Positions 1-64,000 of a DNA stretch of 64,000 nt are shown piece after piece. A model generated the notes under the pieces. The model did no database searches, was not told the DNA's origin, and was given only the letters and a program-made list of their open reading frames with translations. Position numbers and translations under genes: made by a program. Position 1 is the stretch's first letter. Every line of letters starts with the position of its first letter. This DNA is from Neoroseomonas terrae (GTDB taxonomy: Bacteria > Pseudomonadota > Alphaproteobacteria > Acetobacterales > Acetobacteraceae), in contig NZ_JAAEDI010000006.1 in the NCBI RefSeq assembly GCF_018129025.1, positions 124,001-188,000 of the forward strand. The letters run 5' to 3'.

Positions 1-1
1 T

Positions 2-718
2 GATGCGCCGTGGGAGGCGCTGCCGGGCGCGCTGCTGCTGCTCTACCAGCCGGAATACATGGGCATCCTGCCGGGCTTCGTGGTCGGGATGCTGCTGCTG
101 GGACCGTTCCTGCGCCTGGTGGACCGCATCGGCGCCTGGGCGCTGCTGCCGAGCCTGGCTGTCTGGGCCGCGGTGCAGATCGGCTGGCTGCGCACGCCGG
201 GCATCGGGCAGGACGTCGCCTTCGATCCGTTGGCGTGGCAACTGCTGTATCTGATCGGCGGGCTGCTGGGGCGCAACGCGCTGCTCGGCATTCCGATCCC
301 GCGCCACGCGGCGCTGCGCTTCGGCGCGCTGGCCGTGGTGGTGCTCGGCTTCGCGGCGCGGATTGTCGAGCATGGCTTCGTCGCCGGCCCGGGCGTGGCG
401 GCCGAGGCCTTGCAGCACAAGGAGGTGCTGGCGCCCGCGCGGCTGCTGCACGCGCTCGCCCTCGCCTATCTGGTCGCGCTGTGGATGCCGCGGGCGGGGG
501 CCTGGTCCGATAGTCTTGCCGGCCGATGGCTGGCGAGGATCGGCCGGCACAGCCTGGAAGTGTTCTGCGCGGGGCTCTATGCGGCCTGGCTGATCAACAC
601 CCTTGGCCCGCGCATCCCCGCCGGCCCGGGCTGGCTGGATGCGCTGGTCGTGCCGGCCGGGGTGGCGCTGCTGGGCGTGCAGTCCTGGCTGGTGATGCGG
701 CGGCAGCGCGCTGCCTAA
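2..718 (+). CDS. OpgC-type membrane protein, 3' part only
   Basis: The frame is open from the window edge, so the N-terminus is missing; 238 codons remain before TAA. The product is strongly hydrophobic with about six membrane segments. The stretch YQPEYMGILPGFVV and the later WQLLYLIGGLLG resemble the conserved core of OpgC (PF10129), an inner-membrane acyltransferase-fold protein that adds succinyl groups to osmoregulated periplasmic glucans. It ends in a basic cytoplasmic tail. Substrate is not readable from this fragment; other acyltransferase-3-like membrane proteins remain possible. It is followed by a hairpin and converges on the aldolase gene at 802. Confidence 0.72.
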   Translation, partial: DAPWEALPGALLLLYQPEYMGILPGFVVGMLLLGPFLRLVDRIGAWALLPSLAVWAAVQIGWLRTPGIGQDVAFDPLAWQLLYLIGGLLGRNALLGIPIPRHAALRFGALAVVVLGFAARIVEHGFVAGPGVAAEALQHKEVLAPARLLHALALAYLVALWMPRAGAWSDSLAGRWLARIGRHSLEVFCAGLYAAWLINTLGPRIPAGPGWLDALVVPAGVALLGVQSWLVMRRQRAA

Positions 719-726
719 AGAAGGCC

Positions 727-754
727 CCTGCCCGGGTGGGTTCATCCGGGCAGG
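727..754 (+). terminator. Hairpin after the OpgC-type gene
   Basis: Perfect 9-bp arms CCTGCCCGG and CCGGGCAGG enclose a 10-nt loop, beginning 9 nt after the stop codon. There is no T-run after it, so it may be a transcript-end stabilising hairpin rather than a classical intrinsic terminator. Confidence 0.5.
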
Positions 755-762
755 TGACGACG

Positions 763-805
763 CTAGAGCATTTGAGGTGAACGGGAGTTCACCGAAATGC
801 CCTAG
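763..805. repeat. CTAG-bounded interrupted palindrome
   Basis: Nested inverted repeat. CTAG at 763-766 pairs with CTAG at 802-805, GCATTT at 768-773 with AAATGC at 795-800, and GGTGAAC with GTTCACC around a GGGA loop. It lies between two convergent genes and its right end contains the stop codon of the minus-strand aldolase gene. It could act as a bidirectional terminator. The shape (CTAGAGCATTT at one end) also recalls short intergenic palindromes common in alphaproteobacterial genomes. I see no second copy in this window. Confidence 0.5.
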
Positions 806-1722
806 GCCGCGAGCCGCGCCTCCGCGCGTTCAAGCCGCCCCATCAGGTAGTCCACCTCGCCCGCCGTCTCCGCCGACATCTTCGGCCCTGGCGCGCGCAG
901 CACGTCATGGGCGATGATGCCGCGCTTCTTCAGCACGTATTTGCGGATGGCGAGGCCGAGGCCCGGCTGCACCTCCGTGCGGATCAGCGGCAGGTGCAGG
1001 TCGAACAGGTCCTGCGCCGCGTCGCGCCGGCCGGCACCCATCAGCTGGCAGACCTTCACCAGCATCTCGGGATAGGCGTAGCCGGTCATGATGCCATCCG
1101 CGCCGCGCGCGAGTTCCTCCGGCAGGAACTGCCCGCCGACGCCGCCCAGGATCGCGACCCGCGGCATCTTGCCCTCTGCCTCCAGCTTCCGCACGGCGGT
1201 CAGCTTGTCGAGGCCGGGCCAGTCCTCTGCCTTCAGCATGACCATGCGCTGGTCCTGCGCCATGCGGGCGATCATCGCGGCGGTCATGGTGATGCCGGTC
1301 AGCTGCGGATAATCCTGCAGGACGAAGGGGCCATCCACCACGTCCATCGCCTGGGCGATGTAGGACACGACGGCCTCATCCCCCTTCAGCCCCGGCGCGG
1401 GGGAGACCATGATGCCCGCGGCGCCAAGATCCATCGACCCGCGCGAAATCGCCTTCATCTGCGCGAAGCCCGGCGCCGAGGCGCCGACCACCACGGGGAT
1501 GCGCCCCTTGACGCGCTTCAGCACGCGATCGACGAAGGTGAGGCTTTCCGCCTCGGTCAGCTTCGGCGCCTCCCCCATCACGCCGAGGATGGTCATTCCC
1601 GACGCGCCGGCGGCGATGAACGCATCCGTCATGCGATCCGTACTGTCGAGGTCGAGCGCGCCGCCCGGCAGGAACGGGGTCGGGGCGATGACGAAGACGC
1701 CCTTGGCGGAACGGTCGAGCAT
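802..1722 (-). CDS. DHDPS/NAL-family class I aldolase
   Basis: A 306-aa protein of the DapA (dihydrodipicolinate synthase / N-acetylneuraminate lyase) TIM-barrel family, which forms a Schiff base with a pyruvate-like substrate. The nucleotide-loop equivalent GVMGEA is near residue 48, the active-site Tyr is in LQDYPQ (about 138) and the Schiff-base Lys in VMLKAED (about 164). Substrate cannot be assigned; the family includes many sugar-acid and aromatic-acid aldolases. The start at 1722 is preferred because AGAGGG lies 7 nt upstream; an ATG two codons earlier (1728) has almost no spacing. It diverges from the PrpF-family operon across about 55 bp, which suggests shared control with that catabolic cluster. 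Confidence 0.88.
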   Translation of the reverse strand: MLDRSAKGVFVIAPTPFLPGGALDLDSTDRMTDAFIAAGASGMTILGVMGEAPKLTEAESLTFVDRVLKRVKGRIPVVVGASAPGFAQMKAISRGSMDLGAAGIMVSPAPGLKGDEAVVSYIAQAMDVVDGPFVLQDYPQLTGITMTAAMIARMAQDQRMVMLKAEDWPGLDKLTAVRKLEAEGKMPRVAILGGVGGQFLPEELARGADGIMTGYAYPEMLVKVCQLMGAGRRDAAQDLFDLHLPLIRTEVQPGLGLAIRKYVLKKRGIIAHDVLRAPGPKMSAETAGEVDYLMGRLERAEARLAA

Positions 1723-1777
1723 GGGCATTCCCTCTGCGTTGCTGCACCATCATAGCCCCGTGTCGAGGAACCGTCAC

Positions 1778-2917
1778 ATGGACCAGGCCTTCATCCCCGC
1801 CGTCTTCCACCGCGGCGGTTCCTCCAAGGGCGTGTTCTTCCACGCGAAGGACCTGCCGCACGACCGCGCAAAGCAGGATGCGATCTTCCTGTCCGTCCTC
1901 GGCAGCCCCGATCCCTATGGGCGGCAGCTGGATGGGATGGGCGGCGGCATCTCGTCGCTGTCGAAGGCCGTGATCATCGGGCCGCCGACGCATCCCGACG
2001 CGGATGTGGACTACACCTTCGCGCAGGTGGCGGTGGACCGGCCGCTGGTCGACTGGCAAAGCAATTGCGGCAACCTCTCCTCCGCTGTCGGTCCTTTCGC
2101 GGTGGATGAAGGGCTGATCCGTGCCTCGGATGGCGAGACGCTGGTACGCATCCACCAGGTGAACACGAAGCGCATCATCCATGCGCGCTTCCTGGTGCGC
2201 GGCCGCCGCGCGGCGACCGAGGGCGACTTCGCCATGGCTGGCGTCTCGGGCACCGGCGCGCGCATCCGGCTCGATTTCCTTGTTCCCGGCGGCGGGCAGA
2301 CAGGCTCCCTGCTGCCCACGGGCCAAGTGCTGGACACGCTGGAGCATGAAGGCCGCAGCTACCGCGCGACGATGGTCGATGCGGCGAATGCCTGCGTGTT
2401 CCTGGACGCCGCGGAACTCGGCCTGACCGGGACGGAGAGCCCCGACGCCATCGAGGCGAAGCCCGGCGCGATGGCGCTGCTGGATGCGTTGCGGCGCCTC
2501 GCCGCGGTGCGCATGGGCCTGTCCGACACGCCGGAGGCCGCGCCGCTCGGCATCCCGAAGGTCGCCGTCGTTTCGGCGCCGGCCGAGTATCGCGCGCTGG
2601 ACGGTTCGACGATCGCTGCCGGCACGCATGAGATCGCGGTGCGCATGATCTCCATGGAGCGCGCGCATCGCGCCGTGCCCCTGACGGGCGGCATGGCGCT
2701 CGGCGTCGCCTGCCGCATCGACGGGTCGCTGCCGCAGATGATCGCCGCGACGCCGGACACGGATGAGGTGCGGCTCGCCAACCCCTCCGGCGTGCTGTCG
2801 GTGGGTGCGGAGGTGCGACGGGACGGAAATGGCTGGTTCGCCGACAGCGCGGTGGTGTTCCGCTCCGCGCGGCGGCTGATGCAGGGCAGCGTGGCGGTGC
2901 CGATGCGGCTGTTTTGA
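1778..2917 (+). CDS. PrpF-family isomerase/tautomerase
   Basis: A 379-aa protein of the PrpF family (PF04303, diaminopimelate-epimerase-like fold). Members isomerise unsaturated di- and tricarboxylates: PrpF acts on 2-methylaconitate and GalD is a 4-oxalomesaconate tautomerase. The N-terminal FHRGGSSKGVFF and central SNCGNLSSAVGPFA are family signatures; the Cys of the latter lies at the catalytic position. The start is set by GAGGAA about 7 nt before ATG, although the frame is open further upstream. It heads the plus-strand operon. Neighbouring PDC-hydrolase-like genes make a GalD-like role on an aromatic breakdown product plausible, but this is inferred from context only. Confidence 0.85.
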   Translation: MDQAFIPAVFHRGGSSKGVFFHAKDLPHDRAKQDAIFLSVLGSPDPYGRQLDGMGGGISSLSKAVIIGPPTHPDADVDYTFAQVAVDRPLVDWQSNCGNLSSAVGPFAVDEGLIRASDGETLVRIHQVNTKRIIHARFLVRGRRAATEGDFAMAGVSGTGARIRLDFLVPGGGQTGSLLPTGQVLDTLEHEGRSYRATMVDAANACVFLDAAELGLTGTESPDAIEAKPGAMALLDALRRLAAVRMGLSDTPEAAPLGIPKVAVVSAPAEYRALDGSTIAAGTHEIAVRMISMERAHRAVPLTGGMALGVACRIDGSLPQMIAATPDTDEVRLANPSGVLSVGAEVRRDGNGWFADSAVVFRSARRLMQGSVAVPMRLF

Positions 2918-2973
2918 TGCGCCGCGCGGGGCGTGGCATGCTCCGCGCCGTCCAAGTCCGGAGGAAATATCCG

Positions 2974-3957
2974 ATGCTCAGCCGCCGCCAGGCGCTGGCC
3001 GCAGGGGTCGCGCTGATCGCCGCCCGCAGCGCGGTCGCACAGGCCGCCTATCCCGACCGCCCGATCCGCGTGATCGTGCCCTTCGCCGCGGGCGGCAATG
3101 CCGACATCATCGGGCGGGTGCTGCAGCCGCGGTTGCAGGAGAAGCTGGGTCAGCCGGTGGTGGTCGAGAACCGCCCCGGCGCCGGCGGCTCGGTGGGCGC
3201 GGAGGCGGTCGCCCGTGCTCGGCCGGATGGCTACACGCTGCTGATCGGGTCGAACGGGCCCCTTTCCGTCAATCCAGTGGTGCAGGCGCGGCTCCCCTAT
3301 GACGCGACGCGCGATTTCGCGCCCGTGGCCATGGCGATGGAGGTGCCGCATTGCCTCGTCGTGCGCGCCGACGCGCCGTATCGCACGGTCGCCGATGTCG
3401 TCGCGGCATCGCGCGCCGCGGGTGGCGAGGCTCTTGGCATCGGAACGGCCGGGGTGGCGAGTGCCACGCATCTCTCGCTCGAATCCTTCAAGGCCGCGAC
3501 CGGGGCGAGGCTGCTGCACGTGCCCTATCGCGGCGGCGGCGCGGCGGTGCCGGATTTCCTCGCCGGCAACCTGCCGATGCTGTTCACCGAACTGTCGACT
3601 GGCATCGCGATGCAGCGCGACGGCAAGGGGCGGGTGATCGCCATCGCCTCCCCGCGCCGCGTGGCGGAACTGCCCGACGTGCCGACGATGATCGAACAGG
3701 GCGTCCCCGATTTCACCGCCGGTTCCTATGTCGGGTTGCTGGCGCCCACCGGCACGCCGCCCGAGGCGATGCGCCGGCTGTCGCAGGCCATGGCCGAGAT
3801 CGTCGCCGAGCCGGATTTCCGCGCGCGGATGCAGCAGCTCGGCGGCGAGGCGGCGAGCGGCGCCCTCGTCACGCCGGAGGGCTTCGCCAACTACATCGCG
3901 CAGGATTTGGCGAAGTCGCGCAACGCCGCGCGCATCGCGGACATCAAGCCCGAATGA
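2974..3957 (+). CDS. Bug/TctC-family periplasmic receptor
   Basis: A 327-aa protein of the Bug family (PF03401), periplasmic solute receptors best known as the TctC component of tripartite tricarboxylate transporters. It has an N-terminal MLSRRQALAAG leader (twin Arg, hydrophobic, AVAQAA cleavage region), then YPDRPIRVIVPFAAGG, ENRPGAGG and the late LPDVPTMIEQG, all typical. The start is chosen from GGAGGAAA 7 nt upstream; an open frame continues upstream without such a site. No TctA or TctB membrane genes lie in the window, so it is an orphan receptor that presumably works with a permease elsewhere. The ligand is likely a carboxylate used by this operon. Confidence 0.92.
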   Translation: MLSRRQALAAGVALIAARSAVAQAAYPDRPIRVIVPFAAGGNADIIGRVLQPRLQEKLGQPVVVENRPGAGGSVGAEAVARARPDGYTLLIGSNGPLSVNPVVQARLPYDATRDFAPVAMAMEVPHCLVVRADAPYRTVADVVAASRAAGGEALGIGTAGVASATHLSLESFKAATGARLLHVPYRGGGAAVPDFLAGNLPMLFTELSTGIAMQRDGKGRVIAIASPRRVAELPDVPTMIEQGVPDFTAGSYVGLLAPTGTPPEAMRRLSQAMAEIVAEPDFRARMQQLGGEAASGALVTPEGFANYIAQDLAKSRNAARIADIKPE

Positions 3958-4805
3958 CCGAGCGCCGCACCCCGGTCGGCGCCACCGACTGCCATTGCCA
4001 CATCTTCGGCCCGGCCGCGCGGTTTCCCTATGCCGAGCCACGGTCCTACACGCCGGAGGACGAGACGCTCGAGGATTATCTCGCGCTGCTGGATCGGCTG
4101 GAGCTCGATCGCGGCGTGATCGTGCAGCCCTCGGCTTATGACCGCGACAATGCGTGCACGCTGGATGCGCTGCGCCGCGCGCCGGACAGGCTGCGCGGCG
4201 TGGCCGTGGTGGGGCAGGAAGCGACGGCGGACACGCTGCGCGCGATGCATCGCGACGGGATCCGGGGCTTGCGCGCGAATGAGTATCGCCGTGACGGCCA
4301 GGCCGCGTACCACGGCGGCGTGCGGCTGGAGGAGATCGAACCCTTCTTCCCGGTGATGGAGGAACTCGGTTGGCACCTGCAACTGTGGATCGACGCGCGA
4401 CACCTGCCGGAGCTGGAACCGCGGCTCGCGAAGGTGCCGGTGCCGATCGTGGTCGACCATATGGGGCGGATGCACCACAGCCACGGCATCGGCGACCCCG
4501 GCTTCCAGGCGCTGGTTGCCGGGGTGGCCGAGGGTCGGTACATGGCGAAGCTGTCGGGCACCTACCGGCTCGGCGCGGTGCAGCCGGATTATGTCGCGGC
4601 GAAGCCGTTCCATGACGCGCTGATCGCCGCGAACCCGGATGCGCTGCTCTGGGGCACGGATTGGCCGCACCCGCGCCCCGATGGCGGCCGGCCGGATGCG
4701 CGGCGGCTGCTGGAGGTGTTCCTGGATTGGACGCCTGATCCGGCACTGCGGAAGAAGATCCTGACCGATACGCCGGCGCGCCTCTATGACTTCCCGGGAG
4801 GCTGA
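3954..4805 (+). CDS. Amidohydrolase, PDC-hydrolase-like (first copy)
   Basis: A 283-aa amidohydrolase_2 protein (PF04909, COG3618), the group containing LigI, 2-pyrone-4,6-dicarboxylate hydrolase. TDCHCHIFGP near residue 11 gives the first metal/active-site motif, VVDHMGRMHH the central one and LLWGTDWPHPRP the conserved C-terminal Asp motif. It overlaps the preceding receptor by ATGA, so the two are translationally coupled. A very similar family member follows immediately. A lactone or amide hydrolysis step in degradation of an aromatic or cyclic acid is likely; the exact substrate is not visible. Confidence 0.87.
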   Translation: MTERRTPVGATDCHCHIFGPAARFPYAEPRSYTPEDETLEDYLALLDRLELDRGVIVQPSAYDRDNACTLDALRRAPDRLRGVAVVGQEATADTLRAMHRDGIRGLRANEYRRDGQAAYHGGVRLEEIEPFFPVMEELGWHLQLWIDARHLPELEPRLAKVPVPIVVDHMGRMHHSHGIGDPGFQALVAGVAEGRYMAKLSGTYRLGAVQPDYVAAKPFHDALIAANPDALLWGTDWPHPRPDGGRPDARRLLEVFLDWTPDPALRKKILTDTPARLYDFPGG

Positions 4806-4809
4806 CGCC

Positions 4810-5640
4810 ATGCGCCGACCCGCCTTCAGCCTGCCGCCCGGCACCTGCGACACGCATGTGCATATCTGGGGGCCGTTCGACCGTTATCCGGTGGCGAAGG
4901 GCGCGCCCTATACGCCGCCGGAGCGCAACGCGGCCGATCTGCGAGCGCTGCACGCACGGCTCGGCGTGGAGCGTGCGGTCATCGTGCAGACCACGGTCTA
5001 CAAATCGGACAACCGCGCGATGCTGGATGCGATTGCCGCAAGCGGCGGCGCCTATCGTGGCGTGGCGCTGATCGATGCGAGCTTCGGCGATGCCGAGTTT
5101 CAGGCGCTGCACGATGGCGGCGTGCGCGGCGTGCGCTTCGGCTTCGTGAAGCATCTGGGCGGCGTGCCCGATCTTGCGCTGGTGCAGCGCACGGCGGATC
5201 GGATCGCGCCGATGGGCTGGCACCTGGTGCTGCATCTCGATGCCGCCAACATCCCGGAATTCGAGGCGCTGCTGCGCGGCTTCTCCCTGCCCGTGGTGAT
5301 CGATCACATGGGCCGCGTGCCTGTGGCGGAGGGAACGGAGCAGGCACCGTTCCGCATCCTGCTCGACCTGCTGAAGCGCGAAAACTACTGGGTGAAGGTC
5401 TCGGGGGCCGAGCGCATCTCCGCCGAAGGCCCACCCTTCCGCGACGCGGTGCCCTTCGCGCGGAAGCTGATCGAGGCCGCGCCCGACCGCACCCTGTGGG
5501 GCACCGACTGGCCGCACCCCAATGTGCGCTGGGACCCGGACGAGGCCGACCTGGTCGACCTGCTGCCGGAATTCGGCGACGACGACGCGCTGCGGCGCGT
5601 GCTGGTGGACAACCCCGCAAGACTCTACGGCTTCGCATGA
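4810..5640 (+). CDS. Amidohydrolase, PDC-hydrolase-like (second copy)
   Basis: A 276-aa relative of the preceding gene product. It carries TCDTHVHIWGPFDRYP at the N-terminus, VVIDHMGRVP in the middle and LWGTDWPHPNVRW near the C-terminus, the same three motifs in the same order. The start at 4810 follows GGGAGG with about 8-nt spacing; the frame is open 24 bases further upstream inside the previous gene. Divergence between the two copies suggests different substrates in one pathway rather than a recent duplication. Confidence 0.87.
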   Translation: MRRPAFSLPPGTCDTHVHIWGPFDRYPVAKGAPYTPPERNAADLRALHARLGVERAVIVQTTVYKSDNRAMLDAIAASGGAYRGVALIDASFGDAEFQALHDGGVRGVRFGFVKHLGGVPDLALVQRTADRIAPMGWHLVLHLDAANIPEFEALLRGFSLPVVIDHMGRVPVAEGTEQAPFRILLDLLKRENYWVKVSGAERISAEGPPFRDAVPFARKLIEAAPDRTLWGTDWPHPNVRWDPDEADLVDLLPEFGDDDALRRVLVDNPARLYGFA

Positions 5641-6482
5641 CCGACGATCTGCAATCCTGGATCGGCCGCACGCGCCGCGTGGCGGATGAGATGGCGACGC
5701 CGCTGGTGCGTCGCATGGCCGCGCTGACGGATCGGAGCGATGTCGCTCTCGACCGCGGCGCGGTGGTGCCGAACCATTGGCTGACCATGCTGTTCGACGA
5801 TGCGCAGCCGCAATCGCAGTTGGGGCCGGACGGGCACCCGTCGAAAGGCGATTTCCTGCCGCCGGTTCCCCTCCCCCGGCGGATGCTGGGCGGCCGGCGC
5901 CTGACCTATCACGCGCCGGTGCATGTGGGTGATGCGCTGGAGCGGGAGACGGCGATCGCCGCCATCACGCCCAAGGTCGGGCGGTCAGGTGCGATGATCT
6001 TCGTCATGCTGCGCCACACCATCACCGGGCCGAACGGGCTGCTGGCGGTGGAGGAGCAGGACGTCGCCTATCTGGAAGCGAAGCGCAACGCGCCGGCACC
6101 GCCCGAGAAGCCTGCCGAGACGCCAACCGCCGAATGGCGCGATGCCTGGAGGCCCGATCCGGTCGTGCTGTTCCGCTTCTCGGCGCTGGCCTTCAACGGG
6201 CACCGCATCCACTACGACGCGGACTATGCGCGCGACGGCGAGGGATACCCCGCGCTGGTCGTCAATGGCAGCGTCAGCACGCTGTTCCTGTTCGAGGCGC
6301 TGCTGCGCCGCAACCCCGGCAGGCAGATCGCGTCCTATGAGGCGCGCACCATGCAGCCGGTGTTCTGTGACCGGCCGGCCTTCCTCTGCGCCGATGCGCC
6401 GGGCGCCGACGGCGCACGCAATCTCTGGGTCGAGAAGGATGATGGCGCCATGGCCATCCGTATCAAGACGAGGCTGACGTGA
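5637..6482 (+). CDS. MaoC-like / FAS1-type dehydratase
   Basis: A 281-aa double hot-dog protein resembling mesaconyl-C4-CoA hydratase and other FAS1-like dehydratase-domain enzymes. The C-terminal half carries FRFSALAFNGHRIHYD, the hydratase-2 type motif with an Asn/Gly/His site that positions water for addition across a CoA-thioester double bond; the N-terminal half (YHAPVHVGD) is the partner hot dog. It overlaps the previous gene by ATGA and the next by GTGA. With the CoA-transferases that follow, it fits reversible hydration of an unsaturated branched dicarboxyl-CoA, perhaps mesaconyl-CoA or a relative. Confidence 0.83.
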   Translation: MTDDLQSWIGRTRRVADEMATPLVRRMAALTDRSDVALDRGAVVPNHWLTMLFDDAQPQSQLGPDGHPSKGDFLPPVPLPRRMLGGRRLTYHAPVHVGDALERETAIAAITPKVGRSGAMIFVMLRHTITGPNGLLAVEEQDVAYLEAKRNAPAPPEKPAETPTAEWRDAWRPDPVVLFRFSALAFNGHRIHYDADYARDGEGYPALVVNGSVSTLFLFEALLRRNPGRQIASYEARTMQPVFCDRPAFLCADAPGADGARNLWVEKDDGAMAIRIKTRLT

Positions 6483-7687
6483 GCGGACCACTGGACGGTA
6501 TTCGCGTTCTCGACCTTTCGGCCGTTGTCGTCGGCCCGATCTGCACGCATGTGCTGTGCGAGCACGGCGCCGAGGTCATCAAGATCGAGGCGCCGCCGAC
6601 CGGCGACCTGCTGCGCTCGCTGGCGGGCAAAGGCCGCAGCACGGGGATGAACGGCAAGTTCCTGAACTTCAATCGCGGCAAGAAGTCGCTGGCCATCGAC
6701 CTCAAGAAGCCGGCGGGCATCGCGGCCCTGCAGAAGCTCGCGCGCAGCGTCGATGTCTTCGTGACCAACATTCGTCCGGATGCGCAGGCGCGGCTCGGCG
6801 TGGATGAGGCGAGCCTGCGTGCCGTGGCGCCGCGGCTGATCCATTGCTCCATCACCGGCTTCGGCACGGGCGGTCCTTATGCCGGACGACCGGCCTACGA
6901 CACCGTCATCCAGGGCGTGTCGGGCGTCGCGGGTGCCTTCGAGGCCTCGACCGGCGAACCGCGCTACGTCCCCTTCCTCGTCGCGGACCACACGGTCGGG
7001 CTGATCGCCGCGCAGATGATCGGCTTCGCGCTGTATCGCCGCGAGAAGACCGGCCAGGGTGAAGCGATCGAAGTGCCGATGTTCGAGAACATGGCCGCCT
7101 ACATCATGCAGGAGCATCTCGGCGCGGCGTCCTTCCGCCCGGCGCTCGGCCCGCCCGGCGATCACCGCGTGCTGAGCCCCGACGGCAAGCCGCTGCCGAC
7201 CAAGGACGGCTTCATCTGCATCAGCGCCAACACGGATGCGCAGGCGCACGCCTTCTTCGACGCGATCGACCGGCCGGAGCTGAAGACCGATCCGCGCTTC
7301 GCCAAGGTCGCGCAGCGCGTGCAGCACACGAAGGAATACTTCCACATCCGCGCGACCTCGCTGGGCGGGAAGACCTCGGCGGAGTGGCTGGAGATCTTCG
7401 ACCGCGCGGATGTGCCGGTCTCCCCCTACAACACCATCGGCTCGCTGATCGACGACCCGCATCTGCGCGCGGTCGGCATGGTGACGGAGGAGGAGCACCC
7501 GACCGAGGGCCCGACCTGGGCGATCGGCCGGCCGAACAGCTTTTCCGGCGGCGTCGCGCCGCCACGTCCGCCGGCGCCGCGCCTCGGCGCAGATGGCGCG
7601 GCGGTGCTTGCCGAAGCCGGGCTTACCCAGGAAGACATCGAAACGCTGCGCAAAGACGGCGTGCTGATCGAGGAAATGCCCACATGA
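6479..7687 (+). CDS. CaiB/BaiF family III CoA-transferase (first)
   Basis: A 402-aa family III CoA-transferase (PF02515). These enzymes move CoA between acids through an aspartyl-CoA intermediate. The N-terminus has the family pattern LDGIRVLDLSAVVVGP and AEVIKIE; the likely catalytic Asp is Asp170 in FLVADHTVG. It starts with GTG overlapping the previous stop. The neighbouring hydratase suggests that it activates the acid substrate of the pathway (or recycles CoA from the product). Confidence 0.92.
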   Translation: MSGPLDGIRVLDLSAVVVGPICTHVLCEHGAEVIKIEAPPTGDLLRSLAGKGRSTGMNGKFLNFNRGKKSLAIDLKKPAGIAALQKLARSVDVFVTNIRPDAQARLGVDEASLRAVAPRLIHCSITGFGTGGPYAGRPAYDTVIQGVSGVAGAFEASTGEPRYVPFLVADHTVGLIAAQMIGFALYRREKTGQGEAIEVPMFENMAAYIMQEHLGAASFRPALGPPGDHRVLSPDGKPLPTKDGFICISANTDAQAHAFFDAIDRPELKTDPRFAKVAQRVQHTKEYFHIRATSLGGKTSAEWLEIFDRADVPVSPYNTIGSLIDDPHLRAVGMVTEEEHPTEGPTWAIGRPNSFSGGVAPPRPPAPRLGADGAAVLAEAGLTQEDIETLRKDGVLIEEMPT

Positions 7688-8655
7688 TCCGCCTGACCCG
7701 TCGCGCCGCGATCGCCGGCGCCACCCTCGCCCCCTTCGCCGTTGCGCGCGCGCAGGGCAATTGGCCCGACAAGCCGGTGCGCCTGGTCGTGCCCTTCACG
7801 CCGGGTGGATCGACCGACATTCTCGCGCGCGCCATGGGCCAAAGGCTTGGCGAGATCTTCAACCAGCCCTTCATCGTCGACAACCGCCCGGGCGCCGGCG
7901 GCACGGTGGGGTCGGAGCAGGTGTACCGCGCCGCGCCCGATGGGCTGACGCTGATGATGGGGCATATCGGGACGCTCGCCTGCAACCCGGCGCTCTACCC
8001 GAACCTGACCTTCGACACGGCCCGCTTCGTGCCCGTCGCGCTGGTGGCGAATGTCGCGAACTTCCTCGTCGTGACCAACGGCCTCGCGGCACGCGACGTC
8101 CAGGCGCTGATCGCGCTGGCCAAATCCAAGCCCGGCGAGCTGACCTATGGCAGCGGCGGCAATGGCAGTGCGGCGCATATCGCCATGGTCGCCTTCAACG
8201 AGGCGACGGGCACCGAGATGACGCATGTGCCCTATCGCGGCACGGGCCCGATGCTGACGGACCTGATTGGCGGCACGATCCAGCTGACCATGACTGGCGG
8301 GCCGCCGGCGCTGCCGCCGGTGCGCGCCGGGCAGCTTCGGGCGCTCGGGATCTCCTCGCTGGAGCGCCTGCCCTCGGCGAACGACATCCCGACCGTCGCG
8401 TCCCAGGGCGTGCAGGGCTTCGAGGCGCTGCAATGGTACGGCATCGTCGCGCCGCCCGGCACGCCGCCCGCGATAGTGGCTAGGCTGAACGAGGCCTGCA
8501 ACCGCACCCTCGGCGAAGCGCCCTTCCGCGCACGGCTGGAATCGGAAGGTGCGGTGGCCGATCCGATGACGCCCGCGCAGTTCGGCGACTACATCGCGCG
8601 GGAACGCGACCGCTGGGGCACGCTGATCCGGCGCAACAATGTGAGTCTCGGCTGA
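7684..8655 (+). CDS. Bug/TctC-family periplasmic receptor (second in operon)
   Basis: A 323-aa Bug-family receptor (PF03401). It has a leader MIRLTRRAAIAGATLAP with cleavage after ARAQ, then WPDKPVRLVVPFTPGG, DNRPGAGG and VPYRGTGPM, all hallmarks of the fold. It overlaps the upstream CoA-transferase by ATGA. Having two different receptors in one catabolic operon suggests uptake of two related acids or a redundant high-affinity pair; no cognate membrane components are present. Confidence 0.92.
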   Translation: MIRLTRRAAIAGATLAPFAVARAQGNWPDKPVRLVVPFTPGGSTDILARAMGQRLGEIFNQPFIVDNRPGAGGTVGSEQVYRAAPDGLTLMMGHIGTLACNPALYPNLTFDTARFVPVALVANVANFLVVTNGLAARDVQALIALAKSKPGELTYGSGGNGSAAHIAMVAFNEATGTEMTHVPYRGTGPMLTDLIGGTIQLTMTGGPPALPPVRAGQLRALGISSLERLPSANDIPTVASQGVQGFEALQWYGIVAPPGTPPAIVARLNEACNRTLGEAPFRARLESEGAVADPMTPAQFGDYIARERDRWGTLIRRNNVSLG

Positions 8656-9845
8656 TGACCCGTCCCTTCGAAGGCATCCGCATCATCGATGCCACGCATG
8701 TCCTCGCCGGGCCCTTCGCGGCCTATCAGCTCGCGCTGCTGGGCGCCGAGGTCATCAAGGTCGAGCATCCCGCCGAGCCCGACCACAGCCGCAGCCAGGG
8801 TGGCGACGCGGCCCTGAACCGCAGCGGCATGGGCACGTATTTCCTCACCCAGGGATCGAACAAGCGGTCGCTGACGCTCGACCTGAAGCAGGAAGCGGCG
8901 CGCGAGGTCTTCCTCAAGCTGATCCCGCAGACAGATGTGCTGGTCGAGAACTACCGCCCCGGCGCCTTCGAGGCGATCGGCCTCGGCTATGAGGCACTGT
9001 CGAAGCTGAACCCGCGGCTGATCTACTGTTCGATCTCGGCCTTCGGGCAGAAGGGGCCGCGCGGCGGCATGACCGCCTATGACCACGTGATCCAGGCGAG
9101 TTCGGGCATCATGGCGGCTACGGGCACGGCCGAGGTGAACCCGATGAAGCTTGGCGCGCCGGCGATGGACTACGCGACCGGCACGATGGGCGCCTTCGCG
9201 CTGTCGGCCGCGCTGTTCCAGCGCGAGCGCACCGGCAAGGGGCAGCGCATCGACCTGTCCATGATGGATGTGGCGATGATGATGATGGCGTCCCACGTCA
9301 CCGCGCATTCGCGCAGCGGCAAGCCGCCGCGGCCGCGAGGCAACGACCATGAGTACGCGACGAGTTCCGCCTATCCGACCAGGGACGGCCTGCTGATGAT
9401 CGGCGCATCCAACATGCGCCAGCAGAAGCGACTCTGGGCGGCGCTCGGCATGCCGGAGATGGCGAAGGCACGCCCCGAGGATCGCGTGGCGAACCGCGCC
9501 GAGGAGGCCGCGGCGCTGCGTGAGATCATGCTGACCCGCACCGCCGATGAGTGGGAGGCGTATCTGCAATCGAAGCACGTCCCCGCGAGCCGCGTGCGCC
9601 GCATGGATGAGGCGCTGGCCGATCCGCAGATCGTCGCGCGCGGCCTGACGCATCGCTTCGAGGAAGGTGCCGATGGCGTCCCCGGCCCCTTCGCCGTGCC
9701 CGTCACGGCGTTCCACTTCGCCCATGGCGGGCCGAGCGTCGATGCCCCGCCGCGCGAACTCGGCGCGGACACGGATGCGATCCTTGCCGAACTCGGCTAC
9801 GACGACGCGGCGCGCGACGCGCTCCGCGCCAGCAACGCCATCTGA
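8655..9845 (+). CDS. CaiB/BaiF family III CoA-transferase (second)
   Basis: A 396-aa family III CoA-transferase, distinct from the one at 6479. FEGIRIIDATHVLAGP and AEVIKVEHP mark the N-terminal domain; Asp172 in APAMDYATG is the expected catalytic residue, followed by RTGKGQRIDLSMMD. Start and previous stop overlap by one base (TGATG). A pair of such enzymes in one operon is common where an acid is activated at one step and CoA is removed at another. Confidence 0.92.
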   Translation: MTRPFEGIRIIDATHVLAGPFAAYQLALLGAEVIKVEHPAEPDHSRSQGGDAALNRSGMGTYFLTQGSNKRSLTLDLKQEAAREVFLKLIPQTDVLVENYRPGAFEAIGLGYEALSKLNPRLIYCSISAFGQKGPRGGMTAYDHVIQASSGIMAATGTAEVNPMKLGAPAMDYATGTMGAFALSAALFQRERTGKGQRIDLSMMDVAMMMMASHVTAHSRSGKPPRPRGNDHEYATSSAYPTRDGLLMIGASNMRQQKRLWAALGMPEMAKARPEDRVANRAEEAAALREIMLTRTADEWEAYLQSKHVPASRVRRMDEALADPQIVARGLTHRFEEGADGVPGPFAVPVTAFHFAHGGPSVDAPPRELGADTDAILAELGYDDAARDALRASNAI

Positions 9846-9861
9846 CCATCGGGAGCCCGTC

Positions 9862-10233
9862 ATGGCCTTCACCTTCGACCATATCCACCTCCGCAGCCCG
9901 GACATCGAAGCCACCGCCGGCTTCTATGAGCGCGTGTTCGGCGTGACGCTGAAGCGTGGCGCGGACCGCATCGACTTCAACCTCGGCGGCCAGCCGATCT
10001 TCGTCTCGTCGATCAACGACGCCGCGACCGGCGAGGCACCCTCCGCGCCGTATCGCGGGCTGGAGCACATCGGCATCGCCGTCACCGGCATCGATGCCAT
10101 TGTCGCGGACATGAAGGCGAAGGGCGTGACCTTCACCATGGAGCCGAACACGATCCGCCCCGGCGTGCGCATCGCCTTCCTGCGCGGGCCGGAGAACATC
10201 TCGATCGAGCTGCTCGAACGGACCCCGGCCTGA
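9862..10233 (+). CDS. VOC (glyoxalase/dioxygenase) superfamily protein
   Basis: A 123-aa single vicinal-oxygen-chelate module. FDHIHLRSPD opens the first beta-alpha repeat (metal His), LEHIGIAVTG opens the second and ISIELLE near the C-terminus supplies the expected metal Glu. Members include lyases, epimerases (methylmalonyl-CoA epimerase) and dioxygenases, so the reaction is open; an epimerase acting on a CoA thioester would fit the operon. Its stop codon overlaps the CTG proposed as start of the next gene. Confidence 0.82.
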   Translation: MAFTFDHIHLRSPDIEATAGFYERVFGVTLKRGADRIDFNLGGQPIFVSSINDAATGEAPSAPYRGLEHIGIAVTGIDAIVADMKAKGVTFTMEPNTIRPGVRIAFLRGPENISIELLERTPA

Positions 10234-11441
10234 GCGCGCGGGACGGCACCCGCGCCGTCGCGGTCATCGGCGCCGGCCCGGCGGGGCTAATGGCGGCGGA
10301 GGCGGCGGCGCAGGCCGGCGCCGCCGTCACCGTCTACGACCACATGCCCTCCCCTGCCCGCAAGCTGCTGATTGCGGGGCGCGGGGGGCTCAACCTGACG
10401 CATTCGGAGCCGCTGGACCGGTTCCTCGATCGCTACGGCGCAGCGCGCGCCGTACTGGAACCGTTCATTCGCGCCTTCCCGCCGGAGGCATTGGTCGCGT
10501 GGTGCGAAGGGCTGGGGCAGCCGACCTTCGTCGGATCCTCCGGTCGCGTCTTCCCGAAGGCCATGAAGGCGTCACCACTGCTGCGCGCATGGCTCGCGCG
10601 GCTGGCGGCGCTCAGGGTGACGCTGCACCCTCGCCACCGCTGGATGGGTTTCGCGCCGGATGGGGCGCTGCGGTTCTCGACGCCGCACGGCGAGGTGCTG
10701 TCGCGGCCAAGTGCGACAATCCTCGCGCTCGGCGGGGCGTCCTGGCCGAAACTCGGATCGGATGGTGCCTGGCCGTCGCTGCTGCCGGGCTGTGCGATCG
10801 CACCGCTGCGTCCCTCGAATATGGGCTTTACCGTCGCGTGGTCCGACCATCTGCGCAGCCGCTTCGCCGGCGAACCACTCAAGCGCGTCGCACTGTCCTT
10901 CGGCGGCACGACCATCCGCGGCGAGGCCATGATCACGGCGCAGGGCATCGAGGGCGGCGCGATCTACGCGTTTTCGGCGCCATTGCGGGACGCCATCGCA
11001 GCGGATGGCGGCGCCACGCTGCGTATCGACCTGCGCCCCGACATCGCGCATGACGATCTTACGCGGCGGCTGTCCGGCAAGGCCGGTGCCGTCAGCCTCT
11101 CCAATCACCTCCGCCGCGCCGGCGGACTTCCGCCCATCGCCATCGCGCTGGTGCAGGAAGCGCTGCATGGCGGCGCGGCGCGCGATGACCTCGCGGCCCT
11201 GGTGAAGGCGCTGCCCGTCACGCTCACCGGCGTCGCGCCGATCGCCCGCGCGATCTCCTCGGCCGGCGGGCTGGCGTGGAGCGAGTTGGACGACTCGCTT
11301 ATGCTCCGCCGCCGCCCCGGCCTCTTCGCCTGCGGCGAGATGCTGGACTGGGAAGCGCCGACCGGCGGCTATCTCCTGCAAGCCTGCTTCGCCACCGGTC
11401 GCGCGGCGGGCCAAGCGGCGGCGTCTCTCGCGCGCGCTTGA
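10230..11441 (+). CDS. FAD-dependent HI0933/BaiN-like flavoprotein (TIGR03862 type)
   Basis: A roughly 403-aa flavoprotein of the HI0933/BaiN family (two-domain NAD(P)/FAD-dependent oxidoreductase fold, cellular role poorly known). The dinucleotide motif VAVIGAGPAGLMAAE sits at the N-terminus, GGLNLTHSE follows and the C-terminal ATGGYLLQACFATGRAAG closes the FAD site. The first ATG (10290) lies after the GAGPAG motif and would destroy it. No ATG, GTG or TTG is available in frame between that codon and position 10143, so CTG at 10230, overlapping the upstream TGA as CTGA, is the most reasonable start. The family assignment is firm, the start less so. Confidence 0.82.
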   Translation: MSARDGTRAVAVIGAGPAGLMAAEAAAQAGAAVTVYDHMPSPARKLLIAGRGGLNLTHSEPLDRFLDRYGAARAVLEPFIRAFPPEALVAWCEGLGQPTFVGSSGRVFPKAMKASPLLRAWLARLAALRVTLHPRHRWMGFAPDGALRFSTPHGEVLSRPSATILALGGASWPKLGSDGAWPSLLPGCAIAPLRPSNMGFTVAWSDHLRSRFAGEPLKRVALSFGGTTIRGEAMITAQGIEGGAIYAFSAPLRDAIAADGGATLRIDLRPDIAHDDLTRRLSGKAGAVSLSNHLRRAGGLPPIAIALVQEALHGGAARDDLAALVKALPVTLTGVAPIARAISSAGGLAWSELDDSLMLRRRPGLFACGEMLDWEAPTGGYLLQACFATGRAAGQAAASLARA

Positions 11442-11500
11442 TGCGGCGATCGGACGGCAGGCACCCTACCCTGCCGGCGCGCCAGACGCAGGAGCGACCC

Positions 11501-11917
11501 ATGAAGCGGACCTATCACGGAAGCTGCCACTGCAAGGCCGTGACCTTCCAGGCCGATATCGACCTCGACCAGGGCACGGCCAAGTGCAACTGCACCTTCT
11601 GCTGGAAGCAGCGCATGTGGAACGCGGGACGGCTCAAGCCCTCCGATTTCCGCCTGCTGTCCGGCGAGGACATGCTCGCCGACTACGGCAAGTCCGGCGA
11701 CTGGGGCGAAACCCATCACCGCTTCTGCAAACGCTGCGGCATCGCCACGCATGGCCATGGCCGCATCGTGCAGATGGGCGGCGAGCCCTTCATGTCCGTG
11801 CATCTCGCCGCGCTGGACGACCTGCCGGTGCCGGATCTGGTCGCGGCGCCCGTCCACTACATGGACGGGCTGCACGACAACTGGATGAATCCGCCGGCCG
11901 AGACGCGGCACCTATAG
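11501..11917 (+). CDS. GFA/CENP-V domain protein
   Basis: A 138-aa protein of the glutathione-dependent formaldehyde-activating (GFA) family. The zinc-binding Cys groups are visible: GSCHCKAV near residue 8, CNCTFCWK near 30 and FCKRCGIATHG near 75. AGGAGCG precedes the ATG. Most GFA proteins are of unknown substrate; spontaneous glutathione-formaldehyde adduct formation has been proposed for the founding member. Its end overlaps the convergent M20 gene by 6 bp. Confidence 0.85.
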   Translation: MKRTYHGSCHCKAVTFQADIDLDQGTAKCNCTFCWKQRMWNAGRLKPSDFRLLSGEDMLADYGKSGDWGETHHRFCKRCGIATHGHGRIVQMGGEPFMSVHLAALDDLPVPDLVAAPVHYMDGLHDNWMNPPAETRHL

Positions 11918-13513
11918 GCGTTCGCCCGCGCCCAACCCGTCGATCGGCGTCGGCACGCACCATTCGTCGCCGCGCGCCGTCGTCACGTATTCCGGCCATT
12001 GCAGGTCGACGGGCGGGACGAAGTCCTTCTCCAGCAGCGGCGGCACCCACTTGCCGCCGCCCACGCCGCCACCGGTCCGCTCGCGCCATTCCGCCTGCGC
12101 GGCATCCAGCAGCCCCGGCTTCGCGGCGAGGTCGAGTAAGGTCAGCGCCATCGTCTTCGCGGCGACGAACATGCCCGGGTCGATCGCCGCCGGCAGCCCT
12201 CCCAGCGCGTTGTAGGTCCACATCGGATAGTCGTAATTGGCATCCGGCACGCGCAGCCGTGGCCGTGCGGTCAGCAACCGCACCGTCGGGCAATGCCAGC
12301 AGAACTCAACATAGTCGTCCGCCGACAGGTGCATCTGCCAGTTCGGCAGGAAGTGGCGCATCCCGGCCTCGAACTCGGCCGGCGTCGTCAGCTTGGTATT
12401 CGCCCCGGCGAAGGGGTCGTCCATCGGTTCCAGGCCGAGATTTTCCTGGATCTCGCGCGCGAAGACCTGGGCTGCGGCCGGGTAGCTCGGCGGCCCGACT
12501 TCCTGGAGATTCGCCCAGGTGGCATCGGTCAGCACGGTATTCGCGAGACCCACGCGCGTCTTCGTCACCCACCGCCAATGCGCCGTGCAGGCGGTGGCCG
12601 CCGCGGCGGAGCGCGCATTGGCCATCAGCACATTGGCGATCTGCTGCGCCATCGGCAGCGACGGCGTGCGCCAGGAATACTGGATCTGCGTGAAGCGCGG
12701 CGCGAGGTTGTCCGAGGTCGCGTCGCCCCCATGCATAATGAACTCGTTCAGCGTCCAGGCGCCGGCGTGGGGGAACATCGCCTCCTTGGTGTATTTCGTC
12801 GTCGTGTACATCAGGCACATCGCGTCGGTCGCACCCGGCGCGCGGGCCGCCGCGTGGCCGACATCGCGGATCGGCAGCAGCGACTTGTCGATCCAGGTCT
12901 CCGGGCTGTCGCAGGTGAAGGTTACGATGCAGGACCAGTAGGCGCCGAACTGCGTCTCGGCCGTCACCGTGTTCTGCAGATGCGGGTGATAGACGACGGC
13001 GGCATCCAGATCGTCGTAGTATCCCTTCGCCGCATGGACGGGCTTCGACCCGCAGACCTTCTCCGCCGGCTCCCCGAACAGCACCAGCCGGCCGGGCGTG
13101 CCGGTCTTCTCCAGCGCGGCCTTGGCGGCCAGGATCGAGGTCAACGCCGCCGTGCCGAGCGAGGAATGCGGATCGGTGTGCCCCGCCGCGTAGGGGTGCA
13201 TGCCCGCGCGCGGTTCCCGTCGCGGGACCACCGCCTGGCAATTGCCGGGCACGGCATCGTATTCCGAGAAGGAGGCCAGCAGCGGCCCGCCCTTCCCCCA
13301 GCGGGCGCAGAAGGCGGTCGGCATGTCGCCGGACCCGGCCTCGACCTCGAACCCTTCGGCGCGCAGCAGCTCGACATAGGCCGCGGCGGATTTGTATTCG
13401 CGCCAGGCGGGTTCGGCGAAACCCCAGATGCGCTCGTTGAAGGCGGACATCCGCCCTTCATTGGCGGCGATCCAATCGAGCGCCGTCCGGCGCAGCGCGG
13501 CGAGGTCAGTCAT
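11912..13513 (-). CDS. M20-family amidohydrolase, AbgB-like
   Basis: A 533-aa metal-dependent amidohydrolase of the M20 family, closest in pattern to AbgB, which cleaves p-aminobenzoyl-glutamate. LASFSEYDAVPG, then AAGHTDPHSSLG (metal His pair) and LFGEPAEKVCGSKP (catalytic/metal Glu) appear in order. It is longer than typical M20 enzymes through its C-terminal third. The start MTDLAALRR follows a G-rich site and excludes an upstream open frame that lies inside the neighbouring gene. It forms a minus-strand group with an isomerase and CoA-transferase genes. The substrate, probably an N-acyl amino acid, is not determinable. Confidence 0.87.
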   Translation of the reverse strand: MTDLAALRRTALDWIAANEGRMSAFNERIWGFAEPAWREYKSAAAYVELLRAEGFEVEAGSGDMPTAFCARWGKGGPLLASFSEYDAVPGNCQAVVPRREPRAGMHPYAAGHTDPHSSLGTAALTSILAAKAALEKTGTPGRLVLFGEPAEKVCGSKPVHAAKGYYDDLDAAVVYHPHLQNTVTAETQFGAYWSCIVTFTCDSPETWIDKSLLPIRDVGHAAARAPGATDAMCLMYTTTKYTKEAMFPHAGAWTLNEFIMHGGDATSDNLAPRFTQIQYSWRTPSLPMAQQIANVLMANARSAAAATACTAHWRWVTKTRVGLANTVLTDATWANLQEVGPPSYPAAAQVFAREIQENLGLEPMDDPFAGANTKLTTPAEFEAGMRHFLPNWQMHLSADDYVEFCWHCPTVRLLTARPRLRVPDANYDYPMWTYNALGGLPAAIDPGMFVAAKTMALTLLDLAAKPGLLDAAQAEWRERTGGGVGGGKWVPPLLEKDFVPPVDLQWPEYVTTARGDEWCVPTPIDGLGAGERL

Positions 13514-13556
13514 GCGAGGCCCCCTGTTCGTGGCGGCCCGCATGATGCGACGCGAT

Positions 13557-14159
13557 TCAGCCCCGCGCCAGCCGCCGCGCCACGAAGTCGAGCCGATCCT
13601 GGCCCCAGAAGATGTCCTCCCCGATGACGTAGCACGGGGCGCCGAAGACACCGCGGTCGAGGGCGGCCTGCGTATCGGCCATGCGTCGTTCCTGCCAGCG
13701 CGGGTCGGCGGCAAGCGCCGCGACCTGCGCGGCATCGAGCCCGACATCGCCGCAAAGCGCCGCGAAGGTCGCGGGCTCGGCCGGGTCCTTCTCCTCCTCC
13801 CACAGCGCCTTCAGCACGCGATGCGCGAGCGCGATGGCCGGTGCGTCGCCGATCGTCTCCCGCACCGCGATGACGGCGGCGGCGCCGGGCAGTTCGTTGT
13901 GCGGGAAGTGCTTCGGCCTGATGGTGATGGGAATGCCCAGCGCCTCCCGCCAGCGCGCCAGTTCCTGCAACCGGTACGCCTGCCGCTGCGGGGACCGCTT
14001 CGGCAGCGGAAAGCCGCCCGAGCCGGCGAAGATCGTGCCGAAATCGACGGGGTAGATGCGCAGGGTCGCGCCATGCTGCGCGGCCAGCGCCTCGATCCGC
14101 GCGCCGCCCAGATGCGTCCAGGGCGAGTTCAGCGAAGCGTAGTAGTCGATATGGGCCAT
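13557..14159 (-). CDS. 2-hydroxychromene-2-carboxylate isomerase-like (DsbA family)
   Basis: A 200-aa kappa-class GST/DsbA-fold protein like NahD, a glutathione-dependent isomerase of naphthalene-type degradation. IDYYASLNSPWTHLGG gives the N-terminal thioredoxin-like strand with the Ser that replaces Cys in this family; the C-terminal GVFGAPCYVIGEDIFWGQDRLDFV is the standard closing motif of the family. It lies just downstream of the two CoA-transferase subunits (2-bp gap). Members are often annotated as HCCA isomerase without biochemical proof, so aromatic degradation is suggested rather than shown. Confidence 0.85.
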   Translation of the reverse strand: MAHIDYYASLNSPWTHLGGARIEALAAQHGATLRIYPVDFGTIFAGSGGFPLPKRSPQRQAYRLQELARWREALGIPITIRPKHFPHNELPGAAAVIAVRETIGDAPAIALAHRVLKALWEEEKDPAEPATFAALCGDVGLDAAQVAALAADPRWQERRMADTQAALDRGVFGAPCYVIGEDIFWGQDRLDFVARRLARG

Positions 14160-14161
14160 GG

Positions 14162-14791
14162 TCAGGCTTCCACCGGGGCTGCGGTCGCGGCGCGGATATC
14201 GTCGATCGTGACGCCCGGCGCGACGTCCAGCACCTTGAAGGCGGCGCCCGTCGGTTCGAACAGTCCGAGTTCCGTGATGACGCGGTTGACGCGCCCGCGC
14301 GCCGTCACCGGCAGCGAGCATTCCGCCAGCATCCGCGACGTCCCGTCCCGCGTGCGATGCTCCATCATCAGGAACACGTTCTTCGCGCAGGCCGCGAGGT
14401 CCATCGCCCCGCCGATCACCCCGCCCTTCGCGCCCTTCACCTTCCAATTGGCGAAGTCGCGATTGGCCGCGGCCTCATAGGTACCGAGAACCGTCACGTC
14501 GATGCGCCCGCTGCGGATCAGCGCGAAGCTGTCGGCGTGGTCCACGATGGCCGCGCCCGGGGGCAGCGTCACGAAGCGACGGCTGGCGTCGACGAGGTGG
14601 ATATCCTCATGGCCTTCGGCGGCCACGGGGCCGAAGCCGATGACGCCGTTCTCGGCGTGGAAGGTGATCTCCTTCTCGCCCATGTCGACATCGGTGATCA
14701 GCGTCGGCATGCCGACGCCAAGGTTCACGATCCAGCCGTCCTGGAACTCACGCGCCAGGCGCTCGGCCATCTGGGGGCGGGACCAGGGCAT
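14162..14791 (-). CDS. Family I CoA-transferase, subunit B
   Basis: A 209-aa beta subunit of a 3-oxoacid/3-oxoadipate-type CoA-transferase. VNLGVGMPTLI is near residue 22 and the catalytic Glu lies in FHAENGVIGFGP (about 47), where it forms the glutamyl-CoA intermediate. The start overlaps the stop of subunit A by ATGA, so the two subunits are made together. It probably transfers CoA from succinyl-CoA to a 3-oxo acid. Confidence 0.92.
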   Translation of the reverse strand: MPWSRPQMAERLAREFQDGWIVNLGVGMPTLITDVDMGEKEITFHAENGVIGFGPVAAEGHEDIHLVDASRRFVTLPPGAAIVDHADSFALIRSGRIDVTVLGTYEAAANRDFANWKVKGAKGGVIGGAMDLAACAKNVFLMMEHRTRDGTSRMLAECSLPVTARGRVNRVITELGLFEPTGAAFKVLDVAPGVTIDDIRAATAAPVEA

Positions 14792-15525
14792 CAGCGGGTC
14801 TCCTTCAGCGTCGGCCAGATCGCGTCGGGCGCGGGCGGAATGTGGACAAGGCGTTGGACCAGGATGCCGGGCGTGTGCACCTCGTCCGGATCGATCGCGC
14901 CGGCGGGCAGGATCGGTTCCTCGACCTCGACGATCACCAGCTTCGAGGCCATGGCCATGATCGGCCCGAAATTGCGCTGGGCCCGGCGGAAGCGAAGGTT
15001 GCCCGCCTCATCCGCCTGGTAGCAGCGCAGCAGCGCGACATCGCAGGGCAGCGCGTATTCCAGCAGGTACTCGCGACCGTTGATGACCCGCGTCTCCCGT
15101 CCCTCGGCGAGCTGCGTGCCGACGCCGGCTGGCGTGTAGAAGGCCGGCACGCCGGCACCCGCGGCGCGCAGGCGTTCGGCGAGCGTGCCCTGCGGCACCG
15201 TCTCGGCATCCACTTCCCCGCGCTCGTAATACGGCGTGAAGGGCAGCACGTCGGATGCGCGCGGCGCGGCGGTGAAGGAACAGATCACCTTCGCGACCTG
15301 CCCGTTCTCCACCAGCATGCCGATATCGGGGTTGCGTGGCTTGCGCGGGCCGCCCGTGGTGTTGCCGACGCAGACCAGCCGCTTCGCCCCCTGCCGCAGC
15401 AGCGCGGCCGTCAGGTTGAAGGGTGAGCCCGGCAGGGCGAAGCCGCCGAATGCGATGGTCGACCCATCCGCGATGCCGGCGACGGCCTCGTCGAAACTGG
15501 CCACGACCTTGCTGCGTTTGCCCAT
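14791..15525 (-). CDS. Family I CoA-transferase, subunit A
   Basis: A 244-aa alpha subunit of the same CoA-transferase. It shows DGSTIAFGGFALPGSPFNL, the glycine-rich CoA-binding entry, then NTTGGPRKPRNPDIGML and RRAQRNFGPIMAMASK. GGGGAC precedes the ATG. It is the first gene of the minus-strand set 15525 to 11912 and diverges from the small gene at 15699; the 173-bp gap presumably holds both promoters, but I could not fix a convincing -35/-10 pair. Confidence 0.9.
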   Translation of the reverse strand: MGKRSKVVASFDEAVAGIADGSTIAFGGFALPGSPFNLTAALLRQGAKRLVCVGNTTGGPRKPRNPDIGMLVENGQVAKVICSFTAAPRASDVLPFTPYYERGEVDAETVPQGTLAERLRAAGAGVPAFYTPAGVGTQLAEGRETRVINGREYLLEYALPCDVALLRCYQADEAGNLRFRRAQRNFGPIMAMASKLVIVEVEEPILPAGAIDPDEVHTPGILVQRLVHIPPAPDAIWPTLKETR

Positions 15526-15698
15526 GGACACGTCCCCTAACCGTTTGCGGCCATGGTCCGGCGGGAGGGCGGCGCTGTCCAGAGGGGGTGGCCAATGCTG
15601 GCCATCCGCCGTCAACCTCTGGTAAATGTTTTCCTGCCAGAATGGCCAGGGGGCGCGCGACGGTGGCGCCCATCACCCCATCGCGGGAGTGGCTGTTC

Positions 15699-16088
15699 AT
15701 GGCTGGCGGCGGTGTTGAGGCGCCCTTGATGCGCCTCAGCGGCATCGGTGGACGGATCAGCGTCTATGAGGACCGGGTGGTCCTGCAGCGGCGCGGCATC
15801 TTCTTCACGCTGGTGAACCTCGCCTTCCACCTGGAACGCGAAATGGAAAGCGAGATCGTTCTGCGGAACCTCACCGCGGTGCATTTCGTGCGTTCCCTGC
15901 TCTTCGTGCAGTTCCTGCGCTTCAGCTACGCGGGATGTCCGGAGCCGAGCGGCCACTACCTCCGCGATGCCTTTGCCGAGAATGCGTACATGCTTTCCCT
16001 GTTCGACAACCGGCGCCTCGTGAAGGTGCTGCACTGCGTGTCCGAGGCCGCCTTGCGACGTGGCGCCGCGCTGGGGCGCGCGGCATGA
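15699..16088 (+). CDS. Small PH-like domain protein
   Basis: A 129-aa protein of unknown function. GGRISVYEDRVVLQRRG, then IVLRNLTAVHFVRS and FLRFSYAG, follow the strand pattern of bacterial PH-like (bPH/DUF4429-type) domains, which often sit at membranes. No signal or membrane segment is clear. The ATG at 15699 follows GGGAG with 9-nt spacing; further in-frame ATGs exist at 15642 and 15729. It is coupled by ATGA to mlaA, hinting at an envelope or lipid-related role. The domain assignment is by pattern only. Confidence 0.6.
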   Translation: MAGGGVEAPLMRLSGIGGRISVYEDRVVLQRRGIFFTLVNLAFHLEREMESEIVLRNLTAVHFVRSLLFVQFLRFSYAGCPEPSGHYLRDAFAENAYMLSLFDNRRLVKVLHCVSEAALRRGAALGRAA

Positions 16089-16783
16089 GGGCGCTCCGTC
16101 GCGCGCTCCTCCTGCTCCTCCTCACCACCCCCCTCCCCGCCCTGGCCGATGAAGCGTCCTCCTGGCGGGAACGCTTCAACCGGACGATGTTCGCGCTGAA
16201 CCACGACATCGAGGCTGCGGCACAGGTGGCGATCGATGCCGTGCCGGAGGTGCTGCACCTGCCGGAACCGGTGCAGGCCGGACTGCTCAACATGCTGAAC
16301 ACCACGGTGAATGAGCCGATCAGCGCGCTCGGCCACGCCATCACCGGCCGCTATGACCTCGCGGGGCGGCAGATGCGCCGCGTGGGAATCAACCTGGTCG
16401 CCGGCTATGGCGGCTATGTCGACCGCGCCACGGATTACGGCGTGCTCGTGCCGATGATCGATCTCGGCACGGCGCTCTGCGTGCGGGGTGTGGAGGCCGG
16501 GCCGTTCTTCGTGTTGCCGGTGATCGGGCCGCGCACGACGCGGGACGGGCTGGCCGACCTCGGCGCCGCGAACATCGCGATCTACGCAATGGCCGTGCCA
16601 TTCGTCGGCGCGGTCCCCTCGGTGACGATGTTCATCGTCATCGAAGCGATAAGCGAGGTCGCGGCGCTTGCCATGGCGCGCAACTTCGACCCCGTCCAGC
16701 CGACAGGGACGGAGTACGAGGCGGTGCGCGATGCCTATCTCGACCACCGCACGCGGCTGTGCGAGGCGGCGCGCGGCGGCTAG
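16085..16783 (+). CDS. mlaA: MlaA/VacJ-family outer-membrane phospholipid protein
   Basis: A 232-aa MlaA-family protein, the outer-membrane part of the Mla pathway that returns mislocalised phospholipids to the inner membrane. A signal peptide (RALLLLLLTTPLPALA) is followed by ERFNRTMFALNHDIE, NTTVNEPISALGHAITG and VLPVIGPRTTRDGL, all family landmarks. The usual lipobox Cys is absent: the leader ends ALADEA, so it may be a soluble periplasmic or non-lipidated form. Mla inner-membrane genes are not nearby. It converges on the carbonic-anhydrase-like gene with a 4-bp overlap. Confidence 0.88.
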   Translation: MRALRRALLLLLLTTPLPALADEASSWRERFNRTMFALNHDIEAAAQVAIDAVPEVLHLPEPVQAGLLNMLNTTVNEPISALGHAITGRYDLAGRQMRRVGINLVAGYGGYVDRATDYGVLVPMIDLGTALCVRGVEAGPFFVLPVIGPRTTRDGLADLGAANIAIYAMAVPFVGAVPSVTMFIVIEAISEVAALAMARNFDPVQPTGTEYEAVRDAYLDHRTRLCEAARGG

Positions 16784-17688
16784 GCCGGCACCGCCAGGCG
16801 GTGGAACCAGCGCTCGGAGCGGAAGGGCCAGAAACCCTCCGCCCGTGGTTCCAGCCCTTCGACCGATGCGATGCGGGCGGCCCGCGCGCGGGCATCCTGC
16901 TCGCGCAGCGCGCCACCCGACAGCCGCCGGAACAGACGCGCCCCGGCGGCAACGTCGTCGCTGCCGATGCGCCCGCGGGCATCGGCGCGGCTGGCGAGAT
17001 AGGCGGCGACGTCCCGCTCCACCCGGCGGCCACCACCATGGCGCGTGCGTATCTGCCGGGCTTCGCCGGCCGTCAGCCCGTGCTCCCGAACGCCGGCGGC
17101 GAGCAAGGCCCGTTCCTGCGCCTCGTCGGGAAGCGCCCCATCCGCCGTGCGCAGCCGGACCAGCTCGGCGAAGCCTTCCGGATCGCGGCGCGCGGGCACC
17201 GGTCCAGCGACCTCCGCGCGCAGTGCCGCCTGCGGCGCGCAATGCGCGCACGGCAGCACCTGCACAGAACCGTCAAGCGCCATGAGCCCGATCTCGACCT
17301 CCATATCCGGGTGGCGACGGCGCACCTCCGCCGCGGCGCGGTTCATCAGCTCGGCGTGCACGCGCAGTTCCTCGGCGGGGTCATCCGCCAGCCGTCGTCC
17401 GGCCCAGGCATTCACCGCACCGCAGTCGCGATGATTGAGAAAAGTGACCCGCCTGACACCATGAAGTTGCCGGGAGGCGGCCAGGTTCTCCCAGAGCGCC
17501 GCGCCCCAGGCCGGCTGCGCCGCGTTCACCGCCGCGAGCGCCGCGCCGGCGATGCGCATCTCGCTGTACCGTCCCTCGCGGCCCAGCGCGTGCAGCAGCG
17601 CAGACGGTCCCTCGACGAAACGCGGATCGATGCAGGAGACGACGAAGGTGTCGGCCGCCGTGCGCCGTGCATTCTGGTGAACGGTCAT
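16780..17688 (-). CDS. Beta-carbonic-anhydrase-like protein with extra C-terminal domain
   Basis: A 302-aa two-part protein. Residues 1-165 resemble a beta-carbonic anhydrase: VVSCIDPR supplies Cys19 and the Asp21-Arg23 dyad, MRIAGAALAAVN stands where RNAGN is usual, and TFLNHRDCGAV supplies His86 and Cys89, the full Cys/His/Cys zinc set with normal H-x-x-C spacing. Residues 169-302 are a helical, charged extension not part of any carbonic anhydrase I know. It aligns along its length with the 144-aa product at 20570-21004 (FxELVRLxT, ERxLLxxGV, EARxI, RIxxxDxxxAxxFRxxSG, RW). ATGA overlap couples it to the membrane gene upstream. Activity on CO2 is inferred. Confidence 0.75.
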   Translation of the reverse strand: MTVHQNARRTAADTFVVSCIDPRFVEGPSALLHALGREGRYSEMRIAGAALAAVNAAQPAWGAALWENLAASRQLHGVRRVTFLNHRDCGAVNAWAGRRLADDPAEELRVHAELMNRAAAEVRRRHPDMEVEIGLMALDGSVQVLPCAHCAPQAALRAEVAGPVPARRDPEGFAELVRLRTADGALPDEAQERALLAAGVREHGLTAGEARQIRTRHGGGRRVERDVAAYLASRADARGRIGSDDVAAGARLFRRLSGGALREQDARARAARIASVEGLEPRAEGFWPFRSERWFHRLAVPA

Positions 17689-18089
17689 TTCAGCACCTCG
17701 ACATGGGATATGCCGGCCAGCCGGTGATGGATCAGCGACCATGAGAGCCCGGCCGCATAGACCAGGCTGATCACGCCGAGCGGCATGATGGCGAGCCCGT
17801 CGCGGCTGAGACTCCCGACATCCGTCAGCTCGGCGACCGTGACCCAGCCGGAGACGACGGCCACCGAGACCAACGCAACGCCCTTGCGCCCCAGCGTGCC
17901 GAACAGCGTCGCGACGACCGCGGCGTGCACCAGCAGCAGCAGGAGGCCGACGGTCAGCTTCGGCCAGAAGTGACCGGTGCCATCCCGCAGCCAATGCCAG
18001 TAGGACCGGCCGCTCGGGTTGTAGACGGCGAAGACGATGAACAGGCTGAACAACACCCGTGCGAGGCCGCCGCGCCAGTCGAAATGCAT
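17685..18089 (-). CDS. Small four-helix membrane protein
   Basis: A 134-aa protein with four predicted membrane helices (about residues 10-24, 43-65, 71-92 and 98-121). The first loop NPSGRSYWHWLRDG is polar and probably conserved. It resembles small uncharacterised inner-membrane proteins (possibly the DUF6524 type, from memory only). It lies 2 bp after the stop of the 347-aa gene and overlaps the carbonic-anhydrase-like gene by ATGA, so it may be the membrane anchor or partner of that enzyme. Confidence 0.7.
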   Translation of the reverse strand: MHFDWRGGLARVLFSLFIVFAVYNPSGRSYWHWLRDGTGHFWPKLTVGLLLLLVHAAVVATLFGTLGRKGVALVSVAVVSGWVTVAELTDVGSLSRDGLAIMPLGVISLVYAAGLSWSLIHHRLAGISHVEVLK

Positions 18090-18091
18090 CG

Positions 18092-19135
18092 TCAGCGTCC
18101 CGCCACCGGCAGCGGGCAGCCGGCGGGCTGCGTCGTGACGCTCGGCAGGCGCACCGCGATGGCCGCGCGCGCCGTGCCATCCAGCCCGGCGACGAAGGCC
18201 GCTTCGGCGCGGGCGATCGCGTCCAGCGCACGGGCTTCGAAATCGGCGCGGTTCAGCGCCGAATCAACGCGGTTGAGCCCCCAGTCGATCGCCCAGTAGG
18301 CACCGATGCCGCCCGCCGTGCCGATGAGGAAGCCGGATGCGCCGCCCATGGCGAAACCGAGCGCACCACCCGCCGCCAGCAACGAGCCTGCCTCGCTGGC
18401 TCGGAGCGCGACGGCACTGAGCCGCGCCGCCATCGGGCGCATCGACTGCGTGAGGACGGAGGTCGGGTCCGAGCCAGGCTCGACGCCGCTGTCGGACGCG
18501 ACAGGGACGACAGCGGCGGCCAGGTCGTCCGCGACCCCGCGCACGGCGGTGGCAAGGTCGAGCCGTGGCGCCGTCGCCGGGCCCGATCCTGCCCGGGCAT
18601 CGAGGATCGGCCGTACCGCCTCCGTCAACCCGCGCGCCCAGAAGATCTCCAGCATGGCAGCGGCGTGGGCCGCATCCGTGGCCAGGCCATCGGCCATGCC
18701 GGCCGGCGCCAGCACGCGCTGATGGAAGGCGAACCGCATCGGCGCAGCCATGCGCTGCACCAGCGCCTCGGCCCTGACGACGTCCCCTTCCGCCGCGCTG
18801 TCCGCCACGCTGCGCAGCATGGCGCCGAGCATGCGGAAGGAGTTGATGTAGGACTGCACCCAGTCGAAGGCCCAGGCGCCAAAGGCGGGCACGCGCTCGC
18901 GCGCCGCGGCGAAGCGCGCGGCGGCGGCATCGGCGGCGAGCCGCTGCATCAGCGCGCCGCTGTCTTCCGCGGCACGGCCCATCGCCGCGGTGGCGGCGGC
19001 TATGGTTTCTGCCGAGACGATACGCACCACGCAGCGCCCGTCGGGCATCACCAGCGCGACGGTCTCACTTCGCTGCGCCCGCGCCTGCGCAAGCGGCAGC
19101 ACGCCAAGCAGCGCGATCCATGCTACGAGCGGCAA
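18092..19135 (-). CDS. Secreted or membrane-bound helical protein with glycine zipper
   Basis: A 347-aa protein of no family I recognise. A leader (LVAWIALLGVLPLAQARAQ) suggests export. The body is Ala-rich and helical. Near residues 265-295 a glycine-zipper-like hydrophobic stretch (GGALGFAMGGASGFLIG) is followed by AYWAIDWGLNRVDSALN, which could insert in a membrane. The TTG at 19135 is the only in-frame start that keeps the leader; the first ATG (19051) would lose it. Only 24 bp separate it from the divergent gene at 19160. Confidence 0.65.
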   Translation of the reverse strand: MPLVAWIALLGVLPLAQARAQRSETVALVMPDGRCVVRIVSAETIAAATAAMGRAAEDSGALMQRLAADAAAARFAAARERVPAFGAWAFDWVQSYINSFRMLGAMLRSVADSAAEGDVVRAEALVQRMAAPMRFAFHQRVLAPAGMADGLATDAAHAAAMLEIFWARGLTEAVRPILDARAGSGPATAPRLDLATAVRGVADDLAAAVVPVASDSGVEPGSDPTSVLTQSMRPMAARLSAVALRASEAGSLLAAGGALGFAMGGASGFLIGTAGGIGAYWAIDWGLNRVDSALNRADFEARALDAIARAEAAFVAGLDGTARAAIAVRLPSVTTQPAGCPLPVAGR

Positions 19136-19159
19136 CGAGCAGAAACGAGAGCGGCCAGG

Positions 19160-19762
19160 GTGTCCGAGACGACGATCGCGTTTGCCCTCGAAAGCGCCGG
19201 GATGCTGCTGGCGCTCGCTATGGCGCTCGGCGCCACGCGGCTCGGTGCGGCGCAGTTCAACCTGCTGGCTCCGGGAGATGCGGAAGCCGTACCGGTTTTC
19301 CACATGTCGGCGGTGCTCGCCGGGCTGCTGTGCGGCATCGCGCTGCTGATCGTCGCGCCGCATCTCGATGCCTTCGCGCCGCGTGAGATCTTCGCCGAGA
19401 ACTCGGCGTGGTCCGTCGATCTGCGGGAGTTTCTCGCCCGATACGCGCTGCCGCAGGATACGGCGTTCGGAACGCTGGCCGACGCACTTCGTGGCCGCGG
19501 CGACTGGCTCGTGATCGCCCTTGCCTGGGCCTCGGTCGGCGCCGTCGTTTTCGGCTGTCTCGCCGCGCTGCGCTTCTGGCGCGGCTGGAACCGGCTGCGG
19601 GCGCTGCTCGCCTTCCTCAGCCTGACAGCCTGGATCGCGCTGCTGATCGGCTATGTCGCGCATCTTTCGGCCTGGGTCGCAGCGCAGCTCAGCTTCTGGA
19701 TCTTCCTGTTGCTGCTGATCGCGTTGCAGCGCTGGCGTCATCGCAGCCGGGTCGCGCATTAG
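19160..19762 (+). CDS. Orphan four-helix membrane protein
   Basis: A 200-aa protein with four predicted membrane helices (about residues 7-24, 46-68, 110-132 and 140-190, the last probably two closely spaced). A periplasmic or cytoplasmic loop of about 45 residues (DAFAPREIFAENSAWS onward) lies in the middle. No known family recognised. It starts with GTG; an in-frame ATG 42 bp later (19202) is an alternative that keeps the first helix. It is the only plus-strand gene within the minus-strand cluster and converges with the DUF4239 gene, sharing 4 bp. Confidence 0.65.
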   Translation: MSETTIAFALESAGMLLALAMALGATRLGAAQFNLLAPGDAEAVPVFHMSAVLAGLLCGIALLIVAPHLDAFAPREIFAENSAWSVDLREFLARYALPQDTAFGTLADALRGRGDWLVIALAWASVGAVVFGCLAALRFWRGWNRLRALLAFLSLTAWIALLIGYVAHLSAWVAAQLSFWIFLLLLIALQRWRHRSRVAH

Positions 19763-20559
19763 CGGATATCCATCAGCAGGATGAAGGGTCGCGGCGACAG
19801 CAACGGATCGTCGCCGGCAAAGGGAAACGCGAGCTTCAGCGACACAAGCAGCACCCCGCCCACGATGATCGCGATCACCGCCCCCATGCTGTAGTGCACC
19901 GCTTGGCTTCCGCTGCCGATGAACCACTGGAACACCAGCACCGAGACCGAGACCGTCATGATCAGCGCCCAGATCAGCAAGGAAATGGTGCGCGTCCCGA
20001 CCGACAGCCGATCCATCCGCGCCTCGGCCACCTGCGCGACCCAGGCCACGGTGCTCTGCGCCAAGGCCTGCTGCGCCGGGGTCACCGGCTCGGTATCGAA
20101 GAACACGCGGGACAGCCGCGTGAAGGCGCCATCCGAGGTACCAAGCGCCAGGCCATTGGTCAGCCGCGGCCAGTCATGGGTGACGACGGCCTCGGCATAG
20201 TCGCGGATCGCGCCACGCATCGCCTGCCGCGCCTCGCCCTGCTCCGCGCCGCCATAGGTGTCGACCGCGTGGGCCAGCATGTAGAGAGCCCCGCTCTCCT
20301 TCTGCAACGTGTCGCGCGACGTCGTGTAGATGTCCCACGCGCCGACGAGCGTGAGCGCCGCGACGACGGCATACACCTCGACCACGAAGCCGAACTTGAC
20401 CGAACCCACCACGCTGTTCGCCGCGAGTTCCTGCGGCGTGAAGACGGCGAACATCACGGTGCCGACCGTCATCGCGATCAGCACCGGCGCGCCGATGGCG
20501 ACCAGCGCCGCGATCGCCGTGGGCAGCGCGGCGATCTCCTGCGCCATCACGAAATCCAT
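19759..20559 (-). CDS. DUF4239 (bestrophin-like) membrane protein
   Basis: A 266-aa inner-membrane protein with helices at about 14-40, 53-76, 190-213 and 221-245 and a large soluble segment between helices 2 and 3. The central ESGALYMLAHAVDTYGG, RQAMRGAIRDYAEAVVTHDWP and AEARMDRLSV follow the DUF4239 pattern (KESGAL...LR...YAxxVxxxEWP...R). Pfam/InterPro describe this family as bestrophin-like; its biochemical role is not established. GAGGG precedes the ATG and the gene starts 10 bp after the 144-aa gene, so both belong to the operon. Confidence 0.75.
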   Translation of the reverse strand: MDFVMAQEIAALPTAIAALVAIGAPVLIAMTVGTVMFAVFTPQELAANSVVGSVKFGFVVEVYAVVAALTLVGAWDIYTTSRDTLQKESGALYMLAHAVDTYGGAEQGEARQAMRGAIRDYAEAVVTHDWPRLTNGLALGTSDGAFTRLSRVFFDTEPVTPAQQALAQSTVAWVAQVAEARMDRLSVGTRTISLLIWALIMTVSVSVLVFQWFIGSGSQAVHYSMGAVIAIIVGGVLLVSLKLAFPFAGDDPLLSPRPFILLMDIR

Positions 20560-20569
20560 GGCGGCGCCC

Positions 20570-21004
20570 TCAGTCGGCGATCTGGCGATACCAGCGTCGC
20601 GTCCGCAGAATGCGGCCGCTGCGCGCGGGCTTCAGCTCGGCTTCCTCCATCAGCCGCTTGACCCGGCGCTGCGCGTCGGCCGGCGTCAGGTTCCGACCCG
20701 ATCGGGCGCGGTAGAAGGCCACCGCTTTGTCGAAATCCTTCCGCGCGATGCGCTGCCGACGGTCGGCAAGGGTCTTCAGCAACTGCGCGGCGGAAGCGTT
20801 CACCTCATGCTCGAGCGACATGTCCGCCTCGGCCGCCGCCGCACGTACTATGCCACGCGCCTCCTCCAGCCGCAGCCGATACCGTGTCACTCCTTCCTCT
20901 AGCAGGCGCCGCTCTTCCTCCTGGTTCAGGAAGCGACGGCCCTGCGTGTGTAGGCGAACCAGTTCCCCGAAACGTCCCGCATCGGTCCCATCCATCATGG
21001 ACAT
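20570..21004 (-). CDS. Stand-alone copy of the carbonic-anhydrase C-terminal domain
   Basis: A 144-aa soluble, charged, helical protein without signal or membrane segment. From residue 8 to the end it aligns with residues 169-302 of the carbonic-anhydrase-like protein encoded at 16780-17688: RFGELVRLHT against GFAELVRLRT, ERRLLEEGV against ERALLAAGV, EARGI against EARQI, FYRARSGRNLTPADAQ against LFRRLSGGALREQDAR, and a terminal RRWYRQIA against ERWFHRLA. No known domain name fits. GAGG about 7 nt before the ATG supports the start. A regulatory or scaffolding module shared by both proteins is the simplest reading. Confidence 0.72.
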   Translation of the reverse strand: MSMMDGTDAGRFGELVRLHTQGRRFLNQEEERRLLEEGVTRYRLRLEEARGIVRAAAAEADMSLEHEVNASAAQLLKTLADRRQRIARKDFDKAVAFYRARSGRNLTPADAQRRVKRLMEEAELKPARSGRILRTRRWYRQIAD

Positions 21005-21062
21005 CGTCGATCCTCTGTTCTGGAGGCATCCCAGCGTCGCCGCGCACGGTGCGCGGCTCAGT

Positions 21063-21776
21063 TCAATGCGCCACCTGCACCACCGGCGGTTCGCGGCGCC
21101 GCATCTGCAATTCCGTTTCCCCATGCAGCGGGGGCGGACCATTCATCCGGTCGCTCAGCCGGTCGATCTGACGCATCAGCCGGCCAGCCTCGGCCGAAAC
21201 CGGAGCGTCGCGCGGCACCAGCACAAGCTTGATCTGCGGCAGCGGATAGAGATCGATCTCGACCCGCTCCACCGACATCTCGCCGATCTCGGAAGCAGAC
21301 AGCACGGCCCCCACGATGCTCCGCTGGAGACGCGACAGCGGGCCGCCCTGACGCTGCGCGTGGCGGTCCAGGTGACGCTCCACATGATCCCGGTCGGCAT
21401 CGCTGAGCTCGCGCGCGCGACCGAAGGTTAGGCGCGAACCGGGAATGAGGCCGATCGTCGTCTCGATCTCCCGTAACCCGTAGCCGGCCACTTCCATCAG
21501 AGACACGAAGTCGTCGCGGTCGCGGATCTGTCCCGGGACGAACCCGGCGGCCTCGCGCGCCGCCTCCGCTGCGCCGCCGCCGGCGCGGAACAGTCCGATG
21601 AAGCCGGTGACGGCGCGCCCAACGCGGTCGAACAAGGTTTCGGCCGGCGGCAGGTCCTGCAACGGCAGGGTCACCACCGCGCGCGTCGGGTACTGCTCGC
21701 CGGATCGCGCAACAGCCGGGGCGGCCGTGCATAGGGCGGTCAGGATCAGCAGCCAGGCTGCCTTGCGGAGACTCAT
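21063..21776 (-). CDS. Secreted protein of unknown function
   Basis: A 237-aa protein with a clear signal peptide (MSLRKAAWLLILTALCTAAPAVA). The mature part is charged, with DADRDHVERHLDRHAQRQ and IGEMSVERVEIDLYPLPQIKLVLVPRD as its most distinctive stretches; no domain recognised. The start at 21776 is preferred because GGAG lies 8 nt upstream; an ATG two codons earlier has only 2-nt spacing. It follows the PstS-like gene by 25 bp and precedes the 144-aa gene by 58 bp. Confidence 0.7.
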   Translation of the reverse strand: MSLRKAAWLLILTALCTAAPAVARSGEQYPTRAVVTLPLQDLPPAETLFDRVGRAVTGFIGLFRAGGGAAEAAREAAGFVPGQIRDRDDFVSLMEVAGYGLREIETTIGLIPGSRLTFGRARELSDADRDHVERHLDRHAQRQGGPLSRLQRSIVGAVLSASEIGEMSVERVEIDLYPLPQIKLVLVPRDAPVSAEAGRLMRQIDRLSDRMNGPPPLHGETELQMRRREPPVVQVAH

Positions 21777-21801
21777 CGTCATCGCTCCGGCTGCGGGGGG
21801 T

Positions 21802-22896
21802 TCATCGGGTTCGGATCGCGGCCATGCGTTCGGCGGCGATGCGCTGCGCGAGGCGCTCGGCGGTCGGCAACGGCACCAGACCGGCCTCACCGAGGTAGCC
21901 GGCGGGACCGACCGCCACTTCGCTGCTCGCCTCGGCCAGGAACTCGGGAATGCCGCGCACCACGCCCACGCCGCCGCGGCTCTGCGCATGCTGCCGCTTG
22001 GCGTAGAGATAGTAGGCGCGCGTCGCCTCATATTCGCCGGCGGCGACGGACTGGCGCGTCGGCACCACGCCGTCCAGCGCCAGCGCCACCAGATTACCGC
22101 CGCTGCGCATCACCTCCTCGAAGGAGGTGACGGCAAGGCTACCGCGCGGGGCGGCGACCAGCCGCAGGGGGACCTCGTCGGCAGGCAACTCCAGCACCCG
22201 GCCATCCGCACGCAGCGTAAGGCAGCGGGCCCTGCGAAGATCAGCCTCGAAGATCATGCGGATCTGCCGCAGGGGCCGGCAGCCCGCTTCGAGCACCGTC
22301 TCCTCGAACAATTCGCGCAACCCGCTGCCCGGCACCGGCAGCAGCACCCGGATCGGCTCCGCGGGCAATCCGACCGCGAGTTGCGACCAGGATAGCGAGC
22401 GATTGCGCTCGAAGCCGCGCTCGGCGGGCGTCTCCGCGGCCAGCGCCTCATAGACCTGCCGTGCGGTGAGGGCCGGCTGCGGGTCCCCACGGCGCACCGC
22501 GAGTACCACCGCGCCGAGCCCGAGGCGCAGTTCCATTGCCTCCTCGACGCCATTCGCCGCGCAGAAGTCGCGCGCAGCGGATGACAGGCGCCGCGACGTC
22601 ACCAGCATATCCGCCATCGCGACGCCGGCCCCCGAGCAGAACAGCTCGACGGCACGAGAAGTCGGCAGGCTCTGCGTCTCCGGCGCCACCGCTTCCGGAT
22701 GCCGCTCGCGGAAACCCTGGACCAGCAGACCCGCGACGCGCTCGGCATTCGTCGCCGCGACGATGGTAAGCCTGTCCCGCAGGACAGCCGGCGCGCCCTG
22801 CCCGAATGCCGACGACGCCAGGAGCGTGACCAGCGTCGCGCTCCCGAACGCCCCCGCGAGCCGCCGGATGGCTTTTGCGCCGACCATCGCCGTCAC
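21802..22896 (-). CDS. PstS-like periplasmic substrate-binding protein
   Basis: A 364-aa PBP-like (PstS/phosphate-binding superfamily) protein with a signal peptide (GSATLVTLLASSAFGQG). LTIVAATNAERVAGLLVQGF opens lobe 1, TSRAVELFCSGAGVAMADM resembles the ligand loop with Ser/Asp residues, and later GYLGEAGLVPLP and an Arg-rich C-terminus close the fold. Pairs of Cys (FCSG, FCAANG, GCRPL, RCLTL) could form disulphides. There are no pstC, pstA or pstB genes here, so it probably acts as a free-standing periplasmic binding or sensing protein. It starts with GTG overlapping the upstream stop (GTGA); an ATG at 22887 is an alternative. Confidence 0.75.
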   Translation of the reverse strand: MTAMVGAKAIRRLAGAFGSATLVTLLASSAFGQGAPAVLRDRLTIVAATNAERVAGLLVQGFRERHPEAVAPETQSLPTSRAVELFCSGAGVAMADMLVTSRRLSSAARDFCAANGVEEAMELRLGLGAVVLAVRRGDPQPALTARQVYEALAAETPAERGFERNRSLSWSQLAVGLPAEPIRVLLPVPGSGLRELFEETVLEAGCRPLRQIRMIFEADLRRARCLTLRADGRVLELPADEVPLRLVAAPRGSLAVTSFEEVMRSGGNLVALALDGVVPTRQSVAAGEYEATRAYYLYAKRQHAQSRGGVGVVRGIPEFLAEASSEVAVGPAGYLGEAGLVPLPTAERLAQRIAAERMAAIRTR

Positions 22897-23657
22897 CCCT
22901 GCCGCGCCCGCGTGGACAGCAGACCAAGGATCGCCTCCTGCAGCGACTGCTCGACTGCGACACGCGCCCGCATTTGAGCAATCCAGCCGGCGAGGAGCGC
23001 CTGCTGATCCTCGGCCAGGGTCGCGACCTCGGTCAGCGCGCCCGGCAGTTCACCGCGGCGCAGATGGTCACGGATGCTCGCCAGCACCGTATCCACCGCG
23101 CTGGGCTCGGCTGGCGCGACGAGGCCGATGCCGGCGAAGGCGGAACGGACCACGTTCACGGTGCGTTCCAGGAATTCCTCGTCCGACGTGGCTCGCGCGG
23201 CAATGGCCGGCGCAACGGCCTCGAAGCGGTCCTGCAGGTCGCGCAGGGATGGCAGGCCGCGTGCGGCATGGCTGCCCAGCACTTCGAGATACAGCGGCGG
23301 CAGCAGTTCGGCGCCATCCAGGGAAAGGATGAGTTGCCATTCGCGCGGCCAGGGTCTGCCATTGCCGATGACCGTTTCCAGATGCAGCAGCGCGCTGACC
23401 AGGCGTTCGCGCACCCCGGCTGTCGGGCCCGAGCGGGGTTCCTCGGCGCGACGCAGCCGCTCGTCCAGCGCGCCGAGCCCATCCTCGATCCGACGCAGCC
23501 GCGCATCGACCGCCGCGGCGGGGCGGGCCGCAGCGCCCGCGGCAGGCGCTTGCCCCAACCCTTCGGACGGCACCACGAGAACGAGCGAGGCCGCCAGCGC
23601 GGCGGCTGCGCCGTTGCGCGCGCGCGGTAATGTCGTCGGGCGGTGTCTGGGCGTCAT
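22893..23657 (-). CDS. Mitofilin/Mic60 C-terminal-like exported protein (copy 2)
   Basis: A 254-aa protein. After a hydrophobic leader (GAAAALAASLVLVVPSEGLG) and a short coiled coil (DARLRRIEDGLGALDERLRRAEE), residues 120-254 follow the pattern of the mitofilin C-terminal domain: AARGLPSLRDLQDRFEAVAP, then a helix pair, RDHLRRGELPGALTEVATL and LLAGWIAQMRARV. Mic60 proteins shape inner-membrane invaginations in alphaproteobacteria and mitochondria. This one lacks the long central coiled coil of true Mic60, so it is a shortened relative. ATG at 23657 is chosen over an upstream TTG because it begins the leader. Confidence 0.62.
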   Translation of the reverse strand: MTPRHRPTTLPRARNGAAAALAASLVLVVPSEGLGQAPAAGAAARPAAAVDARLRRIEDGLGALDERLRRAEEPRSGPTAGVRERLVSALLHLETVIGNGRPWPREWQLILSLDGAELLPPLYLEVLGSHAARGLPSLRDLQDRFEAVAPAIAARATSDEEFLERTVNVVRSAFAGIGLVAPAEPSAVDTVLASIRDHLRRGELPGALTEVATLAEDQQALLAGWIAQMRARVAVEQSLQEAILGLLSTRARQG

Positions 23658-23774
23658 GCGGTGCCGACCTGGAGCGTGCCCGGATGGGTTGATTCCGGTG
23701 CCGCGCTTATCGCCCCGAAGTGGTTTATGGCGGATGAAGGCGGTACTGCGCCGCAGCACGACGCATCGTCCGGC

Positions 23775-24545
23775 TCAGCGATACGCATAGGTCACCATCG
23801 ACGCCGCAACGCGGTCGGCCATGGAATCGAGCGCCATGCGGCGGCGGGCGGCATCCACCCACCCGGACAGGACGGACGCAGCCTCGGCATCGAGGGATTC
23901 GAGCGCGACGATCGAAGCCGGCAGGTCACCGAGCGCCGCGGCGTCGCGCGCCGCTGCGAAGGCATCGCTGCGGCGCCCCTGCAATGCGGTGCGACCTGAC
24001 AGGTATCCACTCATCCGACGCATCATCCGACGGGTCCAGCCTGCCTGCTCCTCCGCCTGCTCCAGTGCCAGCACGCTCCCTGCCAGCGCGTCGAGTTGCA
24101 CCGCCAGGACCTCCCGGCTCGGCGCGCCGGCCGCGCCGGCCTGCAGCGCCGGCTCCAATGCTGCGAGCGCATCGGCCCCGCCCGGCAAGGCGAGCACGGC
24201 GTCAAGCGGCGCCGCATAGGACCCGTCGGCCAGCATCGCCTCACGCAGCGTCAGGCCAGCGCGCATCAGCGCCTCGGTGCCGACGATCTGCCCGCGCCAG
24301 GCGACGAAGCTGCGTTCGGCGCCCGCGAGCCTGTCAACGCGCAGGGCGAGATCCGCCGTCGCGCCGGCGAGATTCGCCTCCGTCATCGCCACACCGGCGA
24401 TGGCCGTGGGAGAGGCTGCCGCGGGCGCGCGTAGCGCCCCCACGCCATAGCCAGCGCCAAAGCCGAGGCAGGCGATCGCGGTCGTCGCGAACGCCAGGCG
24501 GTGCCAGCCGGCGGCGGCTGGCGGGGCGTCATCGGTGGTGGACAA
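23775..24545 (-). CDS. Mitofilin/Mic60 C-terminal-like membrane protein (copy 1)
   Basis: A 256-aa protein with one N-terminal membrane helix (LAFATTAIACLGFGAGYGVG), and so is probably inner-membrane anchored with a periplasmic domain. The domain follows the mitofilin C-terminal pattern: LREAMLADGSYAAPLDAV, ALEPALQAGAAGAPSREVL, then AARDAAALGDLPASIVALESL and VLSGWVDAARRRMALD. It starts with TTG at 24545 after GGAGA with 6-nt spacing; an upstream in-frame TTG (24575) lacks a site. It is first in the minus-strand cluster and diverges from the TPR gene over 147 bp that should hold the operon promoter. Confidence 0.62.
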   Translation of the reverse strand: MSTTDDAPPAAAGWHRLAFATTAIACLGFGAGYGVGALRAPAAASPTAIAGVAMTEANLAGATADLALRVDRLAGAERSFVAWRGQIVGTEALMRAGLTLREAMLADGSYAAPLDAVLALPGGADALAALEPALQAGAAGAPSREVLAVQLDALAGSVLALEQAEEQAGWTRRMMRRMSGYLSGRTALQGRRSDAFAAARDAAALGDLPASIVALESLDAEAASVLSGWVDAARRRMALDSMADRVAASMVTYAYR

Positions 24546-24692
24546 GGTCGGTCTCCGCTGCGTTGGCGGCAACAAAGACCAACAAGATGGAGAAAGCCTT
24601 ACGGCGGGAGGTGACGACGACGCGCGTCATCAACCACGGCTTAAGACGGATGCAGGAAGCTGCCGGCCGGATCGCCCGGGAACCCCGACAGC

Positions 24693-25805
24693 ATGGAACT
24701 CGCCACCATCGGCCTTCTCTCCGCCATCGTCTTCGGCCTGATCGCCGGCGATGCGGTGATCAGCGCCAATACCATGGCGGTGGGCATCGGCCTGCCGCCT
24801 GCCGTTCAGCAATCCGGCCTCACCCGCCAATCCGCGGAGGAGATCTTCGTCACCGAGCTCTCGCGCATCGCCGCCATCCCGTCCGGCGTGCCGGTGCCGG
24901 TGCCCCGCGTCTCCTCCCGCCGCACCGTGATCGGCGCGCTCGCGGAACCGCTGAAGCTCACCGACGTCACCATCGCCTTGCAGGACCTCTTTGGCCTCGA
25001 GCCGATCCGCGTCTCCGCGACTGTCATCCAGCGCGGCGATGGGCTCGTGATGGAGACCATCCTCGCGCAGCAGGGAAGGCCGCTGCAGCGCCTGTCCTTC
25101 GAGCGGCCGGACAGCGACGCGGTCGCGCTGATCCGTCACGCCGCCATCAGCACCTTCGCCGAGATCGCGCCCTTCCGCGTCACCCTCGCCCGGCTGCGCG
25201 ACCTGCTGCAGGATCCGGCGATCGACGTCGCCCCGATCCGCGCCCAGGCGGAGCGCATGCTCCGCCGCGAATGGGGGCCCGACACGGATATCGAGAGATC
25301 CGCGCTGCACAGCCTGGTCTCCGTGCTCGCCCTGCTCCACGGCGATGTCGCCGGCGCACGGGCGGAGATAGCCCGCGCCGATGCATTCCAGGATGCACTC
25401 GCCACCGCGAGACCATTCTACGCGCTGAATGCCGCCTTCATTGCCGTGCAACAGGGTGATCAGCGGCTCGCGGAACGCGAACTCGCCCGCGCCGCGCAGG
25501 TGCCGATGCGCCAGATCATTCCATCCTTCCCTGCTTACCTCGAAGTCCAGCGCGGGCTGATCGACTGGGCGGATGGCAAGGTGGATGCCGCCGATGCCGC
25601 CTTCCGCCGCGCGCTGGAGGTCGATCCGCGGAATCTCGCGGCCCAGATCTATCGCCACTGGATCGCCCGCGGCCGTGACGGCGCGCCGCCGAACGCGGCG
25701 GACCGCCCACCGGTGCTCACATCCGTCTCGCCGCAGATCCCTGGGCTGATGGCCTCGGTATTCCTGCTCGATCCGCGCGATCGGACGCTGTCGCGCGCGC
25801 GCTGA
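24693..25805 (+). CDS. TPR-like membrane-anchored protein
   Basis: A 370-aa protein. The N-terminus (LATIGLLSAIVFGLIAGDAV) is a membrane anchor or uncleaved signal. Residues 50-200 form a mixed domain without a recognised name; residues 210-330 look like tetratricopeptide helices (LLHGDVAGARAEIARADAF, AVQQGDQRLAERELARAAQ, DAADAAFRRALEVDPRNLAA). TPR scaffolds bring proteins together. It diverges from the mitofilin-like operon and its end is 10 bp from the convergent anti-sigma-type kinase gene. Confidence 0.7.
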   Translation: MELATIGLLSAIVFGLIAGDAVISANTMAVGIGLPPAVQQSGLTRQSAEEIFVTELSRIAAIPSGVPVPVPRVSSRRTVIGALAEPLKLTDVTIALQDLFGLEPIRVSATVIQRGDGLVMETILAQQGRPLQRLSFERPDSDAVALIRHAAISTFAEIAPFRVTLARLRDLLQDPAIDVAPIRAQAERMLRREWGPDTDIERSALHSLVSVLALLHGDVAGARAEIARADAFQDALATARPFYALNAAFIAVQQGDQRLAERELARAAQVPMRQIIPSFPAYLEVQRGLIDWADGKVDAADAAFRRALEVDPRNLAAQIYRHWIARGRDGAPPNAADRPPVLTSVSPQIPGLMASVFLLDPRDRTLSRAR

Positions 25806-25815
25806 CGTCGCCGGG

Positions 25816-26274
25816 TCAGTCCGGCGGCGACGCAGAGCGCCAGAAAACGGAGAAGTGGTTGCGTCCGCCGCGTCGGCGGTACCGCTGCCAACTCGTCATC
25901 CGCATCACGAGGTGGATGCCGAGGCCGCCCACCGGCCGCCCTTCCACCGAGGCGCCGGTGTCGGGAGGCTCGCACAGGGTCGGATCGAAGGGGATGCCGT
26001 CATCCTCGGTCGAGATGAGCACCCCGAGCCCTTCCCTGCCCCGCCAAATGCCGGCCGACAGGGCAAAGACGCCAGGTACGACGCCCTTCGGCCACGCATG
26101 GCGCGCGACATTCGTCAGCATTTCCTCGGCGACGACAAGGCAGGCGGCTGCACGGCTCGGCGGGCATCCGGCCTCCGCCAGCGCGGCCTCCAGCCAGTCG
26201 AGCGCCGCCGCGATATCCGCCGCGTCGCGGCAGCAGGCGCGCTCGATCCGGCGCGGCAGGGCCGTGGCGGTCAT
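25816..26274 (-). CDS. RsbW-like serine kinase / anti-sigma-type ATPase
   Basis: A 152-aa HATPase_c_2 protein of the RsbW/SpoIIAB class. It shows the N-box VVAEEMLTNVARHAW, the G1-like EDDGIPFDP and the G2-like GGLGIHLVMRM. Such kinases phosphorylate a STAS partner on Ser or Thr and bind a sigma factor or other target when the partner is phosphorylated. It overlaps the STAS gene by ATGA and lies downstream of a SpoIIE phosphatase, a complete partner-switching set. No sigma factor or PhyR-type protein is encoded in the window, so the output is unknown. Confidence 0.9.
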   Translation of the reverse strand: MTATALPRRIERACCRDAADIAAALDWLEAALAEAGCPPSRAAACLVVAEEMLTNVARHAWPKGVVPGVFALSAGIWRGREGLGVLISTEDDGIPFDPTLCEPPDTGASVEGRPVGGLGIHLVMRMTSWQRYRRRGGRNHFSVFWRSASPPD

Positions 26275-26609
26275 CCGCCGACGAGGCGACGCGCATCGGC
26301 CTCCTCGGCACCGATCGCTAGCACCTTCGAGAAGCCGGAGATGTCGAACACCTCCTGCACCGCCGAAGGCAGGCCGAACAGGGCGAAGCGTCCCGCCGAT
26401 GACCGCGCGCGCTTCGCCGCCATCAGCACAACACGCAACCCCGCCGAGGAAACGTAGGCCACGTCGCGCATATCGAGGATGACGCGCGCCGCCGGGTCCG
26501 CGAAGCTGCCGAGGATCGTGCCCTCCGCCTTGCCGGTCGATTCATTGTCGAGCCGGCCCTTCAGCCTGTGCAGCACGACGCCATCGCTCGCCTGCGTATA
26601 GATGTCCAT
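26271..26609 (-). CDS. STAS-domain anti-sigma-factor-antagonist-like protein
   Basis: A 112-aa single STAS domain of the RsbV/SpoIIAA type. VILDMRDVAYVSSAGLRVVL holds the phosphorylatable Ser in the usual place. In such systems the kinase phosphorylates this protein and the PP2C phosphatase restores it. It is coupled downstream to the kinase by ATGA and lies 13 bp after the phosphatase gene. Confidence 0.92.
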   Translation of the reverse strand: MDIYTQASDGVVLHRLKGRLDNESTGKAEGTILGSFADPAARVILDMRDVAYVSSAGLRVVLMAAKRARSSAGRFALFGLPSAVQEVFDISGFSKVLAIGAEEADARRLVGG

Positions 26610-26622
26610 CCTGCGTCTCCTC

Positions 26623-28662
26623 TCATTCGGCAGCCTGCGCCACCCCCGCGCCGGCATAGGCGAGGCAGAGCAGCGTGATGTCATCGGCCTGCGGGCGCCC
26701 CTCGGCGAAGTCGGCGACGGCACCGGCCACATGTGCGACGAGCGCCTCGGGCGGTGCATCCGCCGCGCTGGCCAGCGTCGCCGACAGCCGCTCGTCGCCG
26801 AACAGGCTGCCATCCTCGCGGTCGGCCTCCGTCACACCGTCGGTGAACAGCAGCAGCCGGTCGCCGGGCGACAGAAGCGCCTCGCGATCGTCGAAAGCAA
26901 ATCCCTCGACGACACCGAGCGCGATGCCGTCCCCACCGCCCAGCGCGCGCTGCGCCGCGGCGCCCGCCAGCCATGGCGGGTTGTGGCCACCATTGGCGTA
27001 GCGCAGCAGGCCACTCGCCGGGTCGAGCAACGCGATGAAGGCCGTCGCAAACATCAGGGTCGGATTGTCGGCGGCCAGCATGTCGTTGGCCTGCGCCAGC
27101 GCTTCGGCCGGGCTCGCGCCTCGCGACACCGCGGCGCGCAGCAGGCTGCGCGTCATCGCGACGAAGATGGCCGCCGCCACCCCCTTCCCGGAGGCATCAC
27201 CCACCATGAGCGCGACGCGGCCATCGGCGAGGACGAGCACGTCGTAAAAGTCGCCGCCGACCTCCTTCGCCGGCCACATCGCCGCATGGATTGCGAAGCA
27301 GGGCGAGACGGGGAACGCCGAGGGCAGGCTGTCGAGTTGCAGGCGCCGCGCGACTTCCAGTTCCTGCACGACGCGATCCAGCAGCAGGCGCTGGTCCAGT
27401 GCCTGGCGCACGAGCTCGAGGTCGCGCGTGCGTTCGGCGAGAAGCTCCGACAGGCGGGCGTGCCGGTTCAGCACGCCCTCGACCATGGTCTGGAAGGCAT
27501 CGGCGAGGCCGCCCGACCCCTCCTCCAGCCGGCGCAGCACCGCCGTCGCCGCGTCGCGCTCCGACGTCTCGAGTACGCCGACGAGGCGCGCCAGCGCGCC
27601 GCCGATCAGCGCCAAGTGGCGCCGCCGCGCTAGCCGCTCGCGCGTCTCCAGCCGGTCAAGGGCGATGCCGCTACTGCGCAGCACCTCGAGCGCGCGGGCG
27701 ATGCGGCCGATCTCCTCCGCACGTCCATCAACCGTCGCATTGGCCAGCCGATCCCCGCCGGCGATGGCGTGCAGCACGCCGGCAAGGTCGCCCAGTGGTT
27801 CCAGCGCCGCCCGCAGCATGCGGAACAGCACGATGCCGGCCAGGAGGATGCAGCCGGCCAGCACCAGCACCGCAACCAGCACCACCAGGTCGTGCCGCCG
27901 CGCCGCCGCCGAGGCATCCTGCACCACGAGCAGCCGCGCCACCGGCACACCGTTGCTGCCGATGAGAAGCGTCGGGACGATCTCCCGCCGGCGTCCCCCG
28001 TCACGGAAATCGACCGGCATCGTCGCGCCTGACACAATGGCGGGGGCGATGCCATCCCAGGCGGCGGGATCAGCCGGCAGGAGATGGCGCCCGGCGAAGT
28101 CCGCGGCCAGCGCGCGGCCACCGAGCGTCGCGCCTATCGCCTCCAGCAATGGCGCGGCATCCATGGCGACCGCGACGACGTCAGTGCCGGCGCCGCGCGC
28201 GAAGGCCACCAGCCGCAGCCCGCCGTTCCCCGCCACGGGCTCGATGCCACTGCCACCCGTACCGGGCGCGTATTCGCGCAGCACGGCCGCGATGTCGATC
28301 ATCCCCTCCATGCCGCGGTCGTCCGGCCGCGCCAGCAACACGCGACCGCCGCGGCCGATCACCTCGATCCGCGAGCCGCCACCATCCAGTACCGCGAGGC
28401 GTGCGCGGGCGGCAGTCGCGTCCTGACGCGCCAGCGCCGCCGCCAGCGCCGCGTCGTCGGCAATGCGGCGGGCGGCGTCCACCAGTGGCCGGGCGGCGCG
28501 CTGCGTCTCCGCCTCGACGATTGCGGCCTGCCGCGCGACGGTAAGCTCGCCGATGCGCGCCTCGCGTTCCCTCAGCAGCAGCCAGCCCGGCGCGGCAACG
28601 GCACCGGCCACCACCGGCGCCATCACGGCAGCGAGCAGGACGATGCGGCTGCGCAGCAGCAT
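26623..28662 (-). CDS. Membrane-bound SpoIIE-type PP2C phosphatase
   Basis: A 679-aa sensor phosphatase. Two membrane helices (about 7-28 and 275-300) bracket a periplasmic sensor region of roughly 245 residues. A HAMP-like segment and coiled coil (ELLAERTRDLELVRQALDQR) follow. The PP2C/SpoIIE catalytic domain occupies about 445-670: KEVGGDFYDV and MVGDASGKGVAAAIFV hold metal Asp residues, then NGGHNPPWL, LLLFTDGVTEA and ADDITLLCL. It should dephosphorylate the STAS protein in response to an envelope signal. The ABC-binding-protein fragment 5 bp upstream may once have supplied that signal. Confidence 0.92.
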   Translation of the reverse strand: MLLRSRIVLLAAVMAPVVAGAVAAPGWLLLREREARIGELTVARQAAIVEAETQRAARPLVDAARRIADDAALAAALARQDATAARARLAVLDGGGSRIEVIGRGGRVLLARPDDRGMEGMIDIAAVLREYAPGTGGSGIEPVAGNGGLRLVAFARGAGTDVVAVAMDAAPLLEAIGATLGGRALAADFAGRHLLPADPAAWDGIAPAIVSGATMPVDFRDGGRRREIVPTLLIGSNGVPVARLLVVQDASAAARRHDLVVLVAVLVLAGCILLAGIVLFRMLRAALEPLGDLAGVLHAIAGGDRLANATVDGRAEEIGRIARALEVLRSSGIALDRLETRERLARRRHLALIGGALARLVGVLETSERDAATAVLRRLEEGSGGLADAFQTMVEGVLNRHARLSELLAERTRDLELVRQALDQRLLLDRVVQELEVARRLQLDSLPSAFPVSPCFAIHAAMWPAKEVGGDFYDVLVLADGRVALMVGDASGKGVAAAIFVAMTRSLLRAAVSRGASPAEALAQANDMLAADNPTLMFATAFIALLDPASGLLRYANGGHNPPWLAGAAAQRALGGGDGIALGVVEGFAFDDREALLSPGDRLLLFTDGVTEADREDGSLFGDERLSATLASAADAPPEALVAHVAGAVADFAEGRPQADDITLLCLAYAGAGVAQAAE

Positions 28663-28667
28663 GGCTG

Positions 28668-29201
28668 CTACACGGCCTCCGCGATGCGCAACAGTTCGAC
28701 CGGCGGATAGACACGCAGCCGCCGCGCCGTGTCCATGCGCACCAGATAGGAGAAGCGCGACAGCGTCTCGACCGGGACCGCCTCCGGCGCGACCCCGCCG
28801 AACAGGATCTGCTCCGCCTTGAAGCCGGTGAAGGCGCCGACGCTGTAGTAACGGCTGACCAGCCCCGCCAGCCCGTCGGCATAGGCGACGAAGCGTTCGG
28901 AGGCGGCGAAGCTCGGCAGCCCCTCACGTAGCGCGGCGGCGGTCAGCGCGCTTCGGTGCTCGTTCAAAAAGGTGTCCGGCGGAATGTAGAGCCACTCCGC
29001 ACCGGCCGACCGCGCCGCGGCGACCAGGTCGGGAATGGCGCCCGGCTGCGGCTTACCATCCAGCAGCGGCACCGGCAGGGTGTCGAGCGTGGCGCCGTGC
29101 GGCGCAAGCAGCGAGGCCATCTCCTCGATCGTGACGACGGAGTTTCGTTCGCGTGGATTGAACAGCGCGGCGGCGCGACGAAAGGGGCGGTATGAATCCA
29201 T
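28668..29201 (-). pseudogene. 5'-truncated ABC substrate-binding protein (PF04392 type)
   Basis: This frame encodes the C-terminal lobe of an ABC_sub_bind-type periplasmic protein: RRAAALFNPRERNSVV, AEWLYIPPDTFLNEHRSAL, RYYSVGAFTGFKAEQILFGG and a closing RLRVYPPVELL. Family members are about 320 aa with a signal peptide. Here only about 177 aa from the ATG at 29201 can be supported, and the upstream open frame to 29312 does not look like the missing lobe or a signal. The gene is probably inactive. The gene just across the junction is also short at its 5' end. No transporter genes accompany it. Confidence 0.65.
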
Positions 29202-29229
29202 CGCACGGATCTGCACCGCGACCGGTGCT

Positions 29230-30858
29230 ATGTACTCCGTGCCGGTCGGCGCGGTGACACTGGTCTTTCCACTGCTGGTCGCGGAGGCCGCCGGGGCGGA
29301 TGCGCGGACCACCGAAAGCTACCTCGCCCTCGCCATGGTCGCGCTCGGCATCGGCACCCTCCTGCAAAGCCTGGGGCGCTGGGGGATCGGCTCCGGCTTC
29401 CTGCTGCCGTCGGTCTACACCGCGATCTTCCTGCCGCCGGCACTGGCCGCGGCGCGGGAGGGCGGGCTCGGCGCCGTCGCCGGGCTGACCATGGTGGCGG
29501 GCGTGACCGGCGTGCTGCTGTCGCGCGTGCTGCACCGGCTGCGCAGCTTCCTGCCCGCCGAGGTGGTCGGGCTCGTCGTGACCGTGCTCGGCATCATCCT
29601 TGGGCTGCTGTCGCTGCGGCTCGTGCTGGGCGTGGACGAGACAGGGGCCGGCAACGGACGGGATCTACCCGCCGCGCTCGTCGCGCTCTGCGTCACCTGC
29701 GGCGTTGCGGTGTGGGGGAAACCGAGGCTCCGCATCATCGCGGTGCTGATCGGTCTCGGCGCAGGCTGCCTGATGCATGTAGCGCTGCTCGCCGGCGGCT
29801 TCCTGCCGGAGCGGCCGGCACCCGTACTGCATTTCGCCCTGCCGTCCTGGCCGCTCACCGTGCCGAGCCTCGAGCTCGTCTACCTGCCGGGCTTCGTCGT
29901 CGGCGCGCTAGCCGCCGCCGTGCGCGTCATGGGCGACGTGGTGGCAAGCCAAAGGGCCTGCAATCCGGACTGGAAGCGCACGGATTTCCGCAGCGTCGAA
30001 CGCGGCATGCTCGCCGACGGGCTCGGCAACATCGTCGCCGGTGCGATTGGCGTCATCGGCATGAACAGCTATTCCGCCAGCGTCGGCCTGGCGGCGGCGA
30101 CGGGCATCACCGCGCGGCGCGTCGCGGCCGCGGCGGGGATCGGATGGATCCTGCTCGGCCTCACGCCCGGCGCAGCGTCCCTCGCCATGGCAGTGCCGCG
30201 GGGCGTGCTGGGCGCCGTGCTCCTCTACGCAGCGTCCTACATCCTGATGTCGGGCATGACGATCATCACGCAGCGGCTGCTCGATTCGAAGCGCACGCTG
30301 ACGATCGGCGTCGCGCTGCTGATCGCCCTGTCCTACAGCGAGATCCCCGGCCTCTACGCCGCGCTGCCGGACTACGTGCGGATGACAATCGGATCAGGCC
30401 TCGTGCTCGGCATGGCCGCGGCGCTGGCGCTCAACGCGCTGTTCCGCATCGGCGCAACGCGCATCGCCGAATGGCACTGGAGGCCCGAGGACGGCGCGAA
30501 GGCACTGGTCGACGCGATCACCGAGACAGGCCGGGCCTGCGGGGCGCGGGCGGAAGTGGTCGGCAAGGCCGCGCATCTGCTCGAGGAATTTGCCGACGCC
30601 GCGCCGCTGGTGGTGGCACCCGGCGGAATGGTGACGCTGCGCACGCGCTTCGACGAATTGCGGCTGGATATCGACCTCCTCTGGCCCGGCGAGGCCATGG
30701 CTTCGACGGCTACGGTCGACCTGGATGCCGATACCGAGGCGGCGGGTTTCGTCTCGGGCCTCGCCATGATGCTGATGCGCCATCACGCCGACCGGCTCGA
30801 CACCGTGGCCCTGCCGGATGGGCGGCACGGCCTGACGGCGACGATCGACGACCGGTAG
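29230..30858 (+). CDS. NCS2 xanthine/uracil-type permease with HATPase-like C-terminal extension
   Basis: A 542-aa membrane protein. Residues 1-410 match the nucleobase:cation symporter-2 family: VFPLLVAEAAG, GTLLQSLGRWGIGSGFLLP, PAEVVGLVVTVLGIILG, MLADGLGNIVAGAIGVIGMN and YSASVGLAAATGITAR. It begins directly at what is normally the first helix, so about 40-60 N-terminal residues seem missing; the ATG at 29230 has no clear ribosome site. Residues 415-542 are a soluble tail whose helix-strand order (AAHLLEEFADAA, VTLRTRFDELRLDIDLL, GFVSGLAMMLMRHHADRL, RHGLTATID) resembles an RsbW-type HATPase without the ATP-binding motifs. It lies beside partner-switching genes. Confidence 0.75.
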   Translation: MYSVPVGAVTLVFPLLVAEAAGADARTTESYLALAMVALGIGTLLQSLGRWGIGSGFLLPSVYTAIFLPPALAAAREGGLGAVAGLTMVAGVTGVLLSRVLHRLRSFLPAEVVGLVVTVLGIILGLLSLRLVLGVDETGAGNGRDLPAALVALCVTCGVAVWGKPRLRIIAVLIGLGAGCLMHVALLAGGFLPERPAPVLHFALPSWPLTVPSLELVYLPGFVVGALAAAVRVMGDVVASQRACNPDWKRTDFRSVERGMLADGLGNIVAGAIGVIGMNSYSASVGLAAATGITARRVAAAAGIGWILLGLTPGAASLAMAVPRGVLGAVLLYAASYILMSGMTIITQRLLDSKRTLTIGVALLIALSYSEIPGLYAALPDYVRMTIGSGLVLGMAAALALNALFRIGATRIAEWHWRPEDGAKALVDAITETGRACGARAEVVGKAAHLLEEFADAAPLVVAPGGMVTLRTRFDELRLDIDLLWPGEAMASTATVDLDADTEAAGFVSGLAMMLMRHHADRLDTVALPDGRHGLTATIDDR

Positions 30859-31011
30859 CCGGCCCGGGTGCAGCCTGCGGCTTTCACCGCTTCGGCGGCA
30901 CCACAGCCAGACCGCCACCTGCATCACTTCCGTCGGCGTGCATGCGGTTCCAGTCCGCAGGGTCAGTCTTCACAACCCGCGCTTGTCCCCCGGCCGCAGC
31001 GCCCCGGGGAC

Positions 31012-32001
31012 TTACTGGGCGGTAGCGCCGGACTGGACCACAAGGTCGCGCCACACCGCATCCTGTGACCGCCAGAATGCGCCGAAGGCTTCCGGCGTCG
31101 GGTCGGTGGTGGGGAGGAAGGACATCTCCCGCAGGCGCGTGCCGAGCGCACCGTCGGACATCACCCGGACGAGCCCGGCGTGCAGGACGTTGACCGCCGC
31201 GGGCGGCGTGCCGGCCGGGGCCACGACCGACCACCAGTTGAGCGCATCGAAGCCCTTGCCCGGCAGGGCCTCGTCCATGCCCGGCACATTGGCGAGTTCC
31301 GGCACATAGGTGATGCGCTGCGCGCTGCCGGCCACGAGCGGGCGGAAGCGGCCTTCACGGATGTTCGGCAGCAATGCGGGTATTGCGTCGAACATCATGT
31401 CGATGGTGCCTGACGCGAGATCCTGGATGGCCAGCGCACCGCCGCGATACGGCACGTGCGTGATCTCGATCCCGGCGGCGCGGTTCAGCTTCTCCAGGAA
31501 CAGATGGCTGATCGTGCCGGTGCCCGACGATCCCATCGTCACCCGGCCGGGGTTCGCGCGGGCGAAGGCGACCAGTTCCTCGAAGGTCCGGTAGGGCCGC
31601 TGGCTGTTGACGACGAGCAGGATGGTGCCGATCGCGACCCGCGTGACCGGCGCGAGGTCCCGCATCGGCTCGATCGGCATCTGGTTGCCGTAGAGGTACT
31701 TGTTCGCTGTCAGCACATTGGCCGAGGTGAAGAGCAGGGTGTGACCATCCTTCTCGGCCTGCGCCACGGCCTGCGCGCCGAGGTTGCCACCGGCGCCGGG
31801 CCGGTTCTCCACGATGACCGGCTGGCCGAGGATCGGCGCCAGACGCTCGGCGATCAGCCGCGCGATGATGTCGTTCGCGCCGCCGGGGGCGATCGGCACG
31901 ATCAGCCGCACCGGGCGCGTCGGGAAACCCTGCGCCTTCGCCAGGGACGGCGCGGCGAGGATTGCGCCGCCGGTCAGGGCAGCGCGTCGGGTCATGATCA
32001 T
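31012..32001 (-). CDS. Bug/TctC-family periplasmic receptor (solitary)
   Basis: A 329-aa Bug-family receptor. The leader MIMTRRAALTGGAILAAPSLAKAQ has a Tat-like Arg pair; FPTRPVRLIVPIAPGG, ENRPGAGGNLGAQ, GSSGTGTISHLFLEKL and THVPYRGG follow. GGAGG 7 nt before ATG at 32001 supports the start. It is not in an operon with transporter or enzyme genes, so its ligand cannot be guessed from neighbours. Confidence 0.92.
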   Translation of the reverse strand: MIMTRRAALTGGAILAAPSLAKAQGFPTRPVRLIVPIAPGGANDIIARLIAERLAPILGQPVIVENRPGAGGNLGAQAVAQAEKDGHTLLFTSANVLTANKYLYGNQMPIEPMRDLAPVTRVAIGTILLVVNSQRPYRTFEELVAFARANPGRVTMGSSGTGTISHLFLEKLNRAAGIEITHVPYRGGALAIQDLASGTIDMMFDAIPALLPNIREGRFRPLVAGSAQRITYVPELANVPGMDEALPGKGFDALNWWSVVAPAGTPPAAVNVLHAGLVRVMSDGALGTRLREMSFLPTTDPTPEAFGAFWRSQDAVWRDLVVQSGATAQ

Positions 32002-32319
32002 GGTTCGGCCTCCGGCATCTGAGCAACTGTCGAAGGCGATGAGCGATCGGGCAAGGCATTTGGGCGGCGGCGGGCGCACCAGCGCAACGTCCGCCGCGCA
32101 CGTTGCCGCGACGAAACCGAGGCAAGCGTCGGCGCGTTCTGCGGACGAACGGCATCTGGTGCCCTGAGACGAAGTCCCGGGACTTCGTCGGCGCGGTACC
32201 GGAGGGGCAGGAGGCGCTGGCACCACGCGGCGTCTCGTGTCGCCAGCGGATCGCCCCATTCCGGCACCGCCCGAAAGGCAGGGCCGGCAACGAACGCACC
32301 ATTGCTTCGGGAGAATGAC
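32002..32319. other. Intergenic region with a perfect palindrome
   Basis: About 320 bp between divergent genes. Apart from the palindrome at 32168-32189 and a Shine-Dalgarno (GGGAG at 32309-32313) for the next gene I see no gene. The composition stays GC-rich and reading frames here look like chance frames. Confidence 0.5.
32168..32189. repeat. Perfect 22-bp palindrome
   Basis: The 11-base arm GACGAAGTCCC is followed directly by its exact reverse complement, with no loop. It lies 166 bp upstream of the Bug gene start and 130 bp upstream of the PepSY gene start. A twofold-symmetric site of this length could be an operator for a dimeric regulator; without a loop it is a poor terminator. Confidence 0.55.
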
Positions 32320-32805
32320 ATGCGACCCATGCTCACCACGGCTGCACTGCTCGGCAGCGTGCTTCTCGCTCAGGGCGCCCTGGCGCAGACTCAGCCGGCG
32401 CGACCCGGGAACCCCCCGGCTGCCGCCCCTGCGACGCCGGCTGCGCCAACGGGCGACCGGTCGGAAGCACGCCCTGACGACGGCCCGCAGATCGTGGCGA
32501 TGACGGCGCTGGAGAATGGCGCGAACAGCTTCACCGAGGGCCAGGCGCGCAGCCGCTTCGAGGCCGCTGGCTTCACGGGCGTCGAAGCGTTGCGGAAGGA
32601 CGACAACGGCATCTGGCGCGGCCGCGGCATGCGCAGCGGCGCGGCTGTGGAGCTCGCGATGGACTTCCGCGGCCGGATCGCGACCGGCGCGGGCCCGATG
32701 CCGGGCGCGTCCATGCCGGCCCCCGCAGCGACGCCGCCGGCCGCTGCACCTGCTCCGGCTACACCTGCTCCGGCGACACCGGCGCCGGCAACGCCGTCCC
32801 GCTGA
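32320..32805 (+). CDS. Exported PepSY-like domain protein with Ala/Pro/Thr-rich tail
   Basis: A 161-aa protein with a signal peptide (LTTAALLGSVLLAQGALAQ). After a Pro/Ala linker, residues 66-115 look like a PepSY_2 domain: NSFTEGQARSRFEAAGF and LRKDDNGIWRGRGMRSG. The C-terminus is a run of APAPATP units made by roughly 15-bp near-tandem repeats at about 32747-32797, which may vary in copy number. PepSY domains are small periplasmic modules often linked to protease inhibition or stress. The gene is followed 64 bp later by a stress-protein gene. Confidence 0.75.
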   Translation: MRPMLTTAALLGSVLLAQGALAQTQPARPGNPPAAAPATPAAPTGDRSEARPDDGPQIVAMTALENGANSFTEGQARSRFEAAGFTGVEALRKDDNGIWRGRGMRSGAAVELAMDFRGRIATGAGPMPGASMPAPAATPPAAAPAPATPAPATPAPATPSR

Positions 32806-32869
32806 GCCCCGAGAACCAACCGGGGGTGCTTCGCCGAGAAGCTGCCCACCGGCATGAAAGGAACATCAG

Positions 32870-33538
32870 ATGACGATGCGAACCAGAACTTGGCTCTTTG
32901 ATACTCACGCCGCAGCGCTCGCTGCCGTCCGCGACCTCGAGGCGGCCGGCTTTACCCAGGACGAGGTGAGCCTCCTTGGCCAGGGCACCACCACGGCAGT
33001 CAGCGAAGAACCGACTGAAAGCAATGCCGGCGTCGGCGCCTCGATCGGCGGTGTGGTAGGGGGTGGTGCCGGCCTGCTGACCGGGCTGGGCATCATGGCG
33101 ATACCCGGGATCGGGCCGCTCGTCGCGGCGGGCTGGCTTGCCGTGACGCTGGCCGGCGCCGGTGCGGGTGCGGCCGCTGGCGGGATCATCGGGTCGCTCA
33201 CCCGGTCGGGTGTCGATGAGCGCGAAGCACATGTCTACGCCGAGGGCGTCAGTCGCGGCGGCACCATCGTCACCGTACGGACGGACAGCGTCCGGATGGA
33301 TCGCGCAGCCGACATCCTGACGGCGCACGGCCCTGTCAACGTGTCGTCCCGTGAGGCCGATTATCGCGCTTCCGGCTGGAGCGGCTATGTCGAGCGCGAA
33401 GGCGGGGTGGCAGGGTCCCCGCCTGATGGCGCACCGGGCAATCCCCGGGGGACGATGGCGAGCCGCGCCGTGGACGATGTCGCCGGCACGAATATCAGCG
33501 GCGCGCGCCCGCAGAACGAGGTCCCGCCTCGGCTCTGA
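32870..33538 (+). CDS. General stress protein 17M-like domain protein
   Basis: A 222-aa protein. Residues 1-45 (TWLFDTHAAALAAVRDLEAAGFTQDEVSLLG) match the heat-induced/general-stress 17M-like (YflT) N-terminal module. Residues 55-110 are a long Gly/Ala hydrophobic zipper (GGVVGGGAGLLTGLGIMAIP) that could enter a membrane, followed by EAHVYAEGVSRGGTIVTVRT, the second half-module. The tail is disordered. AAAGGAA before the ATG is a good ribosome site. It is probably stress-induced and membrane associated; the molecular role is unknown. Confidence 0.78.
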   Translation: MTMRTRTWLFDTHAAALAAVRDLEAAGFTQDEVSLLGQGTTTAVSEEPTESNAGVGASIGGVVGGGAGLLTGLGIMAIPGIGPLVAAGWLAVTLAGAGAGAAAGGIIGSLTRSGVDEREAHVYAEGVSRGGTIVTVRTDSVRMDRAADILTAHGPVNVSSREADYRASGWSGYVEREGGVAGSPPDGAPGNPRGTMASRAVDDVAGTNISGARPQNEVPPRL

Positions 33539-33550
33539 CGGCTGAAGGCG

Positions 33551-33580
33551 TCGCGCCCCGCGCGGAAGTGCGGGGCGCGA
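33551..33580 (+). terminator. Strong hairpin after the stress-protein gene
   Basis: Perfect 11-bp arms TCGCGCCCCGC and GCGGGGCGCGA around an 8-nt loop, 13 bp after the stop codon. The T-run is poor. It lies between convergent transcripts (stress gene and tRNA-Lys) and could serve both. Confidence 0.65.
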
Positions 33581-33599
33581 TTGCATGAAAGCGGAAGAA

Positions 33600-33672
33600 T
33601 GAGCCGGGAGGGACTCGAACCCTCGACCTACAGATTAAAAGTCCGTTGCTCTACCGACTGAGCTACCGGCTC
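33600..33672 (-). tRNA. tRNA-Lys (anticodon TTT)
   Basis: Read on the minus strand, the cloverleaf is complete. The acceptor stem GAGCCGG pairs with CCGGCTC, the D-arm is GCTC...GAGC, the anticodon loop CTTTTAA gives anticodon TTT, and the T-arm is GAGGG-TTCGAGT-CCCTC. The discriminator base is A. The 73-nt gene does not encode the 3' CCA, which must be added after transcription. Confidence 0.96.
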
Positions 33673-33732
33673 ACAGCCGCGCGGCGCTTCACGCCCGATA
33701 TTGGGGGCGCGGACGCGCGCCGCGTCATAGCC

Positions 33733-34239
33733 TCACGCGGCGTCGGCCGCCACCTTCATGCTGCGGATGCGATCCGGGCCCTGGACCATGCCGGAGCCGC
33801 CGGCACCGCGCTTGATCTTGTCGATCGCTTCCATGCCGGACGTCACCTGCCCCCAGATGGTGTACTGGCCATCGAGGCTGGTGGCCGGCGCGAACATGAT
33901 GAAGAACTGGCTGTTCGCGCTGTGCGGGTTCTGCGTGCGCGCCATGCCGCAGGTGCCGCGGACGAACCGCGCGGTGCCGGGCTGGCTGAACTCGGCCTCG
34001 ATGTCCGGCAGGTCGGAACCGCCGGTGCCGGTACCGGTCGGGTCGCCGCCCTGGGCCATGAAGCCTTCGATGACACGATGAAAGGGCACGCCGTCATAGA
34101 AGCCGCGGCGGGCCAGCGCCTTGATTTGCTCGACATGCTTGGGTGCGAGGTCGGGGCGCAGCGCGATGGTGACCGTGCCGTGCTCGAGGTCGAGGATCAG
34201 CGTGTTCTCAAGGTCGGCGGCCGGGGTGGTCTCGGACAT
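33733..34239 (-). CDS. Cyclophilin-type peptidyl-prolyl isomerase, cytoplasmic
   Basis: A 168-aa cyclophilin without a signal peptide. The catalytic region VPFHRVIEGFMAQGGDPTG and NSQFFIMFAP are intact, with the Arg and Phe of the active site. It catalyses cis-trans isomerisation of prolyl bonds during folding. It is separated by only 16 bp from a second, exported cyclophilin upstream, and both follow coaD, the common order in this group. Confidence 0.93.
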   Translation of the reverse strand: MSETTPAADLENTLILDLEHGTVTIALRPDLAPKHVEQIKALARRGFYDGVPFHRVIEGFMAQGGDPTGTGTGGSDLPDIEAEFSQPGTARFVRGTCGMARTQNPHSANSQFFIMFAPATSLDGQYTIWGQVTSGMEAIDKIKRGAGGSGMVQGPDRIRSMKVAADAA

Positions 34240-34255
34240 GATCAGTGCCTCCTGA

Positions 34256-34846
34256 TCAGCGGGCGTCGGTGGCGATACGCGCGGTGCGGATGCGGTCGGG
34301 GTTGGTCACCGTGCCCGAGCCCGGCGCGCCGCGCTTGATGCGGTCCACGGCATCCATGCCGGAGATCACCCGGCCCCAGATGGTGTACTGGCCGTCGAGC
34401 GACTGGTTCGGTGCGAACATGATGAAGAACTGGCTGTTCGCGCTGTTCGGGTCGGCCGTGCGCGCCATGCCGACAGTACCGCGCAGGAAGCGCGCGCGCG
34501 ACGGCGGGCTGAATTCGGCGCGGAGGTTCGGAAGCGGCGAGCCACCCGTGCCGGTCCCGGTCGGGTCGCCGCCCTGGGCCATGAAGCCCTCGATCACGCG
34601 ATGGAACGGCGTGTTGTTGTAGAAGCCCTGGCGGGTCAGCTGCTTGATGCGCGCCACATGGTTCGGCGCCAGGTCGGGCAGCAGCTGGATGGTCACGGTG
34701 CCGGAGGGGATCTCGAGGATCAGCGTGTTTTCCGGATCGGGCGCGGCCGGTGCGGGGGCGGGCGTGGTCTGCGCCGGGGCCTGCTGCGCGCAGGCGGCGA
34801 GGCCAAACGCGGCGATGCTGCCGCCAAGAAGCGTCCTGCGGTCCAT
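34256..34846 (-). CDS. Cyclophilin-type peptidyl-prolyl isomerase, exported lipoprotein
   Basis: A 196-aa cyclophilin with MDRRTLLGGSIAAFGLAAC at the N-terminus: a twin-Arg-like, hydrophobic leader ending in a lipobox (LAAC), so it is likely lipidated. A Pro/Ala linker precedes the catalytic domain with TPFHRVIEGFMAQGGDPTG and NSQFFIMFAP. It is a paralogue of the cytoplasmic gene downstream, probably from a tandem duplication. It is expected to act on folding in the periplasm. Confidence 0.92.
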   Translation of the reverse strand: MDRRTLLGGSIAAFGLAACAQQAPAQTTPAPAPAAPDPENTLILEIPSGTVTIQLLPDLAPNHVARIKQLTRQGFYNNTPFHRVIEGFMAQGGDPTGTGTGGSPLPNLRAEFSPPSRARFLRGTVGMARTADPNSANSQFFIMFAPNQSLDGQYTIWGRVISGMDAVDRIKRGAPGSGTVTNPDRIRTARIATDAR

Positions 34847-34860
34847 GTGTCGGTTTCCCT

Positions 34861-35362
34861 TCAGCCCTGTGTTGCGCGCAGCTTGGCCAAGGTGCGGTCA
34901 AGCGTCGTCTTCGGCACGAAGCCGGAAATGTCGCCGCCCAGCTTCGCGATTTCCTTCACGAGGCGGGAGGCGATGAACTGGTTGGTCTCGGAGGCCATCA
35001 GGAAGACGGTCTCGATCTCCGGGTCCAGGCGGCGGTTCATGCCGACCATCTGGAACTCATAGTCGAAATCCGCAACCGCGCGCAGGCCGCGCACGATCAT
35101 TCGCGCGCCGAGATCCTTCGCGTACTGCACCAGCAGCCCTTCGAAGGGCCGCACCTCGATGACCACGCCCGTGCGCGCCGCGATCGGCGCGACCTCCACG
35201 CGGACGAGGTCCACGCGCTCCTCGAGGTCGAACAGCGGCCCCTTGCCGATGTTGATGGCAACGCCGACCACCAGCCGGTCGACCAGCCGCGCGGCGCGGC
35301 CGATCACATCGAGATGCCCGTTGGTGACGGGGTCGAAGGTGCCCGGATAGAGGGCGACGCGT

Positions 35363-35370
<8 letters not shown>
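34861..35370 (-). CDS. coaD: Phosphopantetheine adenylyltransferase
   Basis: A 169-aa CoaD, which joins ATP and 4'-phosphopantetheine to dephospho-CoA, the penultimate step of coenzyme A synthesis. [17 protein letters not shown] holds the nucleotidyltransferase TxGH-type motif, [18 protein letters not shown] and [19 protein letters not shown] are family signatures. The start overlaps the end of gyrA by 8 bp, so translation is likely coupled to that gene. Confidence 0.96.
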
Positions 35371-38116
<2,746 letters not shown>

Positions 38117-38226
38117 GCGGCTGGGCTCGATCCGGTCACAAAGGCGCGCGGCGCGGCCGCGCGCGGGTTTCGGGCGTCATAGGCACCGTGCGGCGGCGGC
38201 AGTCAACCGCCGCACCGGGCCGGCCT

Positions 38227-38757
38227 TCAGAAGGGAATTTCGTCGTCCAGGTCGGTCTTCTTGGAGTCCCAGCCGCCGCCCCCGCTGCGGGAACCGCCGC
38301 CGGGGGAGGAACGCCCGCCGCCACCGCCTTCATAGCCGCCGCTGCGCGCCCCGCCGCCGCCCGAGGAGCGCTCGGCATAGCCGCCCTCCTCCGACGCCCC
38401 GCCGCCCGAACCGCGGCCGCCGATGAGCTGCAGCTCGCCGCGGAACTGGCGTAGCACGATCTCGGTCGTGTAGCGCTCCTGCCCGCCCTGGTCCTGCCAC
38501 TTGCGGGTTTCGATCTGGCCCTCGATGTAGACCTCGCTGCCCTTGCGCAGGTACTTCTCGGCCACTTCGCCCAGGCGTTCGTTGAAGATGGCGACGGCGT
38601 GCCACTCCGTGCGTTCCTGTTGGTTGCCTTCGCGGTCCTTGTATCGCTCGGAGGTTGCGATACGCAGGTTCACGACCTTACCGCCGTTCTGGAAGTTGCG
38701 GACTTCCGGGTCGCGGCCCAGCCGCCCGAGGATGATCGCCTTGTTGACGCCTGCCAT
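38227..38757 (-). CDS. ssb: Single-stranded DNA-binding protein
   Basis: A 176-aa SSB. The OB-fold occupies about residues 1-110 ([55 protein letters not shown]). A Gly/Ser-rich flexible linker follows and the tail ends DLDDEIPF, the conserved tip that recruits repair and replication partners. ATG at 38757 begins the fold; the open frame 51 bp upstream is not needed. It is divergent from uvrA, an arrangement also seen in E. coli. Confidence 0.96.
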
Positions 38758-38783
38758 GCTGATTTCCGCCGCGGTCTGAGGTC

Positions 38784-38804
38784 CCGGAAATATCGGATTT
38801 CCGG
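38784..38804. repeat. Inverted repeat in the ssb leader
   Basis: CCGGAAAT and ATTTCCGG flank a 5-nt centre, 27 nt upstream of the ssb start codon. It could form a small hairpin in the 5' leader or be a protein site; purpose unknown. Confidence 0.4.
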
Positions 38805-38956
38805 CCAATTGCGTAAACCGCAGTCAATACTCGCTTCGGCCGTGCACGGCCAGCCCCGGGACCCCGCCACGCCAGGCGCGCCCCGCCGTGCGCGGGGGCC
38901 TGCCCGGAGGCTGCCGCATTGCAACATCCCCTTCCCTTCCGGCACCTCCCGGATCA

Positions 38957-38982
38957 TATAGTAAAGAGAACATCACCGGAAC
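38957..38982 (+). promoter_or_regulatory. Probable -10 and LexA (SOS) box of uvrA
   Basis: GAAC at 38968-38971, seven bases, then GAAC at 38979-38982 gives the alphaproteobacterial LexA operator (GTTC-N7-GTTC family, here as GAAC-N7-GAAC). It is part of two tandem 11-bp copies of GAACATCACCG (38968-38989). TATAGT at 38957-38962 just upstream looks like a -10 element for uvrA, placing the operator at the transcription start. I could not assign a good -35. It is 42 bp from the uvrA start and 211 bp from ssb. Confidence 0.78.
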
Positions 38983-39023
38983 ATCACCGGCCGGCTCCGC
39001 CGCGCCAGGTTCGGAGCCCCTGC

Positions 39024-41885
39024 ATGACCGGCCAGATCCGTATTCGCGGCGCGCGGCAGCACAATCTCAAGGATGTCGACCTCGACATTCCGCGCGACAA
39101 GCTGACGGTCGTCACCGGCCTGTCCGGGTCGGGCAAGTCGTCGCTCGCCTTCGACACCATCTACGCGGAAGGCCAGCGGCGCTACGTCGAGTCGCTCTCG
39201 GCCTATGCGCGGCAGTTCCTGCAGCTCATGCAGAAGCCCGATGTGGACAGCATCGAGGGCCTGTCGCCCGCGATCTCCATCGAGCAGAAGACCACCAGCC
39301 ACAATCCGCGTTCGACCGTCGGCACGGTCACCGAGATCCACGACTACATGCGCCTGCTCTGGGCGCGCGCGGGCGTGCCGTACTCGCCCGCGACCGGCCT
39401 GCCGATCGAGGCGCAGACGGTCTCCCAGATGGTCGATCGCGTGATGGCGATGCCGGAAGGCACGCGGCTGCTGCTGCTCGCCCCCGTCGCCCGCGGCAAG
39501 AAGGGCGAGTTCAAGAAGGAACTCGCCGAGCTCCAGCGCCGCGGCTTCGAGCGCGTGAAGGTCAACGGCGAGCTGCACCTGATCGCCGAGGCCCCGAAGC
39601 TCGACAAGAAGCTGAAGCACGACATCGAGGCGGTGATCGACCGCATCGTGGTCCGCGAAGGCATCGCGCAGCGTCTCGCGGATTCCTTCGAGACCGCGCT
39701 CGGCCTGTCCGACGGCATCGCCTATGCCGAGAATGCCGACACGCAGGAACGCACCGTCTTTAGCGCGAAGTTCGCCTGCCCCGTCAGCGGCTTCACCATC
39801 GAGGAAGTCGAGCCACGGCTGTTCTCCTTCAACTCCCCGCACGGCGCCTGCCCGTCCTGCGACGGTCTCGGCACCGAGACCTTCTTCGACCCGATGCTGG
39901 TCGTGCCGCAGGACGACGTCTCTCTGAAGGATGGCGCCGTCGCGCCCTGGACCGGCGCGCAGTCGCCCTACTACACGCAGACGCTCGACAGCCTCGCGAA
40001 GCATTTCAAGTTCACGATGACGACCGCGTGGCAGGACATCCCGGCCGCAGTGCGCCAGCAGATCATGTTTGGCACCGGCGATGAGGTCGTGACCCTCCGC
40101 TACAAGGACGGGCTGCGCGCCTATGAGGTGAAGAAGCCCTTCGAGGGCGTCATCCCGAACCTCGAGCGCCGCTTCAAGGAAACGGACAACCCGTGGGTGC
40201 GCGAGGATCTCTCGCGATACCAGGCGCAGAAGCCCTGCGCGGTCTGCGCCGGCTACCGGCTGAAGCCGCAGGCGTTGTCGGTGAAGATCGCGACGAAGCA
40301 TATCGGCGAGGTCAGCGAGCTGTCGATCCGCCGCGCGCGCGACTGGTTCGCGACGGTGATGGAGACTCTGACGCCGCAGCGCCAGGAGATCGCCCGCCGC
40401 ATCCTGCGCGAGATCGAGGAACGGCTGCAGTTCCTGGTCGATGTCGGGCTGGACTATCTCAGCCTCGGACGCGGTTCCGCGACACTCTCGGGCGGCGAAT
40501 CGCAGCGCATCCGCCTCGCCTCGCAGATCGGCTCCGGCCTGACCGGCGTGCTCTATGTGCTGGATGAACCCTCCATCGGCCTGCACCAGCGCGACAATGA
40601 ACGCCTGCTGACGACGCTGCGGCGCCTGCGGGACCTCGGCAACACGGTGCTGGTGGTCGAGCATGACGAGGATGCGATCCGCCAGGCCGACCACCTGATC
40701 GATATCGGCCCGGCCGCGGGCAAGGGCGGCGGCCACGTCATCGCCCAGGGCACGCCGGCCGAGGTCGCCGCCAACCCGGCCAGCCTGACCGGCCAGTACC
40801 TGTCCGGCATCCGCCGCATCGAGGTGCCCGCGACGCGCCGCAAGATCGACCGCAAGAAGCAACTCCGCGTCGTCGGTGCCACCGGCAACAACCTGAAGAA
40901 CCTGACGGCGTCGCTACCGCTCGGCACCTTCACCTGCATCACCGGCGTCTCCGGCGGCGGCAAGTCCACCCTGGTGATCGAGACGCTGTACAAGGCCGCC
41001 TCCCGTCGCCTGATGGGCGCGGCCGAGGTCCCTGCCCCGCATGAGCGGATCGAGGGCCTCGACCTGCTCGACAAGATCATCGACATCGACCAGTCGCCGA
41101 TCGGCCGCACGCCGCGGTCGAACCCCGCGACCTATACCGGCCTGTTCGCACCGATCCGCGACTGGTTCGCGGAGATGCCCGACAGCCGCGCCCGCGGCTA
41201 CAAGCCCGGCCGCTTCAGCTTCAACGTGAAGGGCGGCCGCTGCGAAGCCTGCCAGGGTGACGGCCTCATCAAGATCGAGATGCACTTCCTGCCCGACGTC
41301 TACGTCACCTGCGACACCTGCAAGGGCAAGCGCTACAACCGCGAGACGCTGGAAGTGAAGTTCCGCGGGAAGTCGATCGCCGACGTCCTCGACATGACGG
41401 TGGACGAGGGCGTGGAGTTCTTCAGCGCGGTGCCGTCGATCCGCGACAAGCTGTCCGTGCTGCGCGATGTCGGCCTCGGCTACATCCATCTCGGCCAGCA
41501 GGCGACGACGCTGTCGGGCGGCGAGGCGCAGCGCATCAAGCTGTCGAAGGAACTCTCCCGCCGCGCCACGGGCCGCACGCTCTACATCCTCGACGAGCCG
41601 ACGACCGGCCTGCATTTCGAGGATGTGCGCAAGCTGCTCGAAGTGCTGCATGCGCTTGTTGACCAGGGCAACACGGTGGTGGTGATCGAGCACAACCTCG
41701 AAGTCATCAAGACCGCGGATTGGGTGCTCGACCTTGGCCCCGAAGGCGGCGAAGGCGGTGGCCGCCTCATCGCGGAAGGCACGCCGGAGGACATCGCCGC
41801 CGTGGCCGAAAGCCACACCGGCCGCTTCCTTGCTCCGCTGCTGACGACGCGGGAGGCGCGGCCGGCGAAACGCAAGCGGGCCTGA
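39024..41885 (+). CDS. uvrA: UvrABC excinuclease subunit A
   Basis: A 953-aa UvrA, the damage sensor of nucleotide excision repair that loads UvrB. Two ABC ATPase modules are present: Walker [10 protein letters not shown] (about 32-40) and GVSGGGKST, signatures [16 protein letters not shown] and [15 protein letters not shown], and Walker [14 protein letters not shown] and [12 protein letters not shown]. Cys pairs (CPSC; CEAC and CDTC) form the zinc modules. The start ATG at 39024 follows GGAG; an open frame reaches further upstream through the promoter region. Control by LexA is indicated by the box upstream. Confidence 0.97.
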
Positions 41886-43010
41886 TCACGGCCCGGTCTG
41901 GTGCTGGAACTCCCGCATGCGGACGATCTCGCGCCGCAAGGCGCGAATAGTGGTCCTGCCAGCATGCTGCCGTATCACCGCCGCCGGCACCGTCCGGCGG
42001 TCCAGCATCAGGTGCCACAGCGTGGCAATCTCCTCCTCGGTCGCCAGCCGATCGGGGTCGTCGCGTTCCGCCTCCAGCGCGGCGATGGTCGGCTCGAGGG
42101 ACTTGGCCCGCCAGGCGCGCAGCATCGTCCGCGCCGACGCAGCGATCCGCGCAATCTGCTCCCCGGTGACGGGTTCCATCGTGAAGCGGTCCCCCGCGGC
42201 CAGGCGGGCACTGTCGAAGCCTAGCTTCCTGAAGACGCCGGGCGTGAAATGCTCGCCCTCCTGGCCGATGTAGCGAGCGAAGCAGACCGAGGTATTCAGC
42301 CGCGCCAGGCCCAGCTCGGCACAGGCCAGTTCAGACGCCGCATCCTGGCTGACGCCGACGGCCGCCATCTCGCGCTTGCGCCACAGGCGGAACAGCCGAA
42401 GCCGGTTCCGCGCGCGGTAGTCGTTGCGTCGGACTTCGTCCCACCAATCCCCATTGCACTCACAGATGCGCCGCCAGGCATCGCGCCGCAGGCCGAATCC
42501 CCAATGGTGGCCGAGCTGCTGCAGGCCGACAGCCGGCCCCGGCTGCGGGTCCTTCTGCGGCCCATAGGCGGCGAAGGTGCCAACCTGCGCGGCAAAGGGC
42601 TCGGTCGCGAGGCGCATCGCCTCCAGCGCCGCAAGATACAGCGGGCCCGGCTCCAGATCGTCCTCGAAGAAATATCCGACGTCGCAATCCAGCGTCTCGA
42701 AGACGTGGCGCTGGCCGCGCAGGACGTTCTCGGCAATGCCGAGATTGTGCTCCGCCGCCAGCACCTCGCCTTCGGGGAAGTGATGGCGGAACACCTCGAT
42801 GCTGCGGCGCAGGCGCCGGGGCAGCGCATGGCGATGGCCGGTCAGCGCCGACACCTCGCCATCCTGCGCGAGGATCACCCGCGCCGGATCGACACGCACC
42901 TGCGTCTGTCCCAGCAGCCCGCGACACAGCTTCTCAAGGTATTGCGGCCGGTCGAAGGAGAAGATGACGACCGGCACGCCGACCGTCCCGGACGGCACGC
43001 CCTCGATCAT
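41886..43010 (-). CDS. GT-A-like glycosyltransferase
   Basis: A 374-aa protein with GVPVVIFSFDRPQYLEKLCRG at the N-terminus, typical of GT2/GT13-like glycosyltransferases. RVILAQDGEVSALTG and YFFEDDLEPGPLYL (DxD-type metal/nucleotide-sugar motif, Asp-rich) follow. The C-terminal 130 residues are helical. It may transfer a sugar to an envelope polysaccharide. The gene is isolated; its stop abuts that of uvrA in convergence. The acceptor is unknown. Confidence 0.72.
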   Translation of the reverse strand: MIEGVPSGTVGVPVVIFSFDRPQYLEKLCRGLLGQTQVRVDPARVILAQDGEVSALTGHRHALPRRLRRSIEVFRHHFPEGEVLAAEHNLGIAENVLRGQRHVFETLDCDVGYFFEDDLEPGPLYLAALEAMRLATEPFAAQVGTFAAYGPQKDPQPGPAVGLQQLGHHWGFGLRRDAWRRICECNGDWWDEVRRNDYRARNRLRLFRLWRKREMAAVGVSQDAASELACAELGLARLNTSVCFARYIGQEGEHFTPGVFRKLGFDSARLAAGDRFTMEPVTGEQIARIAASARTMLRAWRAKSLEPTIAALEAERDDPDRLATEEEIATLWHLMLDRRTVPAAVIRQHAGRTTIRALRREIVRMREFQHQTGP

Positions 43011-43062
43011 CCTTCGGCCCCGCGCATTGCGCGGCCATGCTTCACGGCGGCCCCCCGCGGCG

Positions 43063-43854
43063 TCAAGTTGGCGGCAGCCCGCCGGCCTGCCGGATGGCGG
43101 CGCGCTCCTCCGGGCTCAGCGTCACGAAGCGCAGCTTCTCGTCCAGGGGGAAGGCCGGGCCGCCCTCCGCCGGGCGCAGCGCCAGCATCAGGCCGCGCTG
43201 CTCATCCAGCACGAAGGGCTTGTCCTTTTTCCCGACAGGCCATTCGAAGGCCGTGCCGTGCTCATCCCGGATCTTCCATGTCTGCTGGCCCCAGCCGTCG
43301 AAGGCCACGGGAACCGGCTCCAGCACCCGGCCGGACAGCGCCTTCACCTCGCCGGATATCCGCTGCGCCTTCCGCGCCGCCACGAAGCCGCCGGCGATCA
43401 GCGCCAGCGCGACGATGACGGCGCCGATCGCGGTCACGATGCGGTTCGTCAGGCGCTCGATACCGAGGTCGGTGCTGACGAGGTCCGGCCTCGCCGGGTC
43501 CATCATCGGCATGACGTTCCAGGAGCCCATATGCGGCTCGACGAACATGTAGCTCATGGTGCGGGTGCCGGTGCCGTCCTTGCCGCGCCAGGTGAGCGTC
43601 ACCTCGCAATCCTGGAACATGAACAGGCGCGACCGGCAGCGGCCGCCGTTCACCCGCACCTGCGGCGCCGGCCGTGCCGTATCGCGGATGGCGAGGTCGT
43701 CGCGGATTTCGGGCGCGATCTGGGCGCCGACCAGCACTAGGAAACCGCCGAACAGCAGCAGGCCCAGAATGGCGAGCACCCAGCCCCCGGTCGCGCTGCG
43801 GCCGGGCTTCAGGGTCAGCGGGCGGCGCGGGAAAGCAGCAAGCACGGACTGCAT
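43063..43854 (-). CDS. Two-helix membrane protein of unknown function
   Basis: A 263-aa protein with helices at about 25-45 and 138-160 and an extracytoplasmic loop between them containing GGRCRSRLFMFQDCEVTLTW (a possible disulphide) and MSYMFVEPHMGSWNVMP. The C-terminal cytoplasmic domain (about 100 aa) holds WKIRDEHGTAFEWPVGKKDK. No named family recognised. It follows the next upstream gene by 13 bp, so they are likely co-transcribed. Confidence 0.68.
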   Translation of the reverse strand: MQSVLAAFPRRPLTLKPGRSATGGWVLAILGLLLFGGFLVLVGAQIAPEIRDDLAIRDTARPAPQVRVNGGRCRSRLFMFQDCEVTLTWRGKDGTGTRTMSYMFVEPHMGSWNVMPMMDPARPDLVSTDLGIERLTNRIVTAIGAVIVALALIAGGFVAARKAQRISGEVKALSGRVLEPVPVAFDGWGQQTWKIRDEHGTAFEWPVGKKDKPFVLDEQRGLMLALRPAEGGPAFPLDEKLRFVTLSPEERAAIRQAGGLPPT

Positions 43855-43867
43855 CGGAAACTCCGGA

Positions 43868-44509
43868 TCAGGGCATCGGGAAGGGCAGCGCGGCGAAGCC
43901 GCCGGCGCGCAGCGAGCCCCAGGCGATCAGCGGCATCTTCGGCAGCACCTCGAAGGCGCCGAGTGCGATGGGCGACGGCTTCCACGCCGCGAAGTCGCGC
44001 AGGCCGGGGATGAAGTTCTGCGAGATCTCGTAGCCCCCATGCCAAGCGAGCGGCACGCCCTGGCTCTCGCGCACCGCCGGGTCGGGGTCCTCCATCACCG
44101 GAAAGCCCCGGCCGTTCCACGCCCGCAGCGTCTGCTTGACGCGCACCCAGAACAGCGTGTCGGCCACGCCGAAATCCGGCGTCAGGGCCAGCTTCATGCG
44201 CACCATCTGCTCGATGCCGGTTCCGGAATCCTCGCTGCGCCCGCCGATCTCAAGGAAGGTGCCGCTGGTCATCCACCACGGGGAGGTCAGGTTCACCCAG
44301 TCCGGAATCGCATCCCCATTGGCGTCCACGGAATGGCCGATGCGGATCAGGATCTCGCCTGGACGGATCTTCACCTGTTGGGGAAAGGAGATGCCGCCAC
44401 GCGCCGAGCGGCTCGACGGATTCCAGCCCTGCGCGAAGGCGAGGTTGCGATCGCCTGTCGCCCCCCCGAATTCCGCATCGTTCACCGGCATGGTCTGCGA
44501 CTCCTGCAT
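43868..44509 (-). CDS. Soluble protein of unknown function
   Basis: A 213-aa soluble protein without signal or membrane segment. It is aromatic-rich (PDWVNLTSPWWMTSGTFLE, WHGGYEISQNFIPGLRDFAAW). The stretch KIRPGEILIRIGHSVDANGD looks like the start of a small beta domain. No family recognised. ATGs at 44509 and 44491 are both possible starts. It is probably co-expressed with the two-helix membrane protein downstream. Confidence 0.62.
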   Translation of the reverse strand: MQESQTMPVNDAEFGGATGDRNLAFAQGWNPSSRSARGGISFPQQVKIRPGEILIRIGHSVDANGDAIPDWVNLTSPWWMTSGTFLEIGGRSEDSGTGIEQMVRMKLALTPDFGVADTLFWVRVKQTLRAWNGRGFPVMEDPDPAVRESQGVPLAWHGGYEISQNFIPGLRDFAAWKPSPIALGAFEVLPKMPLIAWGSLRAGGFAALPFPMP

Positions 44510-44684
44510 GCGTTGTCATCCGAGCCGTACCGCAGGAGTCCGCATCGGGCGATGAACCCGCTCACAGCCGGCTGTGGTGCGCCTCGCGTGCCGATCAGCC
44601 GCAAACCCAGGCGGGCATTGGCTCCACGGCGCGGGAACCCGTCAGATCACGTCAGCGCGATCGGACACGCCCGCCGGCTGTCCA

Positions 44685-45536
44685 TCAAAGCTTCTGCCGG
44701 ATGCCCGCCCATGACACGGCGAATCGATCACCGACGCCGCGCCCCGCCACCCTGCCCGCCCGGGCCAACTGCCGAAGGTCCCGCCTCGCCAGCACGGCGG
44801 GCAGCGCTGCGGCGATGAAGGCCGGCGTGACGTCACGCCGCGCGCCGGCAAGCGCCGTCAGCCCCTCCTGCGCCAAAGCCCGGACCACGCCGGCGACCGG
44901 GGAGCCCTGCGGTTCCGCGATCACCTCCTCGGCGCGCAGTCCGGCCGCGGCGAGGCGATCGAGAGGCAACAGGCAGCGCCCCTGCGCCGCATGCGCGACC
45001 ACCGATCCCAGCACCCCCGCAAGCCCATAGGCCGCGCCAAGACCCCGCAGCACCTCGGCTGCCGCAGCATCGGCGCCGAGCGCGCGGCCCGCCACCGCGG
45101 ACCATCCGCCCGCCGTCCCGCGCAGCCACGTCACGAATTCCTGTTCGACCGCGAAGCCGCCTTCCTCCGTCTCTGCCTCCCGAGCATCGGCGAGGTCGAT
45201 CAGCGCATCGGCATCGAGCGCACCCGCCGCGACCTGCTCCTGCAACGGCCCCGCGACTTCGTGCCGGCGGGGCGGGCGGCCGGCGCGCGCCTCTTCCACC
45301 GCGTCGCGCCACCATTGCAGGCGGATCAGCGCGGCCATCGGGTTGGACGTGGCCTCCCGTGCGCGGGCGAGTTCATGGTTGTAGGCGATCAGAGCGAACA
45401 GCGGCTCGCGCCGCTCCGCCGGTGCGAACAGGGCGCAGAGAAATCGATCCGGGTCGTGGCTGCGCGCGAAGGCGCCGATCGGGGAAAGGCTCACCGCGCC
45501 GATATGCGCGTGTGCGGTGCGGCGCGAAACCCCCAT
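44685..45536 (-). CDS. Squalene/phytoene synthase-family protein
   Basis: A 283-aa member of the trans-isoprenyl diphosphate head-to-head synthase family (PF00494). HDPDRFLCALFAPAERREPL and ALIAYNHELARAREATSNP fit the N-terminal part; IRLQWWRDAVEEA follows. The Asp-rich DxxxD motifs of active squalene and phytoene synthases are not convincing here, so it may resemble the non-catalytic NDUFAF6-like branch linked to respiratory complex I assembly. The start could also be GTG at 45494, closer to the conserved domain. It diverges from sodB. Confidence 0.75.
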   Translation of the reverse strand: MGVSRRTAHAHIGAVSLSPIGAFARSHDPDRFLCALFAPAERREPLFALIAYNHELARAREATSNPMAALIRLQWWRDAVEEARAGRPPRRHEVAGPLQEQVAAGALDADALIDLADAREAETEEGGFAVEQEFVTWLRGTAGGWSAVAGRALGADAAAAEVLRGLGAAYGLAGVLGSVVAHAAQGRCLLPLDRLAAAGLRAEEVIAEPQGSPVAGVVRALAQEGLTALAGARRDVTPAFIAAALPAVLARRDLRQLARAGRVAGRGVGDRFAVSWAGIRQKL

Positions 45537-45540
45537 GCGG

Positions 45541-45569
45541 TTGACGCCCGACAAGGCCCCGCCTACCTC
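45541..45569 (+). promoter_or_regulatory. Possible sodB promoter
   Basis: TTGACG (45541-45546), 17 bases, then TACCTC (45564-45569), located 49 bp before the sodB start codon. The -35 is close to consensus while the -10 is weak. Assignment is by spacing and position only. Confidence 0.4.
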
Positions 45570-45617
45570 GGACGGGTAGCGCGGCCCGCGCTTCGTCCGA
45601 CGATCGGGAGAGACCCC

Positions 45618-46259
45618 ATGGCCTTCAGCCTTCCTCCTCTGCCCTACGCCACCGGCGCGCTGGCCGCCAACGGCATGTGCCAGGAGACGCTCGAGCTCCA
45701 TCACGGCAAGCATCACAACGCCTACGTCACCGCGCTGAACGGCCTGGTCGAGAGCAAGGGCCTCGCCGGCAAGTCGCTCGAAACCGTGGTCGCCGAAGCC
45801 GGCAAGGCCGGCGCCGACGGGCTGCCCGTGCTGAACCAGGCCGGCCAGCACTACAACCACTGCCTGTTCTGGAACGTGATGGCGCCGGGCGGCTCGCATG
45901 GCGAGAGCGTGCCGGCCGCGCTCGCGGCGAAGATCGACAGCGACCTCGGCGGCCTCGCGAAGTTCAAGGATGACTTCAAGGCGGCCGGTGCGGGCCAGTT
46001 CGGCTCCGGCTGGGCGTGGCTGATCATCGACGGCAGCGGCAAGCTGAAGGTGACGAAGACCCCGAACGGCGCCAACCCGATCTCGACCGGCGAAGGCAAG
46101 CCGATCCTCGGCGTCGATGTGTGGGAGCACGCCTACTACCTCGACTTCCGCAACGTCCGCCCGAACTACCTCGCGAACTTCCTCGACAAGCTGGTGAACT
46201 GGGACGTCGTTGCCGATCTGCTCGGCAAGGGCGGCTTCACCTCCGGCCAGTCAGCCTGA
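45618..46259 (+). CDS. sodB: Superoxide dismutase, Fe/Mn type
   Basis: A 213-aa superoxide dismutase that converts superoxide to hydrogen peroxide and oxygen. Metal ligands are His28 (LELHHGKHH), His81 (YNHCLFWN), Asp167 and His171 (DVWEHAYYLDF). No signal peptide, so cytoplasmic. GGGAGAGA precedes the ATG. Distinguishing Fe from Mn preference is not secure from sequence by eye; the gene name follows common usage for this group. A strong terminator follows. Confidence 0.96.
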   Translation: MAFSLPPLPYATGALAANGMCQETLELHHGKHHNAYVTALNGLVESKGLAGKSLETVVAEAGKAGADGLPVLNQAGQHYNHCLFWNVMAPGGSHGESVPAALAAKIDSDLGGLAKFKDDFKAAGAGQFGSGWAWLIIDGSGKLKVTKTPNGANPISTGEGKPILGVDVWEHAYYLDFRNVRPNYLANFLDKLVNWDVVADLLGKGGFTSGQSA

Positions 46260-46282
46260 ACCGCGACGCTTTGCCGCGGAAG

Positions 46283-46312
46283 GGGCGCCGGGGATCTCCC
46301 GGCGCCCTTTTT
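46283..46312 (+). terminator. Rho-independent terminator of sodB
   Basis: Perfect 10-bp arms GGGCGCCGGG and CCCGGCGCCC around a 5-nt loop, followed by five T. It starts 24 bp after the sodB stop codon. A textbook intrinsic terminator. Confidence 0.93.
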
Positions 46313-46342
46313 CATATCCGTATGTCGACAGGGAGTACCGCG

Positions 46343-46888
46343 ATGCTCCGCCGCCTGGTGCTGGCGCTGCCTTTGGTCGCCGCCCCCGCGGCAGCGCGGG
46401 ATGTCGCCTTTCCCCTCGATGACCGGCGCGCGCTGGCGCTCGCCCTGCAAGGGCAGTTCCGCGAGCCGCTGCAGGTCGAGGAGATCCGCCGCTTCGGGCC
46501 GCTCGCCGCCGTGCGCTTCGCCTTCCTGCAACGGGCCAACAGCACCGTCCAATGGGCGGCCGTGATCCGGCAGGAGCGCGCGATCCTGGTGATGGGCGAG
46601 GCGAACCGCCTCGCCCCCGAGGTCCAGGCGAGCCTGCGCCCCGCCCATCCCGACGCGATGCTGGAGGTCGGCACCCAGGCCTTCATCCGTCACGTCGCGC
46701 TGCCGGATGGCGGTGCGCGGCTACTTTTCGCCCTGCCTGTCCTGGCCGGCTGCCGGGCCTGTGCGTTCGTCGCCATTGCCCGGCTCGGGATCGATGTGGA
46801 CGGCAACGGCGCCTATCGCGGCACCTCGTTCCTCGGCACCGTGCCGGCGAGTTCGGGCCAGGGCTGGGCCAGCGACCCCAGGCTGTAG
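46343..46888 (+). CDS. Exported protein of unknown function
   Basis: A 181-aa protein with a signal peptide (LVLALPLVAAPAAARD). The mature part begins VAFPLDDRRALALALQGQF and contains two Cys close together (LAGCRACAFVAIARL), perhaps a disulphide. No family recognised. The start at 46343 follows AGGGAG with 7-nt spacing; an ATG seven codons earlier lacks this. It lies after the sodB terminator, hence its own transcript, and converges on the hybrid kinase gene. Confidence 0.7.
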   Translation: MLRRLVLALPLVAAPAAARDVAFPLDDRRALALALQGQFREPLQVEEIRRFGPLAAVRFAFLQRANSTVQWAAVIRQERAILVMGEANRLAPEVQASLRPAHPDAMLEVGTQAFIRHVALPDGGARLLFALPVLAGCRACAFVAIARLGIDVDGNGAYRGTSFLGTVPASSGQGWASDPRL

Positions 46889-46901
46889 CGTCGCGGCCGG
46901 T

Positions 46902-48743
46902 TCAGGGGGCCACGGCGGCGGCGCGGCGGCGTTGCGCCTCGCCGATCGCCGCCAGCAGCGCGGCGCTGTCGATCGGCTTCGCGACATGCCCGTCCATGCC
47001 GGCCTCCAGGCAGGCGCGAACCTCCTCCGGCGCGGCCTCGGCGGTGACCGCGATCACCGGCACGCGCCCCGCCGCCCCGGGTAGCGCCCGGATCCGGGCC
47101 GTGGCCTCCAGGCCATCCATGCCCGGCATGTGGACATCCATCAGCACCGCATCGGGCAGCGGCATCCCGCCCTCCAGCACGGCGATCGCCGAAGGGCCGT
47201 CGGCGCTCGACTGCACCTGGTGGCCTGCCTGGGTCAGCAGGGCCTCGGCGACCATCCGGTTGGCGGCGATGTCGTCCACGACCAGGATGCGCAGGCCCTG
47301 CGCGAGACGCGCCGCCTCCGTCTCGGCGCGCGGCGTCGCGGCGACGGGTAGAGGCGCCTCGGGCAGCGGCAGCGTCGCGCTGAACCGGCTGCCCCTGCCG
47401 TCCGGGCCGGGCGCATAGGCCACGCCGCCACCCATCGCGCGCGCCAGCGCTGCCGTGATGGCCAGGCCAAGCCCCGTCCCGGCGGTGCCGGCGGCATCCG
47501 CACCCATGCGCTCATAGTCGCGGAACAGCCGCTCGCGCTGGTCGGCCGGCACGCCGGGACCGTCATCCGTGACCGCGAATTCGAGGCCGGCCGGCACCGG
47601 CTGCGCAGCCAGCACGATCTGTCCGCCCGCCGGCGTGAACTTCACCGCATTGCCAAGCAGGTTCAGCAGGATCTGTCGCAGCCGCACCGGATCCGCCAGC
47701 ACGGCCAGCGGCAGGGCCGCGTGCAGCCGGAGATCCAGGGCGACACCCTCCTCCTCGGCAGCCGACCGGTTGAAGTCGATCACCTCATCGAGCAATCCCC
47801 GCAGATCGACCGCGCGCGGCGCGAGTTCCAGCCGCCCGGCCTCCACCCGCCCAAGGTCGAGGACGTCGTTCACGATGGCCGTCAGATGGCGGCCCGCCCG
47901 TTCCAGCGTCGCCGCCCGTTCATGCTGCGCGGGCGACAATCCCGGGTCGCGCGCCAGCGACTGCGCCATGCCCAGCACTGAGTTCAGCAGCGTCCGCAAC
48001 TCATGGCTCATTCGCGCCAGGAAGCGCGACTTCTCCTCATTGGCCCGGTCCGAGGCATCCCGTGCCGCCGCCAGCGCGGCGATGGAACGCTGCTCCGCCA
48101 GTTCCTTCGCGAGCGAGATGAGGAAGACGGAAACGCCGACGATCACGATGATCGCGGACATCGACACGAAACCGAACCAGGCGGAGCTGGTCGGGAGCAA
48201 CCGGGCATCGCCCGGCACGGGCGTCAACACCAACAACGGCGCCCGCGCCGCGTGAAGGCAGGCGTTGATCAGCAGCAACCAGGCCAAGGGAAGGCGCGAC
48301 GGCAGGTGCCGGCTGACCTTGCCGCGCAGCAGCTCCAGCGCCGCCGCGACACAGTAGGAGGCGATGATCGTCGACATCAGCGCCACCCGCGCCGTCAAAT
48401 TCCCATAGAAGGCGGGCACCTGGCAGGCCAGCAGCCAGACGGCCGCGCCAGCGACGATGCCGATAGGCAGCGGCCGCCGCTGCTCGAACTGCCGCATACC
48501 GGTCCAGATCAGGCCGTAGCCGATAGCAAAGACGGTATTGGCAAGGTCGATCGAGACGAAATCGGCGGCGACGCCGCGCAACGAGACGAGAATCGAAGCG
48601 ATCCCGCCCAGCAGGAACGCGCTGCCGATCGATGCCAGGGCGTATTGCTTGCGATCCTGCAACCACATCCATAGCTGCAGGGCGCCCAGCATCAGCGCGA
48701 GGAAGCAGGTGATCAAAAACGTCGTAGAAGGATCGAAGGACAT
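46902..48743 (-). CDS. Membrane-bound hybrid histidine kinase
   Basis: A 613-aa hybrid sensor kinase. Seven or so membrane helices fill residues 1-212 (MASE-like sensor region of unknown ligand). A coiled coil leads to the HisKA domain with His247 in FLARMSHELRTLLNSVLG, then the HATPase domain with N-box Asn365 (LLNLLGNAVKFT), TDDGPGVP and GTGLGLAIT. A receiver domain follows with ILVVDDIAANR, phospho-acceptor Asp536 in LMDVHMPGMDG, and a terminal Lys (AKPI). No response regulator or phosphotransfer gene lies beside it, so the output must be elsewhere. Confidence 0.93.
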   Translation of the reverse strand: MSFDPSTTFLITCFLALMLGALQLWMWLQDRKQYALASIGSAFLLGGIASILVSLRGVAADFVSIDLANTVFAIGYGLIWTGMRQFEQRRPLPIGIVAGAAVWLLACQVPAFYGNLTARVALMSTIIASYCVAAALELLRGKVSRHLPSRLPLAWLLLINACLHAARAPLLVLTPVPGDARLLPTSSAWFGFVSMSAIIVIVGVSVFLISLAKELAEQRSIAALAAARDASDRANEEKSRFLARMSHELRTLLNSVLGMAQSLARDPGLSPAQHERAATLERAGRHLTAIVNDVLDLGRVEAGRLELAPRAVDLRGLLDEVIDFNRSAAEEEGVALDLRLHAALPLAVLADPVRLRQILLNLLGNAVKFTPAGGQIVLAAQPVPAGLEFAVTDDGPGVPADQRERLFRDYERMGADAAGTAGTGLGLAITAALARAMGGGVAYAPGPDGRGSRFSATLPLPEAPLPVAATPRAETEAARLAQGLRILVVDDIAANRMVAEALLTQAGHQVQSSADGPSAIAVLEGGMPLPDAVLMDVHMPGMDGLEATARIRALPGAAGRVPVIAVTAEAAPEEVRACLEAGMDGHVAKPIDSAALLAAIGEAQRRRAAAVAP

Positions 48744-48913
48744 ATCGATACGTCAGTGAGGCGAGAGCCATTGGTACCATTGGTTAGCAGCCCGATCCCG
48801 GACCACCACGAATGGGTGTAGTCGCTTGCCTCACTTAGCGAAAGTCGAGCTTCCTCTGCCCTCAAATCAATCGCAGGCGCACGCCCTCGGCAGGCGCGCC
48901 GCACACACCGACG
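48744..48913. other. Leader region of the hybrid kinase
   Basis: This 170-bp gap is less GC-rich than its surroundings. It has a 9-bp near-tandem repeat (CCATTGGTA then CCATTGGTT) around 48770 and widely spaced inverted arms AGTGAGGC (48755-48762) and GCCTCACT (48828-48835). It probably holds the kinase promoter and regulatory sites; none is certain. Confidence 0.4.
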
Positions 48914-49513
48914 TCAGGTCAATGCGGCAGCCGGCACCACCATCGCGAAGCGGTCCGCGAGTTCGGCCAACGCGATTCTGCTGACCTCTGAACCCGCAAT
49001 GGCCGCGCCGCCCATCGGGTCGGGCAGGGCGCGGGTGGCCACCGCGTCGCCGGCGACCGTGACGCGATGGCCGAGGTCGAGAGCGGCGCGCACCGTTGCG
49101 CTGACGCACATATGCGTCATGTAGCCGGCGATCACGAGGTCCGGCCTGCCTGCGGTGGCGAGCAGCGATTGGAGCTCCGTACCGGCGAAGGCATTCGGCA
49201 GCCCCTTCTCCACCACGGCCTCGCCGGCCAGCGGCGTCGCCTCAGGCAGGAAGGCGCCGCCGGCTGCGGCGCGGTCGAACAACCCGCCCGCCTTGCCACG
49301 ATGGGCCACGTGGATGACCGTCGCGCCTGTTTCCCGGGCACGCGCCAGCAGCCCGGACAGGGCGACGAGCGAAGCCGCCATGCCGTCCAGCGGCAGCTTG
49401 CCGGCGGTCCCGTACTCCCCCTGGGCATCGATCACCACCAGGGCGGCGTCGGCGAGGCGCGGCGGGTCCCGCAGCGCGCCCGCCAGGTCCAGCAGCGTGC
49501 GCGGCCCCGCCAT
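48914..49513 (-). CDS. Isochorismatase-family cysteine hydrolase
   Basis: A 199-aa isochorismatase-like hydrolase (nicotinamidase/amidase group). The triad is visible: Asp29 in VVIDAQGEY, Lys103 in VVEKGLPNAF and Cys136 in AGYMTHMCVSATVR. The last motif with MCV rather than CVE is typical of this family branch of unknown substrate. It follows yajC by 5 bp. The reaction could be amide or N-carbamoyl hydrolysis. Confidence 0.9.
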   Translation of the reverse strand: MAGPRTLLDLAGALRDPPRLADAALVVIDAQGEYGTAGKLPLDGMAASLVALSGLLARARETGATVIHVAHRGKAGGLFDRAAAGGAFLPEATPLAGEAVVEKGLPNAFAGTELQSLLATAGRPDLVIAGYMTHMCVSATVRAALDLGHRVTVAGDAVATRALPDPMGGAAIAGSEVSRIALAELADRFAMVVPAAALT

Positions 49514-49518
49514 CGGTG

Positions 49519-49869
49519 TCAGTCCGCCTTGGTGTCGTTCGCCGCCTGCGGGCGAATGACGCTGGTGATCGTGCCGCGCACGAGCGAGACCCGCACATTC
49601 GGCGCGATCTCCGCCTCGATCTCGTCCGTCCCTTCCTTCACCTTGGTGATGGTGGCGACGATGCCGCCCGCCGTGACGACGCGGTCGTTGCGCTTCAGCT
49701 GCGTGAGCATCGAGCGATGCTCCTTCATCTTCTTCTGCTGGGGGCGGATCAGCAGGAAGTAGAAGACGACGAAGATCAGGACCAGCGGCATGATCTGCAT
49801 GGCGATGCCGGCGGCACCCGCCTCCGCCGCCTGCGCATGGGCGACCGAGATCGCGAAGGGATTCCACAT
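49519..49869 (-). CDS. yajC: Preprotein translocase subunit YajC
   Basis: A 116-aa YajC, the small accessory protein of the SecDF complex. One membrane helix (IMPLVLIFVVFYFLLI) is followed by RPQQKKMKEH, the family signature, and a small soluble domain with RNDRVVTAGGIVATITKV. secD and secF, usually next to yajC, are not downstream here; an isochorismatase gene is. The start codon is 90 bp from the divergent DUF815 ATPase start, so the promoters share that gap. Confidence 0.94.
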   Translation of the reverse strand: MWNPFAISVAHAQAAEAGAAGIAMQIMPLVLIFVVFYFLLIRPQQKKMKEHRSMLTQLKRNDRVVTAGGIVATITKVKEGTDEIEAEIAPNVRVSLVRGTITSVIRPQAANDTKAD

Positions 49870-49959
49870 GGTTCTGCTCCGTTTTCCCGGCTTTACGCGC
49901 CGGAACCTAGCGGCCCACCCCTTCCCGTCAATACCGAGCCGTCCTATGCCCGGCGGGCC

Positions 49960-50823
49960 ATGGACCACCCTGCCCTGCTGCCCGCCCTGACCCGCATCGC
50001 CGAGGCGCTCGAGCGCCTGGCCCCGCCCCCGGCCTCCGGGCTCGACCTGACCGCCGCCGATGCCTTCGTCTGGCATCCGGAACCGCGCCCACACCTGGCC
50101 CCGGTCCCGAGGGTCGCGGCCGTCCCGATCGGGCTGCTGCGGGGCATCGATGCCCAGAAGGCGCTGCTGGTCGACAACACCATGCGCTTCGCCCGCGGCT
50201 TCACCGCCAACAACGCCATGCTGTGGGGCGCCCGCGGCACCGGCAAGTCCTCCATGGTAAAGGCCGCCCACGCCGCGGCCAATGCCGAGATTCCCGGCTC
50301 CCTCGCACTGATCGAGATCCACCGCGAGGACATCCGCACCCTGCCCGACCTACTTGGCCAGTTGCGGCTGCAGCCCCGCCGCTGCCTGGTGTTCTGCGAC
50401 GACCTGTCCTTCGAGAAGGACGACGCCGACTACAAGGCGCTGAAATCGGTGCTCGACGGCGGCATCGAGGGGCGCCCGCCGAACGTGCTGTTCTATGCGA
50501 CGTCGAACCGCCGGCACCTGATGTCACGCGACATGATCGACAATGAGCGCAGCACCGCGATCAACCCTGGCGAGGCCGTGGAGGAGAAGGTCTCCCTCTC
50601 CGACCGCTTCGGCCTCTGGATCGGCTTTCACAACGCCGACCAGCCGACCTTCTTCGCGATGATCGAGGGCTACGCCGTCCATTTCGGCCTGCCGATCTCG
50701 ACCGAGGAGTTGCATGCCCAGGCGATCGAATGGTCGGTGACGCGCGGCGGGCGCTCCGGTCGCGTGGCCTGGCAGTTCATCCAGGACCTCGCCGGCCGGC
50801 TTGGCGTGAAGATCGAGGGGTGA
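49960..50823 (+). CDS. DUF815 family AAA+ ATPase
   Basis: A 287-aa DUF815 protein. Walker A LWGARGTGKSSMVKAAH near residue 90 and Walker B RRCLVFCDDLSFEKDD near 140 are intact; YATSNRRHLMSRDM and SLSDRFGLWIGF are sensor and arginine regions of this family. Function unknown; the family is widely conserved beside yajC-secDF in alphaproteobacteria. The ATG lacks a strong ribosome site. It overlaps no gene but rpiA starts 6 bp after its stop codon. Confidence 0.92.
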   Translation: MDHPALLPALTRIAEALERLAPPPASGLDLTAADAFVWHPEPRPHLAPVPRVAAVPIGLLRGIDAQKALLVDNTMRFARGFTANNAMLWGARGTGKSSMVKAAHAAANAEIPGSLALIEIHREDIRTLPDLLGQLRLQPRRCLVFCDDLSFEKDDADYKALKSVLDGGIEGRPPNVLFYATSNRRHLMSRDMIDNERSTAINPGEAVEEKVSLSDRFGLWIGFHNADQPTFFAMIEGYAVHFGLPISTEELHAQAIEWSVTRGGRSGRVAWQFIQDLAGRLGVKIEG

Positions 50824-50828
50824 TGGCG

Positions 50829-51524
50829 ATGACCAGCGCAGACCAGCAGAAGAAGGCCGTCGGCAAGGCCGCCGCGGCGCTGATCCAGCCGGGCACCGTC
50901 GTCGGCCTCGGCACCGGCTCCACGGCGAAGTTCTTCGTGGATGCGCTGGCGGCGCGCGGCCTCGACATCGCCTGCGTGCCGACCTCGCGCCAGACGGCGG
51001 AGCAGGCCGAAGGTCTCGGGATGCGGCTGGTGGACCTCGATGCCGTGGAGCACATCGACATCACGGTCGACGGCGCCGACGAGATCGGCCCGGGCCTGGC
51101 GCTGATCAAGGGCGCCGGCGGCGCGCTGCTGCGCGAGAAGCTGGTCTGGACGCTGTCCCGCCGCTGCATCGTCATCGCGGATGCGAGCAAGCATGTCGCG
51201 CAACTCGGCACCGTCTTCGCCCTGCCGATCGAGGTCGTCCCCTTCGGCCACGGCACCACGGCGGCCCGCATCCGCGCGGTGCTCCAGGCCTGCGGCGTTG
51301 GCAGCGCGGTCACGCTCCGCATGAAGGGCGATGCGCCGTATCTGACCGACAACGGCAACCTGATCTACGACGCGCAATGCGGCGCCATCGGCGATCCGGG
51401 CCAGCTCGCAACCCGCCTGAAGGCGACGACGGGCGTCGTCGAGCACGGCCTCTTTGTCGGCATGGCGACCGAGGGGCTACTGGCGACCGATGACGGCGTG
51501 CGGTCCCTGGCCGGCCCGACATAG
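50829..51524 (+). CDS. rpiA: Ribose-5-phosphate isomerase A
   Basis: A 231-aa RpiA, which interconverts ribose-5-phosphate and ribulose-5-phosphate in the pentose phosphate pathway. VVGLGTGSTAKFF binds the phosphate, DITVDGADEIGP contributes the catalytic Asp and IKGAGGALLREK the Glu/Lys region. The start at 50829 (MTSADQQKK) is preferred because GAGGGG lies 8 nt upstream; an ATG two codons earlier would have 2-nt spacing. Confidence 0.96.
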   Translation: MTSADQQKKAVGKAAAALIQPGTVVGLGTGSTAKFFVDALAARGLDIACVPTSRQTAEQAEGLGMRLVDLDAVEHIDITVDGADEIGPGLALIKGAGGALLREKLVWTLSRRCIVIADASKHVAQLGTVFALPIEVVPFGHGTTAARIRAVLQACGVGSAVTLRMKGDAPYLTDNGNLIYDAQCGAIGDPGQLATRLKATTGVVEHGLFVGMATEGLLATDDGVRSLAGPT

Positions 51525-51551
51525 CGTTCGGGCCGAGAGCGCGCGGTAGCC

Positions 51552-52550
51552 ATGGATCACCCGGGGACTGACGCGGCAGCCGCGGCGCGGATAGCCGGCG
51601 CGGTTCGCGACGCGCGCGGCCGCTTCTGCAATCCCGATGGTTCCCCCGGCGGCAAGCGGCTGAAGGATGTGGTGCGGCTGATGTTCGGCGGCGACGGCGG
51701 GCGCTGGCCGCGTCACATCATCGATCCGCCGCAGCCTGCCCCGGCCCCACCACCGCCCGGCCATGTCGCGATCACCGCCATAGGCCATGCGAGCTTCTGC
51801 ATCGCGATCGATGGCGGCCCGGTGCTGCTGACCGACCCCGTCTGGTCCCCCCGCGCCAGTCCCTTCCGCTTCATCGGCCCGCGACGCGCCCGCGCCCCCG
51901 GCCAGGAGCTGGAAGCCCTGCCGCGCCCAGACGCCGTGCTGGTGTCGCATTGCCACTACGATCATCTCGATCTCGCGACGCTCTCTCGGCTCGCGGGGAT
52001 GGGCGCGCCGCCTGTCGTCACCGGCCTCGGCAACGCGGCGCTGATCCGCCGGTCAGGCCTGAGCGACGTCACCGAGCTCGACTGGTGGCAGGCGCATGAA
52101 CTGCCGGGCGGCCACCGCATCACCTACCTGCCGATGCGGCATGGCTCGGCGCGCACGCTGCGCGATACCTGCCGCGCATTATGGGGCGGATTCGCCATCG
52201 AATCGGCCAGCGGCGCCCGCGTGTTCTTCTGCGGCGACAGCGCTTGGGGTCCTCATTTCGCGGAGATCGGCGCGCGCCTCGGCCCCTTCGACGCCGCCAT
52301 GGTGCCGATCGGCGCCTATGATCCGCGCTGGTTCATGTCGTCCGTGCACATGAACCCGGAAGAGGCGATGCAGGCCCATGCCGCCCTGCGCGCGCGCACC
52401 TCCATCGCCATGCATTTCGGCGTGTTCAAGCTGACGCGGGAGCCGATCGACGAGCCGGTTCAACGCCTGCTCGCGCTGCGCGGGGACGCCGACTTCCGCA
52501 TCCCCGCCTTCGGCGAGACAATCGCCGTCCCGTTCAGCCGATCTTCTTGA
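51552..52550 (+). CDS. Metallo-beta-lactamase-fold hydrolase (UlaG/NAPE-PLD-like)
   Basis: A 332-aa MBL-fold protein. The metal motif [10 protein letters not shown] (HxHxDH) is complete, [17 protein letters not shown] is typical of the NAPE-PLD/UlaG-like branch, and [17 protein letters not shown] and [13 protein letters not shown] supply later ligands. The N-terminal 70 residues are an extension also seen in this branch. It may hydrolyse a phosphodiester or lactone; the substrate is not known. Its end overlaps serS by 17 bp in convergence. Confidence 0.87.
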
Positions 52551-53802
52551 CCCCGCCCATGAAGGGCAGCAGCGCCTCCGGCACGCGGATGCTGCCATCC
52601 TCGTTCTGGTAGGTCTCCATCACCGCGATCAGCGCGCGTCCGAGGGCGACGCCCGACCCGTTCAGCGTGTGCAGGAAGACGTTGCCCTTGCCTTCCTTCG
52701 GCTTGTAGCGGCCGTTCATCCGCCGCGCCTGGAAGTCCCGCGTGTTGGAGCAGGATGAGATCTCCCGCCACGCCTGCTGTCCGGGCAGCCAGACCTCGAG
52801 GTCATAGGTCCGCGCCGCGCCGAAGCCGGTATCACCGGCGCACAGGAACACCCGCCGCCAGGTCAGGCCGAGATCGGTCAGCACCCGCTCCGCGCAGCGC
52901 GTCATGCGCTCGTGCTCGGCGCCCGATTCCTCCGGCGTGGTGATGGAGACCATCTCCACCTTCCAGAACTGGTGCTGGCGCAGCATGCCGCGCGTGTCGC
53001 GCCCGGCGCTGCCGGCTTCCGACCGGAAGCAGGGCGTCAGCGCCGTCAGGCGTATCGGCAGATCGGCCTCGGGCAGGATCGCATCCATCGCGAAGCCGGT
53101 CAGCGGCACTTCCGCGGTCGGGATCAGCCAGCGCCCGTCGGTGGTGCGGAACAGGTCATCGGCGAATTTCGGCAGCTTGTCGGTGCCGTAGGCGACGGCG
53201 TCGTTGACCAGCAGCGGCACCGACGCCTCGGTGTAGGCATGCGCCTCGGTGTGCAACGCCAGCATCCACTGACCCAGCGCGCGTTCCAGCCGCGCGAGCC
53301 CGCCTTTCAGGACGGTGAAGCGCGCGCCGGCGATCTTCGCCGCCGTGCCGAAATCCATCAGCCCCAGCGCCTCGCCGAGTTCGAAATGCTGCTTCGGCGT
53401 GAAGGAGAAGGCCGGGATCTCGCCATGCGTGTGCAGCACGACATTGGCCGCCTCGTCGGCACCATCCGGCACCTCGGCATCCAGCGTGTTGGGCAGAACC
53501 TCCAGCAGCGCGGTCTGCTCGCGCTCGGCCTCGGCGGCGGTCGCTTCCAGTGCCGCCATCTCGTCGCGCAGCGCCACGGCCTCGGCTTCCAGTGCGGCCG
53601 TATCCCCGCCCTGGCGCTTCGCCATGCCGATCTCCTTGGCGATGGCGTTGCGGCGCGACTGCTTCTCCTGCAGGGCGGTCTGGGCGCTGCGGCGGGCCTC
53701 GTCGCGGGACAGGATCGCGGCCGAGGCCGCATCGATCCCGCGCCGTTTCAGCGCCGCGTCAAATGCCGCGGGATCAGCCCGCACCGCCCTGATGTCATGC
53801 AT
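52534..53802 (-). CDS. serS: Seryl-tRNA synthetase
   Basis: A 422-aa SerRS. The N-terminal long coiled coil (residues 30-100) binds the tRNA-Ser variable arm. Class II motifs are present: motif 2 as [24 protein letters not shown] and motif 3 as [19 protein letters not shown]. It is the last gene of the minus-strand housekeeping run, 63 bp after tatC. Confidence 0.97.
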
Positions 53803-53865
53803 CGCTCAAATGCCTCTTGAAGAATCGGACCCGTGACGTGGCGCGCCCCTTACGGCGCGCCGGGG

Positions 53866-54663
53866 TCAACTCGGATCCTGCGGCTTCGGCGCCATCCACC
53901 GCGCGGCGAGGATCGAGACCTCGTAGAGCAGGATCAGCGGCACGGCGAGGCCGATCTGGCTGATGATGTCGGGCGGCGTCAGCACGGCAGCCACCACGAA
54001 CATGATGACGATCGCGTAGCGTCGCCCCTTGCGCAGCGACTCCACGTTCAGGATGCCGACCCGGCAGAGCAGCGTCAGCAGCACCGGAAGCTGGAAGGCG
54101 ATCCCGAAGGCCAGGATCATGTGCATGACCAGCGAGAGGTACTCGCTGACCTTCGGCAGCAGATCGACGGAGGCGCCGTCCCAGCCCCCCGGCGGAGTCG
54201 CGAAGCCGGCCAGGAAGCGCCAGGCCAGCGGGAAGATGAAGTAGTAGGCGAGCGCCGCCCCCAGCAGGAACAGGAAGGGGGAGGAGACCAGGAAGGGCAG
54301 GATCGCCCGCTTCTCGCTGCGGTACAGGCCGGGGGCGACGAACAGCCAAAGCTGCGTCGCCCACATCGGGAAGGACAGGAACACCGCGCCGAAGAACGCC
54401 ACCTTCAGGTAGGTGACGAACGCCTCCAGCAGATGGGTGAAGATCAGCCGCGGGTTGGAATGGCCGAGATCGCGCATCACCTGGATCAGCGGCTCGGCCA
54501 GGAAGAAGTAGATCGGCTCGGCGAAATAATAGCAGCCGGCGAAGGCGATCAGGAAGGCAGCGACGGACCAGAGCAGCCGCGCGCGCAGCTCCTTCAGGTG
54601 ATCCATCAACGGCATCGCCTTGTCGTGGATCGGATCGTCGTCTTCGGTCGTTTCGGTCGCCAA
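53866..54663 (-). CDS. tatC: Sec-independent translocase subunit TatC
   Basis: A 265-aa TatC, the receptor for twin-arginine signal peptides. Six helices are visible; conserved features are MDHLKELRARLLWSVAAF at the N-terminus, the cytoplasmic FLAEPLIQVM, and SPFLFLLGAALAYYFIFPLA. Translation probably begins with TTG at 54663, 12 bp after the tatB stop; the ATG at 54615 begins closer to the conserved part and is an alternative. The many Tat-like leaders in this window would be its clients. Confidence 0.95.
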   Translation of the reverse strand: MATETTEDDDPIHDKAMPLMDHLKELRARLLWSVAAFLIAFAGCYYFAEPIYFFLAEPLIQVMRDLGHSNPRLIFTHLLEAFVTYLKVAFFGAVFLSFPMWATQLWLFVAPGLYRSEKRAILPFLVSSPFLFLLGAALAYYFIFPLAWRFLAGFATPPGGWDGASVDLLPKVSEYLSLVMHMILAFGIAFQLPVLLTLLCRVGILNVESLRKGRRYAIVIMFVVAAVLTPPDIISQIGLAVPLILLYEVSILAARWMAPKPQDPS

Positions 54664-54675
54664 GGAAGCGGTCGC

Positions 54676-55254
54676 CTACACGCTCGGGTTGGTGGGGGCC
54701 GGCCGTGGCGGCTCGGGCTGGTGCGCCGGCAGCGGCTGCGGCACGGCGGCGACCGGCGTCGCCGGGGCCGGTGCAGCCTCGGTCGGCGGCACGAAGGCCG
54801 GTGCGGGCGGGGGTGCCGGCAGCGGGGGCGGCGGGGCCGGCGGGGCCGCCCAGCGCGCGACGTCGGGCGGCACGAAGGCCGGTGCGTTTTCCGGCACCGG
54901 CGGCGGTTCATAGGCAGGCGGCGGGGTGTAGCTGCCGCCGGGGATCATCGGATCCTCGAACGCCTTGCGCACCGAACCGTCGGAATCGACCGCCTTGGTG
55001 ATCTGCCCCTTGATGTCGAAGGACCGGATCTCGCTGATCGTGTTGCGGACGTCAGCGATCTGGTTGCGCACGTCCTCGAGCTTGGCCTCACGGACCAGCT
55101 CATCGGCCTGCTGCTGGAACTCGGCGACCTTGCGGCGCAGGGACTGGATACCCTTCGCAATGCCCTTGATGGCATCGGGCAGGTCCCTGGGCCCGATGAC
55201 GACGAGCGCCACCACCGCGATCAAGGCGATCTCTGACCAATCGAGCCCTAGCAT
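54676..55254 (-). CDS. tatB: Sec-independent translocase subunit TatB
   Basis: A 192-aa TatB. MLGLDWSEIALIAVVALVVI is the membrane helix, followed by GPRDLPDAIKGI and a long amphipathic/coiled region. A Pro-rich tail of about 90 residues (PPPAYEPPPVPEN and similar) is much longer than in most homologues. It lies directly before tatC. The start at 55254 has AGGA 5 nt upstream; an ATG-less extension upstream is not needed. Confidence 0.93.
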   Translation of the reverse strand: MLGLDWSEIALIAVVALVVIGPRDLPDAIKGIAKGIQSLRRKVAEFQQQADELVREAKLEDVRNQIADVRNTISEIRSFDIKGQITKAVDSDGSVRKAFEDPMIPGGSYTPPPAYEPPPVPENAPAFVPPDVARWAAPPAPPPPLPAPPPAPAFVPPTEAAPAPATPVAAVPQPLPAHQPEPPRPAPTNPSV

Positions 55255-55340
55255 GCGTTCCTTGTCCCTCGGCGCCACTGCCGGCGGGGGACGCCCCGTT
55301 AGCAGGAAGCCGGCATCTCGCCAATGCGGCGCACTGATAT

Positions 55341-56387
55341 CTAGGGTGCCTCGGGCGGAAAGACGAAGGCCCGTTCGGGATCGATCGCCACCGTTACACG
55401 TTCGCCGCGCGACAGGCGCCGCCCGGCCGGCAGGCGCGCGTGCAGCCGAAGCACCCCCCCTGCCCCGTCCGGCAGCGCAAGATGTACCAGCGTGGTGGCC
55501 CCCAACATACGGCAGGCCTCGACCTCCGCCTGATGGGCGGCAGCCGTGCCGATCTGGAGCCCTTCCGGCCGCACCAGGACCTCGACCGCAGCCCCCTCAG
55601 GCTGGCCCGCGGCCGGCAAGGCGCCGATCGCCGTCGTCGCCTGACCGCCGCGCACCCGGCTCGGCAGCCGGTTCACCTCGCCAAGGAAGGTCGCGACGTA
55701 GCGGTCGGTCGGTCCGAAATACAGCGCCTCCGGCGGGCCGAGCTGCAAAATGCGCCCTTCCCGCATCAGCGCGATGCGGTCGCCCATGAACATCGCCTCC
55801 TCGGCATCATGGGTCACCAGCAGGGTCGCGATCCCCGCGTTCTGGAGAACGTGCAGTGTATCGTCGCGAACCTGCTCCCGCAGCCGGGCGTCCAGGCTGG
55901 CGAATGCCTCGTCCAGCAGCAGCACCGCCGGGCGCGGCGCCAGCGCTCGGGCCAGCGCCACGCGCTGCTGCTGCCCGCCCGACAGCATGTGCGGATAGGC
56001 ATCCCGATAGGTGTCGAGTCCGACGAGGGCCAGCGCCTCGCTCACCCTCGGGGCGCGTTCCGCACGCGAGGCGAAGCGCAGCCCGAATGCGACGTTCTCG
56101 GCGACGCTCAGATGCGGGAACAGCGCGTAGTCCTGGAAGACGAAGCCGACCCCACGCCGTTCCGGCGGCACCTCCCGGCCCGGCTTGGCCATCACCTGGC
56201 CGCCCAGTTCGATCCGCCCGGCCTGCAACGGCTCAAGCCCCGCGGCGAGGCGCAGCAGCGTCGTCTTGCCGCAGCCCGAGGCACCGAGCAGGCAGACGAT
56301 CTCGCCTGGCGCAACCGACAGGCCGATGCCGCGCAGAACTGGCAGATCACCGTAGGCGTGGTGGATATCGTGGAATTCCAGGGTCAC
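55341..56387 (-). CDS. Iron(III)/spermidine-type ABC transporter ATPase
   Basis: A 348-aa ABC ATPase of the FbpC/PotA class. Walker A LGASGCGKTTLLRLAAG, Q-loop FVFQDYALFPHLS, signature LSGGQQQRVALARAL, Walker B VLLLDEAFASLD and the H-loop VTHDAEEAM are complete. The C-terminal TOBE-like domain (VLVRPEGLQIG) is that of polyamine/iron importers. It starts with GTG preceded by CAGGAACA. No permease or binding protein gene is beside it. It occupies the place between scpB and tatB where tatA is normally found. Confidence 0.93.
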   Translation of the reverse strand: MTLEFHDIHHAYGDLPVLRGIGLSVAPGEIVCLLGASGCGKTTLLRLAAGLEPLQAGRIELGGQVMAKPGREVPPERRGVGFVFQDYALFPHLSVAENVAFGLRFASRAERAPRVSEALALVGLDTYRDAYPHMLSGGQQQRVALARALAPRPAVLLLDEAFASLDARLREQVRDDTLHVLQNAGIATLLVTHDAEEAMFMGDRIALMREGRILQLGPPEALYFGPTDRYVATFLGEVNRLPSRVRGGQATTAIGALPAAGQPEGAAVEVLVRPEGLQIGTAAAHQAEVEACRMLGATTLVHLALPDGAGGVLRLHARLPAGRRLSRGERVTVAIDPERAFVFPPEAP

Positions 56388-56502
56388 TGTTCCTGTCCTT
56401 GGACAGCGTGGGCCGGCCCGTTGGCCGGGATGCCTCCGCGCCGGGACGTGGCGCATCGGTCGCAATCGGAGCAGGCCGCGCGGTGGCGCAGAGAGCCGAT
56501 GG

Positions 56503-57507
56503 TCACGGCGCAGGCGTAGGCGGCGTATCCTCGCCCTCCGCGGCCTCGGGTTCGGGCTCGGCTGCCGTTTCCTCGCTTCCCTCGACCGCGGGGCCCGGCG
56601 CGCCTGGCGTGTCGTCGCGCTCCGTGACAGCCGGCTCGGACGCCAGCGATGCATCCGCGGCGCTGGGTTCCGCGGCGGGCGGCGCCCGTCCCGGCGCGGC
56701 GGCCGGGCCGAGCGGCAGCGCCGGTCCGGTCTCGGCCGTCACCAGTTCCTCCTTGCGGGGCAGGTCCGACAGCGCCTTCAGCGCGAACTGCTCCAGGAAC
56801 TTCGGCGTCGTGCCCCACAGGGTTGGCCGGCCTGGTACCTCTCGACGGCCGCGCGGGGCCACCAGGCCGAGTTCCAGAAGCGCCTCCAGCGTCGTCTGGG
56901 CCAGCGCGGCGCCGCGAATCTCCTCAATCTCGCCGCGGGTGCAGGGCTGGTGGTAGGCGATGATGGACAGCGCCTCCATCGCCGCGCGCGGCAGGCGCCG
57001 CGGCGCCTGGACCACCTTCGTCAGCCGTGCCGCGAGATCCGGCGCCGTGCGGAACGCCCAGCCACCGGCGACCTCGGCCAGCACCACGCCGCGGCCCTCG
57101 CAGGCCTCCGCGAGCGCCGCCATGACCGTGCCGGCGGTCAGCTCTTCGGGCAGGATGGCGCCCAGCATCGCCGCGGTCACGGGCCGGTCGGAGGCGAAGA
57201 CCAGCGCCTCCGCCAGCCGCACGGCGGCGGCCAGCAGGTCGGGGTCCAGGCCCGCATCCTCAGGCGGAGCGTCCTGCCCTTGGCTGTCCGCGGGGGCATC
57301 ATCCTCGCGAGGCGCCGAAGCCGCGGCATCATCGGCCGGCTCCTGCCCCGCGGTCGTGGCGGGGCCTGCCTCGGCCGGCGCGCCCGCTTCGCCGCCGTCT
57401 GCAGCAGCTTCGTCCCGCGGGACAGCGCCCTCCGCCCCGGCCCCCGTCATCGTGTCCTCGGCCGGCCCATGCTGGGGCGGCTCCGGCGCCTCAGGCTGGT
57501 TGGTCAT
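56503..57507 (-). CDS. scpB: Segregation and condensation protein B
   Basis: A 334-aa ScpB, the winged-helix partner of SMC-ScpA condensin. The conserved core is residues 90-255: LAAAVRLAEALVFASDRPV, then ALSIIAYHQPCTRGEIEEIRG and RPTLWGTTPKFLEQFAL. Unusually, about 85 acidic Ala/Glu/Asp/Pro residues precede it and about 80 follow, roughly doubling the protein. The start overlaps scpA by 17 bp. Confidence 0.93.
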   Translation of the reverse strand: MTNQPEAPEPPQHGPAEDTMTGAGAEGAVPRDEAAADGGEAGAPAEAGPATTAGQEPADDAAASAPREDDAPADSQGQDAPPEDAGLDPDLLAAAVRLAEALVFASDRPVTAAMLGAILPEELTAGTVMAALAEACEGRGVVLAEVAGGWAFRTAPDLAARLTKVVQAPRRLPRAAMEALSIIAYHQPCTRGEIEEIRGAALAQTTLEALLELGLVAPRGRREVPGRPTLWGTTPKFLEQFALKALSDLPRKEELVTAETGPALPLGPAAAPGRAPPAAEPSAADASLASEPAVTERDDTPGAPGPAVEGSEETAAEPEPEAAEGEDTPPTPAP

Positions 57508-58249
57508 CCGCGGCACCCTCCTCGGTCCGGCGGCGCACCATGATGGGCCCGAAGGCCTCGTCCTGGCGGATCTCGATCCCGCCGCCGCGCGCCATCTCCA
57601 GCCCCGCCACCAGCGTGCTGGCAAGGGCGGCGCGACGTTCCACCGGATCGAGGATGGTATCGGGCAGGAAGCCCTGCAACACGGACCAGGACGGCAGCGC
57701 GCCGACCAGCCGGGTCAGCCGTTCCAGCGCCTCCTGCACCGTGAACAGCTTGCGCGGTTTGGGTCGGTAGGGCCGCTTCGCCAGCGCCCGCCGCCGCGCC
57801 GCGACATAGGCCTGGAGCAGCGACGGCAGGTCGGCATGCAGCCCCGACCGATCCTCGACCCGCAGGCTTTCCGGCGCGCCGCGGGCGAAGACGTCATGCC
57901 CCAGCCAGGGCCGCCGGTTCAGCCACAGGGAGGCCGCGCGCATCCGTTCCAGTTCGACCAGCCGCTCGGCGAGCTGTTCGGCGAGCACCTCGGCATCCTC
58001 GCCCTCGGCTTCCTCGGGCGGTACCAGCAGGCGGGATTTCAGCCAGGCCAGCCAGGCCGCCATCACCAGCCAGTCGGCCGCCAGTTCCAGCCGCACCTGC
58101 CGCGCGCCCTCAATGACCGCGAGATATTGGTCCACCAGCGCGACGATCGAGATCTTCGCGATATCGACCTTCTGCGACCGCGCGAGTTCCAGCAGCAGGT
58201 CGAGCGGCCCCTCGAACCCGTCCAGCGTCAGGTGCAGCGATTCGCTCAC
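57491..58249 (-). CDS. scpA: Segregation and condensation protein A
   Basis: A 252-aa ScpA, the kleisin of the SMC condensin complex. HLTLDGFEGPLDLLLELARSQ and ADWLVMAAWLAWLKSRLLVP are the N-terminal signatures; the C-terminal winged helix (FTVQEALERLTRLVGALPSW) is present. It starts with GTG overlapping the stop of the site-2 protease gene (GTGA), and overlaps scpB. Confidence 0.96.
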   Translation of the reverse strand: MSESLHLTLDGFEGPLDLLLELARSQKVDIAKISIVALVDQYLAVIEGARQVRLELAADWLVMAAWLAWLKSRLLVPPEEAEGEDAEVLAEQLAERLVELERMRAASLWLNRRPWLGHDVFARGAPESLRVEDRSGLHADLPSLLQAYVAARRRALAKRPYRPKPRKLFTVQEALERLTRLVGALPSWSVLQGFLPDTILDPVERRAALASTLVAGLEMARGGGIEIRQDEAFGPIMVRRRTEEGAADDQPA

Positions 58250-58953
58250 CGTCCGTCCTCATGGCCCGTGATGGCGACCACGAACTCGAAGGCCGGCTGG
58301 ACGACCTCGCGCAGGAAGATGTCCATCGGGTTCCAGGACGGGATCGCCATCGGCAGGATGAACAGGCCCAGCAGCACGATCATGATGCCGTAGGGCTCGA
58401 GGCGCGCCACCGCCATGGCCGGGCCGCGCGGCAGGATGCCGACCAGGATGCGCCCGCCATCCAGCGGCGGCAGCGGCAGCAGGTTGAACAGGCCGAGCAC
58501 CAGGTTCGTCAGCACGGACAGCACGCATATCCGCGCCAGGAACCAGGCCAGGTCGGGACCCAGCAGATTCTCGCCCGCGACTACCAGATGCACCAGCAGC
58601 GCCGCCGCGACCGCCAGCGCGGCATTCATCGCCGGCCCGGCCGCGGCGACCAGGACCATGCCCCAGCGCGGATTGCGCAGCCGCCAGATATCGACCGGCA
58701 CCGGCTTGGCCCAGCCGAACACCCCCTGCACATGCCCGATCGCGAGCAATTGCCCGGCCACCATGACGCCGGGCAGGATCAGCGTGCCGACCGGATCGAC
58801 ATGACGCAGCGGGTTGATGCTGATCCGCCCGGCGCGCTTCGCCGTGTCGTCGCCCAGCCACAGGGCGGCATAGCCATGCGCGGCCTCATGCAGCGTGATG
58901 GCGAGCACGGCGGCGATCACCGCCGCCGCCACCTCCGGCAACCAGTCGGGCAT
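58246..58953 (-). CDS. Site-2 protease family zinc metalloprotease
   Basis: A 235-aa M50-type intramembrane protease. ITLHEAAHGYAALWLGD holds the HExxH-like zinc motif (HEAAH) in a membrane helix, GRISINPLRHVDPVGTLILP follows, and LFNLLPLPPLDGGRILVGIL supplies the third ligand Asp. About six helices. It overlaps nagZ (ATGA) and scpA (GTGA), so it belongs to the same operon. Its substrate is unknown; it could release a membrane-bound regulator. Confidence 0.92.
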   Translation of the reverse strand: MPDWLPEVAAAVIAAVLAITLHEAAHGYAALWLGDDTAKRAGRISINPLRHVDPVGTLILPGVMVAGQLLAIGHVQGVFGWAKPVPVDIWRLRNPRWGMVLVAAAGPAMNAALAVAAALLVHLVVAGENLLGPDLAWFLARICVLSVLTNLVLGLFNLLPLPPLDGGRILVGILPRGPAMAVARLEPYGIMIVLLGLFILPMAIPSWNPMDIFLREVVQPAFEFVVAITGHEDGR

Positions 58954-59984
58954 CAGGCGGGCCGCGCGGTCGGGTCGTCGCCGGGGGCCGCCGCGGCCAG
59001 GGCACCGAGCGCGGCATCGCGCAGCGCGCGCAATGCCTCCGGGCGCCGAAAATGGAATGCCTCGGAAGCCGCACGCGCCTGCGCCAGCCGCTCCGCGGTC
59101 CGGTCGGTCAGCGGCGGGCAAGCCGACAGCAGCGCAGCCGTATCCGAAAGCCGTCCCGTGCAGTGCAACACCACGTCGCAGCCGGCGGCGAGCGCCGCGC
59201 CGGCCAGATCGTTCGACGCACCGTCCAGCGCGCCCATCGCCAAATCATCCGTCACCAGAACGCCCTCGAACCCAATCTCGCCACGGATGACGTCCCTGAT
59301 CACCGCAGGGGAGATGGTGGCGGGCAGCGCCCGATCCCAGGCTTCATAGAGCACGTGGGCGGTCATCGCCCAAGCGCCGGACCCAGCCAGGGCGCGGAAG
59401 GGCGCGATGTCGGCCGCGAGGTCGGCCGCCGCGGCCGCGACGCGCGGCAGTTCATGATGGCTGTCGGCCAGCGCCCGTCCATGGCCGGGGATGTGCTTGA
59501 TCACCGGTATCGTCCCCGCCGCCTGCAACCCGGCGACGAAGGCCGCGCCGAGCCGGGCGACCGTGGCGGGGTCCCCGCCGAAGGCTCGGTCACCGATCAC
59601 GCCATGGGCGCCGGGCAGCCGCAGGTCCAGCACAGGCGCGCAGACCACGTCCAGCCCCGCCTGCCGGCAGGTGCGGCCAAGAAGCTCCGCATTGGCGCGC
59701 AGCGCAGCCTCGGACGCGTGCTCAAAGGCGGCGGCGGCCGGGAAGCGCTCCCAGTGCGGCGGCTTCAGCCGGGCGACGCGGCCGCCTTCCTGGTCCACCA
59801 GGATCGGCGCCTCGGCGCCCAGGATGTCCCGGATCTCCCCGGTCAGCGCGCGGAGTTGCTCGGGATCGGCCACGTTGCGCGCGAACAGGATGGTGCCGAC
59901 CGGCCGGCGGTCACGCAGCAGCGCGGCTTCCTCGGCCGTCAGCCGCGGCCCGGACAGGCCGATGATCGCCGCGCGGGGGGTCAC
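58953..59984 (-). CDS. nagZ: Beta-N-acetylhexosaminidase
   Basis: A 343-aa NagZ, glycoside hydrolase family 3, which removes GlcNAc from anhydro-muropeptides during peptidoglycan recycling in the cytoplasm. ILVDQEGGRVARLKPPHW is the substrate-binding segment, VIKHIPGHGRALADSHHELP holds the His of the catalytic His-Asp pair, and GVLVTDDLAMGAL the nucleophile Asp. It starts with GTG, 10 bp after the SPOR gene. Confidence 0.95.
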   Translation of the reverse strand: MTPRAAIIGLSGPRLTAEEAALLRDRRPVGTILFARNVADPEQLRALTGEIRDILGAEAPILVDQEGGRVARLKPPHWERFPAAAAFEHASEAALRANAELLGRTCRQAGLDVVCAPVLDLRLPGAHGVIGDRAFGGDPATVARLGAAFVAGLQAAGTIPVIKHIPGHGRALADSHHELPRVAAAAADLAADIAPFRALAGSGAWAMTAHVLYEAWDRALPATISPAVIRDVIRGEIGFEGVLVTDDLAMGALDGASNDLAGAALAAGCDVVLHCTGRLSDTAALLSACPPLTDRTAERLAQARAASEAFHFRRPEALRALRDAALGALAAAAPGDDPTARPA

Positions 59985-59994
59985 GGCAGGATCG

Positions 59995-60738
59995 TCAGCG
60001 GACGACGACGCAGGGAATGCGCTGCTCGCGGGCCTGCTCGCAGAAGGCCCGCGCGGCGGTCACGTCGGCGAAGCCACCGGTGCGCAGGCGAAACAGGGTG
60101 GATTGCCCTTCCCGCTCGAACCGCACGACCTGCGGGCGGAACTCACCAAGCAGGTCGGCATGCCGTCGCGCCAGCCGGTCCCATTCGCCCCGCGCCGATT
60201 CCTCCGAGGTCAACGCGCCCAGCTGCACCCGTACCCGGCCATTCGGCGTCGGCGCAGGGCGCACGGCTGCGGCGGGAGCCGGTGCCTCGGCCACCTGCGG
60301 CGCGGCAGGCGCCGGCGCAGGCTCCGTCCCTGCCGGCGCCGGCGCCTGCGACGTCAGCGGAAGCTGCACGGGTGCCGGCCGCGGCGCCGGCTGTGCCACC
60401 TGGGCACGCAGCGCATCGAGGCTTGGGGCCTCCGGCTCCGGCGCGAGTCGCGCGCCGGGCGGCTGCGCAGTGCTGCCGCGGCTGCGCTCGAAGATCAGCT
60501 CGTCCTGGTTCGGCACACGCAGCCCGCCGGGATCGTCGGGCCGCACCTTGAAGGGCCGCGGGTCAGCCTCGATCAGCGGTACCGAGCGCGGCCCGCCGCT
60601 CGAGGTCATCCCCCACCACGCTGCCCCGCCCAGCAGCAAAACCCCTGCCATGCCGCCGCCGAAGGCGAGCATCCGCCAGGGCGATCCCCCATCATCCTCG
60701 CGCCGCACGCGATAGGACGGCACCGGTACATCTGTCAC
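59995..60738 (-). CDS. SPOR-domain membrane protein
   Basis: A 247-aa protein. A single helix (MLAFGGGMAGVLLLGGAAWW) anchors it; a long Pro/Ala linker leads to a C-terminal SPOR domain (RVRVQLGALTSEESARGEW, FRLRTGGFADVTAARAFCEQA), which binds denuded glycan strands at the division site. The GTG start at 60738 has a GGGGGG site; an ATG six codons earlier (60756) is the alternative. It sits between argS and nagZ, as in many alphaproteobacteria. Confidence 0.9.
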   Translation of the reverse strand: MTDVPVPSYRVRREDDGGSPWRMLAFGGGMAGVLLLGGAAWWGMTSSGGPRSVPLIEADPRPFKVRPDDPGGLRVPNQDELIFERSRGSTAQPPGARLAPEPEAPSLDALRAQVAQPAPRPAPVQLPLTSQAPAPAGTEPAPAPAAPQVAEAPAPAAAVRPAPTPNGRVRVQLGALTSEESARGEWDRLARRHADLLGEFRPQVVRFEREGQSTLFRLRTGGFADVTAARAFCEQAREQRIPCVVVR

Positions 60739-60778
60739 GCCCCACCCCCCTTGCATCCCTCGGGCCGTGGGCAGCCCG

Positions 60779-62626
60779 TCAACGCATCTCGTTCACCGGC
60801 GTCACCCCCATGACGCCGAGGCCCGACCGGATCACCGTCGCGGTCGCTGCGACGAGGGCCAGCCGGGCCCGAGTCGCGACAGGATCCTCCTCGCGGATGA
60901 ACCGCAGCGTCGAATCGTCGCGACCGCGGTTCCACAGTACATGAAAGTCCCCCGCCAAGTCCCCCAGATAGAACGCGATTCGGTGGGGCTCACGCGCAGT
61001 TGCGGCGGCCTCGACCATCCGCGGCCAGGCGGCGATGCGCCGGATCAGCGCCATTTCGGCCCCGTCGGTCAGTGCCGCGAGCGACACCGCGCCAAGGCCG
61101 GCCGTCAGCGCGGGGTCCATCGCCTCCGCCTGCCGCAGCACCGAGCAGCAGCGGGCATGGGCGTACTGCACGTAGAAGACCGGGTTGTCGCGAGACTGCT
61201 CGACCACGCGGTCGAGGTCGAATTCCATCTGTGCGTCGGATTTGCGCGTCAGCATGGTGAAGCGCACCGCGTCGCGGCCGACCTCCTCGATCAGGTCGCG
61301 CAGCGTGATGTAGGTGCCGGCGCGCTTCGACATGCGCACGGGCTCGCCGCCCTTCAGCACATGGACGATCTGGCACAGCACGATCTCCAGCGGCACGCGG
61401 CCATCCGAGACCGCCTTCACCGCCGCCGTCATGCGCGGCACGTAGCCGCCGTGGTCGGCGCCCCAGACGTCGATCAGCAACTGCTCGCCGCGCCCGACCT
61501 TATCGGCGTGATAGGCGATGTCGTTCGCGAAATACGTGTTCGAGCCATCCGATTTGCGCAGCGGCCGATCCACGTCGTCGCCGAAATCGGTCGCGCGGAA
61601 CAGCGTCTGCGGACGCGGCTCCCAATCATCGGGCGTCTTGCCCTTGGGCGGTTCCAGCACGCCCTCATAGATCAGCCCCTTGCGTTCAAGGAGCGAAACG
61701 GCCCCCTCCACCGCGCCAGCCTCAACCATCGCGCGCTCGGACCGGAACACGTCCTGCGCCACGCCCAGCATCGCCAGGTCCTCGCGGATCGCGACCATCA
61801 TCATCGCCACCGCCGTCTCGCGGCAGGTGTCGATCCACGATGTCTTCACGAGCCAGCCGCGTTCCAGCGCGGGGCCGAAGGCCGACATCGTCTCCTCCGG
61901 CGGCAGCTCGGACGCGCCGACCTCGCGCGGCATCAGTGTGTCCCCGAAGCGCTCGGCCAGCGCCTCCCCCACCGCGACGAGGTAGTCGCCGCGATACTGC
62001 AGTGCCACGCCGAAGCGCCGCTCGGCGTTCTCGGCGTTCCACGCATCGGCGTCCATGGTGACGGTGCGGACATACCGCCAATAGGTCGCCCAGCCGAGCG
62101 CCTGCACCTGATTGCCGGCGTCGTTGATGTAGTACTCCTTGGTGACCGCCCAGCCCGCCTTCTTCATCAGGTTGGCGAGCGCATCGCCGACGACGGCGCC
62201 GCGGCAGTGCCCGACATGCATCGGCCCGGTCGGGTTCGCGGAAACGTACTCGACATTCGCCCGCACGCCCCCGCCAAGGCGGCTGTCGCCATAGGCGGTG
62301 CCGGCTTTCAGCACGGTCGAGACCTGGCCACGCAGGAAGTTCTCATCCAGCCGCAGGTTCACGAAGCCCGGGCCGGCCGGCGTCGCCTCAGTCACCATCG
62401 GCAGCGCCAGAAGCCGTTCCGCCAGCGCAGCGGCAAGCTTCGGCGGCGGCATCCGCGCCGGCTTTGCGGCGACGAGCGCGGCATTCGTCGCCATGTCGCC
62501 ATGCGCCGGGTCGCGCGGCGGCTCGACCTGCACGCGGGCCAGCGCCTCGGCCGGCAGGTCGGGTAGCAGGGCCGCGAGCAGGCCGCGCACCTCCTGCGTC
62601 AGCAGGGTGAAGATGTTCTCGGTCAT
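60779..62626 (-). CDS. argS: Arginyl-tRNA synthetase
   Basis: A 615-aa class I Arg[22 protein letters not shown] contains the HIGH motif (HVGH), [13 protein letters not shown] the KMSK motif. The N-terminal Add1-type domain (residues 1-95) recognises the tRNA elbow and the C-terminal DALR domain the anticodon. It is about 130 bp from dgt and probably opens the minus-strand run towards serS. Confidence 0.97.
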
Positions 62627-62755
62627 CGGGTACTCGGCTGGAACGTGCGAAGGCTATACGACAAGCCCGCGCGGGCGCGTAGCCACCCCGTCACGGAACG
62701 CGGCGGCCGATCCGGGGTGATAGCGCGCAATCCTGAGTTCCGCCGAGGAAAGGCT

Positions 62756-63904
62756 TCAGCCCGGAACGTCCGGGTCGGTCATGCGCCGGTGCTCCTCCAG
62801 CGCGTAGCGGTCGGTCATGCCTGCGATGTAGTCGCAGACCACCAGGGCGCAGCGTGGGCTCCCGGCATCCCCGGCCCGGCCGCGCCAGGCGGGCGGCAGC
62901 ATCTGCGGGCCGCCATGCAGCAGGCTGAACAGCAGCTGCACCACGCGCTTCGACTTGGCCATGGTGCGGTTGACCCGCCAGTGCCGGTACATCCGGGTGA
63001 ACAGGAAGTCGCGCAAAGCGAGGTTCGCCTCCGCCATCGCGGTGGAGAATGCGACGACCGGGCCGCCGGCGCGGCGGATGTCGTCCACCGTCGTCGGTGC
63101 CAGCAGCGCGACGCGCCGCCGCGTCTCCGCCACCACGTCCAGCACCATCATGTTGATGACGCGGCGGATCATCTCGGGGGCGGCGCGTTCCGGCGGCATG
63201 TCGGGCATCGCGGCGCGCGCGTTGGCCAGCGCCTCGCCGACCAGCGGCAGCGCCGCCACTTCCTCGAGCGTGAACAGGCGCGCGCGCAGACCGTCATCCA
63301 GGTCGTGGTTGTTGTAGGCGATGTCGTCCGCCAGCGCGGCGACCTGGGCCTCGGCCGAGGCATGGGTGCCGAGATCGAGCGGATGCATCGCGTCGTAGTC
63401 GGCGATATAGGGCGCGGGCCGGCGCAGCGGGCCGTTGTGCTTGGCGAGGCCTTCCAGCGTCTCCCAGGTCAGGTTCAGCCCGTCGAACCCGGCGTATCGG
63501 GTTTCGAGTTGCGTCACCGCCTTCAGTGACTGCGCGTTGTGGTCGAAGCCGCCATAGGGCTTCATCGCGCTGTTCAGCGCATCCTCCCCCGCATGGCCGA
63601 AGGGCGGGTGGCCCAGGTCGTGGGCGAGCGCGAGCGCCTCGGCCAGGTCCTCATCCAGCCAGAGCAGGCGCGCGATCGAGCGGGCGATCTGCGCGACCTC
63701 GATGCTGTGGGTCAGGCGCGTCCGGAAATGGTCGCCCTCGTGATAGACGAAGACCTGAGTCTTGTATTGCAGCCGCCGGAACGATGTGGCGTGGATGATT
63801 CGGTCCCGGTCCCGCTGGAAGGGCGAGCGCGTATCGCCCCCGGCCTCGGGATGCAGCCGGCCGCGGGAGGTCTCGGGCCGGACGGCATGGGGGGCGAGAG
63901 CCAT
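62756..63904 (-). CDS. dgt: Deoxyguanosinetriphosphate triphosphohydrolase-like protein
   Basis: A 382-aa HD-domain dNTPase. RTRLTHSIEVAQIARSIA and ALAHDLGHPPFGHAGED carry the metal-binding His and His-Asp; LADDIAYNNHDLDDG holds the later Asp. These enzymes cleave dNTPs to nucleoside and triphosphate. An upstream GTG (63931) is also in frame; ATG at 63904 is closer to the conserved part. It diverges from a gene beyond the right edge. Confidence 0.94.
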   Translation of the reverse strand: MALAPHAVRPETSRGRLHPEAGGDTRSPFQRDRDRIIHATSFRRLQYKTQVFVYHEGDHFRTRLTHSIEVAQIARSIARLLWLDEDLAEALALAHDLGHPPFGHAGEDALNSAMKPYGGFDHNAQSLKAVTQLETRYAGFDGLNLTWETLEGLAKHNGPLRRPAPYIADYDAMHPLDLGTHASAEAQVAALADDIAYNNHDLDDGLRARLFTLEEVAALPLVGEALANARAAMPDMPPERAAPEMIRRVINMMVLDVVAETRRRVALLAPTTVDDIRRAGGPVVAFSTAMAEANLALRDFLFTRMYRHWRVNRTMAKSKRVVQLLFSLLHGGPQMLPPAWRGRAGDAGSPRCALVVCDYIAGMTDRYALEEHRRMTDPDVPG

Positions 63905-63954
63905 GGGTTCGGCCCTAGCACCGCCCGGCACGGGCCGGCAACCGCACCGCCGCG

Positions 63955-63996
63955 TTGGAACCAGCGCGCAGAAGCCCTATCTTGGGGGTCGAGGAG
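63955..63996 (+). promoter_or_regulatory. Promoter and ribosome site of the next plus-strand gene
   Basis: TTGGAA (63955-63960), 17 bases, then TATCTT (63978-63983) make a fair promoter; GAGGAG at 63991-63996 looks like a Shine-Dalgarno whose start codon would fall just past the window end. In related genomes the gene opposite dgt is often erpA (iron-sulphur insertion), a guess only. Confidence 0.5.
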
Positions 63997-64000
63997 TGCC

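Follow-up and report, generated by a model that had tools for sequence, protein, structure and literature searches.

The window, a 64,000-nucleotide stretch of the Neoroseomonas terrae genome, carries a run of minus-strand genes that starts with A (23775..24575), whose product is distantly similar to that of B (22893..23759). The B protein has one hydrophobic span and weak similarity to the C terminus of mitofilin (E = 0.0012, below the cut-off). The run continues with a gene for a PstS-like substrate-binding-protein-like product (21802..22896; PF12849, E = 9.7e-24); C (21063..21782), whose product has an N-terminal hydrophobic stretch and no family in a Pfam scan; a gene for a 144-aa protein (20570..21004); and a gene for a 266-aa bestrophin-like membrane protein (19759..20559; PF14023, E = 9.4e-34). 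D (18092..19138), recognized from homologues and its reading frame, encodes one N-terminal hydrophobic stretch; its start is uncertain and its end coordinate was set by eye. The last two genes encode a 134-aa DUF6524 membrane protein (17685..18089; Pfam E = 3e-23) and a 302-aa protein (16780..17688), with the DUF6524 gene overlapping the start of the latter by 4 bases. A plus-strand gene inside the run (19166..19762) encodes a membrane protein with ∼5 hydrophobic spans, judged from its sequence, which by eye resembles a protein at another locus (L116, 8615-9178) from a family present in 10/15 groups. Also on the plus strand are a divergent TPR protein gene (24693..25805), an MlaA lipoprotein family gene convergent with the 302-aa protein gene (16085..16783; Pfam E = 8.1e-26) and a gene for a small protein (15729..16088; no Pfam match at 0.01). 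Relatives of the TPR protein and the small protein lie near the shared module described below in 6/15 and 5/15 groups, respectively, in a neighborhood comparison, and the families that recur around it are mostly membrane or exported proteins.

The 302-aa protein is a fusion. An AlphaFold model, Foldseek and the motifs CxDxR and HxxC place a beta-carbonic-anhydrase-like domain at residues ∼14 to 152 (17233..17649, minus strand), and BLASTP, a profile match and the model define a second domain, here called the module, at residues 169 to 302 (16783..17184, minus strand). BLASTP and the corresponding model identify the 144-aa protein as a lone copy of this module. Residues 169 to 299 of the fused protein align with residues 8 to 143 of the lone protein over 138 columns, of which 32% are identical; gaps take up 9 positions, the longest being 7 residues (E = 3e-7 as a single BLASTP comparison), which bears out the gap-poor alignment described in the earlier note. 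When the whole genome (5.77 Mb) was searched with the lone protein, the fused protein was matched at E = 6e-7 and the next match was at 0.23; in the reverse search, the lone protein (E = 9e-7) was the only match up to E = 10. The profile-profile comparison that the earlier note had proposed, built from 7 lone proteins and 5 fused domains, was significant (probability 99.5%, E = 5e-23 over 134 columns; E = 6e-24 in a repeat run). Controls were negative: eight other families of the cluster gave no match to the module profile (E = 0.14 or worse), nor did reversed columns (E = 0.65) or 50 column shuffles (lowest E = 0.048). The lone and fused modules are homologous, and the cluster has one copy joined to a zinc-enzyme-like domain and another that stands by itself, as had been proposed. 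The family was also correctly taken to be unnamed, as neither Pfam nor NCBIfam has a name for it.

In the AlphaFold models of the two proteins (mean pLDDT of 89.4 and 88.0), helices follow one another in the same order over the common part; the expected agreement of folds thus stood as far as helix order, by which alone it was judged. The module is a small, previously unnamed helical domain in these models. The lone copy is modeled as two helix-strand-helix-helix units (residues 8 to 64 and 65 to 126) followed by a basic-aromatic tail with W138. Comparison of the two halves with each other (hhalign E = 0.017, probability 2.7%) is suggestive only of an internal duplication. All 83 distinct module copies have a positive net charge and a C-terminal tryptophan, which sits in the mostly basic tail, and the median pI is 10.5 to 10.9 across three groups of copies. 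Both the lone and the fused proteins are predicted to be soluble. Pfam, NCBIfam and PDB sequences gave no convincing match to the module, and the weak Pfam matches of single members were set aside (best, DUF4890 at E = 0.006 in 1/7 members). With a limit of E = 10, Foldseek returned 85 hits against the PDB; against viral models it returned 161, and no hit in either set reached E = 0.001. The best VIA match had a Z score of 7.0 over 62 residues, and look-alikes of the ribosomal L11/L12, RecX and winged-helix types (VIA Z of 4 to 7) lie in the range that the tool itself calls uninformative. The loop in unit two resembles those of EF-hand-like and TerB-like domains, but no tool supported either reading.

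The N-terminal domain of the fused protein contains the beta-class zinc ligands and the Asp-Arg dyad as C19-x-D21-x-R23 and H86-x-x-C89. Among aligned copies, C19, D21, R23 and C89 are invariant and H86 is nearly so; with repeated places included, the zinc-ligand histidine is found in 33/35 beta-type copies and CxDxR plus RDCGA in 35/35. The two copies with tyrosine in place of this histidine come from one genome (G269, where L121 and L148 are one place). The best Foldseek match was 1g5c, a Cab-type beta-carbonic anhydrase (E = 4.5e-5), and the best 48 among the 50 matches listed were carbonic anhydrases, with TM scores to the target of 0.37 to 0.53. The domain is named beta-carbonic-anhydrase-like because it scores below both curated Pfam cut-offs (17.6 versus 30 bits for PF20393 and 13.6 versus 25.7 bits for PF00484), and a search of PDB sequences with a profile of the fused proteins matched no carbonic anhydrase at E = 0.1. 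Its putative identity as a carbonic anhydrase therefore comes from fold comparison and motifs. It has the CxDxR and HxxC zinc motifs in common with beta-class enzymes (Pro_CA, PF00484; Pro_CA_2, PF20393; 1g5c), but unlike them it is short (∼150 aa), falls below the Pfam cut-offs and is followed by a C-terminal new module.

In another alphaproteobacterial family (f107), 9/36 genomes encode the module joined to a carbonic-anhydrase-like domain of the iota type that has the motif HHSS. The order is opposite to that of the beta type, with the module N-terminal and the iota-type domain C-terminal. Passages of PMC8395977 and PMC8132391 give the catalytic residues of iota-carbonic anhydrases and the HHSS motif; T, Y-F and HHSS are retained in 9/9 fusions, as in the known class (COG4875/COG4337; PDB 3H51 relative). 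For one such protein (L106), the best PDB match of the C-terminal part was 3h51 (E = 4.9e-11), followed by ketosteroid isomerase (E = 7e-4); the domain was nearest to CaMKII-AD/COG4875 domains, ahead of other NTF2-like proteins, and its Pfam matches were SnoaL-like only, all below the cut-off. Prokaryotic iota-carbonic anhydrases are said, in the part of PMC8132391 that deals with them, to be predicted exported proteins with an N-terminal signal peptide. Unlike the usual enzymes, the f107 fusions have the module in place of this peptide at the N terminus, and no hydrophobic leader was seen by eye in the 6 complete rows of the alignment, which is in line with a cytoplasmic site. The iota-type fusion was seen in family f107 only and is absent from the window itself.

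Profile searches found the module in 9 of 385 genomes in a sample of the class, the N. terrae genome included, and only in some Alphaproteobacteria; in a sample of the phylum, this genome was the only one of 398. These searches scored just the best 10 to 26 first-look candidates per genome, so a diverged fused copy could escape in a genome counted as lone only. The beta-type fusion, which occurs in Acetobacteraceae and family f56, was seen in 22/27 named loci, and the contigs of the remaining 5 stop short of its place. Humitalea rosea DSM 24525 and Falsiroseomonas stagni DSM 19981 are among the cultured carriers. A lone copy is present in 22/22 named loci with a visible fused gene and also in 9/9 iota-fusion genomes; lone and fused copies therefore occur together with two unrelated enzyme classes. 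The suggestion in the earlier note that the lone and fused proteins may join in one assembly, or may be competitors for a partner, fits these observations. A lone module with no fused copy found occurs in 11 genomes, 9 of which have an adjacent DUF6524 gene, so the module has an enzyme-independent job. A tree of the module was built after removal of 11 loci whose places were already represented, of stretches of <100 residues and of identical domains. The beta-fused copies formed one clade (23 rows, support 100/100), as did the iota-fused copies (9 rows, support 99/85). Constraining the two fused types together was not rejected (p-AU = 0.43), so a single ancestral duplication followed by an enzyme swap is possible.

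The bestrophin-like protein in the window is over the curated PF14023 cut-off (117.4 versus 32 bits), and a profile of its family matched no bestrophin structure in the PDB; the label bestrophin-like is the one given by Pfam. A count that took in 34 of the 39 known module-bearing genomes found the gene near the module in 21/23 genomes with a fused copy, with the lone module at most 15 kb away in 14/14 beta-type and 7/9 iota-type genomes. Among lone-only genomes it was near the module in 1/11, where the contig ends, and no PF14023 gene was found in one genome with an iota fusion (G744). The association is based on few independent gains. Chlamydomonas thylakoids offer an analogy in how such a pair might work, with no homology claimed, in the bestrophin-like membrane proteins BST1-3 and the carbonic anhydrase CAH3; HCO3- transport by BST1-3 still awaits confirmation, according to a passage of PMC10096703. 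Searches of open-access journal papers found none on DUF6524, on DUF4239 with carbonic anhydrase, or on bestrophin with carbonic anhydrase and Alphaproteobacteria. Similarity to mitofilin at E = 0.01 or better was found in 14/26 B-type relatives scanned, which recalls the alphaproteobacterial Mic60/mitofilin system described in part of PMC9764997, but the B protein in the window is below the curated PF09731 cut-off (18.3 versus 27.4 bits) and the similarity is known from sequence only.

Together, these observations suggest that the module serves to recruit a CO2/bicarbonate enzyme to machinery in the membrane. We give close to an even chance to the proposal of a basic adaptor through which carbonic anhydrase in the cytoplasm is tethered to an assembly at the membrane. 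The module would be a basic, soluble, all-helical adaptor of two similar-looking units, and the lone copy would be a regular part of a membrane or envelope assembly containing DUF6524, mitofilin-like coiled-coil proteins, exported proteins and MlaA-type lipid-transport parts. Fusion of a carbonic anhydrase to a duplicated copy would dock the enzyme on the cytoplasmic side of this assembly. A bestrophin-like membrane protein beside it would give passage to bicarbonate, and CO2 and HCO3- would thus be interconverted at a membrane site. Two lineages may have filled one need with enzymes unrelated to each other, the beta type in Acetobacteraceae and f56 and the iota type in f107. If so, nature would have provided a carbonic anhydrase recruitment tag in this module, found as it is on two unrelated carbonic anhydrase classes beside a bestrophin-like gene, and the module would offer a handle on a large uncharacterized envelope gene cluster. 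A more far-reaching version, which we consider rather unlikely, is that the module is a new dedicated carbonic anhydrase docking domain of a new alphaproteobacterial envelope machine, in which Mla-type parts, mitofilin-like scaffolds, DUF6524 and a bestrophin-like channel would form a membrane patch for RuBisCO-free interconversion of CO2 and bicarbonate, with one socket for two unrelated enzymes.

The module could instead be a regulatory or oligomerization domain of the carbonic anhydrase, with the lone copy entering mixed assemblies that tune activity and no membrane tether. The constant presence of a lone copy wherever a fused gene was visible, the predicted solubility of both proteins and their likeness in helix order are as this would have it, but the lone-only genomes, most with an adjacent DUF6524 gene, point to a non-enzyme job for the module, and we consider this account unlikely. 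The high pI and the conserved tryptophan in the basic tail would also suit a module that uses its three-helix units and tail to bind a polyanion, be it nucleic acid, polyphosphate or the acidic head groups of lipids, with the fusion delivering carbonic anhydrase there. The weak look-alikes include three-helix RNA/DNA-binding domains (Z of 4 to 7 over ∼60 residues), but such structural matches are in the tool's uninformative range and the recurrent neighbors are mostly membrane or exported proteins; we regard this as improbable. Slightly more improbable is that the carbonic-anhydrase-like domains lack catalysis or have a different substrate, and are structural parts of the assembly: related folds carry out other reactions, one genome has tyrosine for the zinc-ligand histidine, the Pfam scores are below cut-off and the profile matches no carbonic anhydrase in the PDB, but the motifs of both types are kept almost throughout and the unrelated beta and iota classes are not known together for any reaction other than CO2 hydration.

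Tethering of a carbonic anhydrase at the membrane, if it occurs, would raise the question of why bacteria mostly without RuBisCO would put bicarbonate conversion there. RuBisCO (PF00016) and reaction-center (PF00124) families were sought in 38 of the 39 known module-bearing genomes (G626 left out) and in 13 same-genus genomes without a module match; the Acetobacteraceae beta cluster type is represented by 17 genomes, among them G276, with no fused copy found, and G218, with pieces at contig edges. PF00016 was found in 1/17 of these (a weak match, E = 4e-15), in 0/9 iota-type genomes and not in G702, so a classical CO2-concentrating mechanism for carbon fixation was rejected; with the family in 1/26 genomes of the beta and iota cluster types, the setting differs from that of BST1-3 and CAH3. 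PF00016 was present in 8/11 lone-only genomes and in 7/13 same-genus genomes without the module. A link to photosynthesis as a rule was rejected by the spread of PF00124, which occurs in 11/17 beta-type, 4/9 iota-type and 3/11 lone-only genomes, not in G702, and in 11/13 same-genus genomes without the module.

The two window genes lie on the minus strand and encode a fused protein of 302 amino acids (aa; positions 16780 to 17688), in which a beta-type carbonic anhydrase (CA)-like domain at residues about 14 to 152 precedes the module, and a lone protein of 144 aa (20570 to 21004) that consists of the module only. The earlier note had proposed that the two share a domain. This was confirmed by BLASTP (E = 3e-7), and in a search of the Neoroseomonas terrae genome each protein was the other's sole convincing match apart from itself. 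Comparison of the lone and fused families by profile gave a probability of 99.5% and an E value of 5e-23; as controls, 50 column shuffles gave no E value better than 0.048, and eight other cluster families none better than 0.14. No family in Pfam or NCBIfam and no PDB sequence fits the module.

AlphaFold models built from window and named-locus sequences only (49 for lone, 24 for fused) had mean pLDDT values of 89.4 and 88.0, respectively. The lone model comprises helix 8-20, strand 25-26, helices 28-40 and 46-59, and strand 63-64 in its first half and helix 65-79, strand 85-86, and helices 88-102 and 108-121 in its second, followed by a tail with W138. In the fused model, a low-confidence stretch (residues 153 to 163) separates the CA-like domain from the module, whose helices span 170-181, 189-203, 207-217, 220-234, 243-256, 263-276, and 293-299; the predicted helix order is identical in both copies. 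The modeled halves look like a repeat in secondary structure, with a weak sequence signal (E = 0.017, probability 2.7%). Structure comparison, including against the PDB, matched no known fold confidently to the module model. The module is basic (median pI of 10.5 to 10.9 across three groups of copies), and a Trp near the C terminus is present in 83 of 83 distinct copies.

Searches recovered module copies from 7 of 150 genomes in the family sample, 23 of 299 in the order sample, and 9 of 385 in the class sample, each count including N. terrae; among the 398 genomes of the phylum sample, N. terrae alone gave a match. A scan of named genomes yielded 27 module loci, with titles including Neoroseomonas, Falsiroseomonas, Roseomonas, Humitalea, and MAGs. 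The fused gene is visible in 22 of these, one cut by a contig end, and the contig stops short of its place in the remaining 5. The recurrent gene order is B, PBP (substrate-binding-protein-like), C, lone module, bestrophin-like gene, D, DUF6524, and fused CA, with small insertions and with D or B lacking a call in some loci. Seventeen genomes of the order sample fall in the five genera with this beta cluster type, and in 15 a second module copy lies in an open frame of at least 360 aa; in G218 the second copy is represented by pieces at contig edges only, and in G276 none was found. In a genome of another alphaproteobacterial family (f56, G702), a beta-type CA precedes the start of a module at a contig edge, the two in a single frame by arithmetic on coordinates (reported open frame, 224 aa).

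A second kind of fusion occurs in a class-level relative, G731, where a 298-aa protein (locus L106) begins with the module. The best PDB match of its C-terminal part is 3h51, a putative CaMKII-association-domain protein (E = 4.9e-11); its Pfam matches are SnoaL-like, all under their cut-offs. A passage of PMC8395977 reports >40% identity with 3H51 for the four domains of a diatom iota-CA and lists active residues, and one in PMC8132391 gives His-His-Ser-Ser as a motif common to COG4337 and COG4875 proteins. In the family of G731, 10 of 36 genomes searched gave a match; nine have module and iota-like domain joined, plus a separate lone module, and in the tenth, G751, the match covers the iota-like part alone. 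All nine iota fusions retain Thr, Tyr-Phe (spacing 15), and HHSS. Domain order is opposite in the two types, enzyme-module in beta and module-enzyme in iota. Since the module occurs with a beta-type CA and with an iota-like domain, one module carries two unrelated enzyme classes. A single duplication, with the enzyme swapped later, may have given rise to both fusions; even then, unrelated enzymes would have been exchanged on one module.

BLASTP clustering of the genes called up to 11 kb from the lone module covered 26 loci, which fall into 15 groups (14 genera, of which one is entered twice for two loci). After the module, the commonest neighbor family is DUF6524 (13/15 groups), followed by B (11/15), a membrane protein family (10/15), a small glycine-zipper-like protein (9/15), D, C, and PBP (8/15 each), and the bestrophin-like protein (7/15). 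At L110, which has a lone copy only, further neighbors tested are an ABC ATPase fused to an MlaE permease (11800-13353), a ParA/MipZ-like ATPase (14929-15639), and an HlyD-type protein (4517-5845), adjoined by an RND-type pump named by eye; this cluster would appear to be a lipid-transport-like envelope system.

Of the 39 known module-bearing genomes, 34 (all except G175, G218, G261, G276, and G626) were searched for the bestrophin-like gene. All 14 beta-type genomes searched and 7 of the 9 iota-type ones carry it no more than 15 kb from the lone module; of the other two iota-type genomes, G745 has it on a different contig, that of the module being short, and the search of G744 found none. Where no fused copy was found, which is no proof of absence because the genome searches scored a limited number of first-look candidates, the gene is near the module in 1 of 11 genomes (G421, contig ending beside it); in G390, also among the 11, the module likewise sits at the end of a contig. 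Fusion and bestrophin-like gene co-occur in both the beta and the iota type, in related genomes that therefore represent few independent events. A PDB profile search with the bestrophin-like family, a putative channel, gave no solved bestrophin.

A role for the module in docking carbonic anhydrase to a membrane assembly is our tentative reading, held at slightly under even odds. Docking would take place at the cytoplasmic side, because the lone and fused proteins of the window have no hydrophobic stretch and because the iota fusions start with the module in place of an export signal, which a passage of PMC8132391 describes as predicted in prokaryotic relatives. The basic module would suit an acidic membrane or protein surface. 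The proposed arrangement would operate in the manner of the bestrophin and carbonic anhydrase of algal thylakoids, for which PMC10096703 describes bicarbonate transport as still unconfirmed. The purpose would likely be to control pH locally or to supply carboxylases at a membrane site with bicarbonate. Confidence in docking is a little lower because a PDB sequence search with a profile of the fused proteins gave no carbonic anhydrase at E = 0.1; the beta-type CA-like domain also scores under the curated Pfam cut-offs. Also against this reading, the zinc-ligand His of the fused CA is replaced by Tyr in one genome, G269 (NYRDCGA; L121, 14430-15335; L148 is the identical place). A further module locus in that genome (L109) is diverged and has no bestrophin-like gene close by. 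A carbon-fixation device was ruled out, RuBisCO being nearly absent among fused-type genomes, and photosynthesis genes follow no rule across genomes.

The long minus-strand frame at 18092-19741 is overextended, since its upstream part runs antisense to a membrane gene on the plus strand (about 19166-19762); by eye, this membrane gene resembles a family conserved near the module. A SpoIIE-type phosphatase (weak HAMP match), a STAS protein, and a HATPase_c_2 (RsbW-like) protein at 25816-28662 (minus strand) are a predicted partner-switching module, which also adjoins the cluster in G279 and G303 (L116 and L117). Near the cluster, L046 (912-2579) and L107 (16391-18028) carry genes that by eye we take to be Na/phosphate-cotransporter-like. 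Mitofilin (PF09731) similarity occurs in 14 of 26 B proteins (22893-23759 in the window and its relatives, A8; best E = 7e-11), hinting at a mitofilin-like, cluster-bound family in addition to Mic60.
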